Origin: Proteinivorax hydrogeniformans
GTDB taxonomy: Bacteria; Bacillota; Proteinivoracia; Proteinivoracales; Proteinivoracaceae
Direction: 5' to 3'
Assembly: GCF_040515995.1 (NCBI RefSeq)
Contig: NZ_CP159485.1
Span: 1,612,001 to 1,676,000, forward strand
Length of the DNA stretch: 64,000 nt
The position numbers and the translations under genes were made by a program. The notes below the pieces were generated by a model. It was not told where the DNA came from, did not search any database, and worked only from the letters and a program-made list of their open reading frames with translations. The stretch's first letter is position 1; every line of letters begins with the position of its first letter. Shown piece by piece: positions 1-64,000 of this stretch.

Positions 1-89
1 ACTCCGTCTAATTTATCCAATGCCTTTTCTACTGCCGCTTTACAGTGTCCACAAGACATTCCCGATACACTAAAAATAACTTTTACCAT
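1..89 (-). CDS. copZ: CopZ-like copper chaperone (partial, 5' part only)
   Basis: The reading frame starts at the ATG at 89 and leaves the window after 29 codons, so only the N-terminal half of a roughly 65-residue protein is present. Its N-terminus contains the heavy-metal-associated motif MSCGHC (Cys13 and Cys16), the Cu(I)-binding CxxC of CopZ and of the N-terminal domains of CopA. The csoR gene lies just upstream on the same strand with 11 bases between them, so the two are probably co-transcribed and copper-induced. It could also be the first metal-binding domain of a larger P-type ATPase; the cut at the window edge prevents a decision. Confidence 0.8.
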   Translation of the reverse strand, partial: MVKVIFSVSGMSCGHCKAAVEKALDKLDG

Positions 90-100
90 TAACCTCACTC

Positions 101-364
101 CTATTTTAAAAATTTTCCCATAACATCTAAAAGTTCCTCAATAGCCTCTTCTTGATTATCATTGTCAAAGGCCTGTGCTACGCACCCCTTAGTATGTCCT
201 TCTAAAATCATAAGACCAACTTTATTTACCCCCGCTCTTACCGCTGCAAGTTGCGTGAGAATATCCACACAATACCTCTCATCGTCAACCATCTTTTGTA
301 TACCCCTCAACTGACCTTCAATCCTCTTTAAGCGATCCTGTAGCTTCTGCTTTTCACAACCCAT
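101..364 (-). CDS. csoR: CsoR family copper-sensing transcriptional repressor
   Basis: This 87-residue all-helical protein has the size and pattern of the CsoR/RcnR (DUF156) family. The Cu(I) ligands of CsoR are visible as Cys32 (RYCVDIL), His57 and Cys61 (EGHTKGC), and the conserved RLKRIEGQLRGI helix is at residues 11-22. CsoR binds DNA as a tetramer and releases it on binding Cu(I). The gene precedes the copZ-like gene on the same strand, the usual copper-efflux arrangement. A G-rich CsoR-type operator overlaps its own ribosome binding site, which suggests autoregulation. Confidence 0.9.
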   Translation of the reverse strand: MGCEKQKLQDRLKRIEGQLRGIQKMVDDERYCVDILTQLAAVRAGVNKVGLMILEGHTKGCVAQAFDNDNQEEAIEELLDVMGKFLK

Positions 365-372
365 TTAAGAAT

Positions 373-430
373 TACCCCCTAACGGTATAGGTATATGTTT
401 CATCTTATAATTTATACCTACTTTTGTCAA
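373..430 (-). promoter_or_regulatory. csoR promoter and CsoR-type operator
   Basis: On the minus strand a promoter reads TTGACA (430-425), 17 bases, TAAGAT (407-402). Just downstream at 387-373 is TACCGTTAGGGGGTA, which matches the TACC-N-GGGGGTA form of known CsoR operators. The operator's AGGGGG also serves as the Shine-Dalgarno sequence of csoR, so a bound repressor would sit just after the transcription start and over the ribosome binding site DNA. Confidence 0.7.
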
Positions 431-495
431 ATATTACTGAAATATATAAAATATCCAGTCTAACCGCCTATTTACGTGAAAGACTGGACAAATTT

Positions 496-1230
496 TTAGT
501 TAGCTTTTTTCTTCCTATTAAGATAGTAATATATCCCTACGCCAATTACAATAAGAGCTATACTAACTAACTGAGCTGTGCGAAGAGGACCTATCATAAG
601 ACTATCAGTTCTTAACCCCTCTATAAAAAACCTGCCAAACGAATACCCTATAAGATAAAAGGCAAAAATAGAACCTTTAGCTAACTTTTTCTTGCGTAGC
701 ATTAACAGTCCGCCTAAGACAATCAAATTCCACACAAATTCATAAAAAAATGTCGGGTGCCTATAGGCACCATCAATATACATAGCCCATGGAAGATCAG
801 TTTCCACACCATAAGCCTCTTGATTAACATAATTGCCCCACCTACCAATAGCTTGAGCCAATATTAGACCAGGCACTACCACGTCTGCAAACTGCCAGAA
901 GTTTATTTTTTTTACTTTAACAAAAATGTACGCTACTAATACACCGGCCAAAATTCCGCCGTGTATAGCTAGCCCACCTTCCCAGATAGAGAAAACTCTA
1001 GATAAGTCTCCTCTATAAGCTTCTAAGTTAAAAAGAACATAATAAACCCTCGCCCCTAAAATCCCTACTGGGAGGGCGATAAGCAAAAACTCATCAAAAA
1101 TATCCGGGTCAAGCCCATCTCTCTTGCCTAAAGTCTTTATTAAAAATAACGCCACTAATGCACCGAAACCTATTATGATTCCATACCAATATACCGGAAT
1201 CGGGCCTAAGTTAAATGCTACAGGATCCAT
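496..1230 (-). CDS. lgt: Prolipoprotein diacylglyceryl transferase Lgt
   Basis: Lgt moves the diacylglyceryl group of phosphatidylglycerol onto the lipobox cysteine of prolipoproteins in the cytoplasmic membrane. The 244-residue protein has about seven hydrophobic segments. Diagnostic motifs are GGLAIHGGILAG near residue 85-97 and RWGNYVNQEAYG near 130-142, where the conserved Arg, Asn and Glu lie, followed by HPTFFYE. The length is slightly short of the common 260-290 residues but both ends look complete. It lies 35 bases after cysK on the same strand. A lipoprotein substrate is encoded at 38.4 kb, and the only lspA-like gene seen here is frameshifted. Confidence 0.95.
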   Translation of the reverse strand: MDPVAFNLGPIPVYWYGIIIGFGALVALFLIKTLGKRDGLDPDIFDEFLLIALPVGILGARVYYVLFNLEAYRGDLSRVFSIWEGGLAIHGGILAGVLVAYIFVKVKKINFWQFADVVVPGLILAQAIGRWGNYVNQEAYGVETDLPWAMYIDGAYRHPTFFYEFVWNLIVLGGLLMLRKKKLAKGSIFAFYLIGYSFGRFFIEGLRTDSLMIGPLRTAQLVSIALIVIGVGIYYYLNRKKKAN

Positions 1231-1265
1231 AAAATACCACCTTCTATATATTTTTTATACTATTT

Positions 1266-2186
1266 TTAGACAGTCTCATATAAAGGAGTAGATAAGTATC
1301 GTTCACCATTATCAGGCAAAAGAACTACGATATTTTTCCCCTTATTTTCTGCGTCCTTTGCTAAATCGATAGCTACAGACAAAGCCGCTCCTGAAGAGAT
1401 ACCTGTTAAAATACCATGGTTTTTAGCTAACCAACGACTGGCTTCAAAAGCAGTTTGGTGCCCGACTTTCGAAACTGTATCAATCACTTCTTTACGAAGA
1501 ACTTTAGGCACAAACCCCGCTCCTATGCCCTGTATTTTATGCGGACCAGGACTTCCTCCAGATAACACTGGTGAGTCTTCTGGTTCTACTGCTATAACCG
1601 ATACATCACTTAATTTTTCTTTTAAAACCTGGCCTACGCCGGTTATAGTTCCTCCTGTTCCTACTCCTGCAACAAAATAGTCGATTTCACCATTTGTATC
1701 TTCTAAAACTTCCATTGCAGTTGTCTCTTTGTGAACCTGAGGATTAGCTTCGTTGTAGAATTGACTTGGTATAAAAGAATTCCCATCTTCATCAGCTAGT
1801 TTTTCCGCTCTTTCAATCGCCCCTGGCATTCCCTTTTTACCCTCAGTTAATTCTAAGTGGGCGCCAAAAGCTTTTAACAATTTTCTTCTTTCAACACTCA
1901 TAGTATCAGGCATAGTCAGAATTAGCTTATACCCTTTAGCAGCTGCAACCATAGCCAAGCCCACACCTGTATTACCCGATGTCGCCTCAATGATAGTTGT
2001 TTTTGAGGTACTTATAATTCCATCTTTTTCAGCTTTTTCCAGCATAGCTAAAGAAATTCTATCCTTTACACTTCCTCCAGGATTGAAAAACTCCAGCTTC
2101 GCTATTAATCGGCCTTGAAAACTCTCATCTTTGATTTCCACCATCGGTGTTTTTCCTACTAAATCGTTTATACTTTTATAAATCAC
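1266..2186 (-). CDS. cysK: Cysteine synthase (O-acetylserine sulfhydrylase)
   Basis: This PLP enzyme makes L-cysteine from O-acetylserine and sulfide. In 306 residues it shows the Schiff-base lysine Lys41 in GGSVKDR, the substrate loop TSGNTG at 70-75 and the phosphate-binding GVGTGGT at 175-181, all in the normal positions for CysK. The length is typical for the type A/B enzymes. An Rrf2 regulator gene lies 40 bases upstream on the same strand, so cysteine or iron-sulfur status probably controls both. Cystathionine beta-synthase is a less likely alternative because the protein lacks CBS domains. Confidence 0.93.
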   Translation of the reverse strand: MIYKSINDLVGKTPMVEIKDESFQGRLIAKLEFFNPGGSVKDRISLAMLEKAEKDGIISTSKTTIIEATSGNTGVGLAMVAAAKGYKLILTMPDTMSVERRKLLKAFGAHLELTEGKKGMPGAIERAEKLADEDGNSFIPSQFYNEANPQVHKETTAMEVLEDTNGEIDYFVAGVGTGGTITGVGQVLKEKLSDVSVIAVEPEDSPVLSGGSPGPHKIQGIGAGFVPKVLRKEVIDTVSKVGHQTAFEASRWLAKNHGILTGISSGAALSVAIDLAKDAENKGKNIVVLLPDNGERYLSTPLYETV

Positions 2187-2226
2187 CTAATCATCTCCTA
2201 AATTAAGATTGTTGTCTTAATCAGCA

Positions 2227-2658
2227 TTAAATATGATACATTAACTGTTGACCTTGGTTTACTTTTTCACTTAACTCTTCAAAATTAGTACCGGAGAGCA
2301 CTTTATAAATTTGTTTTTCAAGCTCACTCCATATAGGTAAAAAACAGCAAACATCTTGCGTTTCACAGTTATCATCAGAGCACGGAGTAGTCACAAAAGG
2401 GCCATCAGTCAAAGCAATAACATCAGCTACAGTTATGTCTTTTGGATTTTTTGCAAGAGAGTATCCTCCCTCCGCCCCCCTCTTACTTTTAGCAATTCCA
2501 CCCTTTTTCAAAACAACTAAGATTTGTTCTAAGTATTTTAAGGGAATACTCTGATTTTTAGCAATTTCTCCAATTTGTACAGGTTTTCCCTCTTGATGTT
2601 TCAAAGTTAATTCCAGTACAGCCTTACAAGCATAATCTCCCTTGGCAGAAATTTTCAT
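2227..2658 (-). CDS. Rrf2 family transcriptional regulator (IscR-like, with Fe-S cysteines)
   Basis: The 143-residue protein has an N-terminal winged helix typical of Rrf2 proteins (YACKAVLEL at residues 9-17, SIPLKYLEQIL at 37-47, AEGGYSLAK at 62-70). Cys93, Cys98 and Cys104 (plus Cys105) fall at the spacing of the IscR [2Fe-2S] ligands, so it may sense Fe-S cluster status. The Bacillus homologue CymR, which is linked to cysK, is known to lack such a cluster, so this protein combines an IscR-like sensor with a CymR-like neighbourhood. It is expressed from a strong upstream promoter and lies 40 bases before cysK. Confidence 0.88.
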   Translation of the reverse strand: MKISAKGDYACKAVLELTLKHQEGKPVQIGEIAKNQSIPLKYLEQILVVLKKGGIAKSKRGAEGGYSLAKNPKDITVADVIALTDGPFVTTPCSDDNCETQDVCCFLPIWSELEKQIYKVLSGTNFEELSEKVNQGQQLMYHI

Positions 2659-2702
2659 CTCATCACCTTCTCTATCATCTATATATACTTGGTATGGTCA
2701 TA

Positions 2703-2731
2703 ATTATATAACTTCATTATTAATTAGTCAA
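2703..2731 (-). promoter_or_regulatory. Promoter of the rrf2-cysK(-lgt) unit
   Basis: The minus strand carries TTGACT (2731-2726), a 17-base spacer and a perfect TATAAT (2708-2703), about 45 bases before the rrf2 start. The stretch between the -10 box and the start codon includes GGTATGGTCATA-like partial dyads that could be the Rrf2 operator; this is not certain. Confidence 0.6.
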
Positions 2732-2791
2732 CACACTAAGAACTTAGCCTTTTAGGCAGCTATATAGCTTTTATATCTAACAAGCTAAAAT

Positions 2792-3205
2792 CTAAGTGGT
2801 TTCTATTTCCCACTCATATTTAAGCTCTGCAGTTGGAACAAACATGTTAGATACACCACAATATTTTTCTTGTGAAAGCCTTACCGCTCTTTTTACTTTT
2901 CTTTCGTCTAGCTTACCACTAAAATAATATTTTATTGTAATAGTTTCGTATGTTCTAGGATGTTCTTGCCTTCTAACTCCATCTACTTTAATCGAGAGTC
3001 CCTCTAGCGGCTGTTTCATTTTTTTAAGCATTTGTACAACATCCACTCCCGTACATCCTCCAATGGCCATTAAAGCCATTTGAGTTGGCCGTATTCCATC
3101 ACTTTGTTGGGGATTCATGTCAACTGTGTTGCCTGCACTATTTTCACCAACAAACTTCATTTCTCCACGCCATTTAACTATAGTTTCTACTTTATCGTTA
3201 CTCAT
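2792..3205 (-). CDS. OsmC/Ohr family protein
   Basis: OsmC-family proteins are small homodimeric peroxidases that reduce organic hydroperoxides with two cysteines. Both are present in this 137-residue protein: Cys51 in GGCTGVD and Cys116 in KYCGVS, at the usual distance of about 60 residues. The sequence resembles the YhfA-like branch more than classical Ohr. The gene is monocistronic, transcribed away from the divergent gene at 3300. The physiological substrate cannot be read from the sequence. Confidence 0.88.
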   Translation of the reverse strand: MSNDKVETIVKWRGEMKFVGENSAGNTVDMNPQQSDGIRPTQMALMAIGGCTGVDVVQMLKKMKQPLEGLSIKVDGVRRQEHPRTYETITIKYYFSGKLDERKVKRAVRLSQEKYCGVSNMFVPTAELKYEWEIETT

Positions 3206-3299
3206 TTTATTATTAAACCTCCATTATATTTTGATGATATATAGATAATACTACAAAAGTAATATGATTTAAATATTATTCAGCGAGGAGTGCTTAAAA

Positions 3300-3740
3300 G
3301 TGTTAAAAAGTATTTTGCCATTATTGGTTGCAGCTTTAAGTGGTGCAGCAATGACATTTCAAGGCACAGTCAATTCTGCCTTAGGTAAAAAAATTGGAGT
3401 AATAGAAATGGCATTAGTGGTACATGGTGTTGGTTTGGCAGCTAGTATTATTGCAGTGGTTTTTTTTGGTGCTATGCCAAAGTTCACTTTAGCTAAAACC
3501 CACCCCCATTACTTCTTTATTGGTGGTCTGTTAAGTGTCGTCATAATTGTAGCTGTTGCTTTTACAATTGCTAAAACTGGGGCAGCTTTAGGAATATCTG
3601 TTATACTTATTGCACAACTTGTTACCGCTGTAGTGTTAGATCACTTTGGAATCTTTACGTTAGAGCGTATCCCCATAGGAGCCACAAGAATTATTGGCAC
3701 GGTCCTAATGCTTATCGGAGCAAGACTGTTAGTAAAATAG
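3300..3740 (+). CDS. DMT superfamily membrane protein (YdcZ/DUF606 family)
   Basis: The 146-residue protein consists of about five hydrophobic segments and begins with the signature of YdcZ-type transporters (LSGAAMTFQGTVNSALGKKIG, residues 13-33). These half-size members of the drug/metabolite transporter superfamily probably act as dimers; substrates are unknown. The start is the GTG at 3300, set by the GAGGAG ribosome binding site about 9 bases upstream. It is a single gene, followed directly by the ISLre2 element. Confidence 0.85.
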   Translation: MLKSILPLLVAALSGAAMTFQGTVNSALGKKIGVIEMALVVHGVGLAASIIAVVFFGAMPKFTLAKTHPHYFFIGGLLSVVIIVAVAFTIAKTGAALGISVILIAQLVTAVVLDHFGIFTLERIPIGATRIIGTVLMLIGARLLVK

Positions 3741-3794
3741 TTAGTGTAAAATTATTGTAGGATTTAAGCAGGAAAAATACTTTTAAAAAAAGAA

Positions 3795-3851
3795 GAGGAA
3801 CCTCAAAATTCTCCACACGAGAATAATCCTAACAAAGGAGTGAGGTTCCTC
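3795..3851 (+). promoter_or_regulatory. Left-end hairpin that can cover the transposase start
   Basis: GAGGAACCTCA (3795-3805) is perfectly complementary to TGAGGTTCCTC (3841-3851), which directly abuts the ATG at 3852 and overlaps the ribosome binding region (AAAGGAG at 3834-3840). A transcript reading in from outside would include both arms and hide the start; a transcript begun inside the element would lack the left arm. The left arm is the terminal inverted repeat itself. Confidence 0.55.
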
Positions 3852-5246
3852 ATGGAAATAATTCGCGTAATAGAAGAAAAAATCCTTCATGTAACTGAAA
3901 AAGTTTTAGAAACTCTTGAAGGAGGTATTGACTACAATACTTTTACTAAAGAATTAAAAAAGGAACTAGATGGTCTTGGTGTAGGGATAATGCAAGAAGT
4001 AATTGAAGCAATGGATCAACAAATAGTTAAAGATAAAAAAGAACGAAAGGACTGGGTCATAGAAAGAAAAGGCGACTATAAAAGTATACTCACCCCTTTT
4101 GGTGAAATGACCTATAAACGAACATACTTTAAAAACAAAGAGACTAAGAAATATTCCTATTTAGCAGATGAAAATGCTGGCATAACAGCACATATGAGAA
4201 TAGAACCTACTTTAAAATCCGAGTTGCTTGAAGCTACTACAAAGCTTTCGTACGAAAAAGCAACACAGGAACTAAGCCGATATAACTCAGAGTTAAAGTT
4301 AAGCAAACAAACAGCTGCTAATACAGTAAGAGACTTTAAGGCAAAAGATTATGAGATCCCTTGTGATAAAAAAGAAGTTCCCACACTTTATATAGAAGCC
4401 GATGAAGACCATTTATCAGTACGCTCTAAAAGGGGAGCACAAGCTAGACTAATCTATGTTCATGAAGGCGTAAAAGAAGTTAATGGTAGGCGTATGCTAA
4501 TAAATCCTAAGTATTTTACCTCTATTGATGAAAAGCCGGAAGACTTTTGGTTTAGAGTCTGCGATTTCATATATTCCCAATACGATGTTAATTGTATCAA
4601 TGATATTTATATACTAGGCGATGGAGCAAAATGGATACGCTCAGGGCTGGAATACATTCCTAGCTCCACGTTTATCTTAGATAAGTTTCATTTATCTAAA
4701 TACATCATAATGGCTACAGCTCATGCTCCAAACTTAAAGACAAAGATTTATAAAAACATAAAGAAGCTAGATAGAGAGGCTGTCTTAGAAAACTTAAAAG
4801 AAGCACTTGCAAAGGCAGATAGCAAACCAAGGAAAAAGAGAATACAAAAAACTATAACCTATATTAAGAACACTTGGGATGGTATAAAGGCATCAATTGA
4901 AAATCCAGAGATAGGGTGCAGTGCCGAAGGGCATGTGAGCCATGTTTTATCATCCCGTTTGAGCAGTCGCCCTATGGCTTGGAGTCTAAATGGGGCAAAA
5001 AAAATGGCATCTATGCGAGCTGTGGAGGCAAACAAAGAGCAAGTTAAAGACCACTACCTAGAAACTTATAAGCAAAAAGACAATAAAGTAATTGAATTGA
5101 CAACTGAAGTTAGGAAACAGTTAAAAGATTTAAAAACGAGAAAAAAGATTGGCAAAGAAAGTTTTAGTAATGTTCCAGTAATGGAATATGGAGTAAACTT
5201 AACAAGAGTAGCGCTAAGAGGCCTTAATAATAAAATTAGCATTTAA
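3852..5246 (+). CDS. ISLre2 family transposase (UPF0236 family)
   Basis: The protein (464 residues from the ATG at 3852; an upstream GTG at 3840 would add four) has the features of the ISLre2 transposase family: an N-terminal helical region, a central segment with TPFGEMTYKRTYF, the EADEDHLSVR stretch near residue 185 and the ILGDGAKWIRSG and LDKFHLSKY segments near residues 255-285, which carry the conserved acidic residues of the catalytic core. The length is normal for the family and no frameshift is seen, so the copy may be active. The ATG is preferred because AAAGGAG lies 11 bases upstream. Confidence 0.9.
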   Translation: MEIIRVIEEKILHVTEKVLETLEGGIDYNTFTKELKKELDGLGVGIMQEVIEAMDQQIVKDKKERKDWVIERKGDYKSILTPFGEMTYKRTYFKNKETKKYSYLADENAGITAHMRIEPTLKSELLEATTKLSYEKATQELSRYNSELKLSKQTAANTVRDFKAKDYEIPCDKKEVPTLYIEADEDHLSVRSKRGAQARLIYVHEGVKEVNGRRMLINPKYFTSIDEKPEDFWFRVCDFIYSQYDVNCINDIYILGDGAKWIRSGLEYIPSSTFILDKFHLSKYIIMATAHAPNLKTKIYKNIKKLDREAVLENLKEALAKADSKPRKKRIQKTITYIKNTWDGIKASIENPEIGCSAEGHVSHVLSSRLSSRPMAWSLNGAKKMASMRAVEANKEQVKDHYLETYKQKDNKVIELTTEVRKQLKDLKTRKKIGKESFSNVPVMEYGVNLTRVALRGLNNKISI

Positions 5247-5260
5247 ACTAAAATGTTCTT

Positions 5261-5445
5261 GGTGAGCCCGGAGGTTACAGTAGTGGCGCCGCAGGGAAGC
5301 CTTGGCAGACGGGGGCCCGCCTGTGGTATAATGTCCTATACCGATGGGTTGGAAAAAAATGTAATGTCCTCGGAGCCGCCCATCGGTTTTTAAACAAGAA
5401 CCACAGGCGGGGTGGATGTCAAGGCCGCCACGGTCTTGTTAAATG
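5261..5445 (+). ncRNA. Structured non-coding segment in the 3' part of the ISLre2 element
   Basis: This GC-rich stretch in an AT-rich genome folds into a set of nested helices: GTGGCG 5283-5288 with CGCCAC 5426-5431; GCCTTG 5299-5304 with CAAGGC 5420-5425; CCCGCCTGTGGT 5316-5327 with ACCACAGGCGGG 5400-5411 (12 perfect pairs); ACCGATGGG 5340-5348 with CCCATCGGT 5379-5387 (9 pairs). AACAAGA 5393-5399 could also pair with TCTTGTT 5434-5440 as a pseudoknot. TAATGTCCT occurs twice (5329-5337, 5362-5370), and GGTATA/TATACC (5325-5342) offers a competing hairpin. No ORF crosses it. I do not recognise an RNA family; expression is inferred only. Confidence 0.6.
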
Positions 5446-5519
5446 TTATATGTATTGTGGAAGTGAGGTTCCTTTTTTTAACCTACAGTGTCTTGACACT
5501 ATCAGTAAAATAACAGTTC

Positions 5520-5547
5520 TTGCTTTTTTTAGAGTTTATGGTATACT
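5520..5547 (+). promoter_or_regulatory. Likely tRNA-Arg promoter
   Basis: TTGCTT (5520-5525), 16 bases, TATACT (5542-5547), ending about 18 bases before the mature tRNA. It lies outside the right end of the IS element, so the tRNA keeps its own promoter. Confidence 0.5.
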
Positions 5548-5565
5548 ATATAATGTTATTTTTAA

Positions 5566-5640
5566 GCGCCTATAGCTCAGGGGATAGAGCACCGGTCTCC
5601 GGAACCGGGAGCCCAGGTTCGAATCCTGGTAGGCGCACCA
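5566..5640 (+). tRNA. tRNA-Arg (anticodon CCG)
   Basis: The 75-base sequence folds as a full cloverleaf: acceptor stem GCGCCTA/TAGGCGC, D stem GCTC/GAGC, anticodon stem CCGGT/ACCGG around the loop CTCCGGA, which gives anticodon CCG, variable loop GAGC, and T stem CCAGG/CCTGG with loop TTCGAAT. The discriminator A and the CCA end (5638-5640) are encoded. CCG reads the rare arginine codon CGG. Confidence 0.97.
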
Positions 5641-5660
5641 TAATATGTTTATAAAATTTA

Positions 5661-5687
5661 AGCCACCTTTATTAGGTGGCTTTTTTT
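5661..5687 (+). terminator. Rho-independent terminator after tRNA-Arg
   Basis: AGCCACC (5661-5667) pairs with GGTGGCT (5675-5681) and is followed by a run of seven T. It also lies at the end of the convergent DUF421 gene. Confidence 0.85.
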
Positions 5688-6381
5688 ATGGAACCTCTCT
5701 TTCTATATCTTTTTTGCAAATGTAAGTGTTTTGTTGGGAGTCTATATGTGCATAAAGGACATCGTTAATTTCATACCCTTCTTTCTGCACTAAACTTTCA
5801 AGCCATTTCAAGTCTTTTTTTGCACGCTTTAAATTTTCACTTTGAATTTGCCCATCTAAAATTAAGGGAAGTGGAAGTCCAGTCACCGGCGGCCTGATAC
5901 CAATATCTTCGGGGGTTAAAGGCCTTTTGGTAGGTTTTAAAATCACACTTAACTCGCCGTTATTTTCAAGTATTGCATACTGTACATCAGCGATATTAGA
6001 AACATCTTTTTCACGCAACTGCGAAACAAGGTCCGTAACACTATAACGCAGACGTTCTATTTCTTTCCCTAATATTTTACCATCTTCCACAATAATACTT
6101 GGCGTGCCTTCAATAGTTTTCCTTAACTTTTCACTTTTAAGAGTAACAAAAGACAATAGCATCTCAGCACCTACTAAAGTCGCTATTGGAATAATACCTA
6201 TGTGCAGTGGTATTGTTGTATCCTCCATGGGTATAGCAGCAAGTTCAGCTATCATTATTGCGACTACTAGGTCAAACAAAGATAATTGCCCTATCTCCCG
6301 TTTGCCCATAAGCCTCATCATCAATAAAACTATAGAATATAGTAAAGCAGATCTAAAGAATACATTTAGTGCTTCAGGCAT
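5686..6381 (-). CDS. DUF421 domain membrane protein (YetF/YrbG family)
   Basis: The 231-residue protein has three N-terminal membrane segments (about residues 8-22, 38-53, 58-80) followed by a soluble tail. The conserved block MRLMGKREIGQLSLFDLV begins near residue 22, and a TPSIIVEDGKIL strand near 93 starts the DUF421 C-terminal domain. In Bacillus, YetF-type proteins occur in spore and vegetative membranes; no biochemical activity is known to me. It is a single gene convergent with tRNA-Arg. Confidence 0.88.
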   Translation of the reverse strand: MPEALNVFFRSALLYSIVLLMMRLMGKREIGQLSLFDLVVAIMIAELAAIPMEDTTIPLHIGIIPIATLVGAEMLLSFVTLKSEKLRKTIEGTPSIIVEDGKILGKEIERLRYSVTDLVSQLREKDVSNIADVQYAILENNGELSVILKPTKRPLTPEDIGIRPPVTGLPLPLILDGQIQSENLKRAKKDLKWLESLVQKEGYEINDVLYAHIDSQQNTYICKKDIEREVP

Positions 6382-6519
6382 TATTAAATACCTCCAATTT
6401 TACATATCCTTTAGTATTTTTGCCTTAATAATTACCTGCTATACTATCTTTTTTTATGTATAAATTTACAAGTATTACACAAATTAAATATAACCCAAAT
6501 AAACAAAGGAGGGCGTACG

Positions 6520-6729
6520 TTGACAAAAAAAGATAGTCACAGAACTAGATTTTGTGCTCCAAAAGACTTGGGTTATGATAGTTATAGAGGTACTGAGTTT
6601 AGTCATGAGCTAGATGTTCCACTTAATCACATGCGAAAATTTAGAAATCTTGGAGCAACCTATAGTCACAAAAAAAGAGGATCTAAAGTCAAACTAAATA
6701 TCTATCCTAGTGATACTTTTAATTATTAG
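6520..6729 (+). CDS. Small basic protein of unknown function
   Basis: A 69-residue frame with a strong AAAGGAGGG site 6 bases before a TTG start at 6520, and a clear terminator right after its stop. The protein is hydrophilic and rich in Lys, Arg, His and Tyr, with one Cys and no membrane segment. I do not recognise a family. The tight fit of ribosome binding site, ORF and terminator is the main argument that it is real. Confidence 0.6.
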   Translation: MTKKDSHRTRFCAPKDLGYDSYRGTEFSHELDVPLNHMRKFRNLGATYSHKKRGSKVKLNIYPSDTFNY

Positions 6730-6743
6730 TACTAGGCGTTAAG

Positions 6744-6772
6744 GTCAGTTTACCTTTAAACTGGCTTTTTTT
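6744..6772 (+). terminator. Terminator after the small ORF
   Basis: GTCAGTTTA (6744-6752) pairs with TAAACTGGC (6757-6765) with one G-T pair, followed by seven T. It also faces the end of the convergent PHP gene. Confidence 0.75.
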
Positions 6773-6773
6773 A

Positions 6774-7802
6774 TTATTCTCTTATATATATATTATTAGA
6801 AAAAATCCACGGACTTTTCCCTAACCAAACCTCTACCCTATAAACCCCACAATCAGTTATACTAACAGAGGCCTCAGAAGTTTCCATAAGTTTAGAAAAA
6901 GTACTGCCGTTTTTTATTAGATATATATCTGCCTTTTTATTCTCAGGAAGTTTTATATCTGCAGTTAAACCCTGAGCGAGCTGTAACTCACTGCCAATTG
7001 AATGCACTTGCTTATCTTTTTCACTTTGAATAAAATACTTAAACCCCTCAGCTTTTTGATAAACTTCAAATGCAAAGTAACTCCTACCTCTTTTTATGGA
7101 GTCTAAAATTATCCATTCAGCTTTATTTGCATCCTTCGGCAGCTTCTCATCGGTTATAACATAATTATTGAGAGCGTTAAAAAGTTGTTTATAAGACAAG
7201 ATTTCCCATATACCAATTTTGGGACTGTGTATATCAGTACCTGCTATGGCAAAAACCTTTCGCTTTTGACTAACTTTATCAAAAATTCTCATACTTTCTG
7301 GACATGGTCCAGTAATGGGCTTGTATGGTGTGAACAATAAATTCTTCAAAGCTTGTATTTTACTGCTTATACCGTCTTTCCATTGAGAGCAATAGTTCCA
7401 AACCTCAATCCCATCATATCCATCTACCTCCCAATCAGTCCAAGGAAAGTTTGCACCATTAAACATTATTTTTGAACCTTTTTCACAAGGATGAGCTATA
7501 ATCCCCACACCATTTTGTTCTTTTACTTTGTTTATTACCGACTGAGGGTTATCGCAATCTTCTTTAACTTCTTCATTTATGCCTAAAGCTAAATAATGAT
7601 GTTTCTTTTTATTTAGCTCAGTACCCATAATTAAAAGTAAATCATCATAGTACCCCGTTTTATCAAAATCAAAACAACTATGATCTGTTATACATACAAA
7701 ATCTAAGTTGGCTTTATTAGCTATTTCCGCTATTTCATCAACACTTTTTGTTCCGTCGGAAAGGGTTGAGTGCACATGGATATTACCTCGATAAGTGTAC
7801 AT
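6774..7802 (-). CDS. PHP domain metal-dependent phosphoesterase-like protein
   Basis: The 342-residue protein begins with the PHP-domain metal motif HVHSTLSDG (residues 9-17) and continues with ITDHSCFD near residue 39-46, GIIAHPCEKG near 98, and AGTDIHSP near 192, which supply the usual His/Asp metal ligands. PHP domains hydrolyse phosphoester bonds in small molecules or nucleic acids. The C-terminal 100 residues look like a beta-rich domain that binds ligand or surface. It is a single gene; the substrate is unknown. Confidence 0.85.
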   Translation of the reverse strand: MYTYRGNIHVHSTLSDGTKSVDEIAEIANKANLDFVCITDHSCFDFDKTGYYDDLLLIMGTELNKKKHHYLALGINEEVKEDCDNPQSVINKVKEQNGVGIIAHPCEKGSKIMFNGANFPWTDWEVDGYDGIEVWNYCSQWKDGISSKIQALKNLLFTPYKPITGPCPESMRIFDKVSQKRKVFAIAGTDIHSPKIGIWEILSYKQLFNALNNYVITDEKLPKDANKAEWIILDSIKRGRSYFAFEVYQKAEGFKYFIQSEKDKQVHSIGSELQLAQGLTADIKLPENKKADIYLIKNGSTFSKLMETSEASVSITDCGVYRVEVWLGKSPWIFSNNIYIRE

Positions 7803-7919
7803 ATAGGAACCTCCTTTTTAAAATAATCATATCATACTTTTTTTATTTAAAAGTAAAATTCTTATATAATGCATCAATTTATGTTATTATAAAGGAAATT
7901 AAATTTTAGGAGGGGTCAA

Positions 7920-8948
7920 ATGAATTTCGATAGCAGCTATACTGTCAACACCTTAATTGAGTTATGTAATACACCGTCTGTGACAGGAGATACAACCTCT
8001 ATTCAGCAAAAAATTAAAGAAGAAATTAAAAGTATGGATGTCCCTGTAACAGAAAATAATAAAGGGGGGATTATAGCAACTATCTCTGGAAGGGCGGAAA
8101 GTTCTATATTAGTATCTGCCCATGTTGATACTTTAGGTGCCATGGTTAAGGGTATAAAAGGAAATGGCAGGCTGACAGTCAGTCCTATTGGAAGTTTTGA
8201 TTTTAATAGCATAGAAACTGAAAATTGTGTTATACATAGTGCAGAATCAGACTTTAACGGCAGTTTTGTTACAACTAAAGGTTCTGTGCACATCCACGGC
8301 GGGGAAACAGCTAAACAGTCAAGAGACAAAGACACCCTTGAAATAAGACTAGATGAAGATGTCTCAAGCAAAGAAGACACCGAAAATTTAGGAATATCGG
8401 TAGGAGACTTTGTTTCCTTTGACCCAAGAGTTATAAAAACTTCTAACGGTTATATAAAATCTCGTCATCTTGATGATAAAGCTGGAGTAGCCATTATTTT
8501 ACAAACTATCAAGAGCATAAAAGAAAGAAACATCACACCTAAAAAAACTATTAAGTTTTTCATCAGCAATTACGAAGAGGTAGGTCACGGATGTAGTCAT
8601 ATCCCAGAAAACACTGAAGAGCTAATAGCTATTGATATGGGCGTCGTAGGCGAAGGTCAACAAGGTAATGAACACAGCGTTTCAATATGTGCAAAAGACT
8701 CTTCAGGCCCCTATGATTTACAAATGAGAAGAAGCTTCGTTCAAATTTGCAAAGAAAATAATATTCCCCATAAAATAGATATATTTCCTTACTATGGTTC
8801 GGATGCCAGTGCTGCTTTAAGGGCTGGAAATAACATTCGTGCAGGATTGATTGGCCCCGGAGTAGATAATTCTCATAGCTACGAAAGAACTCATCTAGAT
8901 GCCTTAAAAGCAACTTTTGAGCTTTTGTTCCAATATCTTACAACCTAG
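7920..8948 (+). CDS. M42 family aminopeptidase
   Basis: M42 peptidases are dinuclear metal aminopeptidases that form tetrahedral dodecamers and trim peptides in the cytoplasm. In these 342 residues the metal and catalytic residues are visible: AHVDTLG (His68, Asp70), HLDDKAG (Asp185), NYEEVGHG (Glu219, Glu220), IDMGV (Asp239) and the C-terminal HSYERTH histidine. A GGAGGGG site precedes the ATG. It is a single gene divergent from the PHP gene. Confidence 0.93.
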   Translation: MNFDSSYTVNTLIELCNTPSVTGDTTSIQQKIKEEIKSMDVPVTENNKGGIIATISGRAESSILVSAHVDTLGAMVKGIKGNGRLTVSPIGSFDFNSIETENCVIHSAESDFNGSFVTTKGSVHIHGGETAKQSRDKDTLEIRLDEDVSSKEDTENLGISVGDFVSFDPRVIKTSNGYIKSRHLDDKAGVAIILQTIKSIKERNITPKKTIKFFISNYEEVGHGCSHIPENTEELIAIDMGVVGEGQQGNEHSVSICAKDSSGPYDLQMRRSFVQICKENNIPHKIDIFPYYGSDASAALRAGNNIRAGLIGPGVDNSHSYERTHLDALKATFELLFQYLTT

Positions 8949-9005
8949 TTTGGTATAGTTATCCCTTCTTTATTTAACAATAAAGGTATGAGGAGGGATA
9001 TGTCT

Positions 9006-9107
9006 ATGATGTTATTTCGTAGAAAAAAACCTAATAATAAGAAGTGGATGCTTATGGCAATCCCATTTGCGACGCTTATGATCGGAAAAATGATGAAAAG
9101 AAAGTAA
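9006..9107 (+). CDS. Very small basic membrane-associated peptide
   Basis: A 33-codon frame with AGGAGGG 8 bases before ATG 9006 (the ATG at 9000 is too close to that site). The peptide starts with a basic stretch RRKKPNNKK, then a short hydrophobic segment WMLMAIPFATLMIG, and ends MMKRK. A terminator follows 14 bases after the stop. No family recognised; a membrane-peripheral role is a guess from composition. Confidence 0.55.
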   Translation: MMLFRRKKPNNKKWMLMAIPFATLMIGKMMKRK

Positions 9108-9120
9108 CTCCTCATAAGCA

Positions 9121-9157
9121 AAACCAGGTGTTTTATAAAATCACCTGGTTTTATTTA
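9121..9157. terminator. Bidirectional terminator
   Basis: AAACCAGGTG (9121-9130) pairs with CACCTGGTTT (9142-9151), and the loop TTTTATAAAA is itself self-complementary. It has a T-rich tail on the plus strand and overlaps the stop of the convergent flavoprotein gene. Confidence 0.75.
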
Positions 9158-10014
9158 TTTTTTTGCTTTAATCCATCTAGAAATGATACAGCTGATAAAC
9201 CTGCTACTTGGCCTTCACCCACAGCTTTAGCCACCTGCAATGGCTTCCCTGTACAGTCACCAGCTGCATACACACCCTCTATATTAGTAGCCATATCACG
9301 ATCGACTTTTATTGCCTTTTTGTCAAACTCTAAACCTGCTATCAATTGAGATGGCTGTACAGATTCACGTAAAAAGAAAATTCCATCAACATGCAGTTCT
9401 TGATCTTCTAAGACCAAATATTCAGCTTTAAGATTCCCTTTTACCTCTTGAGGTTTCTGTCTTATAATGTCGATGTTTTCAGCAAGCTTTAAATCCCCCT
9501 TATATAAAGGTATATAATAGACCTTTTCCGCAAGCTCAGCTAAAAAGTTAGCTTCTTTTTCGCCCTCATCCATGGTAGATACTATGGCCACCTTTTTACC
9601 CTTAAACAGCGGTCCATCGCATGTTGCGCAGTAACCTACACCTTTTCCTAAAAATTCTTCCTCTCCTTTTATCGCCCTAAACTTTGGCAGCCCAGTAGCT
9701 AAAATTAAAGCTTTTGAGTTATACGCATCTTTTTTTGAAGAAAGGGCAAAGCTATCATCCATTTGATAAATCTCTAGTATCTTTTCATTTTTTATGGTCA
9801 ACTCATAATTTTTAAGGTGTTGACAAAATTGATCCAGTAAAGTGGCTCCGTCTGTGTCTGGAAATCCTAGATAGTTATCCATATGAGCTGCTTTGTGCAA
9901 ATCGGTAGTTTTCGGATCTTGAGCAAATAGAATCACGCTTTTATTTCTAATTCTACAATTTAACGCAGCAGATAAACCAGCCGGGCCTCCTCCAATTATT
10001 GCAACATCGTACAT
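9151..10014 (-). CDS. Thioredoxin-reductase-like flavoprotein without a clear NADPH motif
   Basis: The 287-residue protein has an N-terminal FAD site (IIGGGPAG, residues 6-13), a redox-active CATC (Cys129, Cys132) as in low-molecular-weight thioredoxin reductases, and the second FAD motif GVYAAGDCTG near 247. The segment after the CATC (residues 142-154) should contain GGGDSAxE for NADPH binding, but reads VAIVSTMDEGEKEA, and the HRRxxxR motif is missing too. Ferredoxin-dependent flavin thioredoxin reductases of clostridia are known to lack these motifs, so reduced ferredoxin may be the donor. A 34-residue zinc-ribbon gene lies upstream on the same strand. Confidence 0.85.
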   Translation of the reverse strand: MYDVAIIGGGPAGLSAALNCRIRNKSVILFAQDPKTTDLHKAAHMDNYLGFPDTDGATLLDQFCQHLKNYELTIKNEKILEIYQMDDSFALSSKKDAYNSKALILATGLPKFRAIKGEEEFLGKGVGYCATCDGPLFKGKKVAIVSTMDEGEKEANFLAELAEKVYYIPLYKGDLKLAENIDIIRQKPQEVKGNLKAEYLVLEDQELHVDGIFFLRESVQPSQLIAGLEFDKKAIKVDRDMATNIEGVYAAGDCTGKPLQVAKAVGEGQVAGLSAVSFLDGLKQKNK

Positions 10015-10076
10015 ATAAAGTCCCTCCTATTAACTATAAATGGGAAGCCTTACAAAAGACTCCCCTAAGGCGCACA

Positions 10077-10181
10077 TTATTTACATTTACTGAAGTTTTT
10101 ACACTCACATTGAGGGCATTTTCTTGGCCTTTCCTCCCCTTTATGCTTGTGTCCACAGTCCACACATTCAAGCTTTGGCAT
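10077..10181 (-). CDS. 34-residue rubredoxin-like / zinc-ribbon peptide
   Basis: This short frame has a strong GGGGAGG site 8 bases before the ATG. The peptide carries two CxxC knuckles, CVDCGHKHKGEE and CPQC, the pattern of a minimal zinc ribbon or rubredoxin-type iron site, plus two more cysteines near its end. It is followed 60 bases later by the flavoprotein gene on the same strand, so a redox link is possible but not shown. Confidence 0.65.
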   Translation of the reverse strand: MPKLECVDCGHKHKGEERPRKCPQCECKNFSKCK

Positions 10182-10337
10182 ATATACACCTCCCCTGAGG
10201 ATGGTTTGCTTTTATAGTATTACACTTATTAAAGGAAGTTAGTCTAGTGATTAAACTTTTACTTAAAATGTCATTGTTAACTTTTATTTGCAATGTTATG
10301 ATAGTTTTATATTTGAGAGCGGAGAGGACATTATCTT

Positions 10338-11732
10338 ATGGAAAAACTTAAAATACATAAAGCTACAGTTCTACTTATAGCAAGTTATGCCTTGCCAATT
10401 ATAATAGAAACATCTTTACAGATGCTTATAGGCTGGGTCGATACTATAATGATCAGCAGGAGATTAGGGGAATTTTCATTTAACGGAGTTGATACAGCAA
10501 ACTCCTTGTTAGGAATCATCACTTTAGTGTTAATGGTATTAGTTACAGGTAGTAGTATACTCATAGCACAGTATGTGGGAGCAAAAGACAAAGAGAAATC
10601 TAGCCAAATCGCAAGGCAATCTATATTATTTATGGTTATATCTAGTTTAGTTCTTATGATACCGCTTATATTTTTAGGTAAAAACTTACTAAAGTTGATG
10701 CCTATCGCCAATGAGGAAATAATTTCTCAGGCCCACATCTATCTTCGGTATATAGTATTATTTTTACCAATACAGGCGCTAATGATGCTCTTAGGTGGAA
10801 TAATTAAAAGTACTGGAGATACAAAAAGACCGATGTTTGCCATGGTTGGAGTTAACATAGCAAATACCGCTCTTAATTATTTTTTCTTATACGGAATACC
10901 CTTTATAAACATCGGTGGAAACTCAGGCATAGAAGGTCCAGCTTTGGCAAGTGGCATTTCTAGGTCTATCGGTTTGGTCTTTTTAGTTTATATTGTCTAC
11001 CAAAAAAACTTTGCTTTATCTTTAAAACTGAAAGAAATATTTAAAGCCAACCTAAAAATTCTAACTGAAATCACGACCGTCGGTATCCCAGCCGGTTTAG
11101 AGCAAATTTTTTATCGTGGAAGTATGTTTTTGCATAAGCTAATAATCATGTCAATGGGATCTAGCGTCCAGGCTGCAGCAGGTTATTCTAGCAGAATTGA
11201 AGGAATATCATTCATCCCTATTTTCGGATTGAGTATGGCGGTTTCTATCTTAGTTGGACAGAAAATTGGAGGCAAGGATATTGAAAAAGCTAAAGAAATA
11301 ACAGATACCTCCGTAAAAATATCGATTGCTTTCATGATTTTTGCTGGCCTTACATTTATTATAGGAGGCCCCTTTATTCTTAGAATCTTTACCCTTGAAA
11401 AAAACACAATAGCAACTGGAACCACAATACTATATATGATTGCTTTTGCCCAACCCGCTAAGGCCATCAACATGTCTCTAAATGGTACTTTTAGAGGTGC
11501 AGGTAATACAAAATGGGTTATGTGGGTAACATTTAGCGGCACCTTATTTGTTTGTGTAGGTCTGGGCTTTTTGCTAGGAATTGTACTTAACTGGGGGATT
11601 TACGGTCTGTGGGCAGCAGTTATTTTAGATGAGTGGCTAAGGGCAGCCATAAATTGGTACCACTATAAAACAGGAAACTGGGCATCTTATCGATTGGTAG
11701 ATTCAAAACATGAAAAAGTAAAAACTGCTTAA
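10338..11732 (+). CDS. MATE family efflux transporter
   Basis: The 464-residue protein has about twelve membrane segments with the two-lobed MATE architecture. Typical stretches are YALPIIIETSLQMLIGWVDTIMISRR near residue 15-40, GIIKSTGDTKRP near 154, and the second-lobe counterpart SLNGTFRGAGNTK near 378-390. MATE proteins export cationic drugs or metabolites in exchange for Na+ or H+. The gene is monocistronic and its stop codon overlaps the stop of the convergent gene within a shared TTAA. Confidence 0.93.
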   Translation: MEKLKIHKATVLLIASYALPIIIETSLQMLIGWVDTIMISRRLGEFSFNGVDTANSLLGIITLVLMVLVTGSSILIAQYVGAKDKEKSSQIARQSILFMVISSLVLMIPLIFLGKNLLKLMPIANEEIISQAHIYLRYIVLFLPIQALMMLLGGIIKSTGDTKRPMFAMVGVNIANTALNYFFLYGIPFINIGGNSGIEGPALASGISRSIGLVFLVYIVYQKNFALSLKLKEIFKANLKILTEITTVGIPAGLEQIFYRGSMFLHKLIIMSMGSSVQAAAGYSSRIEGISFIPIFGLSMAVSILVGQKIGGKDIEKAKEITDTSVKISIAFMIFAGLTFIIGGPFILRIFTLEKNTIATGTTILYMIAFAQPAKAINMSLNGTFRGAGNTKWVMWVTFSGTLFVCVGLGFLLGIVLNWGIYGLWAAVILDEWLRAAINWYHYKTGNWASYRLVDSKHEKVKTA

Positions 11733-12454
11733 ACATGCAAATGATAATTTACGCCTCCACAAAATATTTCCATGGGCATGTCTTGGTTTAATTTCACAAG
11801 TACTTTATCCCCTTTTTTTGCAGGGATTAAATAAGGGTATTTTTTTATAAAGCATACATCCCCAGATTTTAACGATAGTTCAGTCTTGACTTGGCTATCG
11901 TTTTTTTCATTTTTCTTCCACGCCCCTCTCCTCTCTCCATAAACAACTTTTGGATAGTTATAAACCTCACAGCTTATTCCTCTAAAACCCACTTCTTCCA
12001 AAAATAGTTTTCCTTTATCAAAAGAGGTTTTTATTGTATGATTGAGGTTTTTATAGGGCAAAAGCACAAAATGCGAGGTATTTATCGCTTCTAAAAGATT
12101 AAACCCAGCCCAATCTTTCCGCTTTAAATTATAAAGAATTACCCCTTTATAGTAATGAAAAGGCTCTGAGTATCTTTTTTCCCACCATACCTGCAAGGCA
12201 TTAAATAATTTCTTTTTATCAACGTGTCTTTCTCTTTGAACGCAAAAAAGTTTTTTAGCACATCTCATCTCCATTAACTCAAAATCTATATATTCCTCAC
12301 CATAATATTTTAATTTATGATCTCCAATAGCGACTAAAAGTGAACCTTCATATTCTCCTACTACTAAGCCGAGCAAATTATCATAACAGTCGTAAACTTC
12401 TAACAATCCTAATCCCTCCCTATAGCTTATAGTTGTTACTTTAGAATTCAACAT
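11729..12454 (-). CDS. Hypothetical protein
   Basis: I do not recognise this 241-residue protein. It is soluble, rich in aromatic residues, with an N-terminal beta-rich part (TISYREGLGLLEVYDCYDNLLG) and a C-terminal part (KSGDVCFIKKYPYLIPAKKGDKVLVKL) that resembles a small beta-barrel. The start at 12454 is chosen because AGAAGGAG lies 11 bases before it; an upstream ATG at 12481 has no such site. It is divergent from the SpoVB-like gene and convergent with the MATE gene. Confidence 0.7.
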   Translation of the reverse strand: MLNSKVTTISYREGLGLLEVYDCYDNLLGLVVGEYEGSLLVAIGDHKLKYYGEEYIDFELMEMRCAKKLFCVQRERHVDKKKLFNALQVWWEKRYSEPFHYYKGVILYNLKRKDWAGFNLLEAINTSHFVLLPYKNLNHTIKTSFDKGKLFLEEVGFRGISCEVYNYPKVVYGERRGAWKKNEKNDSQVKTELSLKSGDVCFIKKYPYLIPAKKGDKVLVKLNQDMPMEIFCGGVNYHLHV

Positions 12455-12528
12455 TTTTTGATTTTCTCCTTCTAAAAGCATATATTTGTTTTCGTTTAAA
12501 TATCTTTAGTTTAGGGAGAGGATAGAAT

Positions 12529-14067
12529 ATGAAAAAATCATTATTAAGACAAACTTTTTTGTTGATGTGTGCTTCTTTATTTGCAAGATTTTTAGGTATG
12601 CTATATCAAACAATATTGTCCAGAACTATTGGACCACAGGGTTTAGGTCTATATCAAATGACCTTTACTGTATATTCAGCTTGTCTCACATTAGCCACTA
12701 TAGGAATGACTCAAAGCCTGTCAAAAACAACTTCAGAATTTATGGCAAAAGGTGATTTTAAAAATGCACAAAAAAACTTTAGATTAACTATAACTTTAGT
12801 GTTTGTAACATCCTTGTTTATCGCTTTGTTTGTGCTAATTTTCGCTCCAAATATAGCAATGATTTTATACGATGATGCAAGACTTATACTACCCCTTAGA
12901 TTTATAAGCATTTCGATCTTTTTTGTAGCTCTTTCCCAAGTGTTTCAAGGTTATTTTCAAGGGCAAAAAAATATGCTTCCAACGGCCACTTCACAAATAA
13001 CAGAGCAAATATTTAGGTTACTGTCAATACCGCTAATAATAGTCCCCTTGCTAAAGAGAGGAACGGTGGCAGCTGCTTCTGGAACAGTTTTAGGTATGGG
13101 AATCGCAGAACTCTTTGGTTTTTTAGTACTGTTTTCTTTTTATCTTTTTTCATCCAAAAAAATAAAAAAACAGGGATCCTATCAAGAAGAAAAAGCCGCA
13201 CACCAGTTACTTAAAAATTTGTTTATGTTAGCAATCCCTATCGGACTTGGCAGCCTAGTGGCAACTACTAATTATTCCTTAGGGAACTTAATAATTCCAC
13301 GAGCATTGAGGTTGGCAGGCTACACACAAGAACTGGCCGTAGAATCTTTAGGCTATTTTAGTGGAATGGCTTTGCCGCTAATTTTCTTTCCTACTGTCTT
13401 TAGCTTCCCCATTGCTGTAAGCTTACTACCAGGAATTTCTGAGGCTATAGAGCAGAAAAACCACAGTTTAGCTCGGATTAGAATTAAGATGGCGAGTAAA
13501 TTTACCATTTTATTGGGTTTTTCTGTAGCGCTCGTACTCAGTTTATATAATTATCAAATACCTTACATAATCTTTGGATACAAAGAAGCAGGTTCTTATT
13601 TAACCGTTTTAGCTATATCATGTATATTTATTTATCCACACCACATCTTTACCTCAGTTCTACACGGACTTGGACGCCCAACCTTAGCACTTAGAAACCT
13701 CATTATTTTAACAGTCCTCAACCTAAGCTTACTATTACTGTCAGTTAGTCGTATTGGTATAATGGGTGCCGTGTGGACATTTGCCCTTGTCAACACCTTC
13801 TCTTTCTTTTTAGATTACTTTACTATAAAAAGTGTTTTCTACTTTAAGTTTGAAATTTTAAATTGGTTTATAAAACCGTTAATCTGTGCACTTTTTTCTT
13901 ATAAAGTATCAGATGTATTCCTGCCAACAGAGTCATTCCAATTAACTCAGCTGCTTGTAAACCTTATAATCACAAGTGGCCTGTTCGGGGCAACGCTGCT
14001 TTTCACAAGAACAATAAAATTAAAAGAGATAAAACCATTATTTCAGATATTAAACTTTAGAAAATAG
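12529..14067 (+). CDS. SpoVB-like polysaccharide / lipid-linked precursor flippase
   Basis: This 512-residue MVF/MOP-superfamily protein has about fourteen membrane segments. The N-terminus SLFARFLGMLYQTILSRTIGPQGLGLYQM is characteristic of the SpoVB/YtgP/MurJ-like group of Firmicutes. Members flip lipid-linked cell-wall precursors; SpoVB is needed for spore cortex synthesis in Bacillus. Paralogues are common, so the sporulation role is likely but not proven. A strong hairpin terminator follows the stop. Confidence 0.85.
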   Translation: MKKSLLRQTFLLMCASLFARFLGMLYQTILSRTIGPQGLGLYQMTFTVYSACLTLATIGMTQSLSKTTSEFMAKGDFKNAQKNFRLTITLVFVTSLFIALFVLIFAPNIAMILYDDARLILPLRFISISIFFVALSQVFQGYFQGQKNMLPTATSQITEQIFRLLSIPLIIVPLLKRGTVAAASGTVLGMGIAELFGFLVLFSFYLFSSKKIKKQGSYQEEKAAHQLLKNLFMLAIPIGLGSLVATTNYSLGNLIIPRALRLAGYTQELAVESLGYFSGMALPLIFFPTVFSFPIAVSLLPGISEAIEQKNHSLARIRIKMASKFTILLGFSVALVLSLYNYQIPYIIFGYKEAGSYLTVLAISCIFIYPHHIFTSVLHGLGRPTLALRNLIILTVLNLSLLLLSVSRIGIMGAVWTFALVNTFSFFLDYFTIKSVFYFKFEILNWFIKPLICALFSYKVSDVFLPTESFQLTQLLVNLIITSGLFGATLLFTRTIKLKEIKPLFQILNFRK

Positions 14068-14100
14068 TATCCATCAGTAGTTAAAAACTAATCAAAAGTC

Positions 14101-14141
14101 AACAAAGGGCTGCTCATAAGGAATATGAGCGGCCCTTTGTT
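14101..14141 (+). terminator. Terminator of the SpoVB-like gene
   Basis: An 18-base stem with one mismatch, starting AACAAAGGGC and ending GCCCTTTGTT, with loop AGGAA. The T-tract is short, so its efficiency is uncertain. Confidence 0.7.
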
Positions 14142-14207
14142 GTTAACTTAAAATTTTGTAAAAATATCTTATAACATAATTTTATTATATCCCAAATCTT
14201 TTCTAGA

Positions 14208-14762
14208 TCATGCTTTAATATCCTTTGCCCTACATAAAAAAGTTTTATCAAATGTTATCTGTTTAAGCTTTTTAAACTTTTCTAGTTTAGCTGGTATATT
14301 TTCTATAGGAGTATAACATTTACAGCTTGCTTTAGGAGCCCTAATTAATATCTTTGCTTCTCTATCTGCTGTTAGTGCTATTGACTTAAGTATTTCTTTC
14401 TTAGGTTCAGCCTGCAGCGGAACAAAAATAACGTTATATGGGCTAAAATCGTAATCTTGGCCATCAACATTTTTTACCTCTATATTTCCAACCTTTAACT
14501 TTTTTAATAAGCTTTGTGCTTTACTTACACAACATTTATTACAGTCAATAACCGTTATCTTATTACATTTTTCCGCAATATAAATTGATGTGTACGGGAC
14601 CGCCCCTCCACCTATAAATAGCACATTATCACTTTCACTTACCTCTGCTAATTCTATTTCCTCCATCACAGCTTTTTTATATAAAAAGCTATATAAAGCT
14701 CTTGCTGGTGCTATAGAGGAAATTTTACATTCACACCATTGAGTAAACTGAGAGAGACCCAC
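14208..14762 (-). CDS. Nicotianamine-synthase-like / SAM-binding protein under Fur control
   Basis: The 184-residue protein has a Rossmann SAM site VLFIGGGAVPYTSI (from residue 47) followed by ITVIDCNKCCVSKAQ, and a later ILIRAPKA strand. The GGGAVPYTSI form recalls the GSGPLPLTSI motif of nicotianamine synthases and of the bacterial metallophore enzyme CntL; the protein is shorter than those, which are about 270 residues. The GTG start has GGAGG 9 bases upstream and overlaps a 31-codon ORF. Two Fur-box-like sequences lie upstream, so a role in metal acquisition is plausible. An ordinary small methyltransferase is the alternative. Confidence 0.6.
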   Translation of the reverse strand: MGLSQFTQWCECKISSIAPARALYSFLYKKAVMEEIELAEVSESDNVLFIGGGAVPYTSIYIAEKCNKITVIDCNKCCVSKAQSLLKKLKVGNIEVKNVDGQDYDFSPYNVIFVPLQAEPKKEILKSIALTADREAKILIRAPKASCKCYTPIENIPAKLEKFKKLKQITFDKTFLCRAKDIKA

Positions 14763-14826
14763 TTTTAGAAACCTCCAAATATACGACTTTAGAAACTTTA
14801 TTTTTATTTAAATCTAATAACGTCAT
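14731..14826 (-). CDS. 31-residue ORF, possible FeoA remnant or leader peptide
   Basis: A GGGAGG site 7 bases before the ATG at 14826 starts a 31-codon frame that overlaps the next gene by 32 bases. Its beginning MTLLDLNKNKVSKVV resembles the N-terminus of FeoA proteins, but the frame stops after less than half of that domain. It lies between the Fur boxes and the NAS-like gene, so it may be a decayed FeoA or a leader that couples translation. Confidence 0.4.
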   Translation of the reverse strand: MTLLDLNKNKVSKVVYLEVSKSGSLSVYSMV

Positions 14827-14851
14827 CTTGATCCTCCCAAGAATGGTTAAT

Positions 14852-14905
14852 TGATAACTATTATCAACTGACTCCAAAAATAAAATCACTTGAAAGTTAT
14901 TCTCA
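14852..14905 (-). promoter_or_regulatory. Two Fur-box-like operators
   Basis: TGATAACTATTATCA (14852-14866) matches the 7-1-7 Fur consensus TGATAATNATTATCA with a single mismatch. A weaker copy, TGAAAGTTATTCTCA (14891-14905), has three mismatches. They lie upstream of the 31-codon ORF and the NAS-like gene. The divergent cooS starts 230 bases further on, so joint control of it is possible but less likely. Confidence 0.75.
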
Positions 14906-15133
14906 TTTAAATTATAAACATCCAGTTTTTATCTGTCAATACATTGCAGAAATTTAATTTTATGTATTAGATACTTTATATAGAAACAGTTTTCTGGGTA
15001 ATTTAGCCATTATCTTATTTAGGTAAAGGTTTACTTTAACACGCCGTTGCTACCTTGACATTAAAAGATATAGCATTATTTTTCAAAAAGGGTAAAAGCT
15101 ATCAATAAGTATAATAATTAGGGAGGTTTTTTA

Positions 15134-17242
15134 ATGTTTAAAAAGTTTAAAGAAACTATTAAGCCAGGAAAGGTCTCCGATAAGGCAGACGATGGTGTCT
15201 TAGCTGGAACAAATGACCCCGAAGACCACAGTGATTTGCATAGTCAAGTTAAAGTAGATTATCAAAGCTTAGAAAAATCACCTCAGGGTGAAAAGTTATA
15301 TAAGTGGCAGCGTGAACATATCAAAACATCTGATCAGTCCAAAGAGGGCTACCCACTGAATGTCATTATAGATCCTGCCATGAGAGAAATGTATCAGGTG
15401 GTTCACAAATCTAATATGACAAATGTGTTTGATCGTTTCTCTGAGCAACAACCTCAATGTAAGTTCTGTATCGAAGGTTTGTCCTGCCAGTTATGTGCCA
15501 ATGGTCCGTGTAGAATTTCTCAAAAGGCTCCTAGAGGTGTCTGTGGAGTAGATGCTCACACCATGGTAGCTCGTAACTTTACCTATAGACATGTGACTAT
15601 AGGAACTTCCGCCAACATCTTTCATGCTCACCAAGCGGCCCGAACACTTAAAGCTGCTGCTACCAGTCCTGAAAGTGGATTAAAAATTAGAGATGAAGGG
15701 AAACTTAAGCGATACGCTGAAATGCTAGGTATTGATACAGATAACGACATAAACAAGGTTGCAGTGGAGTTAGCTACCTTAGTAATGGATGATATCCACA
15801 GCCCTTACCATATAGAATCAAAGCTTGTTAACGCCTTTGCTCCAACAAAAAGGAAGGAATTATGGAGAAAACTGGGTATCTTCCCTGGTGGCGGTTATAG
15901 CGAAGTTGCCTATGCCCAAACTATGTGCATGACAAACTTTACATCTGACCCTGTAACATTTTTACTTAATGGGGTACGTATGGGTATAGCCAATGAATAC
16001 CAAGGTCTGTTTGCCTTAGATATTTTACAAGAAATTTTAATCGGAACTCAAAAAATAACTGAACGTAAACAAAATATGGGGCTTTTAAAAGAAGAAAAGG
16101 TGAATATTATAACAAATGGTCACATGCCCCTTCTCGCCCACGTTGCTATAGAAATGGCATCTACTGAAAAGTGGCAACAAAAAGCAAAAGAAGCAGGAGC
16201 TGAAGGCATACAGGTTCTCGGACACGTCTGTGAAGGTCAACAGCTGTTAAACTATGAGGGTTCGCAAAAAATGAGTGCTTATGTAGGCCAAGAAGGAGAA
16301 TGGTTATCAGAAGAGTACCTGTTAGCCACAGGAGTTGTAGATTTATTTATGTTTGACTATAACTGTACTGTTCCTACTCTTCCTATATATGCTAAACGTT
16401 TTGGCACAAAACTTGTCAGCACCCATCCAGTAATTAAACTTCAGGGAACAGAAACTATTGATTTTGTTCCAGAAAAAATGGAAGAGCAAGCTGAAAAGGT
16501 GCTGGATATGGCACTAGAGGCTTATAAAAAACGTAAAGAGGAAAATAGAGAAGTATATATTCCACAGCACACCTCTGACTGTACCGTTGGGTTTAGCACT
16601 GAATCGGTAAAAGAAGCTTTAGGAGGCTCACTTAAACCACTAGTTGAACAGATAGCCAACGGAAATATTCGTGGGATTGCTACAATTGTTGGTTGTACCA
16701 CCGCACAATATGGTCAAGGTGGTAGCAACATATTTAAGATTACTAAAGAGTTAATTGAAAATAATATACTAGTGCTTTCAGGCGGTTGTACATCTGCAGT
16801 TATGGAGTACACAAACTTAACTAACCCAGAAGCTGCTGAGGAAGCTGGCGACGGACTTAAAGCAGTTTGTAAGCAGCTAGGGATACCACCTGTACTATCG
16901 TATGGCGCTTGTGTAGATATAGGCAAAATGACCCATACCGCCATGGAAATTGCTGATGAACTAGATGTTGATACCAACAAGCTCCCGTTAGTAATTGGAG
17001 CTCCCGAATACCTTGAGCAAAAAGCAGTAGCAGACGCTTGCACAGCTGTTGCTTTAGGTTGGCTAGTTCATGTAGCTCCTGTGCCTTCTGTTACTGGAAG
17101 TGAGGTTGTAGTTGAAACACTGACTAAAACTACTGAAACCTTAGGTCTTGGAAAGCTTATGGTAGAATTAGATGCTGAAAAAGCAATTCAAACCTATGTT
17201 GACCACATCGAAGGCAAGAGAAAGGAACTGGGGTTAGAGTAA
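15134..17242 (+). CDS. cooS: Anaerobic carbon-monoxide dehydrogenase catalytic subunit (CooS)
   Basis: CooS interconverts CO and CO2 at a Ni-Fe-S C-cluster. In 702 residues the C-cluster ligands can be read: His330 (NGHMPLL), Cys366 (GHVCEGQ), Cys411 (DYNCTVP), Cys521 (VGCTTAQ), Cys552 (GGCTSAV), Cys593 (GACVDIG), with Lys630 in YLEQKAV. B-cluster cysteines are Cys118, Cys121, Cys126 and Cys137. The D-cluster region has Cys109-x2-Cys112 with Ser117 at the usual second position; a CX2C pair is known from the Desulfovibrio enzyme with a [2Fe-2S] D-cluster. Divergent points are the GHVCEGQ context and an HAH where two or more further histidines are usual. It has a roughly 65-residue N-terminal extension and no cooF, cooC or acs neighbours. 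Confidence 0.92.
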   Translation: MFKKFKETIKPGKVSDKADDGVLAGTNDPEDHSDLHSQVKVDYQSLEKSPQGEKLYKWQREHIKTSDQSKEGYPLNVIIDPAMREMYQVVHKSNMTNVFDRFSEQQPQCKFCIEGLSCQLCANGPCRISQKAPRGVCGVDAHTMVARNFTYRHVTIGTSANIFHAHQAARTLKAAATSPESGLKIRDEGKLKRYAEMLGIDTDNDINKVAVELATLVMDDIHSPYHIESKLVNAFAPTKRKELWRKLGIFPGGGYSEVAYAQTMCMTNFTSDPVTFLLNGVRMGIANEYQGLFALDILQEILIGTQKITERKQNMGLLKEEKVNIITNGHMPLLAHVAIEMASTEKWQQKAKEAGAEGIQVLGHVCEGQQLLNYEGSQKMSAYVGQEGEWLSEEYLLATGVVDLFMFDYNCTVPTLPIYAKRFGTKLVSTHPVIKLQGTETIDFVPEKMEEQAEKVLDMALEAYKKRKEENREVYIPQHTSDCTVGFSTESVKEALGGSLKPLVEQIANGNIRGIATIVGCTTAQYGQGGSNIFKITKELIENNILVLSGGCTSAVMEYTNLTNPEAAEEAGDGLKAVCKQLGIPPVLSYGACVDIGKMTHTAMEIADELDVDTNKLPLVIGAPEYLEQKAVADACTAVALGWLVHVAPVPSVTGSEVVVETLTKTTETLGLGKLMVELDAEKAIQTYVDHIEGKRKELGLE

Positions 17243-17310
17243 AAAAGGTTAAGTGGCTGTTCTACGATTTAAATAAGTTGGATAGAAAATGGTTAGATAG
17301 TAGAAAAATC

Positions 17311-17352
17311 CATAACGGCTGAAGGGTTTGTCATTTTGCCGGCAGGGTATTA
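17311..17352 (+). repeat. Remnant of the large intergenic repeat
   Basis: The stretch GCTGAAGGGTTTGTCATTTT and the following GCCGGCAGGGTATTA closely match the left arm of the repeat units at 19.0 and 21.2 kb (ACTGAAGGGTTTGTCATTTA, CTGGCAGGGCG). Only this arm is present, just after cooS. Confidence 0.55.
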
Positions 17353-17379
17353 TTCGGTCTATGACGTTAACAAAAACGC

Positions 17380-17428
17380 ACCGGCCTCTTATAAAACCAT
17401 GTGTTTTATAAAAGGCCGGTATATTTTT
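17380..17428. terminator. Terminator between cooS and the MFS gene
   Basis: ACCGGCCT plus ATAAAAC pairs with GTTTTAT plus AGGCCGGT with a small internal loop, followed by a T-run on the plus strand. It lies between the convergent cooS and MFS genes. Confidence 0.75.
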
Positions 17429-17436
17429 TACCAAAT

Positions 17437-18741
17437 TTATATTTTCGTTGGTTTTGGTGATATGGCTGAAGCTAAAATTGCTAGGGCTGGAAATACTGCT
17501 GTTATAATTAAAATCTCTGTGTATCCTCCAAAAATATCATAAGCAAACCCAAATGGTAGCGGACCTGCCGCTGACCCTATTACCATACCAGTCATCGTAA
17601 AACCTTTGATACTTCCTAAATGCCTTCTGCCAAAGTAATTAGGCCAAATCATATTGTTAGTAATGGCAAAATAGCCATTTACTCCTCCCCATATAACTCC
17701 CAAAATAACAACCATTATTGTTGATGTCAAATTAAAGTATTTAACTGTCAAAAACATCGCCACAATTAAGAAAAAACCAACAAAGGTAAAAGCCATTATG
17801 AGGTTATCTTTATATTTATCACCAACAACACCGGCTATAAAGTTATTTACAAACTGAGAAACTGCATAGATACTTAGCACCGATGCTGCTAGCATAGGGG
17901 CGTTATCGCCAGAAAATCCTAAATAATCCATAATCGACGCCAAGTGGAAAGTCAGTCCTGTATTAAGAGCAGCAGGAACTGTTACACAAAACAACAGCAG
18001 CCAAAATGCCCTAGTTTTCATAGCTTCTTTTAGCGTCCATGAAGTTTCGTTGTTAGCCAGTTTTACATCGGCTTTAGTTAAATCTAGATTTTGATTATGA
18101 CCATCTGGTGCTTCACCAATATCCTCCGGCCTGTTCTTTACAAAAATAATAGCGATAGGAAGCATAATAACTAATAAAAGAGTCCCCCAGACCAACCAGC
18201 CTACCTGCCATCCAATATTTTGAATTATCCAGGTGTTTAAAGGAGGTAAGATAAATGAACTTGAAACTGCTCCAATAGCCATAAGGCTGAGCGCTTTCCC
18301 TCTATGCTTGTAAAACCATTGTGGTATCAAAGTCGATGACATAAGAGTCATCGACCCCTGCCCTAAAAGCCTTACAGAGAAAAACCCTAAAAGCAGCATC
18401 CATGGAGCAGATACAAATACCATCCAAAAGCATGCTATGGCAAAAAGCGAAATAATAACGGGCATAACCCTCCTATGCCCCTTAACATCTAAAAGCTTGC
18501 CAACAAAAGAAATCAAAAGCCCTGCACAAAGTGTTCCTATTGAATATAAGCTGGATACATAAGATCTAGACCAACTAAACTCTTCAATATATGACTCTAT
18601 AAAAACAGAAACGGAGTATGTCTGCCCTGGACCGGAAAAAAATACCCCGAAAATACCTACAACAACAATAATCCACCCATAAAAAAAAGGCACTTTGCTT
18701 GCCAATTTACCTTTTTGATTTAATACTACATTGTTTTCCAT
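17437..18741 (-). CDS. MFS transporter, OFA/monocarboxylate-porter-like
   Basis: The 434-residue protein has twelve membrane segments in two halves separated by a charged loop around residues 205-235. The opening FYGWIIVVVGIFGVFFSGPGQT is typical of the OFA (oxalate/formate antiporter) and monocarboxylate-porter branch. Such carriers move small carboxylates such as formate, oxalate, lactate or pyruvate. It is convergent with cooS; a link to one-carbon acids is tempting but the sequence alone does not show it. Confidence 0.85.
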   Translation of the reverse strand: MENNVVLNQKGKLASKVPFFYGWIIVVVGIFGVFFSGPGQTYSVSVFIESYIEEFSWSRSYVSSLYSIGTLCAGLLISFVGKLLDVKGHRRVMPVIISLFAIACFWMVFVSAPWMLLLGFFSVRLLGQGSMTLMSSTLIPQWFYKHRGKALSLMAIGAVSSSFILPPLNTWIIQNIGWQVGWLVWGTLLLVIMLPIAIIFVKNRPEDIGEAPDGHNQNLDLTKADVKLANNETSWTLKEAMKTRAFWLLLFCVTVPAALNTGLTFHLASIMDYLGFSGDNAPMLAASVLSIYAVSQFVNNFIAGVVGDKYKDNLIMAFTFVGFFLIVAMFLTVKYFNLTSTIMVVILGVIWGGVNGYFAITNNMIWPNYFGRRHLGSIKGFTMTGMVIGSAAGPLPFGFAYDIFGGYTEILIITAVFPALAILASAISPKPTKI

Positions 18742-18884
18742 GTCTCTCCCCCATATCCGTACAATTTTTCAGTCATAGTTCTATTATAATGAATTTCGGA
18801 TGTGGAAACAATAGGTAGTTTGAGTAGTGTGAGGCGAAAGCTTATAAAAAAGAATTTACAATTGTTGGGATAACGGGTCCCCTA

Positions 18885-19452
18885 TTTGTGTTTTTACTAA
18901 CATCAGACCTTATACTACTGATTACCATTACCAAAAAAATTAGCCGCGAAAACGTATAAATTAGCTACATGCTGGGTCTGAACTTACTCCAAATTTGCTT
19001 ATTCTGCTTGGTCGTAGATACAGTAGTTGGTTCTATAGATTTTACAGCTTGAGCTTACTGAAGGGTTTGTCATTTACTGGCAGGGCGGATTAGTACTAGT
19101 AGTATGAGGTGAGAAGTAAGAGGTTGGACAAATGGCCAGAAATTAATGCTTGTGAGTAGTGTGAAGTGAGAAGTTAGAAGTTGGAATCAACTTTGGTAAC
19201 CATATAAGGATACCCAAATGGCCAGACTGCTTAGGAGTGCCTAGATTCTAGGCGCAATTGATGTACCAGGGCCGGGAGCGTATCTTCTAATACGTGACTG
19301 GTCTGGGCTAGCAATTGCAACAACGAAGATAGGTGCTGATAAGCTGTCTGCAGCAGAGGAACTCCGTAGCCCAGAAATAAATGACAAACCCTGAACTGAC
19401 CCAGGCCTGGTTTTGAGAACAATTGGCCGCGAAAACGTATAAATTAGCTACA
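18885..19452. repeat. Large intergenic repeat, copy 1 (left of the IS3 element)
   Basis: This copy runs from the TTTTTACTAACATCAGACC leader and the CCGCGAAAACGTATAAATTA junction motif to the same junction motif at its end (19427-19452). It contains a perfect 15-base inverted repeat, AGGGTTTGTCATTTA (19062-19076) and its complement (19378-19392), with about 300 bases between. Shorter hairpins such as GCCTAGATTCTAGGC and CGTATCTTCTAATACG lie inside. No credible gene is present. Confidence 0.85.
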
Positions 19453-19497
19453 TGAACTGCCCCCTGTCAAGTAGACATTATAAATAATAAAAATGAT

Positions 19498-20390
19498 CTA
19501 ACTAGCTTGCCTCCTATATTCCATAGGACTCTTAGCACCTAACTTTGCTTGCAATCTTTTGTAGTTATAAAAGAAGATATACTCATCAATTGATTCTTTC
19601 AGTTCATTAAAAGTTTTGTAAGTTCCATGCAAATAATATTTTTCGCACTTAAGTGTGCCAAAAAAGCTCTCCATTGGAGCATTATCAATGCATTTGCCAA
19701 CACGTGACATGCTATGAGTCATCTGTGCATCCTCAATTTTACGTCTAAAGCCTTTGGAAGTATATTGAAATCCTCGATCGCTATGAAGCAAGGATGCTGC
19801 TCCAGGGGCGACATCTAGAGCCTTATCTAAAGTGTTAAATACTAGTTCGTTATTGTTTGAGTGTCCAATGACATATGACACAATAGAATTATCATGTAAA
19901 TCTAAAATAGCACTTAGGTAGGCCTTTTTACTTCCGTATTTTAATTCTGTAATATCTGTAACCCATTTTTCATTTGTACTGTCTGCTTTAAAGTTGCGGT
20001 TTAATATGTTCGCTGATATATGCTGTGGAGTTGATTTAACATAGCGTTTCTTTTTCTTTCGAATAACTGATTTTAGCCCTGCATCTTTCATAAGACGATA
20101 GATACGTTTATGATTAAAGCTCTTTTCAAACTCTTGTCTAGGTACATTTTTAACCTTCTATATCCAAAAATACCATCTGATTTGTCGAAGATTTCAATCA
20201 TTTTCTCTTTTACTAGTTTGTTCTCTATTTCTAATTTAGTTTCTTTTCTATTTAGCCATTTATAATAAGCAGAGCGAGCAACACCAGCAACTTGACATAA
20301 CAATGTTATTGAAAATTGTTTTTTGTTATACAGCTGTTTAATAGCAATATACTTAATCTTTGAACTAACTTTGCTTAGTAATTCCCCCTC
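19498..20390 (-). pseudogene. IS3-family transposase OrfB, frameshifted
   Basis: The rve integrase core is present: HTH_21-like start (SITLLCQVAGVARSAYYKWL), then the catalytic Asp in WVTDITEL, Asp in LHSDRGFQY and Glu in NAPMESFFGTLK. The frame breaks near 20131-20137. Before it the protein reads FGYRRLKMYLDK, after it FEKSFNHKRIYRLMKDAG; inserting one G would restore DKEFEKSF, as expected for IS150 relatives. The frame overlaps the end of orfA, where a programmed shift would normally join the two. Confidence 0.85.
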
Positions 20391-21055
20391 TCCAGTTCCT
20401 TTAACTTTTTTAATAAAGCATTTTCCGCTCTTAATTTTTCATTTTCTTCCTGTATTCTCTTAATTTCATGCTGAGCCTTTTCTTCTGGTGTTAGTTCATC
20501 TTTGCTTTTTTTTCTACCACGTCTATCTTTGAGTTTTTGTTCGCCACCAGATTCATACTTTTTAACCCACTGATAAACTTGTTGATAGGATACTGAGTAG
20601 GTTTCGGCGGTAAATTTATAATCATGGTTATTATCGATGCAAGACTGTACTATTTCAATTTTATCCTCGAGATTAAAAGTTTTTCTTTTTGTCATAGAGT
20701 AGCTCATTCCTTTCTTAGCATCACTTTTTCTATGACCATTATACTTCTTAATCCACTTACGTAAAACACTGTGATCAGAAATTCCATACTTTTCTGTGAC
20801 GTGTCTTAGTGTGTATTGACCAGTTAAATAATCTTTAATTGCGTTTTCTTTTAAATTTTTAGAGTAGCTTGCCCTTGTTTTACAGTCAACTAAACCATCT
20901 AGGCCATGTTTTTCAAACTTATCAAGCCAATCAAATATTGTGCCTCTGTTAAGGCCGTATTTATATGCAACCATACTTTTATTACTACTACCACTTAAAT
21001 ACTCTTCTATTATTAAGTATTTTTCTTCAGCATTATATTTAGTTTTTGAACTCAT
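20375..21055 (-). CDS. IS3-family transposase OrfA (double helix-turn-helix)
   Basis: The 226-residue protein has repeated helix-turn-helix units (AYKYGLNRGTIFDWLDKFE near 30-48, TEKYGISDHSVLRKWIKKY near 86-104, AETYSVSYQQVYQWVKKYE near 150-168) and a leucine-rich coiled coil at the C-terminus (EENEKLRAENALLKKLKEL). This is the layout of IS150-type OrfA, which binds the terminal repeats. It appears intact. Confidence 0.9.
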   Translation of the reverse strand: MSSKTKYNAEEKYLIIEEYLSGSSNKSMVAYKYGLNRGTIFDWLDKFEKHGLDGLVDCKTRASYSKNLKENAIKDYLTGQYTLRHVTEKYGISDHSVLRKWIKKYNGHRKSDAKKGMSYSMTKRKTFNLEDKIEIVQSCIDNNHDYKFTAETYSVSYQQVYQWVKKYESGGEQKLKDRRGRKKSKDELTPEEKAQHEIKRIQEENEKLRAENALLKKLKELERGNY

Positions 21056-21122
21056 AAAAATAAACTCCCCTTTGAAATGTTTTTTTATTTACTTTGTCTA
21101 CCTAAAGGGGAGCATATCAACA

Positions 21123-21590
21123 TGCTGGGTCTGAAACTTACTCCAAATTTGCTTATTCTGCTTGGTCATAAATACAGTAGTTGGTTCTATAGATTTTACC
21201 GCTTGAGCTTACTGAAGGGTTTGTCATTTACTGGCAGGGCGTATTGTAGCAGTAGTGAGAAGTTGGAAGTTGGAATCGACTTTGGTAACCATATAAGGAT
21301 ACCCAAATGGCCAGACTGCTTAGGAGTGCCTAAATTGTAGGCGCAATTGATGGACCAGGGCCGGGAGCGTATCTTCTAATACGTGACTGGTCTGAGCTAG
21401 CAATTGCAACAACGAAGATAGGTGCTGATAAGCTGTCTGCAAAAGAGGAACTCCGTAGCCCAGAAGCAAACGACAAACCCTGAAATGACCCAAGGCATAG
21501 GTTTGAGTTTTTCGTGGGTCCTGCGCCCTTGTGGGCTAGATCCTTCGGCTACGCTCAGGATGACGTTAAGAAAAAAAATACTGGCTGTTT
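21123..21590. repeat. Large intergenic repeat, copy 2 (right of the IS3 element)
   Basis: It continues the repeat interrupted by the IS3 element, from GCTGGGTCTGAAACTTACTCC. The left arm AGGGTTTGTCATTTA is at 21216-21230 and the partly matching right arm near 21464-21482. This copy lacks about 70 bases found in copies 1, 3 and 4. It ends with a GC-rich tail containing GCCCTTGTGGGC and ATCCTTCGGCTACGCTCAGGAT hairpins (about 21515-21565). Confidence 0.85.
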
Positions 21591-22096
21591 ATTCTGCTTG
21601 GTCGTAGATACAGTAGTTGGTTCTATAGATTTTACCGCTTGAGCTTACTGAAGGGTTTGTCATTTACTGGCAGGGCGGATTAGTACTAGTAGTATGAGGT
21701 GAGAAGTAAGAGGTTGGACAAATGGCCAGAAATTAATGCTTGTGAGTAGTGTGAAGTGAGAAGTTATAAGTTAGAAGTTGCAATCGACTTTGGTAACCAT
21801 ATAAGGATACCCAAATGGCCAGACTGTTAGGAGTGCCTAGATTCTAGGCGCAATTGATGGACCAGGGCCGGGAGCGTATCTTCTAATACGTGACTGGTCT
21901 GGGCTAGCAATTGCAACAACGGAGATAGGTGCTGATAAGCTGTCTGCAGCAGAGGAACTCCGTAGCCCAGAAATAAATGACAAACCCTGAAATGACCCAA
22001 GGCATAGGTTTGAGTTTTTCGTGGGTCCTGCGCCCTTGTGGGCTAGATCCTTCGGCTACGCTCAGGATGACGTTAAGAAAAAAAATACTGGCTGTT
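21591..22096. repeat. Large intergenic repeat, copy 3
   Basis: A 507-base unit, almost identical to copy 4, running from the TTCTGCTTGGTCGTAGATAC block through both inverted arms (left arm at 21652-21666) to the GCCCTTGTGGGC / GGATCC-like tail. No ORF with a ribosome binding site is present. Confidence 0.87.
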
Positions 22097-22596
22097 TATT
22101 CTGCTTGGTCGTAGATACAGTAGTTGGTTCTATAGATTTTACAGCTTGAGCTTACTGAAGGGTTTGTCATTTACTGGCAGGGCGGATTAGTACTAGTAGT
22201 ATGAGGTGAGAAGTAAGAGGTTGGACAAATGGCCAGAAATTAATGCTTGTGAGTAGTGTGAAGTGGGAAGTTAGAAGTTGGAATCAACTTTGGTAACCAT
22301 ATAAGGAGACCCAAATGGCCAGACTGCTTAGAAGTGCCTAGATTCTAGGCGCAGTTGATGGACCAGGGCGGGAGCGTATCTTCTAATACGTGACTGGTCT
22401 GAGCTAGCAATTGCAACAACGAAGATAGGTGCTGATAAGCTGTCTGCAAAAGAGGAACTCCGTAGCCCAGAAGCAAACGACAAACCCTGAACTGACCTGA
22501 GCCTAGGTTTGACATTTGTGTGGGTCCTGCGCCCTTGCGGGCTAGATCCTTCGGCTACGCTCAGGATGACGTTAAGAAAAAAAATACTGGCTGTTT
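22097..22596. repeat. Large intergenic repeat, copy 4
   Basis: It has the same order of blocks as copy 3, with the left arm at 22159-22173. Its right arm reads AAACGACAAACCCT instead of AAATGACAAACCCT. The GCCCTTGCGGGC tail is at about 22528-22575. Confidence 0.87.
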
Positions 22597-23330
22597 ATTC
22601 TGCTTGGTCTTGGATACAGTAGTTCGTTCGCTAGGTTTTACCGCTTAAGCTTACTGAAGGGTTTGTCGTTTGCTGGCAGGGCGTATTGTTTAGATGCGTC
22701 TTTTCTCCCTGTGAGTAAGCCTTTGGCGTTAAGCTATCTTTCATTAACATCAAAGACATGGATATGTCGTCTTATAAGCCAAAGGTGTCGAACATGTGGA
22801 GAAACAGCAGAGAAACACCGTAGCCCAGAGGTAAATGACTAACCCTGAACTGACTAACGTGGGTTTGAGCTTTGTTTGGGTCCTGCGCCCTTTGGGCTAG
22901 ATCCTTCGGCAAGCTCAGGATAACATTCGAGATGCTTCGGAGAGGATTAAAGGTCCTATTTTGTTATGGTGGTTTTTACTAACATCAGACCTTATACTAC
23001 TGATTACCATTACAAAAATTGGCCACGAAAACGTATAAACTTGCTTATTCTGCTGAGCCAAAGGGCAGGCTTTAAATCTGCTTAATCTGCTGGGCTGGAA
23101 ATAAATAGTTTTTGTTAAACTGCAGGAGTTTTTGCTAATAATATACACCTTAAAAGTTCTCATTTATGCTACATTTAAAGCTGGGCCTTGCCTCTATGAT
23201 TATCTATTATGAATGGGGTTAGACTAAGCATGTAGCTTATTTCGTTATTTTTACCGTGGCCAATTAGGGTTTGAATTAGCGCCCTTGCGGGCTAGATCCT
23301 TCGGCAAGTTCAGGATGACTTCTTCAACAA
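22597..23330. repeat. Degenerate repeat copy 5 and related modules
   Basis: Copy 5 (left arm near 22658, right arm near 22835-22855) has lost most of the central part. It is followed by the TTTTTACTAACATCAGACC / GAAAACGTATAAA leader (22970-23040), by a second module, AAGCATGTAGCTTATTTCGT to ACCGTGGCCAATTAGGG (about 23208-23270), that recurs at 39.9 and 40.7 kb, and by a tail with GCCCTTGCGGGCTAGATCCT (23280-23325). No gene seen. Confidence 0.75.
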
Positions 23331-23363
23331 AAAGGAGCTGGCCTGTTTTAGCAGGCCAGCTCC
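23329..23363 (-). terminator. Terminator of the pyrCFKDE operon
   Basis: On the minus strand a perfect 12-base stem, GGAGCTGGCCTG with CAGGCCAGCTCC, is followed by TTTTTG, about 25 bases after the pyrE stop. Confidence 0.9.
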
Positions 23364-23385
23364 CTTTTATTATAATAGGATTCAT

Positions 23386-23955
23386 TTATTTCTTCCCGGT
23401 ACTCCCAGGCTTTGTAGTTGGCATTTTTTCTTTGCACATCGGGCAGTTATGAGGTTCGTAACTTTTTATATCCATTTCATATAAGCTGTAAAATTCGTAC
23501 CCCACATCCTTGCCTGCTGTTCTATCAACGGCACAACCTACTGCGACTACCTCTCCACCTAGGCCTTCTACAACCTCCATAACTTCTTTTACAGAACCGC
23601 CGGTTGTAATAACATCTTCTACAATTAGCACCTTTTCACCGGGGTTTATGGTAAACCCTCTTTTAAAAGTCATCTTTTTTTCCACTCTTTCGGCAAATAT
23701 GCTTTTTACTCCAAGCTTTTGTGCTACGTTAAAACCAAAGATAAGACCTCCCATAGCTGGCCCTACTACCACATCTATTTCAAGGTGTTTAATTTTATCT
23801 ACCAAAGCTTCCGATAGCAAGTTGCTGTACTTAGGATATTGAAAAACCTGAGCACATTGCATGTATTTGTCGCTGTGCCTTCCAGACGTTAGCACAAAGT
23901 GTCCAGTTTGTAGAGCGTTACTTTTTTCAAAAGCCTCTAATATCTTTTTATCCAT
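23386..23955 (-). CDS. pyrE: Orotate phosphoribosyltransferase PyrE
   Basis: PyrE converts orotate and PRPP to orotidine 5'-phosphate. The 189-residue protein has the PRPP-binding motif VLIVEDVITTGGS near residue 118-130 and the TSGRHSDKY segment near 23-31, as in the longer Clostridia-type OPRTases. The C-terminus contains a CPMCKEK knuckle, which is often seen in this group. It is the last gene of the operon, 14 bases after pyrD, with AAAGGAGGAG before the ATG. Confidence 0.95.
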   Translation of the reverse strand: MDKKILEAFEKSNALQTGHFVLTSGRHSDKYMQCAQVFQYPKYSNLLSEALVDKIKHLEIDVVVGPAMGGLIFGFNVAQKLGVKSIFAERVEKKMTFKRGFTINPGEKVLIVEDVITTGGSVKEVMEVVEGLGGEVVAVGCAVDRTAGKDVGYEFYSLYEMDIKSYEPHNCPMCKEKMPTTKPGSTGKK

Positions 23956-23969
23956 TTATAACTCCTCCT

Positions 23970-24878
23970 TTATTTATGGGCGATTCCTACCAGTTGGTTT
24001 ATATCTTCAATATCATTTTCCTCTAGGTACATCTCTAACCCTTCAATGATTTCTTGACAAGCCAATGGATTGACAAAATTTCCAGTCCCTACAGCAACCA
24101 TTTGGGCCCCCGCCATGATAAATTCCAATGCGTCCTGCGAGTTAACTATTCCTCCCATACCTATAATAGGTATATCGATATGAGGATAAACCTGATAAAC
24201 CATTCTTAAAGCTACAGGCTTTATTGCAGGACCTGAAAGTCCTCCAAAGGTGTTACTTAGCACCGGCCTTCTCTTCTTTGTATCTATAGACATACCTAAC
24301 AAAGTATTGATTAAAGAAATCCCGTGGGCTCCTCCATTTTGGGCAGCTTGTGCAATGGATACTATATCTGCAACATTAGGGGTTAACTTGATGATAATCG
24401 GTTTTGAAGTTACTGCCACTGTTTTGCGTGTGACCTCTTCTACAACCTTAGGATCTGTTCCAAAGGCAATACCCCCTTCTGCGACATTAGGACAGCTTAG
24501 ATTTACCTCTATGGCATCAACTTCAGTACTGTCTAAAAATCTTACAATCTCCACATACTCATCAACATCTTTGCCAGCCACATTGGCAAAAACTGTACAT
24601 CCATCTTCTTTCAACTTAGGCAGGTGCTCTTTAGCAAAAAACTCCACCCCAGGATTTTGCAGACCTACACAGTTTAGCATGCCGCTAGGGGTTTCTATGC
24701 TGCGTCCAGGAGGATTGCCCTCCTTCTCATTTAGCGTCATACCCTTTGAAGTGATAGCCCCTAAAATATTAGGGTTATAAAACCTTTTATACTCTGAGCC
24801 AAACCCATAAGTCCCTGATCCTACAGTTACTGGATTTTTCAATTTAAGTCCCGCAAAGTTTGTAGCTAAATTAGTCAT
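23970..24878 (-). CDS. pyrD: Dihydroorotate dehydrogenase B catalytic subunit PyrD
   Basis: This class 1B enzyme oxidises dihydroorotate to orotate with FMN and passes electrons to PyrK. It contains the ITSKGMT FMN loop near residue 43, NLSCPNV near 126-132 with the catalytic Cys of the 1B class, and the phosphate-binding IIGMGGIVNSQDALEF and AVGTGNF motifs. The start is the ATG at 24878 (302 residues), which has GAGGAGG 7 bases upstream; this overlaps the pyrK end by 8 bases. Confidence 0.95.
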   Translation of the reverse strand: MTNLATNFAGLKLKNPVTVGSGTYGFGSEYKRFYNPNILGAITSKGMTLNEKEGNPPGRSIETPSGMLNCVGLQNPGVEFFAKEHLPKLKEDGCTVFANVAGKDVDEYVEIVRFLDSTEVDAIEVNLSCPNVAEGGIAFGTDPKVVEEVTRKTVAVTSKPIIIKLTPNVADIVSIAQAAQNGGAHGISLINTLLGMSIDTKKRRPVLSNTFGGLSGPAIKPVALRMVYQVYPHIDIPIIGMGGIVNSQDALEFIMAGAQMVAVGTGNFVNPLACQEIIEGLEMYLEENDIEDINQLVGIAHK

Positions 24879-25581
24879 TAAAAACAACCTCCTCTATAGG
24901 AAAAACCGGACCATCGCTACACACTAGCTTATATCCATGTTTAGTTTGACAGTTGCAAACAAGGCAAGCCCCAACTCCACAAGCCATATGCTGCTCAATA
25001 GAGATTTGACCGGGTATATTTTTCTCTTTGCAAACCTGTTGCAGCGCTTTAAGCATTCCTTCAGGACCACAGGCTATTACATAGTCATAAGATTTGCCCA
25101 CCTTTGAATTTACAAACCTATCTATTACTGTCTCCCCTTTGGATGCGAAACTTTTGTATATCTTGTTTGGGAATTTATCATGCAAAAATTCATCGTTGTT
25201 ATACCCTAAAAAAACATCTGCTTTATCTAGTGCTTGAGCTACTGAAAGAATTGGAGCTATCCCCATTCCCCCTCCTAATATAGCAATCTTTTTATTTTTG
25301 ATATCTAGATTAAAACCTCTCCCTAAAGGTGGCGAAAACCTTATTTCACTACCTTTAATCCTTTTGCTAAGCCATTTAGTTCCTTCACCCACCACTTTAT
25401 AAACTAGCACAAAACTTTCTTTTTTACTTTGGCAAACGCTTATAGGTCGTGGTAACAACTTGCCATCACATACCACATTGATAAACTGTCCTGGCTTTGC
25501 AGAAAGATTTGAGTACTTAATCTCCATTTCAAATATATCATCAGCTAACAGTTGATTTTTTTCTATCTTACCTGTAAGCAT
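24871..25581 (-). CDS. pyrK: Dihydroorotate dehydrogenase B electron transfer subunit PyrK
   Basis: PyrK carries FAD and a [2Fe-2S] cluster and links PyrD to NAD+. The 236-residue protein shows the FAD motif RPISVCQ near residue 50, the nucleotide-binding GGGMGIAPI near 102-110, ACGPEGM near 165, and the cluster ligands CGVGACLVCNC followed by a fourth cysteine (LVCSDGP). It is translationally coupled with pyrD, as in other Firmicutes. Confidence 0.95.
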   Translation of the reverse strand: MLTGKIEKNQLLADDIFEMEIKYSNLSAKPGQFINVVCDGKLLPRPISVCQSKKESFVLVYKVVGEGTKWLSKRIKGSEIRFSPPLGRGFNLDIKNKKIAILGGGMGIAPILSVAQALDKADVFLGYNNDEFLHDKFPNKIYKSFASKGETVIDRFVNSKVGKSYDYVIACGPEGMLKALQQVCKEKNIPGQISIEQHMACGVGACLVCNCQTKHGYKLVCSDGPVFPIEEVVFND

Positions 25582-25582
25582 A

Positions 25583-26473
25583 TTATTTGCCCCTCTTTTG
25601 AGCTAAAGCAGAGTTTATATCTTTTATCATGTTTTCTAAGCTCTTTTTAGCAAACTTTGCATAATCTTTTTCATCTGCTTTAACTTTTTTATAGTAGGAA
25701 GTAATACCCCTTGATGAATTTACAACGGCACCTAGCCCTCCATCATCAAAGGCATCTACGATATCTTTACCGCTACCTCCTTGGGCACCATAGCCTGGAA
25801 CTAGCATAAAACCTTTTTGTTTCTTTCGTAGCTCAGCTAGCTGGGCTGGATGAGTAGCACCCACCACTACACCCATATCAGAGTATTCTCCCTTACAATC
25901 TTCATCTAAAGTAGCTATAATGTCGCTAATTTTATGGTAAACCTTTTGACCTCCTTCAACCTCTAGATCCTGTAGTTCTGCGGACGAAGGGTTAGATGTT
26001 TTTAGCAAAATGAAAAGACCTTTCCCCTCTTTTTTAGCTACATCTACAAAAGGCGTTAACCCATCTGTTCCAAACAAGGGGTTTACTGTGATGCTATCTA
26101 TGGAAGGCTCCTGAAGAAGACCTTCTGCGTATGCTAAAGCTGTGCTACCTATATCCCCCCTTTTCACATCAGCTATGGTTAGAACATCTTTTTCTTTACA
26201 ATACTTTAAGGTTTCATAAAAGGCTTCAATCCCTGCCAACCCGTAGCGCTCATAAAATGCCACCTGAACCTTTATGGCAGGCGTTAAATCAGCCACACTG
26301 TCTATTATATTTTTGTTGAACTCCAAAAACATCTGAGGGATGTTTTCCTTTTGCACCGATACATTATACTTTTTTTGTAAAAACTCAGGCATCATTTCCA
26401 TGGTAGGATCTAACCCCACCACACATGGGTTGTTTTTTTCTTTTATTGCTTTAGAAAGCTTTGCTGCAAACAT
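25583..26473 (-). CDS. pyrF: Orotidine 5'-phosphate decarboxylase PyrF (subfamily 2)
   Basis: PyrF decarboxylates OMP to UMP. The active-site motif IADVKRGDIGSTA lies near residue 90-102 and CVVGLDPTMEMMPEF near 17-31, typical of the longer (about 300 residues) subfamily 2 of OMP decarboxylases. The start at 26473 is chosen because AGAAGGAGGGG, which overlaps the end of pyrC, lies 5 bases upstream; the ATG is one base after the pyrC stop. Confidence 0.95.
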   Translation of the reverse strand: MFAAKLSKAIKEKNNPCVVGLDPTMEMMPEFLQKKYNVSVQKENIPQMFLEFNKNIIDSVADLTPAIKVQVAFYERYGLAGIEAFYETLKYCKEKDVLTIADVKRGDIGSTALAYAEGLLQEPSIDSITVNPLFGTDGLTPFVDVAKKEGKGLFILLKTSNPSSAELQDLEVEGGQKVYHKISDIIATLDEDCKGEYSDMGVVVGATHPAQLAELRKKQKGFMLVPGYGAQGGSGKDIVDAFDDGGLGAVVNSSRGITSYYKKVKADEKDYAKFAKKSLENMIKDINSALAQKRGK

Positions 26474-26474
26474 A

Positions 26475-27731
26475 TTACCCCTCCTTCTCATTATTTTTAT
26501 AAGCTATGTTCCCATCGACTATAGTCATGTGAACATCACCCTTTCCTGCTTTAAAGGCAAAGGGTGTTTTTTGTCCCTTAGAAAATCTAGGTTTTTCTTC
26601 TATGATATACTCTTTATCCATATCAACTATGGTAAGGTCAGCTGGTACACCTTGTTTAATTTCTCCGCCTGTAAGCCCTAATATTTTATGGGGTTTTTCG
26701 CTTAATAACTCCACAACTTTAGCTAGTGTAAGCTTCCCTTTGTTGACTAAATCCAACATAAGCTTTGCTGTAGTCTCTAACCCTACAATTCCAAATGGAG
26801 ATTTTTCAACCTCCATTTTCTCCTCAGGACTATGAGGTGCATGATCTGTAGCTACTGCATCTATTACTCCAGTTTTTATTGCATCTAAAACAGCTAGCCT
26901 GTCTGCTTCGCTTCTAAGAGGAGGGTTAACCTTTGCAATTGCCCCCATTTCTTCAACAGCTTTGTCGGTTAATAAAAAGTGATGGGGGCAAGCCTCCGCT
27001 GTAACTGGCACTCCATTTCTTTTAGCTTCTGCTATAAGATTTACACTTTCTTTAGTACTAACATGCGCTATATGCACAGGTGTATTATGCCTTTTAGCAA
27101 GCCCTATCTCCCTTTTGACCATCTGCCACTCAGATTTGTTGGAAATGCCTTTTATCCCTAATTTTTCGCTTACTTCACCTTTATTTATATGTCCGTCTTC
27201 TTTTACTTCACAGTGAGAAACAATAGTCTTATTCAAACTACTACCTTTTAATAGCGCCTTTTCCATCATATCTTTTTCTACTACCGGCTGACCGTCATCT
27301 GAAAATCCAATCACCATATCAGATACAGCCTCAAAATTTACTAATTCTCTACCTTGCTGCTGAAAAGTTTTGCTAGAAAAAGCAAACACTTTACATACAC
27401 CCTCTTTTTTTCCCCTTTCAAGAAATCTAGCAATTTCTTTTTTGTTATCTAATACTGGGTTGGTGTTTGGCATGGCACAAACCGCCGTAAACCCACCTGC
27501 CACTGCTGCCTTTGTCCCCGACTCTATATTTTCTTTATATTCTTGCCCGGGGGTACGTAGGTGAGTATGGATATCTATAAATCCAGGGAGCACAACTTTG
27601 CCTGTAATATCTACAGATGGTAGGTCTTTTTCTATCTTATCTGAAATCTTTACTATCTTGCCACTTTCCACTAAAATATCTGCTTTGCTTAGCTTACCTT
27701 TTATAAAGATACTTCCATTTTTAAAGAGCAT
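26475..27731 (-). CDS. pyrC: Dihydroorotase PyrC (class I)
   Basis: PyrC cyclises carbamoyl aspartate to dihydroorotate. The 418-residue amidohydrolase has DIHTHLRTPGQE near residue 52-63 (zinc ligands), further ligands in SHCEVKEDGH and HIAHVSTKES, and ATDHAPHSPEEK near 294-305. It is the first gene of the operon. Its start is overlapped by a 31-codon leader ORF that ends 11 bases into pyrC, so translation of the two is probably coupled. Confidence 0.95.
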   Translation of the reverse strand: MLFKNGSIFIKGKLSKADILVESGKIVKISDKIEKDLPSVDITGKVVLPGFIDIHTHLRTPGQEYKENIESGTKAAVAGGFTAVCAMPNTNPVLDNKKEIARFLERGKKEGVCKVFAFSSKTFQQQGRELVNFEAVSDMVIGFSDDGQPVVEKDMMEKALLKGSSLNKTIVSHCEVKEDGHINKGEVSEKLGIKGISNKSEWQMVKREIGLAKRHNTPVHIAHVSTKESVNLIAEAKRNGVPVTAEACPHHFLLTDKAVEEMGAIAKVNPPLRSEADRLAVLDAIKTGVIDAVATDHAPHSPEEKMEVEKSPFGIVGLETTAKLMLDLVNKGKLTLAKVVELLSEKPHKILGLTGGEIKQGVPADLTIVDMDKEYIIEEKPRFSKGQKTPFAFKAGKGDVHMTIVDGNIAYKNNEKEG

Positions 27732-27816
27732 CTCTTTTCCCCCTTTTTTGCATAAAAAAAGACAACAAACCTAAGTGTGGGGTCTGTTGTTTCTGTTGTA
27801 TAGTTAGCTTTAACAT
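27721..27816 (-). CDS. pyrC leader ORF (31 codons)
   Basis: ATG at 27816 with AGGAGG 8 bases upstream. The frame includes the whole attenuator hairpin and its T-run and ends at the TAA at 27723-27721, inside the first codons of pyrC in another frame. The peptide (MLKLTIQQKQQTPHLGLLSF to the basic end QKRGKRDAL) has no recognised function. A ribosome on this frame would cover the terminator and deliver itself to the pyrC start. Confidence 0.65.
   Translation of the reverse strand: MLKLTIQQKQQTPHLGLLSFFMQKRGKRDAL
27754..27790 (-). terminator. Attenuator terminator inside the pyrC leader ORF
   Basis: ACAACAGACC (27790-27781) pairs with GGTTTGTTGT (27771-27762), ten pairs with one G-U, followed by CTTTTTTT (27761-27754). 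It lies between the leader start and pyrC, so it can stop operon transcription. Confidence 0.85.
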
Positions 27817-27832
27817 GATATTTTCCTCCTTT

Positions 27833-27850
27833 TTAGTCTCTCTGGACTAA
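27833..27850 (-). promoter_or_regulatory. PyrR-type RNA hairpin before the leader ORF
   Basis: TTAGTCCAGAGAGACTAA forms a six-pair stem with loop CAGAGA and fits the PyrR binding-loop consensus (UCCNGNGAGG) closely. Its 3' end lies two bases before the AGGAGG of the leader ORF (27830-27825), so a bound PyrR could keep ribosomes away. Confidence 0.75.
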
Positions 27851-27885
27851 TTTTAAAAAAGGTTACTTATATTTAGACAAAATTT

Positions 27886-27904
27886 TTTTGCCTCTCGGGC
27901 AAAA
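27886..27904 (-). promoter_or_regulatory. Second PyrR-like hairpin in the pyrC leader
   Basis: On the minus strand TTTTGCC pairs with GGCAAAA around the loop CGAGA; the sequence GCCCGAGAGG resembles the PyrR loop consensus. It lies 35 bases upstream of the first hairpin. A candidate promoter, TTGACA-N17-TAAGCT, is further upstream (about 27957-27929). Confidence 0.45.
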
Positions 27905-28029
27905 TTAAAATTTACTAGCTTGCAATAAAGCTTACACCCTAGCATCTCATTTGTCAAGGATAAAATTACAAAAGGTAACTCCCCTTAAACATCTCTGCAA
28001 ATTCTGTTAGGTAAAAGCTAAAAAAATGT

Positions 28030-28104
28030 TTGCAATTTTTTTTAGGATATGCTATAGTTTTTGACAAGAAATATTCACTTTCTTTAATTCGGTCCAGAGA
28101 GGCC
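28030..28104 (+). promoter_or_regulatory. pyrB promoter and PyrR-type hairpin at the ribosome binding site
   Basis: The promoter is TTGCAA (28030-28035), 17 bases, TATAGT (28053-28058). In the short leader, GGTCCAGAGAGGCC (28091-28104) forms a stem around CAGAGA and repeats the core TCCAGAGAG of the pyrC hairpin. It lies four bases before AAGGAGG of pyrB. No terminator is seen between it and pyrB, so control here would be by blocking translation. Confidence 0.7.
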
Positions 28105-28122
28105 ATAAGGAGGTCAACAACA

Positions 28123-29058
28123 ATGAAATTAAACTGTAAACATTTGTGTCATTCTTTAGATTTATCTTTGGAGGAGTTAGACTATCTTTTTAATTTAGCA
28201 AAAGAAATGAAAAAAAATCCTGCTAAGTATAGCAACTCACTAGCAGGACATATTTTAGGAACGTTGTTTTTTGAACCCAGTACTCGAACCCGACTTAGCT
28301 TTGAATCTGCAATGCTTAGGTTGGGTGGTCAAGTGTTGGGTTTTTCTGATTCCGATCAAAGTTCTGCAAAAAAAGGGGAAGGCCTTTGGGACACCGTAAG
28401 AGTTATGGACGGGTATTGCGATATTATGGTTATACGCCATCCAAAAGAGGGTTCCTCATTATTAGCGTCAGAGTACTCACAGGTGCCTGTTATAAACGGT
28501 GGTGACGGAGGACATCAACATCCCACTCAAACTCTTACCGACTTATTTACAATAGTTACTGAAAAAGGTAGTTTAGAAAACAAAAACTTTGCTTTTGTAG
28601 GAGACTTAAAGCATGGGCGAACTGTTCATTCTACACTGCTTGCTTTAGCTAGATATAAAGGAAACAAGTTTACACTTATCTCTCCTTCAGAGCTTAAAAT
28701 TCCTGCTTACCTAAGAGAACAACTTACTAAAATGGGCGCAGAGTTTGAAGAAAGCACAGACTTAAAATCAGCAATTTCTGATGCCGATGTGCTATATTCG
28801 ACGAGAATTCAAAAAGAACGCTTTTTCAATGAAGAAGACTATCTAAAACTAAAAGATAACTACATCATCAACAACTGTGTGTTATCACACGGCAAAAAAG
28901 ATATGCTTGTCCTTCACCCCTTACCTAGAGTTAATGAGATTTCAATAGAAGTGGATAGCGACCCACGAGCTGGTTTTTTCCGCCAAGCAAAGCTGGGAGT
29001 CTATATTCGCATGGCATTAATTCATACACTAATTAAAGGGGGACATACCAATGCTTAA
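28123..29058 (+). CDS. pyrB: Aspartate carbamoyltransferase catalytic subunit PyrB
   Basis: PyrB makes carbamoyl aspartate from carbamoyl phosphate and aspartate. The 311-residue protein has the carbamoyl phosphate motif STRTRLSFE near residue 52-60, HPTQTLTDL near 133-141 and HPLPRVNEI near 266. The start at 28123 is set by AAGGAGG; an upstream in-frame ATG at 28030 would lie inside the promoter and is rejected. pyrI follows with an 8-base overlap, which predicts the allosteric class of enzyme. Confidence 0.95.
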   Translation: MKLNCKHLCHSLDLSLEELDYLFNLAKEMKKNPAKYSNSLAGHILGTLFFEPSTRTRLSFESAMLRLGGQVLGFSDSDQSSAKKGEGLWDTVRVMDGYCDIMVIRHPKEGSSLLASEYSQVPVINGGDGGHQHPTQTLTDLFTIVTEKGSLENKNFAFVGDLKHGRTVHSTLLALARYKGNKFTLISPSELKIPAYLREQLTKMGAEFEESTDLKSAISDADVLYSTRIQKERFFNEEDYLKLKDNYIINNCVLSHGKKDMLVLHPLPRVNEISIEVDSDPRAGFFRQAKLGVYIRMALIHTLIKGGHTNA

Positions 29059-29485
29059 GGTAGCATCTATAAAAAATGGTGTTGTAATTGACCATATTAC
29101 TCCAGGAAACGGATTAAAAATCTTTTCAAAACTAAACTTAAAAGATATCGACGAGCCTGTTATTTTGCTAAGAAATGCAGACAGTTCAAAAGCTGGTAAA
29201 AAAGATGTGGTCAAAATTGAAAATTTCTATGACCTTCCTCTTGAATACCTTGGAATTTTAGATAGCAACATAACAATTAACTATATCAAAGATGAAAAAA
29301 TAATTGACAAAAAGAGCGTATCTTTACCTTTGAAAATTAAAGGCATAGTAAAATGTAAAAACCCAAGGTGTATAAGTTTTGAGCAAAAGGATGTTTCACC
29401 TGAGTTTACGTTAAACAACAGAGAAGACGGATATATTTGCTCCTACTGCGAAGAAACTACTAGCTTAAAAAGGATAAAATTATAA
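29051..29485 (+). CDS. pyrI: Aspartate carbamoyltransferase regulatory subunit PyrI
   Basis: PyrI binds nucleotides (CTP/ATP in known enzymes) and a structural zinc. The 144-residue protein has the N-terminal allosteric domain (VIDHITPGNGLKI) and the zinc site CKNPRC and CSYC, near residues 107-112 and 132-135. It overlaps pyrB by 8 bases and so is co-translated. Presence of pyrI means feedback inhibition on top of the PyrR-type RNA control. Confidence 0.95.
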   Translation: MLKVASIKNGVVIDHITPGNGLKIFSKLNLKDIDEPVILLRNADSSKAGKKDVVKIENFYDLPLEYLGILDSNITINYIKDEKIIDKKSVSLPLKIKGIVKCKNPRCISFEQKDVSPEFTLNNREDGYICSYCEETTSLKRIKL

Positions 29486-29535
29486 AGTGAAACTTCAATC
29501 AGTGGGGGCTTACAACCAGTTATCCTGCGATAAAA
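29483..29535 (+). repeat. Recurrent 3'-intergenic motif, copy 1
   Basis: Starting at the pyrI stop, AAAGTGAAACTTCAATCAGT, then GGGGGC, CCAGTTATCCTG and GATAAA. Related sequences follow the terpene-cyclase gene (52.8 kb) and the gene at 55.8 kb; in all three they begin at the stop codon and precede a terminator. Confidence 0.5.
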
Positions 29536-29537
29536 GA

Positions 29538-29575
29538 AAGGCAACTTTGCACTCTAGCGAAGTTGCCTTCTTTAT
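29538..29575 (+). terminator. Terminator of pyrBI
   Basis: AAGGCAACTT pairs with AAGTTGCCTT, followed by CTTTAT. Confidence 0.8.
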
Positions 29576-29627
29576 GCTCACTATTTTACTGATGTAGCTT
29601 ATAAGAAGGGTGATAAAAGGTAATCTT

Positions 29628-30251
29628 TTAGTTTTTTAAGTAATATATTGCCAACTGGGTTCTATCTCTTAAGCTGAGTTTGTCTAACAAGGTAGTTATA
29701 TAATTTCTTACCGTACCCGGACTTAGATGCAAGATATCGGCGATTTCCTTGTTGGAAAGTCCCTCAGCTACAAGCTCTAGTATCTCTATTTCTCTATGAC
29801 TTAAATTTTGATCTACGGTGAAATCGCTTTTTTCTTCCTTAAGCATTCCTTTTAAATTATCTATTACATCACTATCTAAAATTGAATTACCACCCTTATA
29901 TATAGAGCGAACAGCATCAACTATATCTTCAGACCTTTGACTTTTTAAAATATAACCGTTAGCACCACTTTTTATCGCCTTTGCTATATAGCTTTGTTCT
30001 TTAAAAGTTGTTAAAATTAGAATTTTAGCATGCTGATATTTATCTTTAATAACCTTTGTAGCTTCTACTCCGTCCATTTCAGGCATCCTTATATCCATGA
30101 GAATAACATCAGGACACAGCTTCAAAGTTAAATCAATCGATTCTTTTCCGTTTTTTGCTGTAGCTATAACTTCTATATCTTCCTCTAAATCTAAAATCAT
30201 TTTTAAAGAGTCCCTTATAAGGCCATCATCATCAACTATTAACACTTTCAA
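29628..30251 (-). CDS. NarL/LuxR-type response regulator
   Basis: The receiver domain shows VDDDG near residue 6, the phosphorylated Asp in DVILMDIRMPEMDG near 48-60, and LTTFKEQ with the conserved Lys near 99. The C-terminal LuxR helix-turn-helix is LSHREIEILELVAEGLSNKE onward. The start used here is TTG at 30251, 9 bases after GGAAGGGG; ATG at 30260 directly abuts that site. The gene overlaps the histidine kinase gene, and an ABC exporter operon lies upstream on the same strand, its likely target. Confidence 0.9.
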   Translation of the reverse strand: MKVLIVDDDGLIRDSLKMILDLEEDIEVIATAKNGKESIDLTLKLCPDVILMDIRMPEMDGVEATKVIKDKYQHAKILILTTFKEQSYIAKAIKSGANGYILKSQRSEDIVDAVRSIYKGGNSILDSDVIDNLKGMLKEEKSDFTVDQNLSHREIEILELVAEGLSNKEIADILHLSPGTVRNYITTLLDKLSLRDRTQLAIYYLKN

Positions 30252-31338
30252 ATAGCACATCCCCTTCCTTGCTATTTTGAGGTAGTAAAAAAACCATTAA
30301 AAACCCTTTTTCAGAGCTTATAGATATAGTACCACCAGCATATTTCACTCTCTCCTTAATAGCAGACAATCCTAAATTCTCCTTTATATTGCCTTGACAG
30401 CCCCGTCCATTATCTTTAACAAAAACTCTAGTAAACTTTGGATTGCTGTTTATAGAAATCTCCACATCTGTTGCGTTAGAGTGTTTAACTACATTTGTAA
30501 GAGCTTCCTTAATATTAAAGTAAATAATCCCTAAGTGCGAAGAGGATATTTGATTAAAATCTCCTTGCTTATTATACCGGATCTTACAAAAATTAAAGTT
30601 GTTTATTAAATTGTCAACAAGCCCAATATTTATATCCTCTTTAGGCTTTAAATCATGTACTGTAGTTCTCAGCAATTCTAAACTTGACCTCATTTTTTCT
30701 ATACAGTCTTCCAACATTTTTTCCGCTTTGTCTTCTTCTCGTTTAAACACTTTTTTTATAGCCTGTAGTTGAAAAAGCTGCCCTGCTATACAATGGCCTA
30801 GCTCATCATGGAGTCGAACAGCTATTCTGTTTCGCTCTTTAAGCCCAGCTAAGTACACAGTTTGATTATTAGATTCTAGCAAATTTTGTTTTGCTTTCTC
30901 TAAGCTGTACCTTAATTTTCTTTCTTTATCATAGGCTTCCTTAAGATTGACCTTGCTGTCATAAAGGGCTCTAGATGTTTTGGCAAAATACCAGCTTATT
31001 AGTAGTAAAAACACTGACCACACCAGAAACTCTAATTCTAAAGTTAAGGCGACAGCTAAAATTGGTAAAGCAAAGATTTCTAGTCTATTGAAAAAAACTT
31101 CATATAACCCCAAGGCCAACAACGGGCTATAGACAGGGTTTAAAATGCTTGCAAAAATTATGATAATAACTTGGCCCACCAAAGCAGCCTTATTATATTT
31201 GGAAAATTTGTCGCGATAAAGGATTATAATTAGTAACAACAAAGTTATTATAACATCTAGGTAGCTTAATTTCTGATAGGTGATTAAATTAACTATCACA
31301 AATATTAAATAAATAAGTTTTAGGTATAAACTTTTCAT
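30232..31338 (-). CDS. Sensor histidine kinase (HisKA_3/HPK7 type)
   Basis: The 368-residue kinase has five or six N-terminal membrane segments (to about residue 125), a coiled-coil linker, the phosphoacceptor box RNRIAVRLHDELGHCIAG near residue 169-186 and an HATPase domain with EALTNVVKHSNAT, VKDNGRG and NLGLSAIKERV. There is no extracellular sensor domain, so it may sense the membrane or a partner transporter, as LiaS or DesK do. It pairs with the overlapping response regulator. Confidence 0.9.
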   Translation of the reverse strand: MKSLYLKLIYLIFVIVNLITYQKLSYLDVIITLLLLIIILYRDKFSKYNKAALVGQVIIIIFASILNPVYSPLLALGLYEVFFNRLEIFALPILAVALTLELEFLVWSVFLLLISWYFAKTSRALYDSKVNLKEAYDKERKLRYSLEKAKQNLLESNNQTVYLAGLKERNRIAVRLHDELGHCIAGQLFQLQAIKKVFKREEDKAEKMLEDCIEKMRSSLELLRTTVHDLKPKEDINIGLVDNLINNFNFCKIRYNKQGDFNQISSSHLGIIYFNIKEALTNVVKHSNATDVEISINSNPKFTRVFVKDNGRGCQGNIKENLGLSAIKERVKYAGGTISISSEKGFLMVFLLPQNSKEGDVLFESVNS

Positions 31339-31447
31339 TTTACAACACTACTTTCGCAACCTTTTATTTATAATTTATCATTAAATATCAACCTGGTAAA
31401 GTCCCAAGCTTATCTTTACTATATCGCATCGTACATCAGTTATTAAT

Positions 31448-31486
31448 AAAGGTCTAGTTGGCTAAAACTCAACTAGACCTTTTATT
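31448..31486 (-). terminator. Terminator after the ABC exporter operon
   Basis: AAAGGTCTAGTTG (31448-31460) pairs with CAACTAGACCTTT (31470-31482). T-runs occur on both sides, so it can act in both directions. It separates the exporter from the kinase/regulator pair. Confidence 0.8.
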
Positions 31487-32601
31487 TATTCCTCTATATT
31501 GCTTAAGCCTTTTTTCTTTGCTCCAATTAGGAAAAATATTAAAGCAAATAGTGTCAGCACTATAATATTAGGCATTATTTCCATAAAAGTGGCCCCAATA
31601 ACAATTTGACTAGCTCCGTCTATTGCCCAGTAAGTTGGTAGAAAAAGGCCTATTTGTTGCAAAACTTGGGGCATCATTTCATAAGGCCAAAACGCTCCTC
31701 CAAGCATTGCCATTGGAACAATTAAAAAGTTTGCTAGCACATCGGTTTGCGCTACATTTTTTGAAACACTGGTTATAGCTATACCAAAGGCTATAGAAAC
31801 CACAGAAAATAAAGCGAAAAATGCATATAACATAAAAGGCGACTGGCCTAAGCTTATGTTAAAAATCTGCGATATTATCACAAAAGTTAGCAGCACCTGA
31901 AACAAAGAAATAACCCAAAAACTTAATAAATTTTGTAGCATATAACTTTTTATCGATAAAGGTGAAGTAGCTATCCTATTAAAGGTAAGGGTCTTTCTAT
32001 CCTCCATAATTAGTGATGTTGTATTAGTTGATAGGAAAAGCATCCCCATAACTAAAAAACCTATGGCAGAGAAAATCCCCCAAAGTGGTATTTCCTCAGA
32101 TTGCTCAGGTCTTGTTATGGTATAACTGTAGTTTCCTGATCCCAGCTCCTCCATACCTTTGTTAAACTGCTGCGAGTCCTCTGCAGCCTTTGCTATGTTT
32201 TTAGCGCCTGATATAAAATTTTGGATTGTCATTTCAGCGGTTATAGCTACATAAGGTTCTACACCTTTATAAGCTGTTAAGCTCATATCCTCTTCTGCTA
32301 AAATGCTATTTTTATAGCCTTTTGGTATTACAATGCCATAATCAGCTTCCCGTCTTACAAGATGGCTTTGTATTTCCCGTTCATTTACATACATCACATT
32401 GTTTTCTTCTTCCAAGCTAGCTATTAAAGCCTTACTAAGCTGCGTGTTATCATAGTCAACAACTGCAATGTTAATTCCTTGGAAGGATCCCGAAAAAATT
32501 AACGAGATGGCAGTTAGCCAAATAATAGGAAAGAGCAACATAAAAATAAATGATTTACCTTTTCTTTTTAGTCTTTTAAAGTTAGATATAAAGATACTCA
32601 C
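31486..32601 (-). CDS. ABC-2 type exporter permease (second)
   Basis: The 371-residue protein has one N-terminal membrane segment, a large extracytoplasmic part (about residues 40-170) and five C-terminal membrane segments, the layout of ABC2_membrane_3 permeases such as YhhJ/YbhR. It overlaps the preceding permease by 4 bases, so the two probably form a heterodimer driven by the ATPase at 33.7-34.7 kb. Confidence 0.87.
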   Translation of the reverse strand: MSIFISNFKRLKRKGKSFIFMLLFPIIWLTAISLIFSGSFQGINIAVVDYDNTQLSKALIASLEEENNVMYVNEREIQSHLVRREADYGIVIPKGYKNSILAEEDMSLTAYKGVEPYVAITAEMTIQNFISGAKNIAKAAEDSQQFNKGMEELGSGNYSYTITRPEQSEEIPLWGIFSAIGFLVMGMLFLSTNTTSLIMEDRKTLTFNRIATSPLSIKSYMLQNLLSFWVISLFQVLLTFVIISQIFNISLGQSPFMLYAFFALFSVVSIAFGIAITSVSKNVAQTDVLANFLIVPMAMLGGAFWPYEMMPQVLQQIGLFLPTYWAIDGASQIVIGATFMEIMPNIIVLTLFALIFFLIGAKKKGLSNIEE

Positions 32602-33728
32602 TTAAGCTCCCTCCTTTTTTTAGCTATAAGCGCCAGCGTAATAAACACCGCTGTTATAATTAACAATCCAACAAAGGAGCGTAAATAATAAGGGTTTGGA
32701 CTGTAAATACTTTCAAACAATAAGTTTTGTCCATAGTAGTTAGGCGATAAAACTCTCATAAAGCTTAAAATGCCGCCAGGGTTTTGAATTGGAATAAATC
32801 CCCCACTTAAAAAAGTCGAAACCATAACAAATAAATTTAAAAATGTCACCGGACTTGCCCCGCCGTCTTTAGCTGCCATAAAAAAGTTTAAAATACCCAA
32901 GCTTATTGTCATGATGCTAAAAAACAGCATAGCTACAAAAATCATATGGAGGTTATCACCCCAGTTCACTCCAAAAGAAAATTTTGTAAAAATAATTATA
33001 ATAGTGCCCTGAACCATCAATGTCAGTAGTGTAGCTAGGAGTTTACCAGATATAATTTCAATATCTTTTATAGGAGAGGTCCTTAACCTAGAACCTATGG
33101 TTTCATTCTTATATTCCTGCATATATTCATTAGCATATAAAGAGCCCCACATTAACGTCATTATAAGCATCGTTATACCATAGTAATCCATGGCAGACGG
33201 TGGCTTAAAATCATCACCGAGATAAACAGAATCAATGTCTCCCTCAAAATGCTGGTAATGTTGAAGCTGACCATCAGCTATTACATTCATAGCATAAGTT
33301 GTATTTGCACCTTTTATAAAGGAATTCATTATATTGGTAAATATAGTATAGTTAAGCCCTTGTTCATGCATTGAATATGTGTTAATCCTACCCTCTTCTA
33401 AATGCGCTGGCAAGTGTATAAATGCAAATTTATCTCCGCTTTCTATTTTATTTATTCCCTCATCATAACTGTATACCTCATCGACACTTATCAACTCTTC
33501 CTTTTCAACCGTGCTTATAAACTGCTCAAATGCCTCACCTAAATAAGTTTTTTCTTCATTTAATACAGAAACCTTAACAGTATCTATTTGGCGTACTTCA
33601 AAGTCGCTTTGTAAGGCATTTCCCAAAATTAAGATTAACAAAATAGGAAAAGCAACCATCAGCATTAAAGAGCTTCTATCTCTTAAATTTCGCAAACATG
33701 TATAGTAAGCAATTGTAAATATCTTCAT
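32598..33728 (-). CDS. ABC-2 type exporter permease (first)
   Basis: It has the same one-plus-five membrane layout as its neighbour, with a periplasm-facing domain between residues 40 and 185. The start at 33728 (376 residues) is chosen because AGAGGTGG lies 7 bases upstream; a GTG at 33740 lies inside that site. Substrates of this exporter type in Firmicutes include drugs, peptides and sodium; none can be deduced here. Confidence 0.87.
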   Translation of the reverse strand: MKIFTIAYYTCLRNLRDRSSLMLMVAFPILLILILGNALQSDFEVRQIDTVKVSVLNEEKTYLGEAFEQFISTVEKEELISVDEVYSYDEGINKIESGDKFAFIHLPAHLEEGRINTYSMHEQGLNYTIFTNIMNSFIKGANTTYAMNVIADGQLQHYQHFEGDIDSVYLGDDFKPPSAMDYYGITMLIMTLMWGSLYANEYMQEYKNETIGSRLRTSPIKDIEIISGKLLATLLTLMVQGTIIIIFTKFSFGVNWGDNLHMIFVAMLFFSIMTISLGILNFFMAAKDGGASPVTFLNLFVMVSTFLSGGFIPIQNPGGILSFMRVLSPNYYGQNLLFESIYSPNPYYLRSFVGLLIITAVFITLALIAKKRRELK

Positions 33729-33742
33729 AATTAGCACCACCT

Positions 33743-34675
33743 CTAATCTCTAAGAGATCGACCGGTTAGCGTTAAAAATACCCCTTCAAGGTTTGGTTTT
33801 TCAACGCTTAGTGCAGTTACCTTTCCACCGCTGTTAGTAACTGCTTCAATGATTTTGCTAACCAGATCGTTATTTTTTGAACATGTTACAGTAATTTTGC
33901 CCTTGTCCTCATTAGCCTCTAGAACTCCTTGAACATCTCTTAGATTTGTCAACAACTCCTCGGTGACTTTATCTACCTTAATTTCTACGACTTGTTGAAA
34001 CTCAATGGATGCAATAAGCTCCTCTTTACTGCCTCTAGCTATCACTCTACCATGATCCATAATAGCGATGTCATCACATATTTTTTCTACCTCTTCCATA
34101 TAGTGTGATGTGTAAATTACCGTAGATCCTCTTTTGTTCAAAGTTTTAACAGACTGCAGAATTAACTCCCTAGACTGTGGATCTATACCCACGGTTGGTT
34201 CATCCATTATGATAAGTCTAGGACTATGAGCTATAGCACAGGCTATGTTAAGCCTTCGCTTCATCCCACCGGAAAAGGTCTTGCTAAATTGATCTTTTTT
34301 GTCTAAAAGACCTACAAACTCTAAAGCTTCCTCGACCCTTGCCTTAATCTCTCTTTTATCTACTTCATATAACTTTGCAAAAAAAGCTACATTTTCATAA
34401 GCTGTTAGGTCACGGTAAACAGCGATTTCTTGGGGCACGATACCAATTTTCTTTTTTATGTCATTTCCATTTTTGCTCAAGTCACTGCCAAACACATAAA
34501 TGGACCCCTTATCTTTTTGAATAAGTCCGACAATACAGTTAATTAACGATGTTTTTCCTGCACCATTGGGTCCTAACAAACCGAATATGCTACCCTCTTT
34601 AATATTTAAGCTTACATTATCTAAGGCTAAACTTTCCTTATATCTTTTAACAACGTCCTGACATTGCAAAACCAT
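33743..34675 (-). CDS. ABC transporter ATP-binding protein
   Basis: The 310-residue protein has Walker A GPNGAGKTS (35-43), Q-loop VPQEIAVYRDLTAYENV near 83, signature FSGGMKRRL near 138, Walker B LIIMDEPTVGIDPQ near 156 and the switch His in YTSHYMEEVE. The C-terminal extension after residue 220 is typical of DrrA-type ATPases. It is the first gene of the exporter operon. Confidence 0.92.
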   Translation of the reverse strand: MVLQCQDVVKRYKESLALDNVSLNIKEGSIFGLLGPNGAGKTSLINCIVGLIQKDKGSIYVFGSDLSKNGNDIKKKIGIVPQEIAVYRDLTAYENVAFFAKLYEVDKREIKARVEEALEFVGLLDKKDQFSKTFSGGMKRRLNIACAIAHSPRLIIMDEPTVGIDPQSRELILQSVKTLNKRGSTVIYTSHYMEEVEKICDDIAIMDHGRVIARGSKEELIASIEFQQVVEIKVDKVTEELLTNLRDVQGVLEANEDKGKITVTCSKNNDLVSKIIEAVTNSGGKVTALSVEKPNLEGVFLTLTGRSLRD

Positions 34676-34760
34676 AATACTGTCTCCCTCCTCTTTCTCC
34701 TCTTAGTTATATTCACATTTTATACCAGCTTTGCCACTACCGGTAGTGCCTATATAAACA

Positions 34761-34788
34761 AAATGATATGACTTTTGTCATATCATTT
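34761..34788. terminator. Hairpin, probable terminator
   Basis: AAATGATATGAC pairs perfectly with GTCATATCATTT around TTTT. It lies between the 125-residue gene and the ABC operon on the same strand; the T-run is modest. Confidence 0.6.
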
Positions 34789-34853
34789 CTTGTTAAGCTT
34801 ATCTCTTTTCTATTAATTCTGTAAGTCTATAGTAAGACGTTGTTTAGCAAAGC

Positions 34854-35231
34854 TTACCTCCACCAAATATATCCACCAATAATTAAAAAAAGCAAGGCTA
34901 AACTTATACTGGCATAAAGCCCCTTATTTAATCCATTTTCCCTTGTGTAGCTGTTACTTTTAGCAACAGCCTCCTCTACTTCTGCAGCTGCGTCAGCTTT
35001 AAAAATAAGTTCCTCATCTAAATATACCTTTCCTTTTTGTCCATCAAAACTAAAATTAGTTTCTGTCCCATCGCTGTTCACAAATTCTTTTATAGCAGCA
35101 GCATCCATCTTTGCATATATAGATGCGCCTTCATGGTAGAGAACATTTAACGTTTTATAATCAGCAGAGTCAACCCTGTAAAAAACCCAGGCTACCTCAA
35201 ACGTATCCCCTTTTTTAAAAAGAGAAGCCAA
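34854..35231 (-). CDS. Hypothetical protein with C-terminal membrane anchor
   Basis: The 125-residue protein has a TTG start behind AAGGAG, a soluble part with KVYLDEELIFKADAAAEVEEA, and one C-terminal membrane helix (YASISLALLFLIIGGYIWW). It starts two bases after the stop of the 105-residue gene, so the two form an operon. No family recognised. Confidence 0.7.
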   Translation of the reverse strand: MASLFKKGDTFEVAWVFYRVDSADYKTLNVLYHEGASIYAKMDAAAIKEFVNSDGTETNFSFDGQKGKVYLDEELIFKADAAAEVEEAVAKSNSYTRENGLNKGLYASISLALLFLIIGGYIWWR

Positions 35232-35233
35232 TA

Positions 35234-35551
35234 CTAAATCTCCTTTTTGAGGTTTTTTTCAGCAACACCTTCAAACAAATTATATTCCTTAACCTTATCT
35301 AATGTTACTAGATTTTCTATAGGTGCCTGCTTTCTAGGCGCAGCTATATTTATTTCTTTTGCACTTATAATCTGCTTTTCTACACCGACAACAATTTGAT
35401 TATCCGTAATCTCCATTATCTGTCCGACAACAAGTGCGTCATGGTCATTATGCATAAATCTATACATTTCATCAGCCGCTAATACTGTGCCAAAAGTTAT
35501 TATAGATAATATGCCTAGTATAACATCACAAAACAATATTTTTCTTTGCAC
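35234..35551 (-). CDS. Hypothetical exported protein
   Basis: The 105-residue protein begins with a signal peptide or membrane anchor (KILFCDVILGILSIITFGTVLAADE), with a possible cleavage after VLA. The rest is a small beta-rich domain (VGQIMEITDNQIVVGVEKQI) that resembles an SH3-like or OB-like barrel. It forms an operon with the downstream 125-residue gene; perhaps both sit at the outer membrane face. Function unknown. Confidence 0.68.
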   Translation of the reverse strand: MQRKILFCDVILGILSIITFGTVLAADEMYRFMHNDHDALVVGQIMEITDNQIVVGVEKQIISAKEINIAAPRKQAPIENLVTLDKVKEYNLFEGVAEKNLKKEI

Positions 35552-35590
35552 TTACCTCACTTCTTTCAATTCTTTATCAAATCTATTAGG

Positions 35591-35737
35591 TTAATCCTCT
35601 ATTATGTTAAATATTCCCTTTAAAAACTCCTCTATTAAAGCATAGCTAGACCAAGTCCAAATAATCTCTTCATCCATAGAGCCGTTGTTAGCAGCAACTA
35701 CCATGTTTACAACCTTCTCCCCCCTAAAGTCCCCCAT
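35591..35737 (-). CDS. Short ORF, possibly a gene remnant
   Basis: A 48-codon frame, acidic at its end (IEEFLKGIFNIIED) and with a DEEIIWTWSSYAL segment. It has no good ribosome binding site before the first ATG. It may be the C-terminal remnant of a larger gene or a real small protein; I cannot decide. Confidence 0.3.
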   Translation of the reverse strand: MGDFRGEKVVNMVVAANNGSMDEEIIWTWSSYALIEEFLKGIFNIIED

Positions 35738-35765
35738 AACAGTAAGTTTTTAGTCTAACCCTGCT

Positions 35766-36779
35766 TTACCTCACCTCTATATCCGGTCTCAATTTTCTAA
35801 TTTCATCCTTATATTGTTCTACTTCTGCTTGATTATAAATACCACGGATCGATATTCTTTCTAAGTTTTCCGCTTCTTCTAACCCTACTATTTTAGTTGT
35901 ATTATAAACACTTAAATCTTCAAGATGCGGAGCTTCTGTTATGTCTATCGTTAATGGCTCACTTTCATTAAACAAATCGTCATCTATGCTTAACCTTGTT
36001 AAATTAGGAAAGTTTGAAAGTTCTATAATTTCATCTTCTTGATTACCCAAGGAGTGTTGCCTTACCGTAAGCCACTCTAAATTCTCTAGCTTTGGAAGAT
36101 CTGAAAGGTTAAAATCTGGATGCGGATCAGTTATAGTCAACCTTTTCAAATTCTCAAGTTTTGCAAGCTCGCTATAATCAAGTAACCTGTTTTGCCCTAA
36201 AATCCCCAATTCCCATAAACTAGGCAAGTGTTCGATTCCTTCTAAGCTTCTTACCGTTCTCCCCGTTATGTTTAGATGATCAATCCTTTCTAAGTCAGAA
36301 CTTCCTTCCTCTAATTCAATATCTGCATCTATAAATCTATCTTCATAAGCATCAGATACTATCCTCTGAAGATTTGCATCTTTGAACACTCTTTGACTTT
36401 CCATATAAGCGCTAACATAGATATTAGAAGCCATAAGTAACGCTACTATGACTACTAACGCTGTAACATTTCTGAATCTTTTAGCTGATGAGCTCTTATA
36501 AATATTATAGATTATGCATCCCATAAAAAATGCTATCAAAATATACTCAAAATAAAAGACTGCTTGGAAATGATATTCAGCAACAATTCTACCTATCGCT
36601 AGTAAAGTTACAAATAATATGGCTTGTATTTTGCCATTTTCATTTAAAATAGCTTCTCTAATAAAGATAAACCCCAATATAAAGGCTGGATTTAAAATAG
36701 TCATCCATTGCTGATTTATTATTAAAAGTAACACTACGAGCGCCCCAAAAACATAAAGCATCTTTTCCTTTAACTCCAT
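35766..36779 (-). CDS. Membrane protein with C-terminal leucine-rich-repeat-like domain (paralogue 1)
   Basis: The 337-residue protein has about five N-terminal hydrophobic segments (to residue 125) and a C-terminal half made of irregular leucine-rich repeats (ELAKLENLKRLTITDP, DLPKLENLEWLTVRQ, LSNFPNLTRLSID, EEAENLERISIRG). The last 25 residues, EQYKDEIRKLRPDI, are nearly the same in the next gene. The two are tandem paralogues 44 bases apart. LRR domains bind proteins; the partner is unknown. Confidence 0.8.
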   Translation of the reverse strand: MELKEKMLYVFGALVVLLLIINQQWMTILNPAFILGFIFIREAILNENGKIQAILFVTLLAIGRIVAEYHFQAVFYFEYILIAFFMGCIIYNIYKSSSAKRFRNVTALVVIVALLMASNIYVSAYMESQRVFKDANLQRIVSDAYEDRFIDADIELEEGSSDLERIDHLNITGRTVRSLEGIEHLPSLWELGILGQNRLLDYSELAKLENLKRLTITDPHPDFNLSDLPKLENLEWLTVRQHSLGNQEDEIIELSNFPNLTRLSIDDDLFNESEPLTIDITEAPHLEDLSVYNTTKIVGLEEAENLERISIRGIYNQAEVEQYKDEIRKLRPDIEVR

Positions 36780-36823
36780 TATAAACTCCCCTTTTTTTAA
36801 TTTTTAACACTAAAATTAACTGG

Positions 36824-38014
36824 CTATCTTACCTTAATATCTGGTCTTAGCTTTCTAATTTCCTCTTTATACTGTTCAACCTGCTTTAATTTACTTTCAT
36901 CCTTGAAATTATAATACGAAATAGAAACCTCCTTTAAATTCTCGGCTTCTTTAAGCCCTACAATCTCAATCTCGTTATTTGTATATGATCTTATGCTAAT
37001 AGTTTCAATTAGTGGGTTTTGCCTAATATCTATGGTTAGAGAACCGTCTCGCACTCTATTTTTTGCATCCAACCCTTCAGAAAAAGTAAGACTTTTTAAG
37101 TTTGGAAAATTTGATAACTCAATCTCAACATCAGTTAAAGCATCCCTATACTTTAGCTTCTCTAAATTACTCAAAACAGGCAAATCCTCTATCTCAAATT
37201 TTGGGTGAGGTTCATATATTCTTAGGCTTGTTAAATTATCTAAAGCTGCTAACTCTTCATAACTGGTCAATTTATCCTGTCCATCTAACCGAACCTCCCA
37301 TATATTAGGGAAATTCTCAACTCCCTGCAAACTATTTACGCTATATAATAAATCCCTAGAGACAACTAAATAGTCTAGCCTTTCTAGGTCAGGGCTACTT
37401 TCAGCTATCTTTGTATCTGCGCCGATAAACCTAGAATCGTATAATTCATGTATAACTCTGTTTAAACTAGCGTCTTTTAAAACTCTGCTGTTAATGATAT
37501 ATATATGAGCTGACATTAACACAAATACTATTAACCCCAATATGGCAATATTTCTGTATTTATAAGTAGTAGAACTTAAATACATATTATAAATCAAAAA
37601 GGCAGTAAAGAATATCAGCATTACGTATTCAAAATAATGGATAGTAAAATATTGATACTGTAATATATATCCTAAAAAAAGCAAGCAGGCCAGTAGCACC
37701 GTCTGCAATCTACTAATATCTGTCACTTCAATTTCTTTACTGGCTGCTAGGTATATATTATAAATCACATAAGATGCTAAGAGTATAACTGATAAAAACT
37801 CAAAGTACCCTATAAAAATGACGCCAAGTAATAACACAAATAGTAGCTGTAATACTTTCTTTCTTGTTTCTGTCATTGTCACCTCTCTAATCGCTAAAAT
37901 AGCAATTATCACTATAGGGTGGAATGTCAAATGCCAGCCTTTAAACAAAAACAGAAAAGCCAGTACAACTCCAACTAAATTAAATATTTTTTCCTTTGTA
38001 TAATAACTTTCCAT
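36824..38014 (-). CDS. Membrane protein with C-terminal leucine-rich-repeat-like domain (paralogue 2)
   Basis: At 396 residues it is the longer paralogue, with about seven hydrophobic segments before residue 180 (two more than its neighbour, probably an internal duplication of a membrane pair) and the same LRR tail (ELAALDNLTSLRIYEP, DLPVLSNLEKLKYRD, LSNFPNLKSLTFSEG). It is first in the two-gene unit. No enzyme motif seen. The pair may be a lineage-specific expansion. Confidence 0.8.
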   Translation of the reverse strand: MESYYTKEKIFNLVGVVLAFLFLFKGWHLTFHPIVIIAILAIREVTMTETRKKVLQLLFVLLLGVIFIGYFEFLSVILLASYVIYNIYLAASKEIEVTDISRLQTVLLACLLFLGYILQYQYFTIHYFEYVMLIFFTAFLIYNMYLSSTTYKYRNIAILGLIVFVLMSAHIYIINSRVLKDASLNRVIHELYDSRFIGADTKIAESSPDLERLDYLVVSRDLLYSVNSLQGVENFPNIWEVRLDGQDKLTSYEELAALDNLTSLRIYEPHPKFEIEDLPVLSNLEKLKYRDALTDVEIELSNFPNLKSLTFSEGLDAKNRVRDGSLTIDIRQNPLIETISIRSYTNNEIEIVGLKEAENLKEVSISYYNFKDESKLKQVEQYKEEIRKLRPDIKVR

Positions 38015-38297
38015 AATAAATCCCCCTTTTTCCCCATTGTAATTTTAAAATTTTTTACCCTTTACTAATAACTATAAATTTAATACCTTAGATCTCCTTT
38101 TCTCTTATGTCCTATATTTTCCATATACATTACTATTCTTTACAGAAAATTATAACTCCTCCTTATTTTTCAACTTTCTCATAAACTTTTTCATTCCATC
38201 TTAGACTGAAAAAATGTGCTTTCAAGTTTTAGCTATCTGCTTATTTGTGTTATACATAGTTTGTTTTTAAAACGACCATACTAAAGATATAGTATTA

Positions 38298-38363
38298 ATA
38301 GGTAATTGCAAAATTATTTCCCCAAAAACTTTTACATCGATCGTAAAATTTGCAGTCACCTAT
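38298..38363 (+). promoter_or_regulatory. Inverted repeat upstream of the FMN-binding lipoprotein gene
   Basis: ATAGGTAATTGCAAA (38298-38312) and TTTGCAGTCACCTAT (38349-38363) are complementary except for four central bases. The right arm ends about 10 bases before GGGAGG. The rest of the 38015-38392 gap is AT-rich and holds no ORF with a ribosome binding site. Confidence 0.4.
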
Positions 38364-38392
38364 AGAAATTTAGGGAGGTATCAACATAAAGC

Positions 38393-38854
38393 ATGAAATT
38401 TTTTTCATTGTTTATTTTAGTATTTTTGTTAATCGGGTGTCAGCCGGGAGCTCCACAACAAGGAGCTGAAGAAAATCAAACCACGCCGATAGTTGATGAC
38501 TATGAAGATGGAACTTATAGAGGGGTGTTTATAGACCGAGATGAAGTCCAGGTAAATGTCCAGTTTTCTTTAAATGATAACACAATAGAAAGCATAAACT
38601 TTAGGCGTCTGTTTTACAGCAACCAAGACTATCTAGAAGCTGACGATGAGACGATTCAATCACTAGGAGAGCAGCATCAACAAGTACTAGAATCCATCCA
38701 AGGAACAGATATTAACGAAGCTTTAGAAGAACTCTATGAACCAGGAAATCTTGCAGAAGATATCGACGGCTTTACCTCAGCCACTCTAAGAGGAAACAAA
38801 ATACGCTCTGCCATAAAGGATGGTTTAAATAGAGGGGTTTATGTAAGAGATTAG
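38393..38854 (+). CDS. Lipoprotein with FMN-binding-like domain
   Basis: The 153-residue protein has a lipoprotein signal peptide ending in the lipobox LLIGC (Cys16). It then has an FMN_bind-like domain: DGTYRGVFIDRDEVQVNVQF near residue 41-60 and IDGFTSATLRGNKIRSAIKDG near 123-143, where the Ser-Ala-Thr corresponds to the S(G)AT motif to which FMN is attached or bound in RnfG/NqrC-like domains. It probably works outside the membrane in electron transfer. Lgt for its lipidation is encoded at 0.5 kb. Confidence 0.8.
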   Translation: MKFFSLFILVFLLIGCQPGAPQQGAEENQTTPIVDDYEDGTYRGVFIDRDEVQVNVQFSLNDNTIESINFRRLFYSNQDYLEADDETIQSLGEQHQQVLESIQGTDINEALEELYEPGNLAEDIDGFTSATLRGNKIRSAIKDGLNRGVYVRD

Positions 38855-38872
38855 TGTGATATATACGTTTAG

Positions 38873-38910
38873 TAAAAATGACTGAGCCAATTGTGGCTCA
38901 GTCATTTTTA
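38873..38910. terminator. Bidirectional terminator
   Basis: A perfect 17-base stem, TAAAAATGACTGAGCCA with its complement, around the loop ATTG. It separates two convergent genes. Confidence 0.88.
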
Positions 38911-38953
38911 CTAACTAAACTTTGTAAGTCTTGCAAAAGACACATTGGGCTTC

Positions 38954-39511
38954 CTATGTATTTATCATAACATCTTCTTTTAACTTCTCAATAGTTTTTT
39001 CATATTCTTCATGTTTTACAGATACCCTGACTTGTTTACTTCTAAGACCAGATTTGTTTTTTAAGCATATTATAAACTCAGGCGACTTTTTATTAACAAT
39101 TATACTTTCAATGTCTTCCCATTTATAAAAGTTACCCCTAGTGCTAATCCCGTTAGTATAAATTTCTTTGTCCTGAAATAAATACAAAAATAACCCTATT
39201 ATCATAATGGAAAACGTCCATTCAAAAGCATGTTCTGTCCCAGAAGTAATATTCGAAAACAAATTTCTTGCAGCAACTATCCCAAACCATATAGTAGTAA
39301 GTGTAATTATAAAAGGATCGGGAATTTTACTTTTAAACTCTAAAGCATGTCTTTTTTGTTTTAGCTGCTTAAAACAGATCTTTCCAAAAAAATATCCTCC
39401 GATTAGTAAGAAGAAAAGAGATGCAGTTAACTCACTTAAATAAAACAGATAAAAACTCGATGTAAGTAGTAGGCTGACAATTACACAAAAAACCAAAAAT
39501 CTTAAAAACAT
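38954..39511 (-). CDS. Hypothetical membrane protein with PH-like C-terminal part
   Basis: The 185-residue protein has four membrane segments (about residues 3-20, 26-44, 67-84, 96-112), then a soluble end with GISTRGNFYKWEDIESIIV, a pattern common to DUF5673 and bacterial PH-like (YcxB) domains. It is a single gene next to the second repeat cluster. Function unknown. Confidence 0.7.
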   Translation of the reverse strand: MFLRFLVFCVIVSLLLTSSFYLFYLSELTASLFFLLIGGYFFGKICFKQLKQKRHALEFKSKIPDPFIITLTTIWFGIVAARNLFSNITSGTEHAFEWTFSIMIIGLFLYLFQDKEIYTNGISTRGNFYKWEDIESIIVNKKSPEFIICLKNKSGLRSKQVRVSVKHEEYEKTIEKLKEDVMINT

Positions 39512-39574
39512 AAGTTTCCCTCCTTTTTATATTATATGAACAAATATTAAGATTAGAAGTTTTAAAGATGTATC

Positions 39575-39800
39575 GCTTTTGCCTACTGAAGGGTTAGTCG
39601 CTTGCTGGTAGCGCGTATTGTAGCAGTAGTGAGAAGTGGTAAGTTAGAAGTGGAAACCATTTGGGCTTCGATGTCCGTAGGCAATGAATTACCTGCTACG
39701 CTTAACCCTGAGTCATGAGTTTGAGTTTTTCGTGAGTCCTGCGCCCTTTGGGCTAGATTCTTCGGCAAGCTCAGAATGACGTCAAGAAAAAAAATACTGG
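39575..39800. repeat. Large intergenic repeat, truncated copy 6
   Basis: CTACTGAAGGGTTAGTCGCT and CTGGTAGCGCGTATTGTAGC match the left part of the repeat, then the unit jumps to the GTGAGTCCTGCGCCCTTTGG and ATTCTTCGGCAAGCTCAGAAT tail. The centre is missing. Confidence 0.7.
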
Positions 39801-39889
39801 CTGCTTATTCTAGGGAATGCCCCCTCTACCCTAGAAAACCAGTTAGATAGAAGATGGGTGGAAAGTGGAAAAAGCAGGGGCTTTCCTAT

Positions 39890-40520
39890 ATGGTTACCTA
39901 ATATGAATGGGGTTGGACCAAGCATGTAGCTTATTTCGTTATGTTTACCGTGGCCAATTAAGGATTTGTTATTAGCCCCTTGGGTCTAGGTTCTTTGGCG
40001 GGCTTTAAGATGAAGTTAACTAATTACCATTAACAAAAACAATTAGCCGCGAAAACGTATAAATTAGCTACATGCTGGGTCTGAAACTTACTCCAAATTT
40101 GCATATTCTGCTTGGTCATAGATACAGTAGTTCTTCGATAAGTTTTACCGCTTAAGCTTACTGAAGGGTTTGTCACTTACTGGCAGGGCGGATTAGTACT
40201 AGTAGTATGAGGTGAGAAGTAAGAGGTTGGACAAATGGCCAGAAATTAATGCTTGTGAGTAGTGAGAGGTGGGAAGTCAGAAGTTGGAATCAACTTTGGT
40301 AACCATATAAGGGGACCAAAATGGCTAGACTGCTTAGAAGTGCCTAGATTCTAGGCGCAGTTGATGGACCAGGGCGGGAACGTATCTTCTAATACGTGAC
40401 TGGCCTGGGCTAGCAATTGCAACAACGAAGATGGGTGCTGATAAACTGTCTGCAGCAGAGGAACTCCGTAGCCCAGAGGTAAATGACAAACCCTGAACTG
40501 ACCTGAGCATGGGTTTGAGA
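39890..40520. repeat. Large intergenic repeat, copy 7, with the second module in front
   Basis: The second module (ATGAATGGGGTTGGACCAAG to GTGGCCAATTAAGG, 39901-39965) is followed by the junction motif CCGCGAAAACGTATAAATTA and ATGCTGGGTCTGAAACTTAC (40048-40092) and a full unit with left arm near 40165 and right arm near 40480-40496. Here the junction is uninterrupted and shows the empty site of the IS3 element. Confidence 0.82.
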
Positions 40521-40719
40521 GCAATTGGCCACGAAAACGTATAAACTTGCTTACTCTGCCGGGTCAAAGGGCTTGCTATAAATTTGCTTATTCTGCTTGG
40601 TCTACAAATAAACGGTTTTTGTTAAACTGCAGGAGATTTTACTAATAATATACACTTTAAAAGAACAGTGTCTATATCTCATTCCTGCTGCATTTTAACA
40701 GGGTCTTTCTTAAATGGTT

Positions 40720-41398
40720 ATCTAATATGAATGGGGTTGGACCAAGCATGTAACTTATTTCGTTATGTTTACCGTGGCCAATTAAGGATTTGTTATTAGC
40801 CCCTTGTGGTCTAGGTTCTTTGGCGGGCTTTGAGATGAAGTTAACTAATTACCATTACCAAAAACAATTGGCCGCGAAAACGTATAAATTAGCTACATGC
40901 TGGGTCTGAAACTTACTCCAAATTTGCTTATTCTGCTTGGTCATAGATACAGTAGTTCGTTCGATAGGTTTTACCCTTAGGCTTACTGAAGGGTTTGTCA
41001 TTTACTGGCAGGGCGTATTGTAGCAGTAGTAAGAGGTGGGAAGTCAGAAGTTGGAATCAACTTTGGTAACCATATAAGGAGACCCAAATGGCTAGACTGC
41101 TTAGAAGTGCCTAGATTCTAGGCGCAGTTGATGGACCAGGGCGGGAGCGTATCTTCTAATACGTGACTGGCCTGGGCTAGCAATTGCAACAACGAAGATG
41201 GGTGCTGATAAGCTGTCTGCAGCAGAGGAACTCCGTAGCCCAGAGGTAAATGACAAACCCTGAACTGACCTGAGCCTGGTTTTGAGAGCAATTGGCCGCG
41301 AAAACGTATAAATTAGCTACATGCTGGGTCTGAAACTCACTCCAAATTTGCTTATTCTGCTTGGTCATAGATACAGTAGTTCGTTCGGTAGCTTTACA
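40720..41398. repeat. Large intergenic repeat, copies 8 and 9, with the second module in front
   Basis: The second module recurs at 40727-40792. Copy 8 runs from the junction motif at 40866 to the same motif at 41290, a 424-base period, with left arm at 40990 and right arm near 41247-41264. Copy 9 is the first 100 bases of another unit and stops at the perfect palindrome at 41399. Confidence 0.82.
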
Positions 41399-41449
41399 AA
41401 TAATGGCTGTCTTAAATTATCTTTTAGATAATTTAAGACAGCCATTATT
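41399..41449. terminator. Perfect 23-bp palindrome, probable terminator
   Basis: Bases 41399-41421 are exactly complementary to 41427-41449 around the loop TTTTA. The stem begins AATAATGGCTGTC. It lies five bases beyond the stop of the lspA-like pseudogene and cuts off the last repeat copy. The T-run on the minus strand is short. Confidence 0.65.
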
Positions 41450-41453
41450 GCCC

Positions 41454-41970
41454 TTAACTTCCTTTTAAAAATTGCACAAAATCCAAAGCAACTTTCTTTT
41501 CGCTTACGTTGTTAACAAACTTCCAGTTCTTAATAATAAAAAACCAAAACAACACCTGAAATGTAGTTAAGTAGACATCCTTTAGATCAAAAACAAAAAA
41601 TCCCCGTAAACCTATATAGTCTAAGCTACCTCCCCATAGCACTCTATCTAAAAGAGAGCATAAATATCTCCAGTAGCCTTGTTTCAATCTTATTTCCTTT
41701 TCTATTATAAGCATATCTAAAAAGTAAAATAGCTAGCACTAATATTGCTGATGTCAGGATTATATGAAAAGCCTTCGTATTTTCAATACCTAGCATAGAA
41801 TTATACCACGAGTAGTATGTGTTGTGGGTGGGCCTAAAATAGATAAAGTCCCCTATAAGATTGACATCAGATCCCCGGTAATTTCTAACTATAAGCTTAA
41901 CAACTTGATCTACCGCTACCAGCGCTGCAATAAGTAAATATCTAAAATTCGATTTCATAGTTTCCTCCAT
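41454..41970 (-). pseudogene. Signal-peptidase-II-like gene (lspA-like), frameshifted
   Basis: Two overlapping minus-strand frames together look like one LspA-type protein. The first (to 41644) has the N-terminal helix with LLIAALVAVDQVVKLIV and a HNTYYSWYNS segment where LspA has its NxGxxF motif. The second has SLLDRVLWGGSLDYIG, matching the two catalytic aspartates of LspA (NLIDR and VDF), and a final membrane helix. The frames switch in the shared region 41644-41714. A divergent lspA relative broken by an indel is the simplest reading; a sequencing error is possible. Confidence 0.6.
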
Positions 41971-42096
41971 CTTTTAAATATATCTTATACTATACTAAAA
42001 CAATTAGGTAGTTTCAATATCTTATCTTGGTATAGTTTAGCACATATCAAAAGTTCCTGCCCCTTTCTAGCACCTATCTTTTCCTCCTTACCGCAG

Positions 42097-42366
42097 TCAA
42101 AAGATACCGGTATGTTTTTTGTCGTTAGCAAAAATCATAGCTAGCAAATTAGACAGTGGTAAGCCCCACTTTAAATGGTTATCATTAATTATTTTAAACA
42201 CACGAGGAAAAGTATGGAGCTTTTCTTGGTAAAGAGACTTCTTAAATAGAAATGTGAAGTGATGTAGGACTAAACCGCAGTAGAGCAGCATAGTTTGTGC
42301 TTTGCTTACTGTCGTTTCATTCCACCACATAGTCCAAAATATTTGCATCCTCATGGGGCACTCCAA
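42097..42366 (-). CDS. Unrecognised short ORF, doubtful
   Basis: An 89-codon frame, the first 50 bases of which overlap the end of the upstream gene in another frame. No ribosome binding site is evident. The later part (LFKKSLYQEKLHTFPRVFKI to NLLAMIFANDKK) looks protein-like and may be a remnant of a longer gene. Confidence 0.25.
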   Translation of the reverse strand: MECPMRMQIFWTMWWNETTVSKAQTMLLYCGLVLHHFTFLFKKSLYQEKLHTFPRVFKIINDNHLKWGLPLSNLLAMIFANDKKHTGIF

Positions 42367-42805
42367 GATTAAACGAGTTTCTCAGCCATGAAAACCTAGG
42401 AGCTCCTTTGATTTTTGAGGCGACATATCCATGGTTAATTTTAGATAACGACCTATGGTTTCCATCTTCAACAGCTACCTTATAAATCTGCTGTGAAAAT
42501 AAAATCTCACCTTCTAGATAAAAGTTTATTTTAAAATACTCTTCTTGCAATAAATCCTCTAAACTGTCCGAAGATGATATGCCATTTAGGCCAAAATTAT
42601 CTATTATCTGGGCAACTAACTCCTCCTCTTCAATTATATAATCTTGACCATCTAATTCTAGAATCTCTATTTTTTCAACTTTATGCTGATTATCTATAAT
42701 GTCTACAACCATCATATTAGCCCTTTCCCCAGGAATGTTATAAACTGCTATTGCTGCAAATATTACTAATGCTAAAATTATGATTTTCTTTTTTCTACTC
42801 AACAT
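42317..42805 (-). CDS. Hypothetical protein with N-terminal membrane anchor
   Basis: The 162-residue protein starts at the ATG at 42805, with GGAGGG 3-4 bases upstream, and begins LSRKKKIIILALVIFAAIAVY, a single membrane anchor or uncleaved signal. The acidic remainder (KVEKIEILELDGQDYIIEEEEL and later) looks like a small extracytoplasmic domain. No family recognised. It is downstream of the recombinase operon on the same strand, with 95 bases in between. Confidence 0.65.
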   Translation of the reverse strand: MLSRKKKIIILALVIFAAIAVYNIPGERANMMVVDIIDNQHKVEKIEILELDGQDYIIEEEELVAQIIDNFGLNGISSSDSLEDLLQEEYFKINFYLEGEILFSQQIYKVAVEDGNHRSLSKINHGYVASKIKGAPRFSWLRNSFNLGVPHEDANILDYVVE

Positions 42806-42920
42806 ATACCCTCCTTTTATACACATTTAATATATACAGTAAATTTTTACACACAAAATGATACCTATAAGACCCTTAATTTCGTTTATATTAAAATCTA
42901 TGCAAAACCTTATTCCTATT

Positions 42921-43751
42921 TTACATAAACTGATCATATGTATTTTTTATGGCTTCATTATAAAGTTTAGCATAAGTTGATGTTGTCTCTATATCATCAT
43001 GTCCTAAAAGAATTCGAATATCTTCAAGGGGAGCGCCTTGTTGAGCCATGTGAACAACAAAGGTATACCTTAAAATGCGAGGATTTACTAAAAATCCAAG
43101 TTCTTTAGAGTAGTCTGCAAGGTAACGCTGGACAGTACGCTTACTAATCTTACTTTTTCTATCACTTAAAAAAACATATTCACTTTTTTCTTTAGTTTCT
43201 TTTATGTGTTTTTTTAGCCATAGAGCGCATTCTTCTCTAAAGTAAACTGTACGTTCTTTTTTTCCTTTACCTTCTGGTATTTTAATTTGTTTTTGTTTCC
43301 AGTTTATATCCTTGTGTTTTATATTTACAAGCTCGCTTGGTCTAACTCCAGTTGCGTAAAGGATTTCAATTATAGCTCTTTTTTTAGTATCTTTAACTAT
43401 CTCTCTTAATTTTAAAACTTCCAAATCTGTTAAATAGCTTGGGTAAGTATCTGGTATTTTAGGTTTATCTATTCCTTTTGTGGGATCTTTTTTTATTAGT
43501 TCATCTTCTAGTAAAAAGTTAAAAAATGATCTAAGCGCAATTAACTCTTTTGCACGTGTGGCAGGGCTTAACCCTTTTTTGTTTAGGTAAAGCATGTAAT
43601 TTTCTATATCTTTTTGAGTTATTTTGTCATAGTCTTTTTTATAAAAAGAGAAAAACTTGTTAACCACAAATTTGTACGTTTTTATAGTTTGTTTAGAAAA
43701 CCTAAGATTATGCTCTTTAAAGTATCTATTTACTTCTTCGGCATTTTTCAT
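42921..43751 (-). CDS. Tyrosine recombinase 1 of the quartet (type A, variant active site)
   Basis: The 276-residue recombinase has a SAM-like N-terminal domain (residues 5-95) and a catalytic domain with Arg137 (TGVRPSE), Lys164 in EGKGKKER, Arg228, His251 (LLGHDDIETTS) and nucleophile Tyr260. The usual His of HxLR is replaced by Arg225 (NPRILRYTF), so cleavage may be weakened. The start at 43751 has AGGAGG 7 bases upstream, overlapping the stop of recombinase 2. It is the fourth gene in transcription order and most like recombinase 3. Confidence 0.9.
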   Translation of the reverse strand: MKNAEEVNRYFKEHNLRFSKQTIKTYKFVVNKFFSFYKKDYDKITQKDIENYMLYLNKKGLSPATRAKELIALRSFFNFLLEDELIKKDPTKGIDKPKIPDTYPSYLTDLEVLKLREIVKDTKKRAIIEILYATGVRPSELVNIKHKDINWKQKQIKIPEGKGKKERTVYFREECALWLKKHIKETKEKSEYVFLSDRKSKISKRTVQRYLADYSKELGFLVNPRILRYTFVVHMAQQGAPLEDIRILLGHDDIETTSTYAKLYNEAIKNTYDQFM

Positions 43752-43762
43752 CTTTTTTCCTC

Positions 43763-44650
43763 CTACTCCATACACTTTCTGTAAAGTTTATCTAACCTTT
43801 TTATCCCGATTTTAGTGTAAATAAGAGTTGTACTAATACTTTTATGCCCTAAAAAATTTTTGATATAGTTTATAGGTGCTCCTTGCTCATATTGTGCCGT
43901 GGCTCGTGTATGCCGCAACATGTGAGGTGTTAGCTTTATACCTAGATCCTCAGAAATTTTTTTGAAAATATGACTTATTGCCCTTTTGGAGAGTCTTTTA
44001 TTGCGGTTACTTAAAAAAAGAGGAGTGGGCTTTTTCTCAGTAGGATGATTTTTTAAATACTCGTCAAGTAAAAATTGGCAGGTTACGTCAAAGTTTGCCT
44101 TTCGCATTATATTTCCTTTACCTGTTATGGATATAGTTCTATTTTCTAAATCTATATCTTCAACATCTATTTTTTGTAGTTCCCCAACTCTGCATGCTGT
44201 AGCATAGGTAAGCTCAACCAAAAGTCGATCCCTTAAAGGTAGTGTTTGTATATAAACTCTTAGTTTAGCAAAGTTACTTTCTGTTATGGATCTTGGCAGA
44301 GCTTTTTTAAGTTTAGGTTTCCATCTTTTTTTAATGAGCTTTTTTTCTTTTTCTATATAACCTTTTTTTTGGCAATACTTAAAAAAGGCTGAAAGCGAAG
44401 ATAACACCCCTGAAATGGTTGTATCTTTAAGCCCTTTTAAACCCGTATAAATATATTCCAATACATCTTCAGCGTCGAGCTCATTAATAGCTTTATCCAC
44501 TGCACCAAAAAAATCTTCTAGGACATATGAGTATTTTAAAGTAGTTTGTTTAGACCTATTTCCACTATCTAAATACAAAAGATATTCATTTATAATTTCT
44601 CTAGTTTTTTTTGATACAATTTCATTTTCTACAAGCCTAATATTTTCCAT
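43763..44650 (-). CDS. Tyrosine recombinase 2 of the quartet (type B)
   Basis: In 295 residues the full catalytic set is seen: Arg154 (TACRVGEL), Lys178 (TGKGN), His243 and Arg246 (PHMLRHT), His269 (FLGHKSIS) and Tyr278. It shares with recombinase 4 the segment LIKKRWKP near residue 105 and TLPLRDRLLVE near 136, which recombinases 1 and 3 lack. It follows recombinase 3 after 13 bases. Confidence 0.92.
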   Translation of the reverse strand: MENIRLVENEIVSKKTREIINEYLLYLDSGNRSKQTTLKYSYVLEDFFGAVDKAINELDAEDVLEYIYTGLKGLKDTTISGVLSSLSAFFKYCQKKGYIEKEKKLIKKRWKPKLKKALPRSITESNFAKLRVYIQTLPLRDRLLVELTYATACRVGELQKIDVEDIDLENRTISITGKGNIMRKANFDVTCQFLLDEYLKNHPTEKKPTPLFLSNRNKRLSKRAISHIFKKISEDLGIKLTPHMLRHTRATAQYEQGAPINYIKNFLGHKSISTTLIYTKIGIKRLDKLYRKCME

Positions 44651-44663
44651 GGGTTACACATCC

Positions 44664-45521
44664 TTATACATTAGTGTATTTTTCATGTTGCTTTTTCCTA
44701 TCTTCTGCATTAAGCTCTGCATAATTGCTAGTTGTATTAATGTTTTCATGGCCTAATATTGTTTGAATAATAGGAATAGGAACATCTTTTGACTCTAAAG
44801 TTGCACCAAGGGTGTACCTTAGCATATGGGGTGTGACTTTAAAATCTAGTTTTTCTGAGTATTCTCTGCAGAGCTTATGGATATAGTCTGAAGAAAGTTT
44901 TTCTCCTTTTTTATTGCAAAAAAGATATTCACTTTCAACTTTTCTATTGTTTAAATACTTTCGTAACCAAGCTTCGCATTTTCTAGTAAATGGCACTTCC
45001 CTTTCTTTTTTTCCTTTACCTTTTCTTATAGCAATAACCTTTCTATCCCAGTCGATATCTTTATCTTTGGCAACTTTAATTTCTAAAGCTTCGGTTATGC
45101 GCGCTCCTGTAGCTCTTAAAGTTTCTATAAGAGCACGTAGTCTTAAGTCACCTTTTATAGTTTCTAGTAATCTAACAAGTTTTACATCGTCTAAGTAACC
45201 ATGGGGATTTTTTTTAGCTTTAGGTCCATCGATGCCAATAGTAGGGTTAATGTAGTGATAATCATCTTCTACTAAGAACTCATAAAAGGATCTAACTGCA
45301 GTAAGTTTTAATCTTCTACTTTTCCCTGTAAGTCCTTCATCTTTTAAAAATATAAGCCAATCTTCAACATCTTCAGGTTGTACTTTATCAAATTCTTTTG
45401 GACAAAATGTGAAAAATTGATTTAGAGAAATTCTATAGCTTTTTTTAGTCGCTTCACTATAATAATTAAACTCTTTTAAAAAAAGGCTTATCATACTTTT
45501 AGTTTTTTTCAATTTTACCAC
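44664..45521 (-). CDS. Tyrosine recombinase 3 of the quartet (type A)
   Basis: The 285-residue protein has Arg141 (TGARITEA), Lys169 (KGKGKKERE), His232 and Arg235 (PHMLRYT), His258 (ILGHENINTT) and Tyr267. It shares with recombinase 1 the RSFYEFLVEDD segment near residue 77 and the NPTIGIDGPK linker. The GTG start at 45521 overlaps the recombinase 4 stop by 7 bases, so translation is probably coupled. Confidence 0.92.
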   Translation of the reverse strand: MVKLKKTKSMISLFLKEFNYYSEATKKSYRISLNQFFTFCPKEFDKVQPEDVEDWLIFLKDEGLTGKSRRLKLTAVRSFYEFLVEDDYHYINPTIGIDGPKAKKNPHGYLDDVKLVRLLETIKGDLRLRALIETLRATGARITEALEIKVAKDKDIDWDRKVIAIRKGKGKKEREVPFTRKCEAWLRKYLNNRKVESEYLFCNKKGEKLSSDYIHKLCREYSEKLDFKVTPHMLRYTLGATLESKDVPIPIIQTILGHENINTTSNYAELNAEDRKKQHEKYTNV

Positions 45522-46396
45522 CCCATTGCTCTGTTATATTCGTCGATCACATCATCTGTCAGTATCTTTGCATAAACTCTAGTGGTGTTTAAATCTTCAT
45601 GGCCGAGCTGTTTGGAAATAAAATTAATTGATTTTCCTTTTGCTAACATATGGGTAGCATATGTATGCCTTAGAGTGTGAGGACTTATTGATTTATCCAA
45701 ACTAGCACTTTTACCTAAATTACGTACGACTTTAAAGTAAATGTACTTAGAAGCTCTTTTTCCGTAGATATTTATAAATAAAGCTTCTTCATCGTCAGTT
45801 CTACTATTTAGGTATTCCTGCAATAAAAGTGCACATTTGGTTGAAAAGAACACTGTTCTTGTTTTATCACCTTTTCCTTCTATAATAGCTGAAGTATTTT
45901 TAATATCTATATCCTTTCTATTTAAATTTTGAGCTTCGAATTGTCTACAGCCTGACGATAACAAAAACTCAACTATTACCCGTTCTCTTAATGGCAACTT
46001 TTCTGCATGATAATTTATAGCTGCTAGCTCAGACCTAGTGAGGTATTTAATGATTCTGTCTTCTGTGGGAGGTAGCCAACGTTTTTTTATTAACCTCCTA
46101 TCAACAAACCCTTTTGCTAAACAGAATTTAAAAAAACTACTTAAAATCCAAAACACACTGTGGAAGGTTGCAGCTTTTTTGTCGTCATAATTTATAGACA
46201 GCCAAATACGTACATGCTCTGGTCTTAATTTTTCAAGTGGCACACTTAAGTCACTTAAAAATCTCCCCAAGCATGCTTTGTATTTTTTAATCGTCAACTC
46301 TCCCTTATCATCAAGTTTTAATTTCCTTATAAAAAGATTTAAAACCTCAAGGTTACGTTCAGTATAATTTGGGATGATTTCACAACTTTTTTCCAT
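45515..46396 (-). CDS. Tyrosine recombinase 4 of the quartet (type B), first in the operon
   Basis: The 293-residue protein has Arg151 (SGCRQFEA), Lys175 (EGKGDKTR), His240 and Arg243 (PHTLRHTYATH), His266 (QLGHEDLNTT) and Tyr275, so it looks fully active. It resembles recombinase 2 (LIKKRWLPP near residue 102, KLPLRERVIVE near 133). A GGAGGG site precedes the ATG. No excisionase, relaxase or phage gene is adjacent. Confidence 0.92.
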   Translation of the reverse strand: MEKSCEIIPNYTERNLEVLNLFIRKLKLDDKGELTIKKYKACLGRFLSDLSVPLEKLRPEHVRIWLSINYDDKKAATFHSVFWILSSFFKFCLAKGFVDRRLIKKRWLPPTEDRIIKYLTRSELAAINYHAEKLPLRERVIVEFLLSSGCRQFEAQNLNRKDIDIKNTSAIIEGKGDKTRTVFFSTKCALLLQEYLNSRTDDEEALFINIYGKRASKYIYFKVVRNLGKSASLDKSISPHTLRHTYATHMLAKGKSINFISKQLGHEDLNTTRVYAKILTDDVIDEYNRAMGW

Positions 46397-46561
46397 TTTA
46401 CCCTCCTTTTGATTTTAAGGATAGATTTTAATACTTGAATTTGTTTAGGGCACAGCAAACACACCCACTTGTTGCCTAGCTATGCAAAGTGGTTGCAAAG
46501 TCCTTTTATTCAATTGTTTAGTTGCTTGTTTAGCTTTGTAAAGTCCCCCCTTTAAACGACG

Positions 46562-46597
46562 AAAGGACCCCGTCTAAGCGACGGAAGGTCCTTTTTT
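46562..46597. terminator. Hairpin terminator upstream of the recombinase operon
   Basis: AAAGGACC plus CCGTC pairs with GACGG plus GGTCCTTT, loop TAAGC, followed by T6 on the plus strand. It insulates the recombinases from the DUF4238 gene. The rest of 46397-46772 is AT-rich with short imperfect repeats (TGCAAAG, GACGNAAGG) and no gene. Confidence 0.7.
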
Positions 46598-46772
46598 CCC
46601 ATAAAACAGACTTTGGGAAAAGAAAAATATCGTTATATTTATTTGTGAGTATTATAACCAGCGGTCAGAAGTTTATACATATTAACTTTAATGAACCTTT
46701 GATACTACAATTTCAGTTAAGTTTTGTTATGTAATGTAAATAACTGTTTTTATACCGTTAGTAAGCAGCCAC

Positions 46773-47795
46773 TTAATTTAAATCATACATAAGGTTTTTT
46801 CTACTAAGCCCCATCATATTGTCAGGTAAGGGAACATTTATGTATTTCTTTTTAATACTTAAAAAACTAAAATTTAGATTTTTATAAATACTACCAGAAG
46901 TAAAATGAACTAGCTCATTTCCATTTTCTTGCTTGTAAGTCCTCAAGTTATCTTCCAAACTTCGCTCTGTTCTACTTTTTACAATCTCTCTAATATAAGA
47001 CTCTTTTGTATCACGAGTGAAAAATAGTTTATTATATGCATTTTCAACTGCTAATTTATTTAATGCTGAAACTTCTTTTTTTGATTTAATATTATATATC
47101 GGTGTATTACCTAAAAAATCATACACATACGGATCAAAGAGACATAGTACATAATTGCAGCTTAACGGCATAAAAATTTGGATTCCAGCGTTTTCTAGTC
47201 CATAGCCAATTCTATAGTTTCTGGATACGTATAGTTTATTGTAAAATATAACTGGGTGATCACAGGTTATAAACTGATGATGATTTGTTTTGTTACATAA
47301 TAAAATCATCCCTAAGTCCCTAAGTTGCTTTGCCTCTTTTAACGCGATGTCGATGGGTACCTTACTTGGAACTTCTTTAAATTCCTTAAAGTCACTTTTT
47401 TTAATATTACCATTGTTGAGTCCCTCATCTGGAACCATCTTTTCCATGAACTCATATAAGTATTTATGTCTATCCGAAATTTTTTTTGTCCTGTAATGAG
47501 AAACTGCAATAAACTCTAAGAAGCTGTTATAGTCTTCTCTAGTTAAATAATAAAGTTCCTTTGATGAAAGAAGTTTGCGAATTATTCGTGCCCATATACT
47601 CTCAAGCTTACCCAATCTACCCTCAAGCTCCCCATTTTTTCCATAAAGATATCTACTATACGCCACACTCTTTATCGAAGCGTTTGTTACATGTTTTTTT
47701 GAATCTAACATAAACATGCCAATATTTTTTCTATTGTGCGAGTAATTTCTTAAATAAAACTGAGGTACATAGTGTTGCTTTTTAACCTTCCCCAT
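46773..47795 (-). CDS. DUF4238 domain-containing protein
   Basis: The 340-residue protein begins with KKQHYVPQFYLRNYS (residues 4-18), the hallmark of the DUF4238 family, which is found mostly in accessory regions; I do not know an experimentally assigned function. Later segments FITCDHPVIFYN and FMPLSCNYVLCLFDP are also conserved in the family. The start at 47795 has GGAGAAGGG upstream; the ATG at 47840 has none. It lies 60 bases downstream of the 322-residue gene on the same strand. Confidence 0.8.
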   Translation of the reverse strand: MGKVKKQHYVPQFYLRNYSHNRKNIGMFMLDSKKHVTNASIKSVAYSRYLYGKNGELEGRLGKLESIWARIIRKLLSSKELYYLTREDYNSFLEFIAVSHYRTKKISDRHKYLYEFMEKMVPDEGLNNGNIKKSDFKEFKEVPSKVPIDIALKEAKQLRDLGMILLCNKTNHHQFITCDHPVIFYNKLYVSRNYRIGYGLENAGIQIFMPLSCNYVLCLFDPYVYDFLGNTPIYNIKSKKEVSALNKLAVENAYNKLFFTRDTKESYIREIVKSRTERSLEDNLRTYKQENGNELVHFTSGSIYKNLNFSFLSIKKKYINVPLPDNMMGLSRKNLMYDLN

Positions 47796-47855
47796 TGCAG
47801 TCCCTTCTCCCCCATAATTTCTGTTCGTTAATCTTGCCATAAAGCAACAGAATAA

Positions 47856-48824
47856 TCATCCAATATTCTCTATATTTTTTCTTATTTGTTTCTTTTGTAA
47901 TATTGCGTTTTTAATGCATATAAACTTCATATCTGATAAGTAATCCACGGTTCCATCATAGATCTTCAGTAGATCTCTACCAACGGGATTTAAAACTCCT
48001 CTATGTAGATGATATCGACCACTTTCTGCGTAATCTCCCGCTATGTTAGAGACCAAGCCATAAATCCACATTCTTGTATCAGTGCCATTGTTTATCATAT
48101 CAATATACTCTGAAAGTCTCTCCCTAATTAAATCGTCAACTTGATTGTTAACCAGTTCAAAAGCATAACTGTATTCGCTAAACCTTTCTTTTATTTCATC
48201 AAGTATCTTTATGGCTTTATGAATATGATGGGGGTAGTTAATCAATTTATATATGATGGTTTTAACTTCTCTTTGCTCTTCATTTTCCTCTAGATAGGCT
48301 CGTTGCAAATAACTTAATGACCCTAATTGTTCTACTTTACTCTTTTCTATATGCCGCTTAAACTCATTTTTATAGCTGTCAATATATTTTTGGTCGTCAA
48401 ATAAAACTGCACATAGTATAGCACCTTTATACGACTGTATAATGAAAGGGTCACATATTAAGCTAGATCTAAAACTTACCTCTGCTACTGCCAACTTTTC
48501 TCTATTATCTCTTTTTAGTAAGTCAGAGAGTTTGATACTGTTTAAAATATCTTCACCTAACCTAAACAAAGTTAAACCAAACATCGAAAGTATCATTTTC
48601 ACATCTTTTTCACTTTCACTTATAGCAACAAAATTGTTCTCTACTAGCTCATAAAAGTCTGATAATAAAAGAAAATCCTTTACCTTTGCAACATCATGAT
48701 TACAATTACAAAAAATTTCATTGAAAACATACAAATTAACTTCTTTCCATTTCTCATGCTTCATAAGCAAAGGCATAAGATCATCTATGGTCTCAATTTT
48801 TGTTTCTTCCCAAGCTACCTCCAT
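47856..48824 (-). CDS. Hypothetical helical protein
   Basis: I do not recognise this 322-residue protein. It appears mainly alpha-helical, perhaps TPR-like (RSSLICDPFIIQSYKGAILC, SLSYLQRAYLEENEEQREVK). It contains no obvious membrane segment or enzyme motif. GAGGAGGGA lies before the ATG. It probably forms a unit with the DUF4238 gene. Confidence 0.7.
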   Translation of the reverse strand: MEVAWEETKIETIDDLMPLLMKHEKWKEVNLYVFNEIFCNCNHDVAKVKDFLLLSDFYELVENNFVAISESEKDVKMILSMFGLTLFRLGEDILNSIKLSDLLKRDNREKLAVAEVSFRSSLICDPFIIQSYKGAILCAVLFDDQKYIDSYKNEFKRHIEKSKVEQLGSLSYLQRAYLEENEEQREVKTIIYKLINYPHHIHKAIKILDEIKERFSEYSYAFELVNNQVDDLIRERLSEYIDMINNGTDTRMWIYGLVSNIAGDYAESGRYHLHRGVLNPVGRDLLKIYDGTVDYLSDMKFICIKNAILQKKQIRKNIENIG

Positions 48825-48990
48825 ACTCTATCCCTCCTCTACCTGACTTCCCATACATCTCTTGTTTTACAAACTATATTCATATCTTTTAAAAATATCA
48901 AAAATCTGCATACATTCATAAGTTATTTAAAGTTATTAAGCGCTTCAGGCAAGCATATAAATATATCAAAACCTTAAGGAGGTTCCTATT

Positions 48991-49302
48991 TTGTTGAATG
49001 TATATTATCAAGGTGAACAAATGCAGTGTGAAACGCTATTATCCACGGATAATGATTTAAGAAAAGTGTTAAACATCCTTCAAAATGTGAATGATAAAAA
49101 ACAACCTATTAACCTACATGAAATTGGAGCAACTATATTTGATATAGCATCAAGCTATTCATGTATACATGGTATGGACAGTGTACAAAAGCAAGCTTTA
49201 GCTAATTTGGGTTATATCTTATTCACCCGTAATGAGAATACAGTTAGTAGAGAGCACTTATATGAGAAGATATTTTTGACTTTCTTTGAGATTGTTGAAT
49301 AG
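48991..49302 (+). CDS. Hypothetical protein
   Basis: A 103-codon frame with AAGGAGGTT 6 bases before a TTG start at 48991 (the next codon is also TTG). The protein is soluble, with a helical C-terminal half (SVQKQALANLGYILFTRNEN). No family recognised. It is the only plus-strand gene in the 42-51 kb accessory stretch. Confidence 0.6.
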   Translation: MLNVYYQGEQMQCETLLSTDNDLRKVLNILQNVNDKKQPINLHEIGATIFDIASSYSCIHGMDSVQKQALANLGYILFTRNENTVSREHLYEKIFLTFFEIVE

Positions 49303-49382
49303 TCTTACCAAACGTAAGGCCAATCGCTAACTGTAGACCTTCTCAAGGTCTTAATGTGAATAACCCTTTTATTACTCTTTTT

Positions 49383-49979
49383 TTAATTACAATCACATTT
49401 ACTTTCATACTTAAATACTTTCTCATAATACCTATACTTTCTCCTAATTCCTGCATTCTTTATCTTTCTAACCGAAGGTATTGCCACTTTAAAAGAAACG
49501 AGAATTTCACTCTTTTTAGCTTCAGGCACAAATGCTATATCAAGATGTGTGAAAGTATTTGCCTTAAAGGTTCCGTAACTGGAATTTGGGTAATTTAATT
49601 TTGCTATAGCGCCATCATGTTCAAAGTAAAGATCCTCTACTTTTGAATCATATAGTTTAAATGAGTTTTTATGTAAATAAGGTAAACGTTCATAATTAGA
49701 AGAATTACTTTTTTCTATAACTCTTAAATCAAAATATCCTATATCGTTTGGCGAAGGGTTAACTATTTTAATAATACAAGCTTTGCCTTTAAATAAAACT
49801 TTCGGTCTTTTACATATAAACTCATTATGGTTTTCATATGCGTTTCCTACATTTATCAATTTGTCTTCTATGCAAACTTCCAACCTTTTTTTTACTTGTT
49901 TATAATTAGCAAATGACAATGCTAGGGCTAAAAAAGAAATTATTACAGGTATTAAGAACTTTAATACTTCCCAGTTCAT
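49383..49979 (-). CDS. Hypothetical membrane-anchored protein
   Basis: The 198-residue protein has one N-terminal membrane helix (VLKFLIPVIISFLALALSFA, residues 5-24) and a beta-rich domain with VLFKGKACIIKIVNPSPND, which could be an immunoglobulin-like fold. Function unknown. Confidence 0.65.
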   Translation of the reverse strand: MNWEVLKFLIPVIISFLALALSFANYKQVKKRLEVCIEDKLINVGNAYENHNEFICKRPKVLFKGKACIIKIVNPSPNDIGYFDLRVIEKSNSSNYERLPYLHKNSFKLYDSKVEDLYFEHDGAIAKLNYPNSSYGTFKANTFTHLDIAFVPEAKKSEILVSFKVAIPSVRKIKNAGIRRKYRYYEKVFKYESKCDCN

Positions 49980-50129
49980 TAACGAATCACCTACTTGCCT
50001 ATGATTTAATCATACTTAGTTTCAGTAGTTAGCCGGAGTGCTGCTCCGGCTAACTCTAATCTTCTTCGAGTCATATACCAATAACATTATTCGCCTGTGG
50101 CTTACTCCATCTTCAAAACTCTTATGATG

Positions 50130-50743
50130 CTATCCTTCTAATATAGAATTCAATTTATTTTTAATAGTAGCTTCTTCAAATGTATCAAGTTTATCTAATG
50201 CTTCATGTATTATAACTTTTATATCCTCAAAGTTATCATGCAGCCTTGCTTTTTTAACTAGTGGTAATAATTCTTTATCTAAATCAATTTCTTTATATTG
50301 TCCTGACAACTCTTTCTGATCTTTAGCTTTGTACAAAACAGCTAGCATAGCATGGAACAACGCATCTCTATACTTCTTTTCTTTATTTACTGCTTTCGCC
50401 TCAAGTCGCTAATTTTGCTGATATCCTGAGGCCTTTTCAGAGCCACATCATTTAATAGTCTCCATGCGTCATCATTTTTTTTTATTTTAAGTAACAGTGT
50501 ATGCAATTTTTTATAATGATTAAAACTAGCGTTAAGATTGGGTTCTGCTAGAGCTTGCTGTCGCAACTTTATTGCATTTTCATATTCTTCTGCTTTCTCT
50601 AAGCGCTCTGATTCTACCAGCAACTCAAGTGCTTCGCCACCAGCTTCTATTCCCGAGTGTTTTTTTGCTAATATGTCCGTATCTTTAGCTGACCTGTCTG
50701 ACTTGTTGCTCTTAAACAGTTTACTTAATATACTCAATAACAT
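50130..50743 (-). pseudogene. TPR-like hypothetical gene, frameshifted
   Basis: Two minus-strand frames form one protein of about 200 residues. The first (to 50387) reads ESERLEKAEEYENAIKLRQQ, a TPR-like helix pair, and ends ISDLRRKQ. In the other frame the same DNA reads EAKAVNKEKKYRDALFHAML and continues for 76 or more codons. Adding one G near 50398 would join them (SDLEAKAVNKEKKYRDAL). There is no separate ribosome binding site for the second part. Confidence 0.6.
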
Positions 50744-50833
50744 CGCCTCCTCAAAAGAATTCTATTTAATGATTCATTCTAGATAACTGTAAGATAACCT
50801 TTAAGATATTTCAAAAAATTGTATAAATTCGAT

Positions 50834-50881
50834 AACACAAAAAGGACACTTCCCTATATTGGGATATGTCCTTTTTGTGTT
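50834..50881. terminator. Bidirectional terminator
   Basis: AACACAAAAAGGACA pairs with TGTCCTTTTTGTGTT, 15 perfect pairs. It follows the Dps-like gene on the minus strand. Confidence 0.75.
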
Positions 50882-50919
50882 CTATTTTTTCCTATCTTCT
50901 ATCATCTATCTCCTACCAC

Positions 50920-51600
50920 CTAATGCATCTGATCATATCCCGGAGCGTTATCCGCCTTACGATGGCTCATGCCATCTTGGGCTTCTACGTGGTGCTGTAG
51001 TCCTCTGTTTAAACTATCGTCTTCTAGGCAGCTGTAAAGGTGGTATGCTAGGTCTTCTCTGGTTAGTAGCACTTCTTCTAGGACTTCTACTGTTCCAAAG
51101 TCTTTTAGCTGATGTGCTCTGTCTATTTGTTGCCTAAGCTTGTTTTGCATGTTAATTTCATGTTCTAAGTCGTTTCTTAACATATCTCGCATGGAAAACC
51201 TTCCTTCAGCTTCGTGCTTAATATAGGAAAGCTGGTGTTGTGCTTCTGGGTGCCCTGTTGGTAATCCACCTAGTCTTGCTATACGCTCTCCTATTTTATC
51301 TATATGCTCTACTGTTTTTTCAACATGCTCTTCTAGTAGGTGGTGTAATGACAGAAATGATTCTGGTCCTTCTGTTAGCCAATGATGTTTGTTGTATTGG
51401 TGAAGGGCGACGTGTAGTGCACAGTTGTGCTCATCTAGCATTTGCGCCATTTCTAGTCTTGTGTCGTGATCTAATGATATACCTGAGCCTTTTACAGTTT
51501 GGGGCTCCTGTCTTTTTACCATTTTATGGTCAGGGGTGGTTCCAGATAAATTTGGTGCGTTTGGGTTGGTATCAAGTTGATTGTTGGTTTGTTTGTGCAT
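50920..51600 (-). CDS. Dps-like ferritin-family protein
   Basis: The 226-residue protein has a central ferritin-like four-helix bundle. The HQYNKHHWLTEGPESFLSLH block near residue 67-86 and DKIGERIARLGG near 100 match the Dps pattern (HW..G..F..LH, D.IAER), which forms the ferroxidase site between subunits. The hydrophilic N-terminal 40 residues and a His-rich C-terminal tail are longer than in standard Dps. It probably stores iron and protects against peroxide. AAAAGGAGG precedes the ATG. Confidence 0.85.
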   Translation of the reverse strand: MHKQTNNQLDTNPNAPNLSGTTPDHKMVKRQEPQTVKGSGISLDHDTRLEMAQMLDEHNCALHVALHQYNKHHWLTEGPESFLSLHHLLEEHVEKTVEHIDKIGERIARLGGLPTGHPEAQHQLSYIKHEAEGRFSMRDMLRNDLEHEINMQNKLRQQIDRAHQLKDFGTVEVLEEVLLTREDLAYHLYSCLEDDSLNRGLQHHVEAQDGMSHRKADNAPGYDQMH

Positions 51601-51753
51601 CCTTGTTTCCTCCTTTTGATTAATGCTACTAAAGGTTTCTTTTTTATTTTTTGTTTTGTCAATTTTAATATGTTGGTATTTAACTGTAGTTATGGTAAAT
51701 CAATAGCTTAATGGTAATAATATCATTATTAAAGGAAAAAGGAGTTTTTTTAT

Positions 51754-52782
51754 ATGCTGCCTTACATAACATTAAGTAGATTTGTATTTACCGTTTTTCC
51801 CAAAGTAAAAAACCAACTTGAAACTTATAAAGATTTTCTTAAAAATTGTCCCTCGCCAGAACTAAAAAAACAGGCGCTAAGAAGCATTGAAGACAAAGAG
51901 TTTCACTGTCTAGGTGGTAATATCTATAGCGTCAGAAACTATAAGTTAATCCCTTTTATTACTGCTTTTCAAACAATTTCCGACTATCTAGATAACCTTT
52001 GCGACCGCAATAACGTAACAGATGAAGAAGCTTTTAGAAAGTTACATAATGCTATGTTGGAGGTTTTCGATAAACAAACGTCTCATAACTTTTATGAAAA
52101 GTATCCCCAAAAAAGTGATGGTGGATATCTTGATTACCTAGTAGATGAATGCATGAAAGCCGGTAGCACCTTGCCATCTTTTTCAAAAGTAAAAAAAGAC
52201 TGCTATGAGTTAACTACTTTATATGTTGACCTCCAGTCATTAAAGCACTTAGACCCTAATATTAGAAAGCAGCGACTTATAGATTGGCATAGCAACCAAA
52301 GCGATGCCAACAACCTTTTTTGGTGGGAATTTGCAGCATCTACAGGTTCAACTTTGACAACTTTTGCTTTGATGTTATCTGCTTCTTCAAAAGACTTATC
52401 TTCTAGCGAAATCAAAGCTGTTAAAGAAGCTTACTTTCCTTGGATATCAGGTCTTCATATTTTGCTAGATTATTTTGTAGATCAACAAGAGGATAAAGAA
52501 GAAGGCGACTTAAATTTTGTCAGTTTTTACCCTACTGAAGAAAAGCTTTTTGATCGTATGAAGTTTTTTATAAAGAAAAGTATGGAGTCCGCCTATTCAC
52601 TTAAAAACAGTGAGTTTCATACTCTTGTTGTTCGAGGATTATTGGCTATGTATCTTTCGGACCCTAAAATAGAAAAGCAGAATTTAAAATCCCTATCTAA
52701 TGAGTTTTTATCGTTGGCAGGACAAGATGCCCACAGTCTCCATAAATTTTGCGTCAGATTAAGAAAACACGGTAAAATATAA
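51754..52782 (+). CDS. YtpB/DUF2600-type terpene cyclase (tetraprenyl-beta-curcumene synthase-like)
   Basis: The 342-residue protein matches the DUF2600 family by its all-helical build, AFQTISDYLDNLCDR at residue 71-85 and length. In Bacillus subtilis the family member YtpB cyclises heptaprenyl diphosphate to tetraprenyl-beta-curcumene, a C35 terpene. The polyprenyl diphosphate synthase gene that could supply this substrate lies convergent 130 bases away. The product here is inferred, not shown. Confidence 0.82.
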   Translation: MLPYITLSRFVFTVFPKVKNQLETYKDFLKNCPSPELKKQALRSIEDKEFHCLGGNIYSVRNYKLIPFITAFQTISDYLDNLCDRNNVTDEEAFRKLHNAMLEVFDKQTSHNFYEKYPQKSDGGYLDYLVDECMKAGSTLPSFSKVKKDCYELTTLYVDLQSLKHLDPNIRKQRLIDWHSNQSDANNLFWWEFAASTGSTLTTFALMLSASSKDLSSSEIKAVKEAYFPWISGLHILLDYFVDQQEDKEEGDLNFVSFYPTEEKLFDRMKFFIKKSMESAYSLKNSEFHTLVVRGLLAMYLSDPKIEKQNLKSLSNEFLSLAGQDAHSLHKFCVRLRKHGKI

Positions 52783-52875
52783 AGTGAAACTAGCAATCGG
52801 TAAGGGCCCTTAATTACAATCTTGACTCTTTTGCCATCTTTCAAACTGGAGGTCTAACAGCCAGTTAACCTGATA
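52779..52875 (+). repeat. Recurrent 3'-intergenic motif, copy 2
   Basis: AAAGTGAAACTAGCAATCGG and GTAAGGGC begin at the stop codon; after about 45 inserted bases follow CCAGTTAACCTGATACAAA. This is the pattern seen after pyrI. Confidence 0.45.
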
Positions 52876-52877
52876 CA

Positions 52878-52913
52878 AAAATAGTTCCCCTCTGCATGGG
52901 GAACTATTTTACT
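52878..52913. terminator. Bidirectional terminator
   Basis: AAAATAGTTCCCC pairs with GGGGAACTATTTT around TCTGCAT; T-runs on both sides. It serves the two convergent terpene genes. Confidence 0.9.
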
Positions 52914-53877
52914 TTTCTCTTTTTAGAGTCATTTCAGCAATGTTTTTTAAAATTTCTTTTTGTGTATCGCTTTTAATTATTTCAATGCTTTTAAGACAAT
53001 TATCAATATGCCCTCTTGCCACGTTTTGGCAGTACTCAATTACATTGGCTTTTACCACTAACTGTGAAACCACTGAAAAATCAATTCTGCTTTCTATCTG
53101 AAGGGTCTTTATCACCTCTAGCTCTTGATCTTTTTCAAGTAAGTTTATAATCGGCAGCGTAATATTGCCTTCTTTTAAATCTTGGAATTTAGGTTTTCCT
53201 AATTCATTACTACACCCAACCACATCTAATAAGTCATCTATCACCTGAAAAGAGTATCCAAGTTCTAAGCCATAGGTTTCTAAGGCTGTTAGTTCGATAT
53301 CACTAACCCCTGCTAATTGACCTCCACTTTTACAACATGCCGCTAGTAAGGTCGCAGTTTTTCCAAAAATTTCTCTATAGTATTGCTCATAACTCTTATT
53401 TAAATTATTTCTATTACTTAACTGCTCTATTTCTCCTACACTCATTGCAGTAATAGCCTTTGTAAAAGTTGCTAAGACTTCTTTATGTTGGTAAATCGAA
53501 AGAATTTCAAAGGCTTTAGCAAACAAAAAGTCCCCTACTAGTACTGCTATACCATCAGACCACTTACTGTTTATCGTACTAGCTCCTCGTCTCATCTTAG
53601 AGCTATCCACTATATCATCATGTATTAAGGAAGCGGTATGAATAAGTTCTGCTGCTACACCTACATCAACCGCTTCTTTTCTATTATCCGGTCCTGCTGA
53701 TAGAATTACCAATAGAGGTCTTAGCCTCTTTCCTCCCCTTTTAATTAAATACTGGGCCAAATACTGAGATTTTTCACTTTCGGATTGTGTATATTCCAAA
53801 AGTCGAGCTTCCACTTCCGATAGCATATCCTCAATTACACTTTTACTCTTTAAGTCAGTTTCTAAGCTGTTAAGCAT
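52909..53877 (-). CDS. Polyprenyl diphosphate synthase
   Basis: The 322-residue prenyltransferase has the first aspartate-rich motif in LIHDDIVDSSKMRRG (about residues 90-104) and the second in VIDDLLDVVG (about 216-225). There is no bulky aromatic pair just before the first motif that would stop at C15, which agrees with medium- or long-chain products such as C35. It may supply the menaquinone side chain or the facing YtpB-type cyclase. Confidence 0.9.
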   Translation of the reverse strand: MLNSLETDLKSKSVIEDMLSEVEARLLEYTQSESEKSQYLAQYLIKRGGKRLRPLLVILSAGPDNRKEAVDVGVAAELIHTASLIHDDIVDSSKMRRGASTINSKWSDGIAVLVGDFLFAKAFEILSIYQHKEVLATFTKAITAMSVGEIEQLSNRNNLNKSYEQYYREIFGKTATLLAACCKSGGQLAGVSDIELTALETYGLELGYSFQVIDDLLDVVGCSNELGKPKFQDLKEGNITLPIINLLEKDQELEVIKTLQIESRIDFSVVSQLVVKANVIEYCQNVARGHIDNCLKSIEIIKSDTQKEILKNIAEMTLKREK

Positions 53878-53933
53878 GTCTTCCCACCTTTTTATTATTT
53901 AGGATTAGCATCTCCTAATACCAGTGAGTTATT

Positions 53934-54641
53934 CTATTTGCTACAGCTTATAATCATGGGAAAACTAGTCAGTTCAAACGGGGCCTCGTTAAATGCCCCA
54001 TAAACATTTATTTTACGATATTCTAGCTTCGACAACATTTCCATAATTTCTTTGGAAGTGATTGGATAAAGCCTAACGTTGTTGGTAAGTTGTTTTTCAG
54101 GCACTTGTAAAGTAGTTTCGAAGTTGATAAAGCCATCTGTTAAGGAGTAATTTCTGAAGAATTTCAAATCGTTATCGGGGTTTTTAATGGTGGGGAGTGA
54201 GTCAACATTTTCCTTTAATATCCGATCGTAATTAACTGTTTGAATTATTAGCTTGCCTTCAGGCTTTAGAAGTTTTTTTAACTTTGATAATAACATCTCT
54301 ATTTGCTTTAAACCTAAAAAGTGGGGCAAAGTATTTCCTATACAATAAATAGTATTATACTGTTTGCTTTCATCAGCATTAAAGATATCTTCTTTGCTAA
54401 AATGTAGGTTCTCTAGTCCCTTTCCCTTTTGTTTAGCTTTTACTATCATTTCATCAGATAAGTCTATGCCCTTAACTGTATAACCGGATTTAGCTAGTGC
54501 AACAGCATAACCTCCTGTTGCACAGCCTACATCCAAAATATTACCACCTTTAGGAGTCCTGCTTTCTACAAACTGCAAAGTTAGGTCTTTTACCGGAAAA
54601 ATATCATCGTAATATTTTGCGATTTCTTGATAAAACTTCAA
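53934..54641 (-). CDS. Class I SAM-dependent methyltransferase
   Basis: The 235-residue protein has the SAM motif ILDVGCATGGYAVALAKSG near residue 35-53, motif II (VKGIDLSDEMI) and a post-motif IYCIGNTLPHF near 104. This is the Methyltransf_25 type. The TTG start follows AGGTGAT. It stands 12 bases after the ferredoxin gene on the same strand. The methyl acceptor is unknown. Confidence 0.85.
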   Translation of the reverse strand: MKFYQEIAKYYDDIFPVKDLTLQFVESRTPKGGNILDVGCATGGYAVALAKSGYTVKGIDLSDEMIVKAKQKGKGLENLHFSKEDIFNADESKQYNTIYCIGNTLPHFLGLKQIEMLLSKLKKLLKPEGKLIIQTVNYDRILKENVDSLPTIKNPDNDLKFFRNYSLTDGFINFETTLQVPEKQLTNNVRLYPITSKEIMEMLSKLEYRKINVYGAFNEAPFELTSFPMIISCSK

Positions 54642-54653
54642 ATGATCACCTGC

Positions 54654-54845
54654 TTATTCCTCAATTTTTATTGCTTCCACAGGACAACTATCTGCTGCCT
54701 CTTTTACTGCTTCTTTATCTTGTTGGTTTACACTATCAACTATTACTTCTGCTATGTTCTCATTATTCATTTTAAAAACCTGAGGGCAGACGCCTTCACA
54801 AATCCCACACCCGATGCATTGATCTTTATCTACTTTTACTTTCAT
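54654..54845 (-). CDS. Single-cluster [4Fe-4S] ferredoxin
   Basis: The 63-residue protein has Cys10, Cys13 and Cys16 in CIGCGICEGVC and Cys54 in SCPVEAI; Cys20 is also present. Three of these with Cys54 bind one [4Fe-4S] cluster. This is the monocluster ferredoxin type of Bacillus and Clostridia. It may serve the ferredoxin-dependent enzymes suspected in this window (CO dehydrogenase, flavoprotein at 9.2 kb), but there is no operon link to them. Confidence 0.92.
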   Translation of the reverse strand: MKVKVDKDQCIGCGICEGVCPQVFKMNNENIAEVIVDSVNQQDKEAVKEAADSCPVEAIKIEE

Positions 54846-55007
54846 TATTTACCCTCCTTATTTTTTTATTCTTACTGACATTATAACTAACATAGATTTA
54901 CTTGGCTGTGATACTGGTCAAATTTTACAATAGTACTTTAATTTTGTTGAAATTTGGCTAATTTTGTACTAAAATTAGATTAAAGGAATTTGGGGGAGGA
55001 AAATTTA

Positions 55008-55832
55008 TTGGCTAAATTAGTACAAATATTAGTTTCTATTTTAGTTTTAATTATATTGAGTGGAGGAGCATTTGTTTATTTCACTAAGGACAGTCACGGC
55101 GAACTAGAATATAACAACAGCTTGCTTCATGAGAACCTCGAGTTCCAAAGAGGTTATAAATACATCGAAGAATCTCAATATGAAAAAGCGCTAAATTTCT
55201 ATCAAAGAAGTTCTTTTGAAGATGGTTACTTAAATGATAAAGGAAGGCAATTGACATTAGTTCTAAGAAGACTCATCAACGCGGAAAAAGACTATACTTC
55301 CCAAAAGCAATTTTTAGACGAAGTTCAAATAGTAAAAAATGAAGTTTTTGAGCCAACTTTTAAAAAGCTAGAAGATATGTTTGATCTGTATAAAGTTTCA
55401 GAAAACATCATAAAAGAAGATATCTACAATATTGATACCAATGAAGCTTCCGAACTACTGAATTCGTGGGCAAGAAACAAAGATGATTATCTTCTTTTCA
55501 TAGACGAACTTTCACAAAAAACTTTTCCTTATATGACAGATAGGCAACAAGAAAGCTTATACAAGGTAGCTGTATACTCTGTAACACCTGTTAGCATTTC
55601 CTACCGGCTTACACACACTGATGACGATATTGGGGAAGATGAGTTTAAGCTTGTAGAGAAAAGCTGGAACAACTGGGAACGTGAATATCAGGTGGTAAAT
55701 GATTTCAAAACTTCTTTTTCAAACAGTTATGATTTGCTTAAAGAAGAAGTTGAGCAACTAAAACAAGGTTACAAAGGAATCGAAAGTCAGTTATATAGTC
55801 TTCTACCCAATTTATCTAAAACAGATCTATAA
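55008..55832 (+). CDS. Hypothetical membrane-anchored helical protein
   Basis: The 274-residue protein starts at the TTG at 55008, 8 bases after GGGGGAGG. It has one N-terminal membrane helix (LVQILVSILVLIILSGGAFVYF) and a long alpha-helical, charged extracytoplasmic part (YIEESQYEKALNFYQRSS, ELLNSWARNKDDYLLFI). No family recognised. Confidence 0.68.
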   Translation: MAKLVQILVSILVLIILSGGAFVYFTKDSHGELEYNNSLLHENLEFQRGYKYIEESQYEKALNFYQRSSFEDGYLNDKGRQLTLVLRRLINAEKDYTSQKQFLDEVQIVKNEVFEPTFKKLEDMFDLYKVSENIIKEDIYNIDTNEASELLNSWARNKDDYLLFIDELSQKTFPYMTDRQQESLYKVAVYSVTPVSISYRLTHTDDDIGEDEFKLVEKSWNNWEREYQVVNDFKTSFSNSYDLLKEEVEQLKQGYKGIESQLYSLLPNLSKTDL

Positions 55833-55884
55833 AGTTAACTTCATCTAGTAAGGCTAAAGACCAGTTAAAATGTGATAAATGTTG
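55830..55884 (+). repeat. Recurrent 3'-intergenic motif, copy 3
   Basis: AAAGTTAACTTCATCTAGTA, AGGCTAAAGACCAGTTAAAA and TGTGATAAAT begin at the stop codon. It is the weakest of the three copies. Confidence 0.4.
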
Positions 55885-55911
55885 CCGGGACGTATCCTGG
55901 CCAAAGCAAAT

Positions 55912-55958
55912 AAAAAAAGGTTCCAATCATCGACTTTTGATGATTGGAACCTTTTTTT
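55912..55958 (+). terminator. Strong terminator
   Basis: A perfect 20-base stem (AAAAAAAGGTTCC outer part) with loop GACTTTT and a T8 tail. The rest of the gap to 56215 has only a hydrophobic frame that begins inside this hairpin and is not believed to be a gene. Confidence 0.92.
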
Positions 55959-56214
55959 TACTAAATAACTTAATTCTAGGTGTTGGATTTTTACTGACAT
56001 TTACGAGCATGAGCATTGACCACTGTAAAACCAACACTTTTGGTAAAAAGGACGATGCTATATCTACTGTGGAAAGCTCATGCTATTTCTTATGTCAAAG
56101 CCTCATATTGCCTATTACATTGCAGTTAATCATATAAGATGGCTGGCGCAGAGGTCAACCACTACCTCTTCTATGGATGGGGTTTGGAAAAGATGACGTT
56201 TTACCCTCTTTGAT

Positions 56215-58218
56215 TTAATAAAGTTTTATCAATTGCGAACCTGGATAGAAGTGCTCTAAAATTTGCTCATAACTATATCCTGCTTTTAGCATACCAACTA
56301 CTCCATATTGACTCATGCCAGCTCCATGACCATTGCCGCCACCTCTTATTACATATCCATCTTCTATTGACGTAAAGTAGGCAAAAGAACTTGGCAAAAT
56401 CGCATAATTAGCTCTTTTAGATCCATCATTTAGCTGCAGGTAGACATTATCTTCATAACAAACAGGAGTTATCACAAAGCGAATATTATATTCCTTAATA
56501 ACTCTGTAAGTTCCATTTGCCCCTATAATATCTAAGGACATTATGTTTCCACCTTCACCTCTATCAACTACTTCAAATTTCTTTAGTTTCCCCAACGGAT
56601 TTTTAGGAATATCTTTAGATATAAATTCGCCACCTTCTAAAGTTTTTACAAAATCAGGCTGGGCCTTATGCCTATCAGCCAAATTTCTTTCTATAGCGTT
56701 TTGAAGTTGCTTGTTTGTCATCTCTATTTCCCAACGATAAAATGGCGAAAGGCTGTCAAAACTATTTGGAGCTTTGTCAATAAATCTCTTAAACTTATCG
56801 TCCGACGATATATCCCATATTTCTTCAAGACCTTGACCCCTAGCTTGTAGATAAGGTATCGGATCTGAGGGGAATTTCCCAGTCACACCATCATGCCATA
56901 CTTCATGTGCTGCTGCGGTATACCCAGAGGATGTTGAAAAAAACTTTGCTTCGATTGGTCTATCATTATAATGTAAAACCTCCCCCTTTGTGCTATAAAC
57001 GACTTTTTCAATTTGGTTGCTACCGTCTATGTTATTGTATACTTGACTTAATACGCTGTCATCTACATGAGCTGATACATGTCCAAATGGTGCTGAATAT
57101 ATGTTTGACACAGCAAAGGTTCGAGCAGCTATCGCTTGAACAGCTAAAGCTTCCTCGCCAAAAGATATAGGCATTTCACTTAGTATTACACCAGATAGGT
57201 ATTGTTCTAGTTTAAGTTGATTAATTAAAAGCAGACCCTTTTCTGATGGAAAAACCTCAAGGTGCCCATTATAGCTAACCCCTGAGCTTTGTCTTTCGAT
57301 ATTATTTAGGTAAAACTCTCCTAATTCACCGTTTGATAATAAAATTCGCTCACTAGTTGTAAGGTTTAAATCATGGCCGGTTACCTGTAACTTTTGTTGG
57401 TCATTATAGGCGATTTTTAAAGGAGTATTTGCTGGCACTGTATATTGCGCTCTAGACTCTGCCTTTTCAACCTTTATACTTTCATTGCTTCTAATTTTAA
57501 CTACTCTATGATATATACCTTGAAAATTTGAGGTGTTTATAGCAACCCTTATAGTTTCTGGTGAAAACTTTTCTAAAGTAACTGCTGCCACTGCCAAACC
57601 ATGATTTTTATAAATCTTGACATTTTGTTGGCCGATAAAAAGCCTGTTTTCTTGGCCATAGACATAAAAATCTGGAGCTAATTTTGTCTTATCTAGCCCC
57701 CTCCCATACACACTGGGAAAGGTATGGTATATATCATCCACAAGTACACTATCTAATTTATTTTCTGCAAATAGATATTCTTCATTGTAAGCAGCCTCAT
57801 AAACTTCACCTGTTTTTATATTCCCAACTTTATTTATAGATAATTTTTCTTGTCCGTCATAAAATGTCTTATCTTCTGAATAAAATATGTACCCATGATT
57901 TATATCTTTGAGCTTAATAATGCTCTGTCCATTTACTTTCGTAAGCTTTAATGGGATTTCTTGCTCCCACTTTGGAGACTTTAGCTTAGCCTCCTTAAAA
58001 GAAAAGGGATGGTAGGTAACTTCTAGGTTTTCAAAGTTTTCGCCTCGGTGCAAAAATGTAAGTAAGTTATACTGTGGGTGCTTTTTATCAATATTTAAAT
58101 TTGCTAGATCATCGACAAATTCTTGCATCTGATTTTTATACCACTGGCTGTAAAAAAACAACCCCATTACTGAAATAACTGCTACGATAAATACACTGTA
58201 GTATATTTTCTTTTTCAA
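56215..58218 (-). CDS. SpoIID/LytB domain protein
   Basis: The 667-residue protein has an N-terminal membrane anchor (IYYSVFIVAVISVMGLFFYS), about 330 residues of unassigned beta-rich sequence, then a SpoIID domain: EQYLSGVILSEMPISFGEEAL and AVQAIAARTFAVSNIY (near 338-375) and the end GNGHGAGMSQYGVVGMLKAG. SpoIID is a lytic transglycosylase needed for engulfment during sporulation; this protein is twice as long, so it may be a vegetative LytB-like relative. The TTG start at 58218 is set by AAGGAGGGG. Confidence 0.87.
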   Translation of the reverse strand: MKKKIYYSVFIVAVISVMGLFFYSQWYKNQMQEFVDDLANLNIDKKHPQYNLLTFLHRGENFENLEVTYHPFSFKEAKLKSPKWEQEIPLKLTKVNGQSIIKLKDINHGYIFYSEDKTFYDGQEKLSINKVGNIKTGEVYEAAYNEEYLFAENKLDSVLVDDIYHTFPSVYGRGLDKTKLAPDFYVYGQENRLFIGQQNVKIYKNHGLAVAAVTLEKFSPETIRVAINTSNFQGIYHRVVKIRSNESIKVEKAESRAQYTVPANTPLKIAYNDQQKLQVTGHDLNLTTSERILLSNGELGEFYLNNIERQSSGVSYNGHLEVFPSEKGLLLINQLKLEQYLSGVILSEMPISFGEEALAVQAIAARTFAVSNIYSAPFGHVSAHVDDSVLSQVYNNIDGSNQIEKVVYSTKGEVLHYNDRPIEAKFFSTSSGYTAAAHEVWHDGVTGKFPSDPIPYLQARGQGLEEIWDISSDDKFKRFIDKAPNSFDSLSPFYRWEIEMTNKQLQNAIERNLADRHKAQPDFVKTLEGGEFISKDIPKNPLGKLKKFEVVDRGEGGNIMSLDIIGANGTYRVIKEYNIRFVITPVCYEDNVYLQLNDGSKRANYAILPSSFAYFTSIEDGYVIRGGGNGHGAGMSQYGVVGMLKAGYSYEQILEHFYPGSQLIKLY

Positions 58219-58333
58219 GCTCTCCCCTCCTTTTGATATAATAGAAAAAATATGCCATAATGTTAATACAAACATATAATTCCATTATATTAGTAGTTTC
58301 TATAAAATGTCCATAGATTCGGAGGTTAAATAT

Positions 58334-59278
58334 ATGATTCTTTACAATAAATATTCAGATCACTTAAAACAAAAGTATGGAGAAAAAGTTTATAAATTGG
58401 CTATAAACCTCCCTCTTACTTGCCCAAACAGAGATGGTTTTTTAGGCACCGGTGGTTGCACCTTTTGTGATGAGGGTGGCGCAGGGTACGATACAGAATG
58501 TAAAGAGATTTCTGTAAAAGATCAACTAACTGATGTCAAAAGTAGAATCGAAAAGAAGTATAACGCTAAAAAGTTTATTGCCTACTACCAAAATTACTCA
58601 AATACCTATTTGCCGATGGATGATTTCAAAAACTATATATATGAAGGCGCAAAGTTCGGAGTAGTTGAAATTGCTGTTTCTACTAGGCCTGATTCTGTTA
58701 CAAGGGAACATCTTGACTACCTACTAAAAATTTCTAAAGAGTTTAACATAAATATTTCCATTGAACTGGGATTACAGTCCGTAAACTATCACACTTTAAA
58801 GAAAGTACATCGAGGTCATTCTTTGGCAGAATACATAGATTGTATAAATCTTATTAAGAACTATCCCTTTGAGATATGCACCCACTTAATTCTCAACTTA
58901 CCTTGGGACGATATCAGCGACTCTATCGAAGCTGCAAAAATAATATCCGCTTTAAAAACACACCAGGTAAAGCTTCACTCTCTTTTTATTGTAAAGGGAA
59001 CTGTTATGGAAAAGCAATTTGAAAAAGGTGACTTTGAACTAATCAGTATGGAAGATTATATAGCAAGGGTTATTGCTTTTTTAGAGCACTTAGACCCAGA
59101 TATAGCTATACAAAGATTGATAGGTCGAGCTCCTAAGGAAATAGCCCCCAACTCTAACTGGAGCACTAGTTGGTGGAAAGTTAAAGAAGCTATAGAGTGG
59201 GAAATGGAACAACGGAAAACCTACCAAGGTAGACTATTTAATTACACCGGTGGTAGCGCTTATAAAAAACGTTTTTAA
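58334..59278 (+). CDS. TIGR01212-type radical SAM protein (YtqA-like)
   Basis: The 314-residue protein has the radical SAM cysteines in the form LTCPNRDGFLGTGGCTFCDEG (about residues 29-49), an unusual spacing typical of the YtqA/TIGR01212 group, and the later ELGLQSVNYHTLKKVHRGHS segment. The family is related to Elp3-like enzymes; its substrate is unknown to me. The start at 58334 has CGGAGG upstream. Confidence 0.88.
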   Translation: MILYNKYSDHLKQKYGEKVYKLAINLPLTCPNRDGFLGTGGCTFCDEGGAGYDTECKEISVKDQLTDVKSRIEKKYNAKKFIAYYQNYSNTYLPMDDFKNYIYEGAKFGVVEIAVSTRPDSVTREHLDYLLKISKEFNINISIELGLQSVNYHTLKKVHRGHSLAEYIDCINLIKNYPFEICTHLILNLPWDDISDSIEAAKIISALKTHQVKLHSLFIVKGTVMEKQFEKGDFELISMEDYIARVIAFLEHLDPDIAIQRLIGRAPKEIAPNSNWSTSWWKVKEAIEWEMEQRKTYQGRLFNYTGGSAYKKRF

Positions 59279-59357
59279 AAAACAATAAAAACTTCGTTTA
59301 AAAACCCTCCTTTTTTCGCAACCTATTAAAAAGGAGGGGGTTAAAATAGATTGGTTT

Positions 59358-59735
59358 TTGGATACCACCCATAACATTATATTCTTTCTTTCAATACTAC
59401 TAGAGTGGTTTGCTGCATTAGTGATCGTTGCAGTTTCTATTATTGTCCTAACTGGTTATATCTTTTCTTTGTTTAAACCTGCTGAAAAGTTAAGGTTAAG
59501 CTTAGCTAGAGGATTGGCTTTAGGACTTGAGTTTGCTTTAGCTGGAGAAATATTACGTACTATTTTAATTCGAGAACTAGAAGAATTATTTATACTAGGA
59601 GCAATCATTATTTTAAGGGCGGCGCTTAGCGTTCTCATACATTGGGAGATTAGTCATACCGTTAACTGTCTTCAAAGTGAATGCGAGATTCATGAAGAAG
59701 ATAAAACAAAAAATAAAGCTAACCTTAACAGATGA
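59358..59735 (+). CDS. DUF1622 family membrane protein
   Basis: The 125-residue protein has three membrane helices (about residues 8-34, 52-67, 73-92) with the conserved block LARGLALGLEFALAGEILRT. Its function is unknown. The TTG at 59358 is the first plausible start; the AAGGAGGGGG site is 16 bases upstream, so the real start may differ slightly. Confidence 0.8.
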   Translation: MDTTHNIIFFLSILLEWFAALVIVAVSIIVLTGYIFSLFKPAEKLRLSLARGLALGLEFALAGEILRTILIRELEELFILGAIIILRAALSVLIHWEISHTVNCLQSECEIHEEDKTKNKANLNR

Positions 59736-59781
59736 CCATAAAGTAGGCCATCTGTTTTTAAATTAGCCATGGAGGTATAGT

Positions 59782-60315
59782 ATGAACTGGAAAACTGTTA
59801 GCAAAGAGTATATACACAAAAGCAATTTTTTAAACTTAATACTTGATACATCGATACATCCTACACTAGGCAAACATCAGTTTTATAGAATCAACCTTTC
59901 CAACTGGGTAAATGTTGTAGCCATAAACAAAGATGGAGACTTTATATTGGTTAAACAGTTTAGACACGGAACCAAAAAAATTACCTACGAGGTGCCCGCT
60001 GGAGCCATTGATAAAGGGGAAGAACCAAAGTCTGCTGCTATTCGTGAATTAACAGAGGAGACCGGCTATACGGGCAACCCTATCTATTTAGGTAAGGTAG
60101 AAGTTAACCCTGCAATTTTGAGTAATTATTGTTATTTTTACTTGGTTTTGGATTGCGAACTAGTATCAAAGCAATGTCTAGATGCTACCGAAGATATAAA
60201 AGTCTTACACCTAAAAAAGGAGCGGGTCAAGCAAATGTTAGCTAGCGAAGAAATAAACCACTCCCTAGTATCTTTAGCGCTTTATAAAGCTTTTGACTTT
60301 TTACAGAAAAAATAG
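59782..60315 (+). CDS. NUDIX hydrolase (ADP-ribose pyrophosphatase-like)
   Basis: The 177-residue protein has the full Nudix box GAIDKGEEPKSAAIRELTEE followed by TGY (near residue 74-96), preceded by the KQFRHG strand seen in ADP-ribose pyrophosphatases (NudF group). Such enzymes hydrolyse nucleoside diphosphate derivatives. The gene is separated from typA by about 105 bases. Confidence 0.88.
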   Translation: MNWKTVSKEYIHKSNFLNLILDTSIHPTLGKHQFYRINLSNWVNVVAINKDGDFILVKQFRHGTKKITYEVPAGAIDKGEEPKSAAIRELTEETGYTGNPIYLGKVEVNPAILSNYCYFYLVLDCELVSKQCLDATEDIKVLHLKKERVKQMLASEEINHSLVSLALYKAFDFLQKK

Positions 60316-60421
60316 CTTTTCTTTTATACCTAGTTTGTTATATAATATATAAATGACTGTAAATTTCTATGCAGAATGATTTCACTAGTCAGGATGCAAC
60401 GTTCAGAAAGGGATGAACTAA

Positions 60422-62248
60422 ATGGATATACAACAAAAACAGATACGCAATATAGCCATTGTTGCTCACGTTGACCATGGTAAAACTACACTAGTTGACG
60501 AGCTACTTAAGCAAAGTGGTGTGTATCACGAAAAACAGCAAGTAGAGGAAAGAGTTATGGACTCTAACGCCTTAGAAAGAGAACGGGGCATTACAATCTT
60601 GGCAAAAAATACGTCCGTTATGTATAAAGACATTAAGATAAATATAGTGGATACACCCGGGCATGCGGATTTTGGTGGTGAAGTAGAAAGAACTCTATCT
60701 ATGGTTGATAACGTACTGTTGGTGGTGGATGCATTCGAAGGTCCTATGCCTCAAACTAGGTTTGTGCTAAAGAAGGCTTTAGAGCTTAAATTAAAACCTA
60801 TCGTAGTGGTAAACAAAGCAGATAGACCTAACGCTCGCCCAGCAGAAGTTATAGACGAAGTACTTGACCTTTTTATCTCCCTAGATGCCGATGATGAGCA
60901 GCTAGAATTCCCTGTAATATATACAAGTGCTATCCAAGGATGGGCAAGTACTGTTCCCAATGAAAAAGGGGAAAATTTGTTACCCCTTTTTGAAATGATT
61001 GAGAGCATCTGCCTTCCTCCAACAGGGAACAAAGAAGTAACACAGATGATGGTAACAAATATTGAGTACAACGAATTTATCGGAAGAATCGCTATAGGTA
61101 AGCTTCAAAATGGCACTTTGGAAATTGGACAAAATGTTTCTGTTATCACTCCTCAAGGCGATACCACCACCCAAAAAATTGGTAAGATCTTCACCTTTGA
61201 CGGCTTAAATAGAAGAGAAGTTTCTCAAGTCGACCACGGAGAAATTATTGCAATTAGCGGCCTGCAGCCTATAAACATTGGAGAAACAATTTCTTCTGTA
61301 GATAACCCTAAGCCGCTTCGAGCAATAAAAATCGATGAGCCTACTATAACAATGACTTTTGGAGCTAACACCAGTCCGTTTGCTGGCCTAGAAGGTGATT
61401 ATGTTACCTCAAGGCATCTTAAAAGCAGACTGGAAAAGGAGCTTGAAACTAATGTTAGTTTGCATGTATCACAAACCGAGTCAAAAGATAAGTTTCTTGT
61501 AGCCGGTAGAGGCGAACTTCACCTATCAATCCTAATTGAAACTATGCGCCGGGAAGGCTATGAGTTTGAAGTTTCAAGACCTAAGGTAATTTTTAAGGAG
61601 ATTGAGGGAAAACTGCATGAGCCTATCGAACGAGTATTTATTGAGGTCCCATCAGAGTTTAGCGGAGCAGTAATTGAGAAGTTAGGTGCTAAAAAGGCAG
61701 AGTTAGTTAAAATGGAAAACCCCAATCCTGACCAAACACGTCTGGAATTTCTCACTCCTGCTAGAAGCTTGATTGGTTTTAGGGCTGAGCTTTTAACGGA
61801 TACAAAAGGTAATGGAATTATAAACCATACTTTCGAAGAATTCCAACCGTACAAGGGTGAAATCCCTGCAAAAAACAAGGGTTCTTTAATAGCTTCCGAT
61901 ACAGGTGAGGCTACGAATTATGGGTTATTTCACTGTCAAGAAAGAGGAACTCTATTTGTAGGCCCTCATACAAAGGTATATACAGGCATGGTAGTTGGTC
62001 AAAGTACAAGAAATGTGGATATAGATGTAAATGTATGTAAGAAAAAACAGGTCACAAATATGAGGGCTAGCGGCTCTGATGAAAACATCATCTTAACCCC
62101 TCCTACTATCTTAAGTCTAGAGCAATCCTTAGAGTTTATCGGAGACGATGAGTTGCTAGAAGTAACTCCTGACAATCTAAGAATACGCAAAGTTCAACTA
62201 GATAGCAAAAAAAGGATCAGGGAATGGAAAAGCAAGCAAGGGAAATAA
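60422..62248 (+). CDS. typA: Translational GTPase TypA/BipA
   Basis: The 608-residue ribosome-associated GTPase has G1 AHVDHGKTT (15-23), switch I with RERGITI, G3 DTPGHADFGGE and G4 NKADRP (near 131), followed by EF-G-like domains and the TypA-specific C-terminal part. It helps ribosome assembly and stress translation. The sprT-like gene overlaps its 3' end by 25 bases. Confidence 0.96.
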   Translation: MDIQQKQIRNIAIVAHVDHGKTTLVDELLKQSGVYHEKQQVEERVMDSNALERERGITILAKNTSVMYKDIKINIVDTPGHADFGGEVERTLSMVDNVLLVVDAFEGPMPQTRFVLKKALELKLKPIVVVNKADRPNARPAEVIDEVLDLFISLDADDEQLEFPVIYTSAIQGWASTVPNEKGENLLPLFEMIESICLPPTGNKEVTQMMVTNIEYNEFIGRIAIGKLQNGTLEIGQNVSVITPQGDTTTQKIGKIFTFDGLNRREVSQVDHGEIIAISGLQPINIGETISSVDNPKPLRAIKIDEPTITMTFGANTSPFAGLEGDYVTSRHLKSRLEKELETNVSLHVSQTESKDKFLVAGRGELHLSILIETMRREGYEFEVSRPKVIFKEIEGKLHEPIERVFIEVPSEFSGAVIEKLGAKKAELVKMENPNPDQTRLEFLTPARSLIGFRAELLTDTKGNGIINHTFEEFQPYKGEIPAKNKGSLIASDTGEATNYGLFHCQERGTLFVGPHTKVYTGMVVGQSTRNVDIDVNVCKKKQVTNMRASGSDENIILTPPTILSLEQSLEFIGDDELLEVTPDNLRIRKVQLDSKKRIREWKSKQGK

Positions 62249-62703
62249 CAGATAGTGAGTTAACGGAGCTTACAAAAACTGTTTCAAAGCAGTTTTTTGA
62301 AACGTTACCTTCCATTACCACTACATTTAACCATAAGTGTTTAATCAATAATAGGCTACAAACTACAGCAGGCAGGTTTATAACCCCTTCTTGCAATATA
62401 GAGATCAATCCTAAGTATTACGCTAAATACGGTAAGAATAGCTTAGTCGATGTTATTAAGCATGAGCTAGTACATTATCACTTATACCGCTTAGGTGGTG
62501 GCTTTAAACATGGCGATAGTGATTTTAAAAAGCTATGTCAAATAGTTGGAGCCCCTAGATATTGTAAACCGCTGAAAAAGCCAAAGTTTACCTATATTTG
62601 TAAAAAGTGCAGCAACCAATTTTTACGGATGAGAAAAGTTGATGTCAAAAGGTACAGATGCGGTAGCTGTAAAGGCAAGCTATTACCGTATGATAAAATT
62701 TGA
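62224..62703 (+). CDS. SprT-like zinc protein
   Basis: The 159-residue protein has a zincin motif HELVHYHLYRLGG (near residue 81) and a C-terminal zinc ribbon (CKKCSNQF and RCGSCKG). This is the SprT/YdcK arrangement. Its cellular target is unknown. It overlaps typA by 25 bases, and its stop lies inside the -35 box of the leuS promoter. Confidence 0.9.
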   Translation: MEKQAREITDSELTELTKTVSKQFFETLPSITTTFNHKCLINNRLQTTAGRFITPSCNIEINPKYYAKYGKNSLVDVIKHELVHYHLYRLGGGFKHGDSDFKKLCQIVGAPRYCKPLKKPKFTYICKKCSNQFLRMRKVDVKRYRCGSCKGKLLPYDKI

Positions 62704-62728
62704 CATTTTGGGAAAACTAGTCTATAAT
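62700..62728 (+). promoter_or_regulatory. leuS promoter
   Basis: TTGACA (62700-62705), 17 bases, TATAAT (62723-62728): both boxes are perfect consensus, placed directly before the T-box leader. Confidence 0.9.
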
Positions 62729-62734
62729 ACTAAA

Positions 62735-62984
62735 ATAAAAATATAGTTACGTCATGAAAAAGGAGTAGTAAAAGCACTTTGCCTTTCAGAGAGCCTTTGG
62801 TCGGTGTAAAAAGGTAGGCAAAACTTTGAACTCGCCTTTTTAGGATTAACAGCCCAACCTATTTTAAGCTGTTACGGGTGACACCGTTAACTGTTCTTAA
62901 GCGGAGTCTTAACTTAGACTCAAAAAGAGTGGTACCACGGAATTTAACCTTTCGTCTCTTATTTAGAGACGAAAGGTTTTTTTG
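62735..62984 (+). promoter_or_regulatory. T-box riboswitch (leucine) with terminator
   Basis: The T-box sequence AGAGTGGTACCACGG is at 62926-62940. The terminator is AACCTTTCGTCTCT (62946-62959) with AGAGACGAAAGGTT (62965-62978) and a T-run; T-box sequences can pair as antiterminator with its 5' arm. Stem I begins near 62760. The codon CTC (leucine) in TTTGAACTCGCC (about 62825-62840) is the likely specifier, which agrees with the downstream leuS. Uncharged tRNA-Leu would allow read-through. Confidence 0.92.
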
Positions 62985-63009
62985 TTAATATATTAAAGGA
63001 GTGTTGATA

Positions 63010-64000
63010 ATGAGTAGTTACTCTACTAAGATTGATGAAAAGTGGCAAAAAAAATGGGATGAAACTGAGTTATACAAGTTTGACACCGACAACGTAGAGC
63101 AAAAACTTTATTGCCTTGAGATGTTTTCTTACCCTTCAGGGAGCAATCTTCATGCAGGACATTGGTACAACTATGGCTTAACTGATTCCTGGGCTCGATT
63201 TAAGAAACTTAAAGGACATGAGGTTTTCCAACCAATGGGATTTGATGCTTTTGGTTTACCTGCAGAAAATTATGCAATTAAGACCGGCATCCATCCTAAA
63301 GACTCAACAATGAATAACATCGATACCATGGAGAAGCAATTAAAAGCCATGGGAGCTATGTTTGATTGGGATTATAGCGTTGTAACCTGTGACCCTAAAT
63401 ATTATAGGTGGACTCAGTGGCTTTTTCTAAAGTTATATGAAAATGACTTGGCATTTCGTAAAAACGCTCAAGTAAACTGGTGCCCACAATGTAACACTGT
63501 ACTTGCTAATGAGCAAGTTATCGAAGGCTTTTGTGAGCGTTGTGAAAATGAAGTTACTAAGAAAAAGCTGACGCAATGGTTCTTTAAAATAACAAAGTAT
63601 GCCGAAGAGCTTTTAGAAGGCCATAAGGATATAGATTGGCCGGAAAAAACAAAAGCCATGCAAAAAAATTGGATAGGTAAGTCCATTGGATCAGAAATCA
63701 CATTTAAGATAGTAGACAAAGATATTAACTTTACAGCATTTACCACTAGACCAGATACACTTTTCGGTGTTACTTATGCAGTGTTGGCCCCCGAAAATCC
63801 ACTAGTAGATGAAATTACCACTAAAGAATACAGAGAACAAATGGATAGCTATATCGAGGAAACAAAAAAACGTAGCGAAATTGAGCGACAAGCATCAAAC
63901 GATGAAAAAACAGGAGTGTTTACTGGAAGCTTTGCAATTAACCCGATAAATGGTGAAAAAATACCTGTCTGGGTAGCGGACTACGTATTATATTCTTATG
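63010..64000 (+). CDS. leuS: Leucyl-tRNA synthetase (partial, N-terminal 330 residues)
   Basis: The frame starts at ATG 63010, 9 bases after AAAGGAG, and is cut by the window end. It shows the class I signature LHAGHWYNY (HIGH-type, near residue 49), the CP1 zinc-type segment [14 protein letters not shown] and CERC, and the editing-domain start [12 protein letters not shown] near 242. It charges tRNA-Leu. The whole protein would be about 800-830 residues. Confidence 0.95.

Follow-up and report, generated by a model that had tools for sequence, protein, structure and literature searches.

Adjacent tyrosine recombinase genes occur in several described kinds of mobile element. GInt islands (ginABCD) have three recombinase-type genes plus GinD at the 5' end of the island; their att repeats are 10-11 nt long, every gene was required for recombination in published tests, and ginC is described as a gene without catalytic residues (PMC5385486). 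RIT elements contain an operon of three recombinase families, in which RitA has two CB domains (PMC3414803, PMC8138268), and it has been pointed out that a division of four strand cuts among three proteins is difficult to picture (PMC3414803). The relatives of Tn554 (TnpA, TnpB, TnpC) encode a long recombinase of 611-828 aa (PMC3414803). Strand-biased circularizing integrative elements of Gammaproteobacteria carry the genes intA-tfp-intB-srap and have imperfect terminal repeats of 13-19 bp (PMC10214605). In the open-access literature we found neither a cluster of four recombinases nor an integration into the spore photoproduct lyase (SPL) gene, both of which are described below.

The recombinase quartet of the window

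The window analyzed here is a stretch of 64,000 nucleotides (bases 1612001-1676000) from the single-contig, 2.83-Mb genome of Proteinivorax hydrogeniformans (G000). Its minus strand contains, from position 46396 down to 42921, four intact and adjacent tyrosine recombinase ORFs, which form one tight operon.

45515-46396, minus strand: B1, tyrosine recombinase of 293 aa, first gene of the operon; RKHRHY complete
44664-45521, minus strand: A1, tyrosine recombinase of 285 aa, overlapping B1 by 7 nt; RKHRHY complete
43763-44650, minus strand: B2, tyrosine recombinase of 295 aa; RKHRHY complete
42921-43775, minus strand: A2, tyrosine recombinase of 284 aa with a GTG start, overlapping B2 by 13 nt; first catalytic His replaced by Arg, Tyr kept

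Each protein scores 122-127 bits with the Pfam profile PF00589 (cut-off 27.1) and has, judged by length and alignment, one CB domain. The ORFs and these scores confirm the first-pass annotation of this DNA, which had listed four complete tyrosine recombinases on one strand. The intergenic spacing is -7, +13 and -13 nt. The first two values agree with those given previously; the third had been given as +11, which results from the use of a later ATG in A2. The GTG start is preferred because the 13-nt overlap that it creates (protein start MYGV) recurs in two of the related clusters described below, G017a and G572.

All four proteins carry the active-site residues R, K, R, H and Y. The complete set of six (RKHRHY) occurs in B1, A1 and B2; A2 has five of them, the first His of HxxR being replaced by Arg, and the alignment thereby bears out a substitution that had already been noticed. 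Loss of this His was seen only among A2 proteins (four of eight: Arg twice, Leu, Asn) and in none of the 29 other aligned proteins. The accompanying proposal that A2 may be structural is a weak one, given that the nucleophilic Tyr and four other catalytic residues are kept and that half of the orthologues retain the His.

In size and fold the quartet proteins resemble XerC/XerD and archaeal XerA, and their best matches in the PDB are XerA (5hxy, 4a8e) and XerD (1a0p). They differ from these proteins in that they remain below the XerA, XerC and XerD cut-offs: the best Xer score of the quartet is 214.9 bits versus a XerA cut-off of 220, while XerC and XerD are far below. Moreover, G000 has separate XerC/D-like genes, two among its eight tyrosine recombinase genes, which are located elsewhere. 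No quartet protein exceeded any family cut-off in NCBIfam or found a match in PADLOC. The same genome also has an unrelated pair of adjacent recombinase genes at 2141075-2142755.

Two families and their clusters in other genomes

The genomes searched with a profile of the B family comprised two draws from the phylum, of 398 and 397 genomes, and 113 genomes from the class of G459. The B proteins of clusters scored 230-450 bits, other recombinases of the first draw at most about 225; the members of G449, the weakest by score, were accepted on their BABA context. The search yielded ten clusters in nine genomes, namely the window and nine more from eight other genomes of the same phylum:

G017a and G017b: two BABA clusters in one genome
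G459: BABA with a broken B2
G517 and G555: BAABA, five recombinases each
G543: decayed (B1 and A2), with an A-B fusion of 397 aa
G449: divergent BABA
G572: A-B-A, B1 missing, with an IS21 element directly upstream in the place expected for B1
G039: bare B-A pair

Apart from the 397-aa fusion, gene sizes are about 264-298 aa across the clusters, and the gaps are short or the genes overlap. The order of the quartet is far beyond chance, given that other families of the phylum have the same order and gene sizes. The genome search proposed with the first-pass annotation found the quartet as a recurrent unit and did not refute it. The number of genes is not fixed, since G039 has a bare pair and other clusters have five genes. 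Several clusters are decayed (G459, G543, G572), which makes their activity uncertain. A B-family gene is absent from G001, the only congeneric genome searched, and the relatives of B proteins in viral contigs and plasmids are generic integrases with only about 30-35% identity.

The separation of the two families is clear with both methods used. A proteins scored 411-416 bits on the A model and 157-190 bits on the B model, and B proteins showed the reverse. In a maximum likelihood tree of 59 proteins all 13 B proteins then known form a single clade (support 100/99), and so do all 14 A proteins (100/98). Neither clade of this tree includes RitA, RitB or RitC from plasmid pHG1, the XerC/D-like proteins or the phage integrases. 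Tree and family HMMs together support the B-A-B-A order read earlier from short shared segments, and the four proteins fall into two families, as the suggested tree of two pairs had anticipated. A close kinship with RIT elements is not supported, since RIT A, B and C proteins branch outside.

Inside the window B1 and B2, as well as A1 and A2, are only about 30-39% identical. A larger A tree unites A1 of the window with those of G459, G517, G555, G543 and G017 in one clade (96/88), and A2 of the window groups with A2 of G017a (87/89). Because the A1 clade spans these loci and the two A2 proteins join, the split between A1 and A2 predates the divergence of most loci. The B tree is unresolved; the larger A tree backs the orthology of A1, the window included. 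Constraining A1, A2, B1 or B2 to a single clade was in no case rejected (p-AU 0.13-0.19). The alternation of two families and the occurrence of a B-A unit on its own in G039 make a duplicated BA the best reading of the BABA order. This duplication is old and not local to the window. The earlier idea of a duplicated B-A pair is therefore retained, but not as an event that took place at this locus.

The genes next to the window quartet include three that could be its cargo:

46773-47840, minus strand: DUF4238 protein (PF14022, E 3.6e-46), candidate defence cargo, immediately upstream of the quartet
47856-48824, minus strand: 322-aa protein adjoining the DUF4238 gene, possible cargo
49383-49979, minus strand: 198-aa protein, possible cargo

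DUF4238 is counted among antiphage systems (PMC10855318, PMC12629846). Within a few kilobases, the neighbours of the other clusters are likewise mostly phage-defence genes: Thoeris ThsA/ThsB at G017b, DruE-like and DpdE-like helicases beside BrxL and methylase fragments at G459, AbiU and an ATPase at G517, Gabija GajA/GajB at G555, a CBASS cyclase with a SAVED effector at G449, a weak Avs1b match at G039 and a helicase with a partial Mko match at G572. None of ten control proteins from unrelated regions, a small control, matched in PADLOC at E 1e-40. The link between quartets and defence genes is suggestive.

Downstream ends and target sites

The downstream end can be read in six clusters (G517, G555, G459, G543, G017a and G017b), with two junctions in G555. 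Flank comparison revealed one arrangement: a hairpin, then 31-36 nt, and then a core at which the target DNA resumes. The hairpin is a palindrome of the type TCCTTG-N5-CAAGGG, with a divergent version in G017a; the core is GGNAARTRCG or related. In most cases a T-run follows the palindrome, which may be a plain terminator.

Four of the clusters sit in the SPL gene, at two positions with the common core GGNAARTRYG. The SPL junctions of G517 and G555 lie at the identical base in the codons for GKCEYCY (GGAAAATGCGAATACTGC / GGCAAGTGCGAATACTGC / GGAAAGTACGAATACTGC), and the junction in G459 and G543 lies at the second position, in those for GYGKYVYP (GGAAAGTACGTTTATCC). In G517 the intact SPL (21494-20484) is followed by cargo, the five recombinases, the hairpin (2758-2742) and the displaced 3' part of SPL (2708-1961). 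The order in G555 is the same, with the Gabija genes in between; about 18-20 kb separate the intact and displaced SPL in these two clusters. In G459 the intact SPL is on a different contig, 450 bp from the contig end. With no more than 83-87% identity between displaced and intact parts, the integrations are either old or derived from related strains.

The genome of G017 contains three copies of another target, the 5' region of surface genes, in which the shared sequence starts abruptly at GA(T/G)A(A/G)GTGCTATTAAC. The hairpin precedes two of these copies and an ordinary gene end the third, a pattern that matches what two tandemly integrated elements would leave.

The exact palindrome is rare, with 0-2 copies per genome in 12 of 13 genomes and ten in G517; the sole copy in G039 is directly downstream of the B-A pair. 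Composites of palindrome, spacing and core occurred once in 2.0 Mb of shuffled DNA, so that about 0.2 would be expected in the DNA examined; the 0.40 Mb of real DNA contained five at junction-type sites. The motif had been defined on the flanks of G459, G517 and G039, so that only G017, G555 and G543 serve as independent tests. G449 and G572 have no convincing site with hairpin plus core, and G039 has none beyond its palindrome. Flanking inverted repeats above the level of shuffled flanks were found in none of seven clusters.

For the window cluster the outer limit of any element is given by comparison with the congeneric genome G001:

38855-51677, no strand: stretch of 12.8 kb, quartet included, that is completely different from the syntenic 13 kb of G001

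This cluster showed no hairpin-core junction and no target duplication, and no direct or inverted repeats above shuffled flanks were detected around its quartet. A 13-nt pair close to both ends (TATTAAAATCTAT / ATAGATTTTAATA) was rejected as within the range of shuffles. Modular non-coding repeats at 39520-41470 were dismissed as recombination sites, as dozens occur in G001, which has no B family. G001 itself is not an exact empty site, as its syntenic stretch carries 13 kb of unrelated genes, and no genome at hand offered such a site between otherwise identical flanks. The boundaries of homology with G001 (38842-38851 and 51678) are uninformative as element ends; one coincides with a gene end, the other with the promoter region of a different gene. 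From the shared operon we infer that the window copy is an element like those of its relatives and works in the same way.

A probable hetero-oligomeric island integrase and its alternatives

The explanation that we favor, with a probability of roughly three in four, is that the quartet serves a site-specific integrative genomic island as its integrase operon and that the products of the operon probably form a hetero-oligomer. B and A, duplicated long ago, would have become the translationally coupled B1-A1-B2-A2. Acting jointly, the B and A proteins would probably recombine a site on the element with a short chromosomal core. Judging by the resolved relatives, the element would arrive with a copy of its own of the sequence beyond the core, such as the 3' part of SPL; the target gene would stay whole and its original 3' part would be displaced beyond the terminal hairpin. 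Cargo, often phage-defence genes, would lie on either side of the operon. We infer that the recombinases themselves make the hairpin-core junctions and that they work as a mixed tetramer.

In the XerC/XerD system two proteins alternate within a heterotetramer. The alternation of two related families in the quartet recalls this arrangement, and a hetero-oligomer is the most economical reading. A doubled pair could give four distinct subunits for four distinct half-sites, though gene number varies between the clusters, from the bare pair of G039 to the five-gene form. A stricter version is conceivable but rather doubtful: four non-equivalent recombinases would form an obligate tetramer with one half-site each, the order B1-A1-B2-A2 would encode directionality without an excisionase, and A2 would tolerate the loss of its His because its strand is cut or joined differently.

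GInts are functionally the closest system, though with a different gene set. As in GInts, adjacent tyrosine recombinases in the relatives G517, G555, G459, G543 and G017 belong to an island with variable cargo, inserted at one specific target with short direct repeats; the window copy may share this arrangement. The quartet clusters differ in that their genes, four or five in number and catalytic-looking, alternate between two families. No GinD-like gene is present in G555, where A2 is directly followed by the terminal hairpin. The strand-biased circularizing integrative elements are similar in their target specificity, their cargo and an operon with two tyrosine recombinases plus a protein of recombinase fold, but they have only two catalytic genes where the quartet has four catalytic-looking recombinases.

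It is unlikely that the quartet is a DNA-inversion or phase-variation system that switches nearby surface or defence genes in place via repeats. XerA-like recombinases of the size of the quartet proteins do serve in such systems, and the G017 clusters have surface-protein genes around them whose 5' regions are repeated and which encode signal peptides, one of them with a c-di-GMP riboswitch. However, the repeats around the clusters are directly oriented, which predicts excision and not inversion, and the seven clusters are without inverted repeats beyond chance. The neighbours, furthermore, are wholly different between loci (Thoeris, Gabija, CBASS, AbiU), and the SPL junctions represent integration into a gene.

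Somewhat less probable still is a transposon like RIT or Tn554, in which the recombinase genes are nearly the whole element and move without cargo. The quartet shares with RIT the operon of several small, adjacent tyrosine recombinases from distinct families in overlapping frames (PMC3414803). It has, on the other hand, four genes from two families, both apart from RIT A, B and C in the tree; the window has no RitA-type protein with two CB domains, and an A-B fusion occurs in G543 only. Flanking inverted repeats, a terminal feature of RIT, did not exceed chance in the same seven clusters. The 18-20 kb between the SPL parts of G517 and G555 imply that cargo is included in the element. Tn554 also has more than one tyrosine recombinase and a site-specific target, but it combines a long recombinase with TnpC, whereas the quartet proteins are all shorter than 300 aa, bar the one A-B fusion. 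Recombinases of 600-800 aa were present in none of the ten clusters, and Tn554 is thus set apart by description, on protein length.

That the genes are remnants, non-cooperating phage or island integrases piled up in tandem at an integration hotspot, is equally improbable: tandem integrations at one target (G017, G517, G555) and some broken genes fit this idea, but most genes retain all catalytic residues, and the strict alternation of B and A, with its gene sizes and its spacing of a few bases, is repeated from one family of the phylum to another. Random accumulation would not preserve one order.

It is not clear why some mobile elements have two or three tyrosine recombinases. The two-family quartet, its BA and BAABA relatives and a readable core provide a graded natural series in which the relation between subunits and half-sites can be addressed. 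A hairpin, about 34 nt, a core and a displaced gene fragment together form a signature for finding such islands. Islands with the quartet are a possible carrier that moves Thoeris, Gabija, CBASS and other defence systems among Bacillota.

Variants of the recombinase cluster in related genomes

The B-A-B-A order of the quartet is modified in several relatives from the same phylum. Tandem duplication of A1 has produced clusters of five recombinases in the order B-A-A-B-A in G517 (locus L176) and G555 (L243). In G543 an A-type N-terminal domain is joined to a complete B recombinase in a fusion protein of 397 amino acids (L244, 8523-9716); this arrangement recalls RitA, the recombinase of RIT (recombinase in trio) elements, which has two CB domains. 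In G572 an IS21-type IstA/IstB pair lies directly upstream of A1, at the place expected for B1 (L245, 12460-14717).

Both clusters of G017 contain a shortened A protein, which stops just past the catalytic Tyr and lacks the C-terminal helix: A1 in the first cluster (L026, 10293-13718) and A2 in the second (5043-8508). A surface gene located at this genome's target repeat is preceded by a c-di-GMP-I riboswitch, and matches to group II introns are found close by (Rfam; L026, 2246-2330 and 534-840).

Surroundings of the quartet

Non-coding repeats, which are modular and in part tandem, occupy window positions 39520-41470. They occur in more than 100 partial copies in the same genome (G000) and in dozens in the congeneric genome G001, and module order varies between copies. 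A frameshifted pseudogene of lspA (signal peptidase II) is located at 41454-41970, followed by a perfect 24-bp hairpin at 41399-41449. Elsewhere, G000 also encodes another, unrelated pair of adjacent tyrosine recombinases (2141015-2143196; L160, 6016-8197).

Additional hairpin-core copies in G517

Locus L219 of G517 (G517:C46) carries more copies of the hairpin-core, a palindrome with the core downstream of it, at 9409-11993. One is followed by sequence of the spore photoproduct lyase gene (SPL); the copy at 9409 has the core GGCAAATGCG and then non-SPL sequence. These further copies are possibly leftovers of other integrations.
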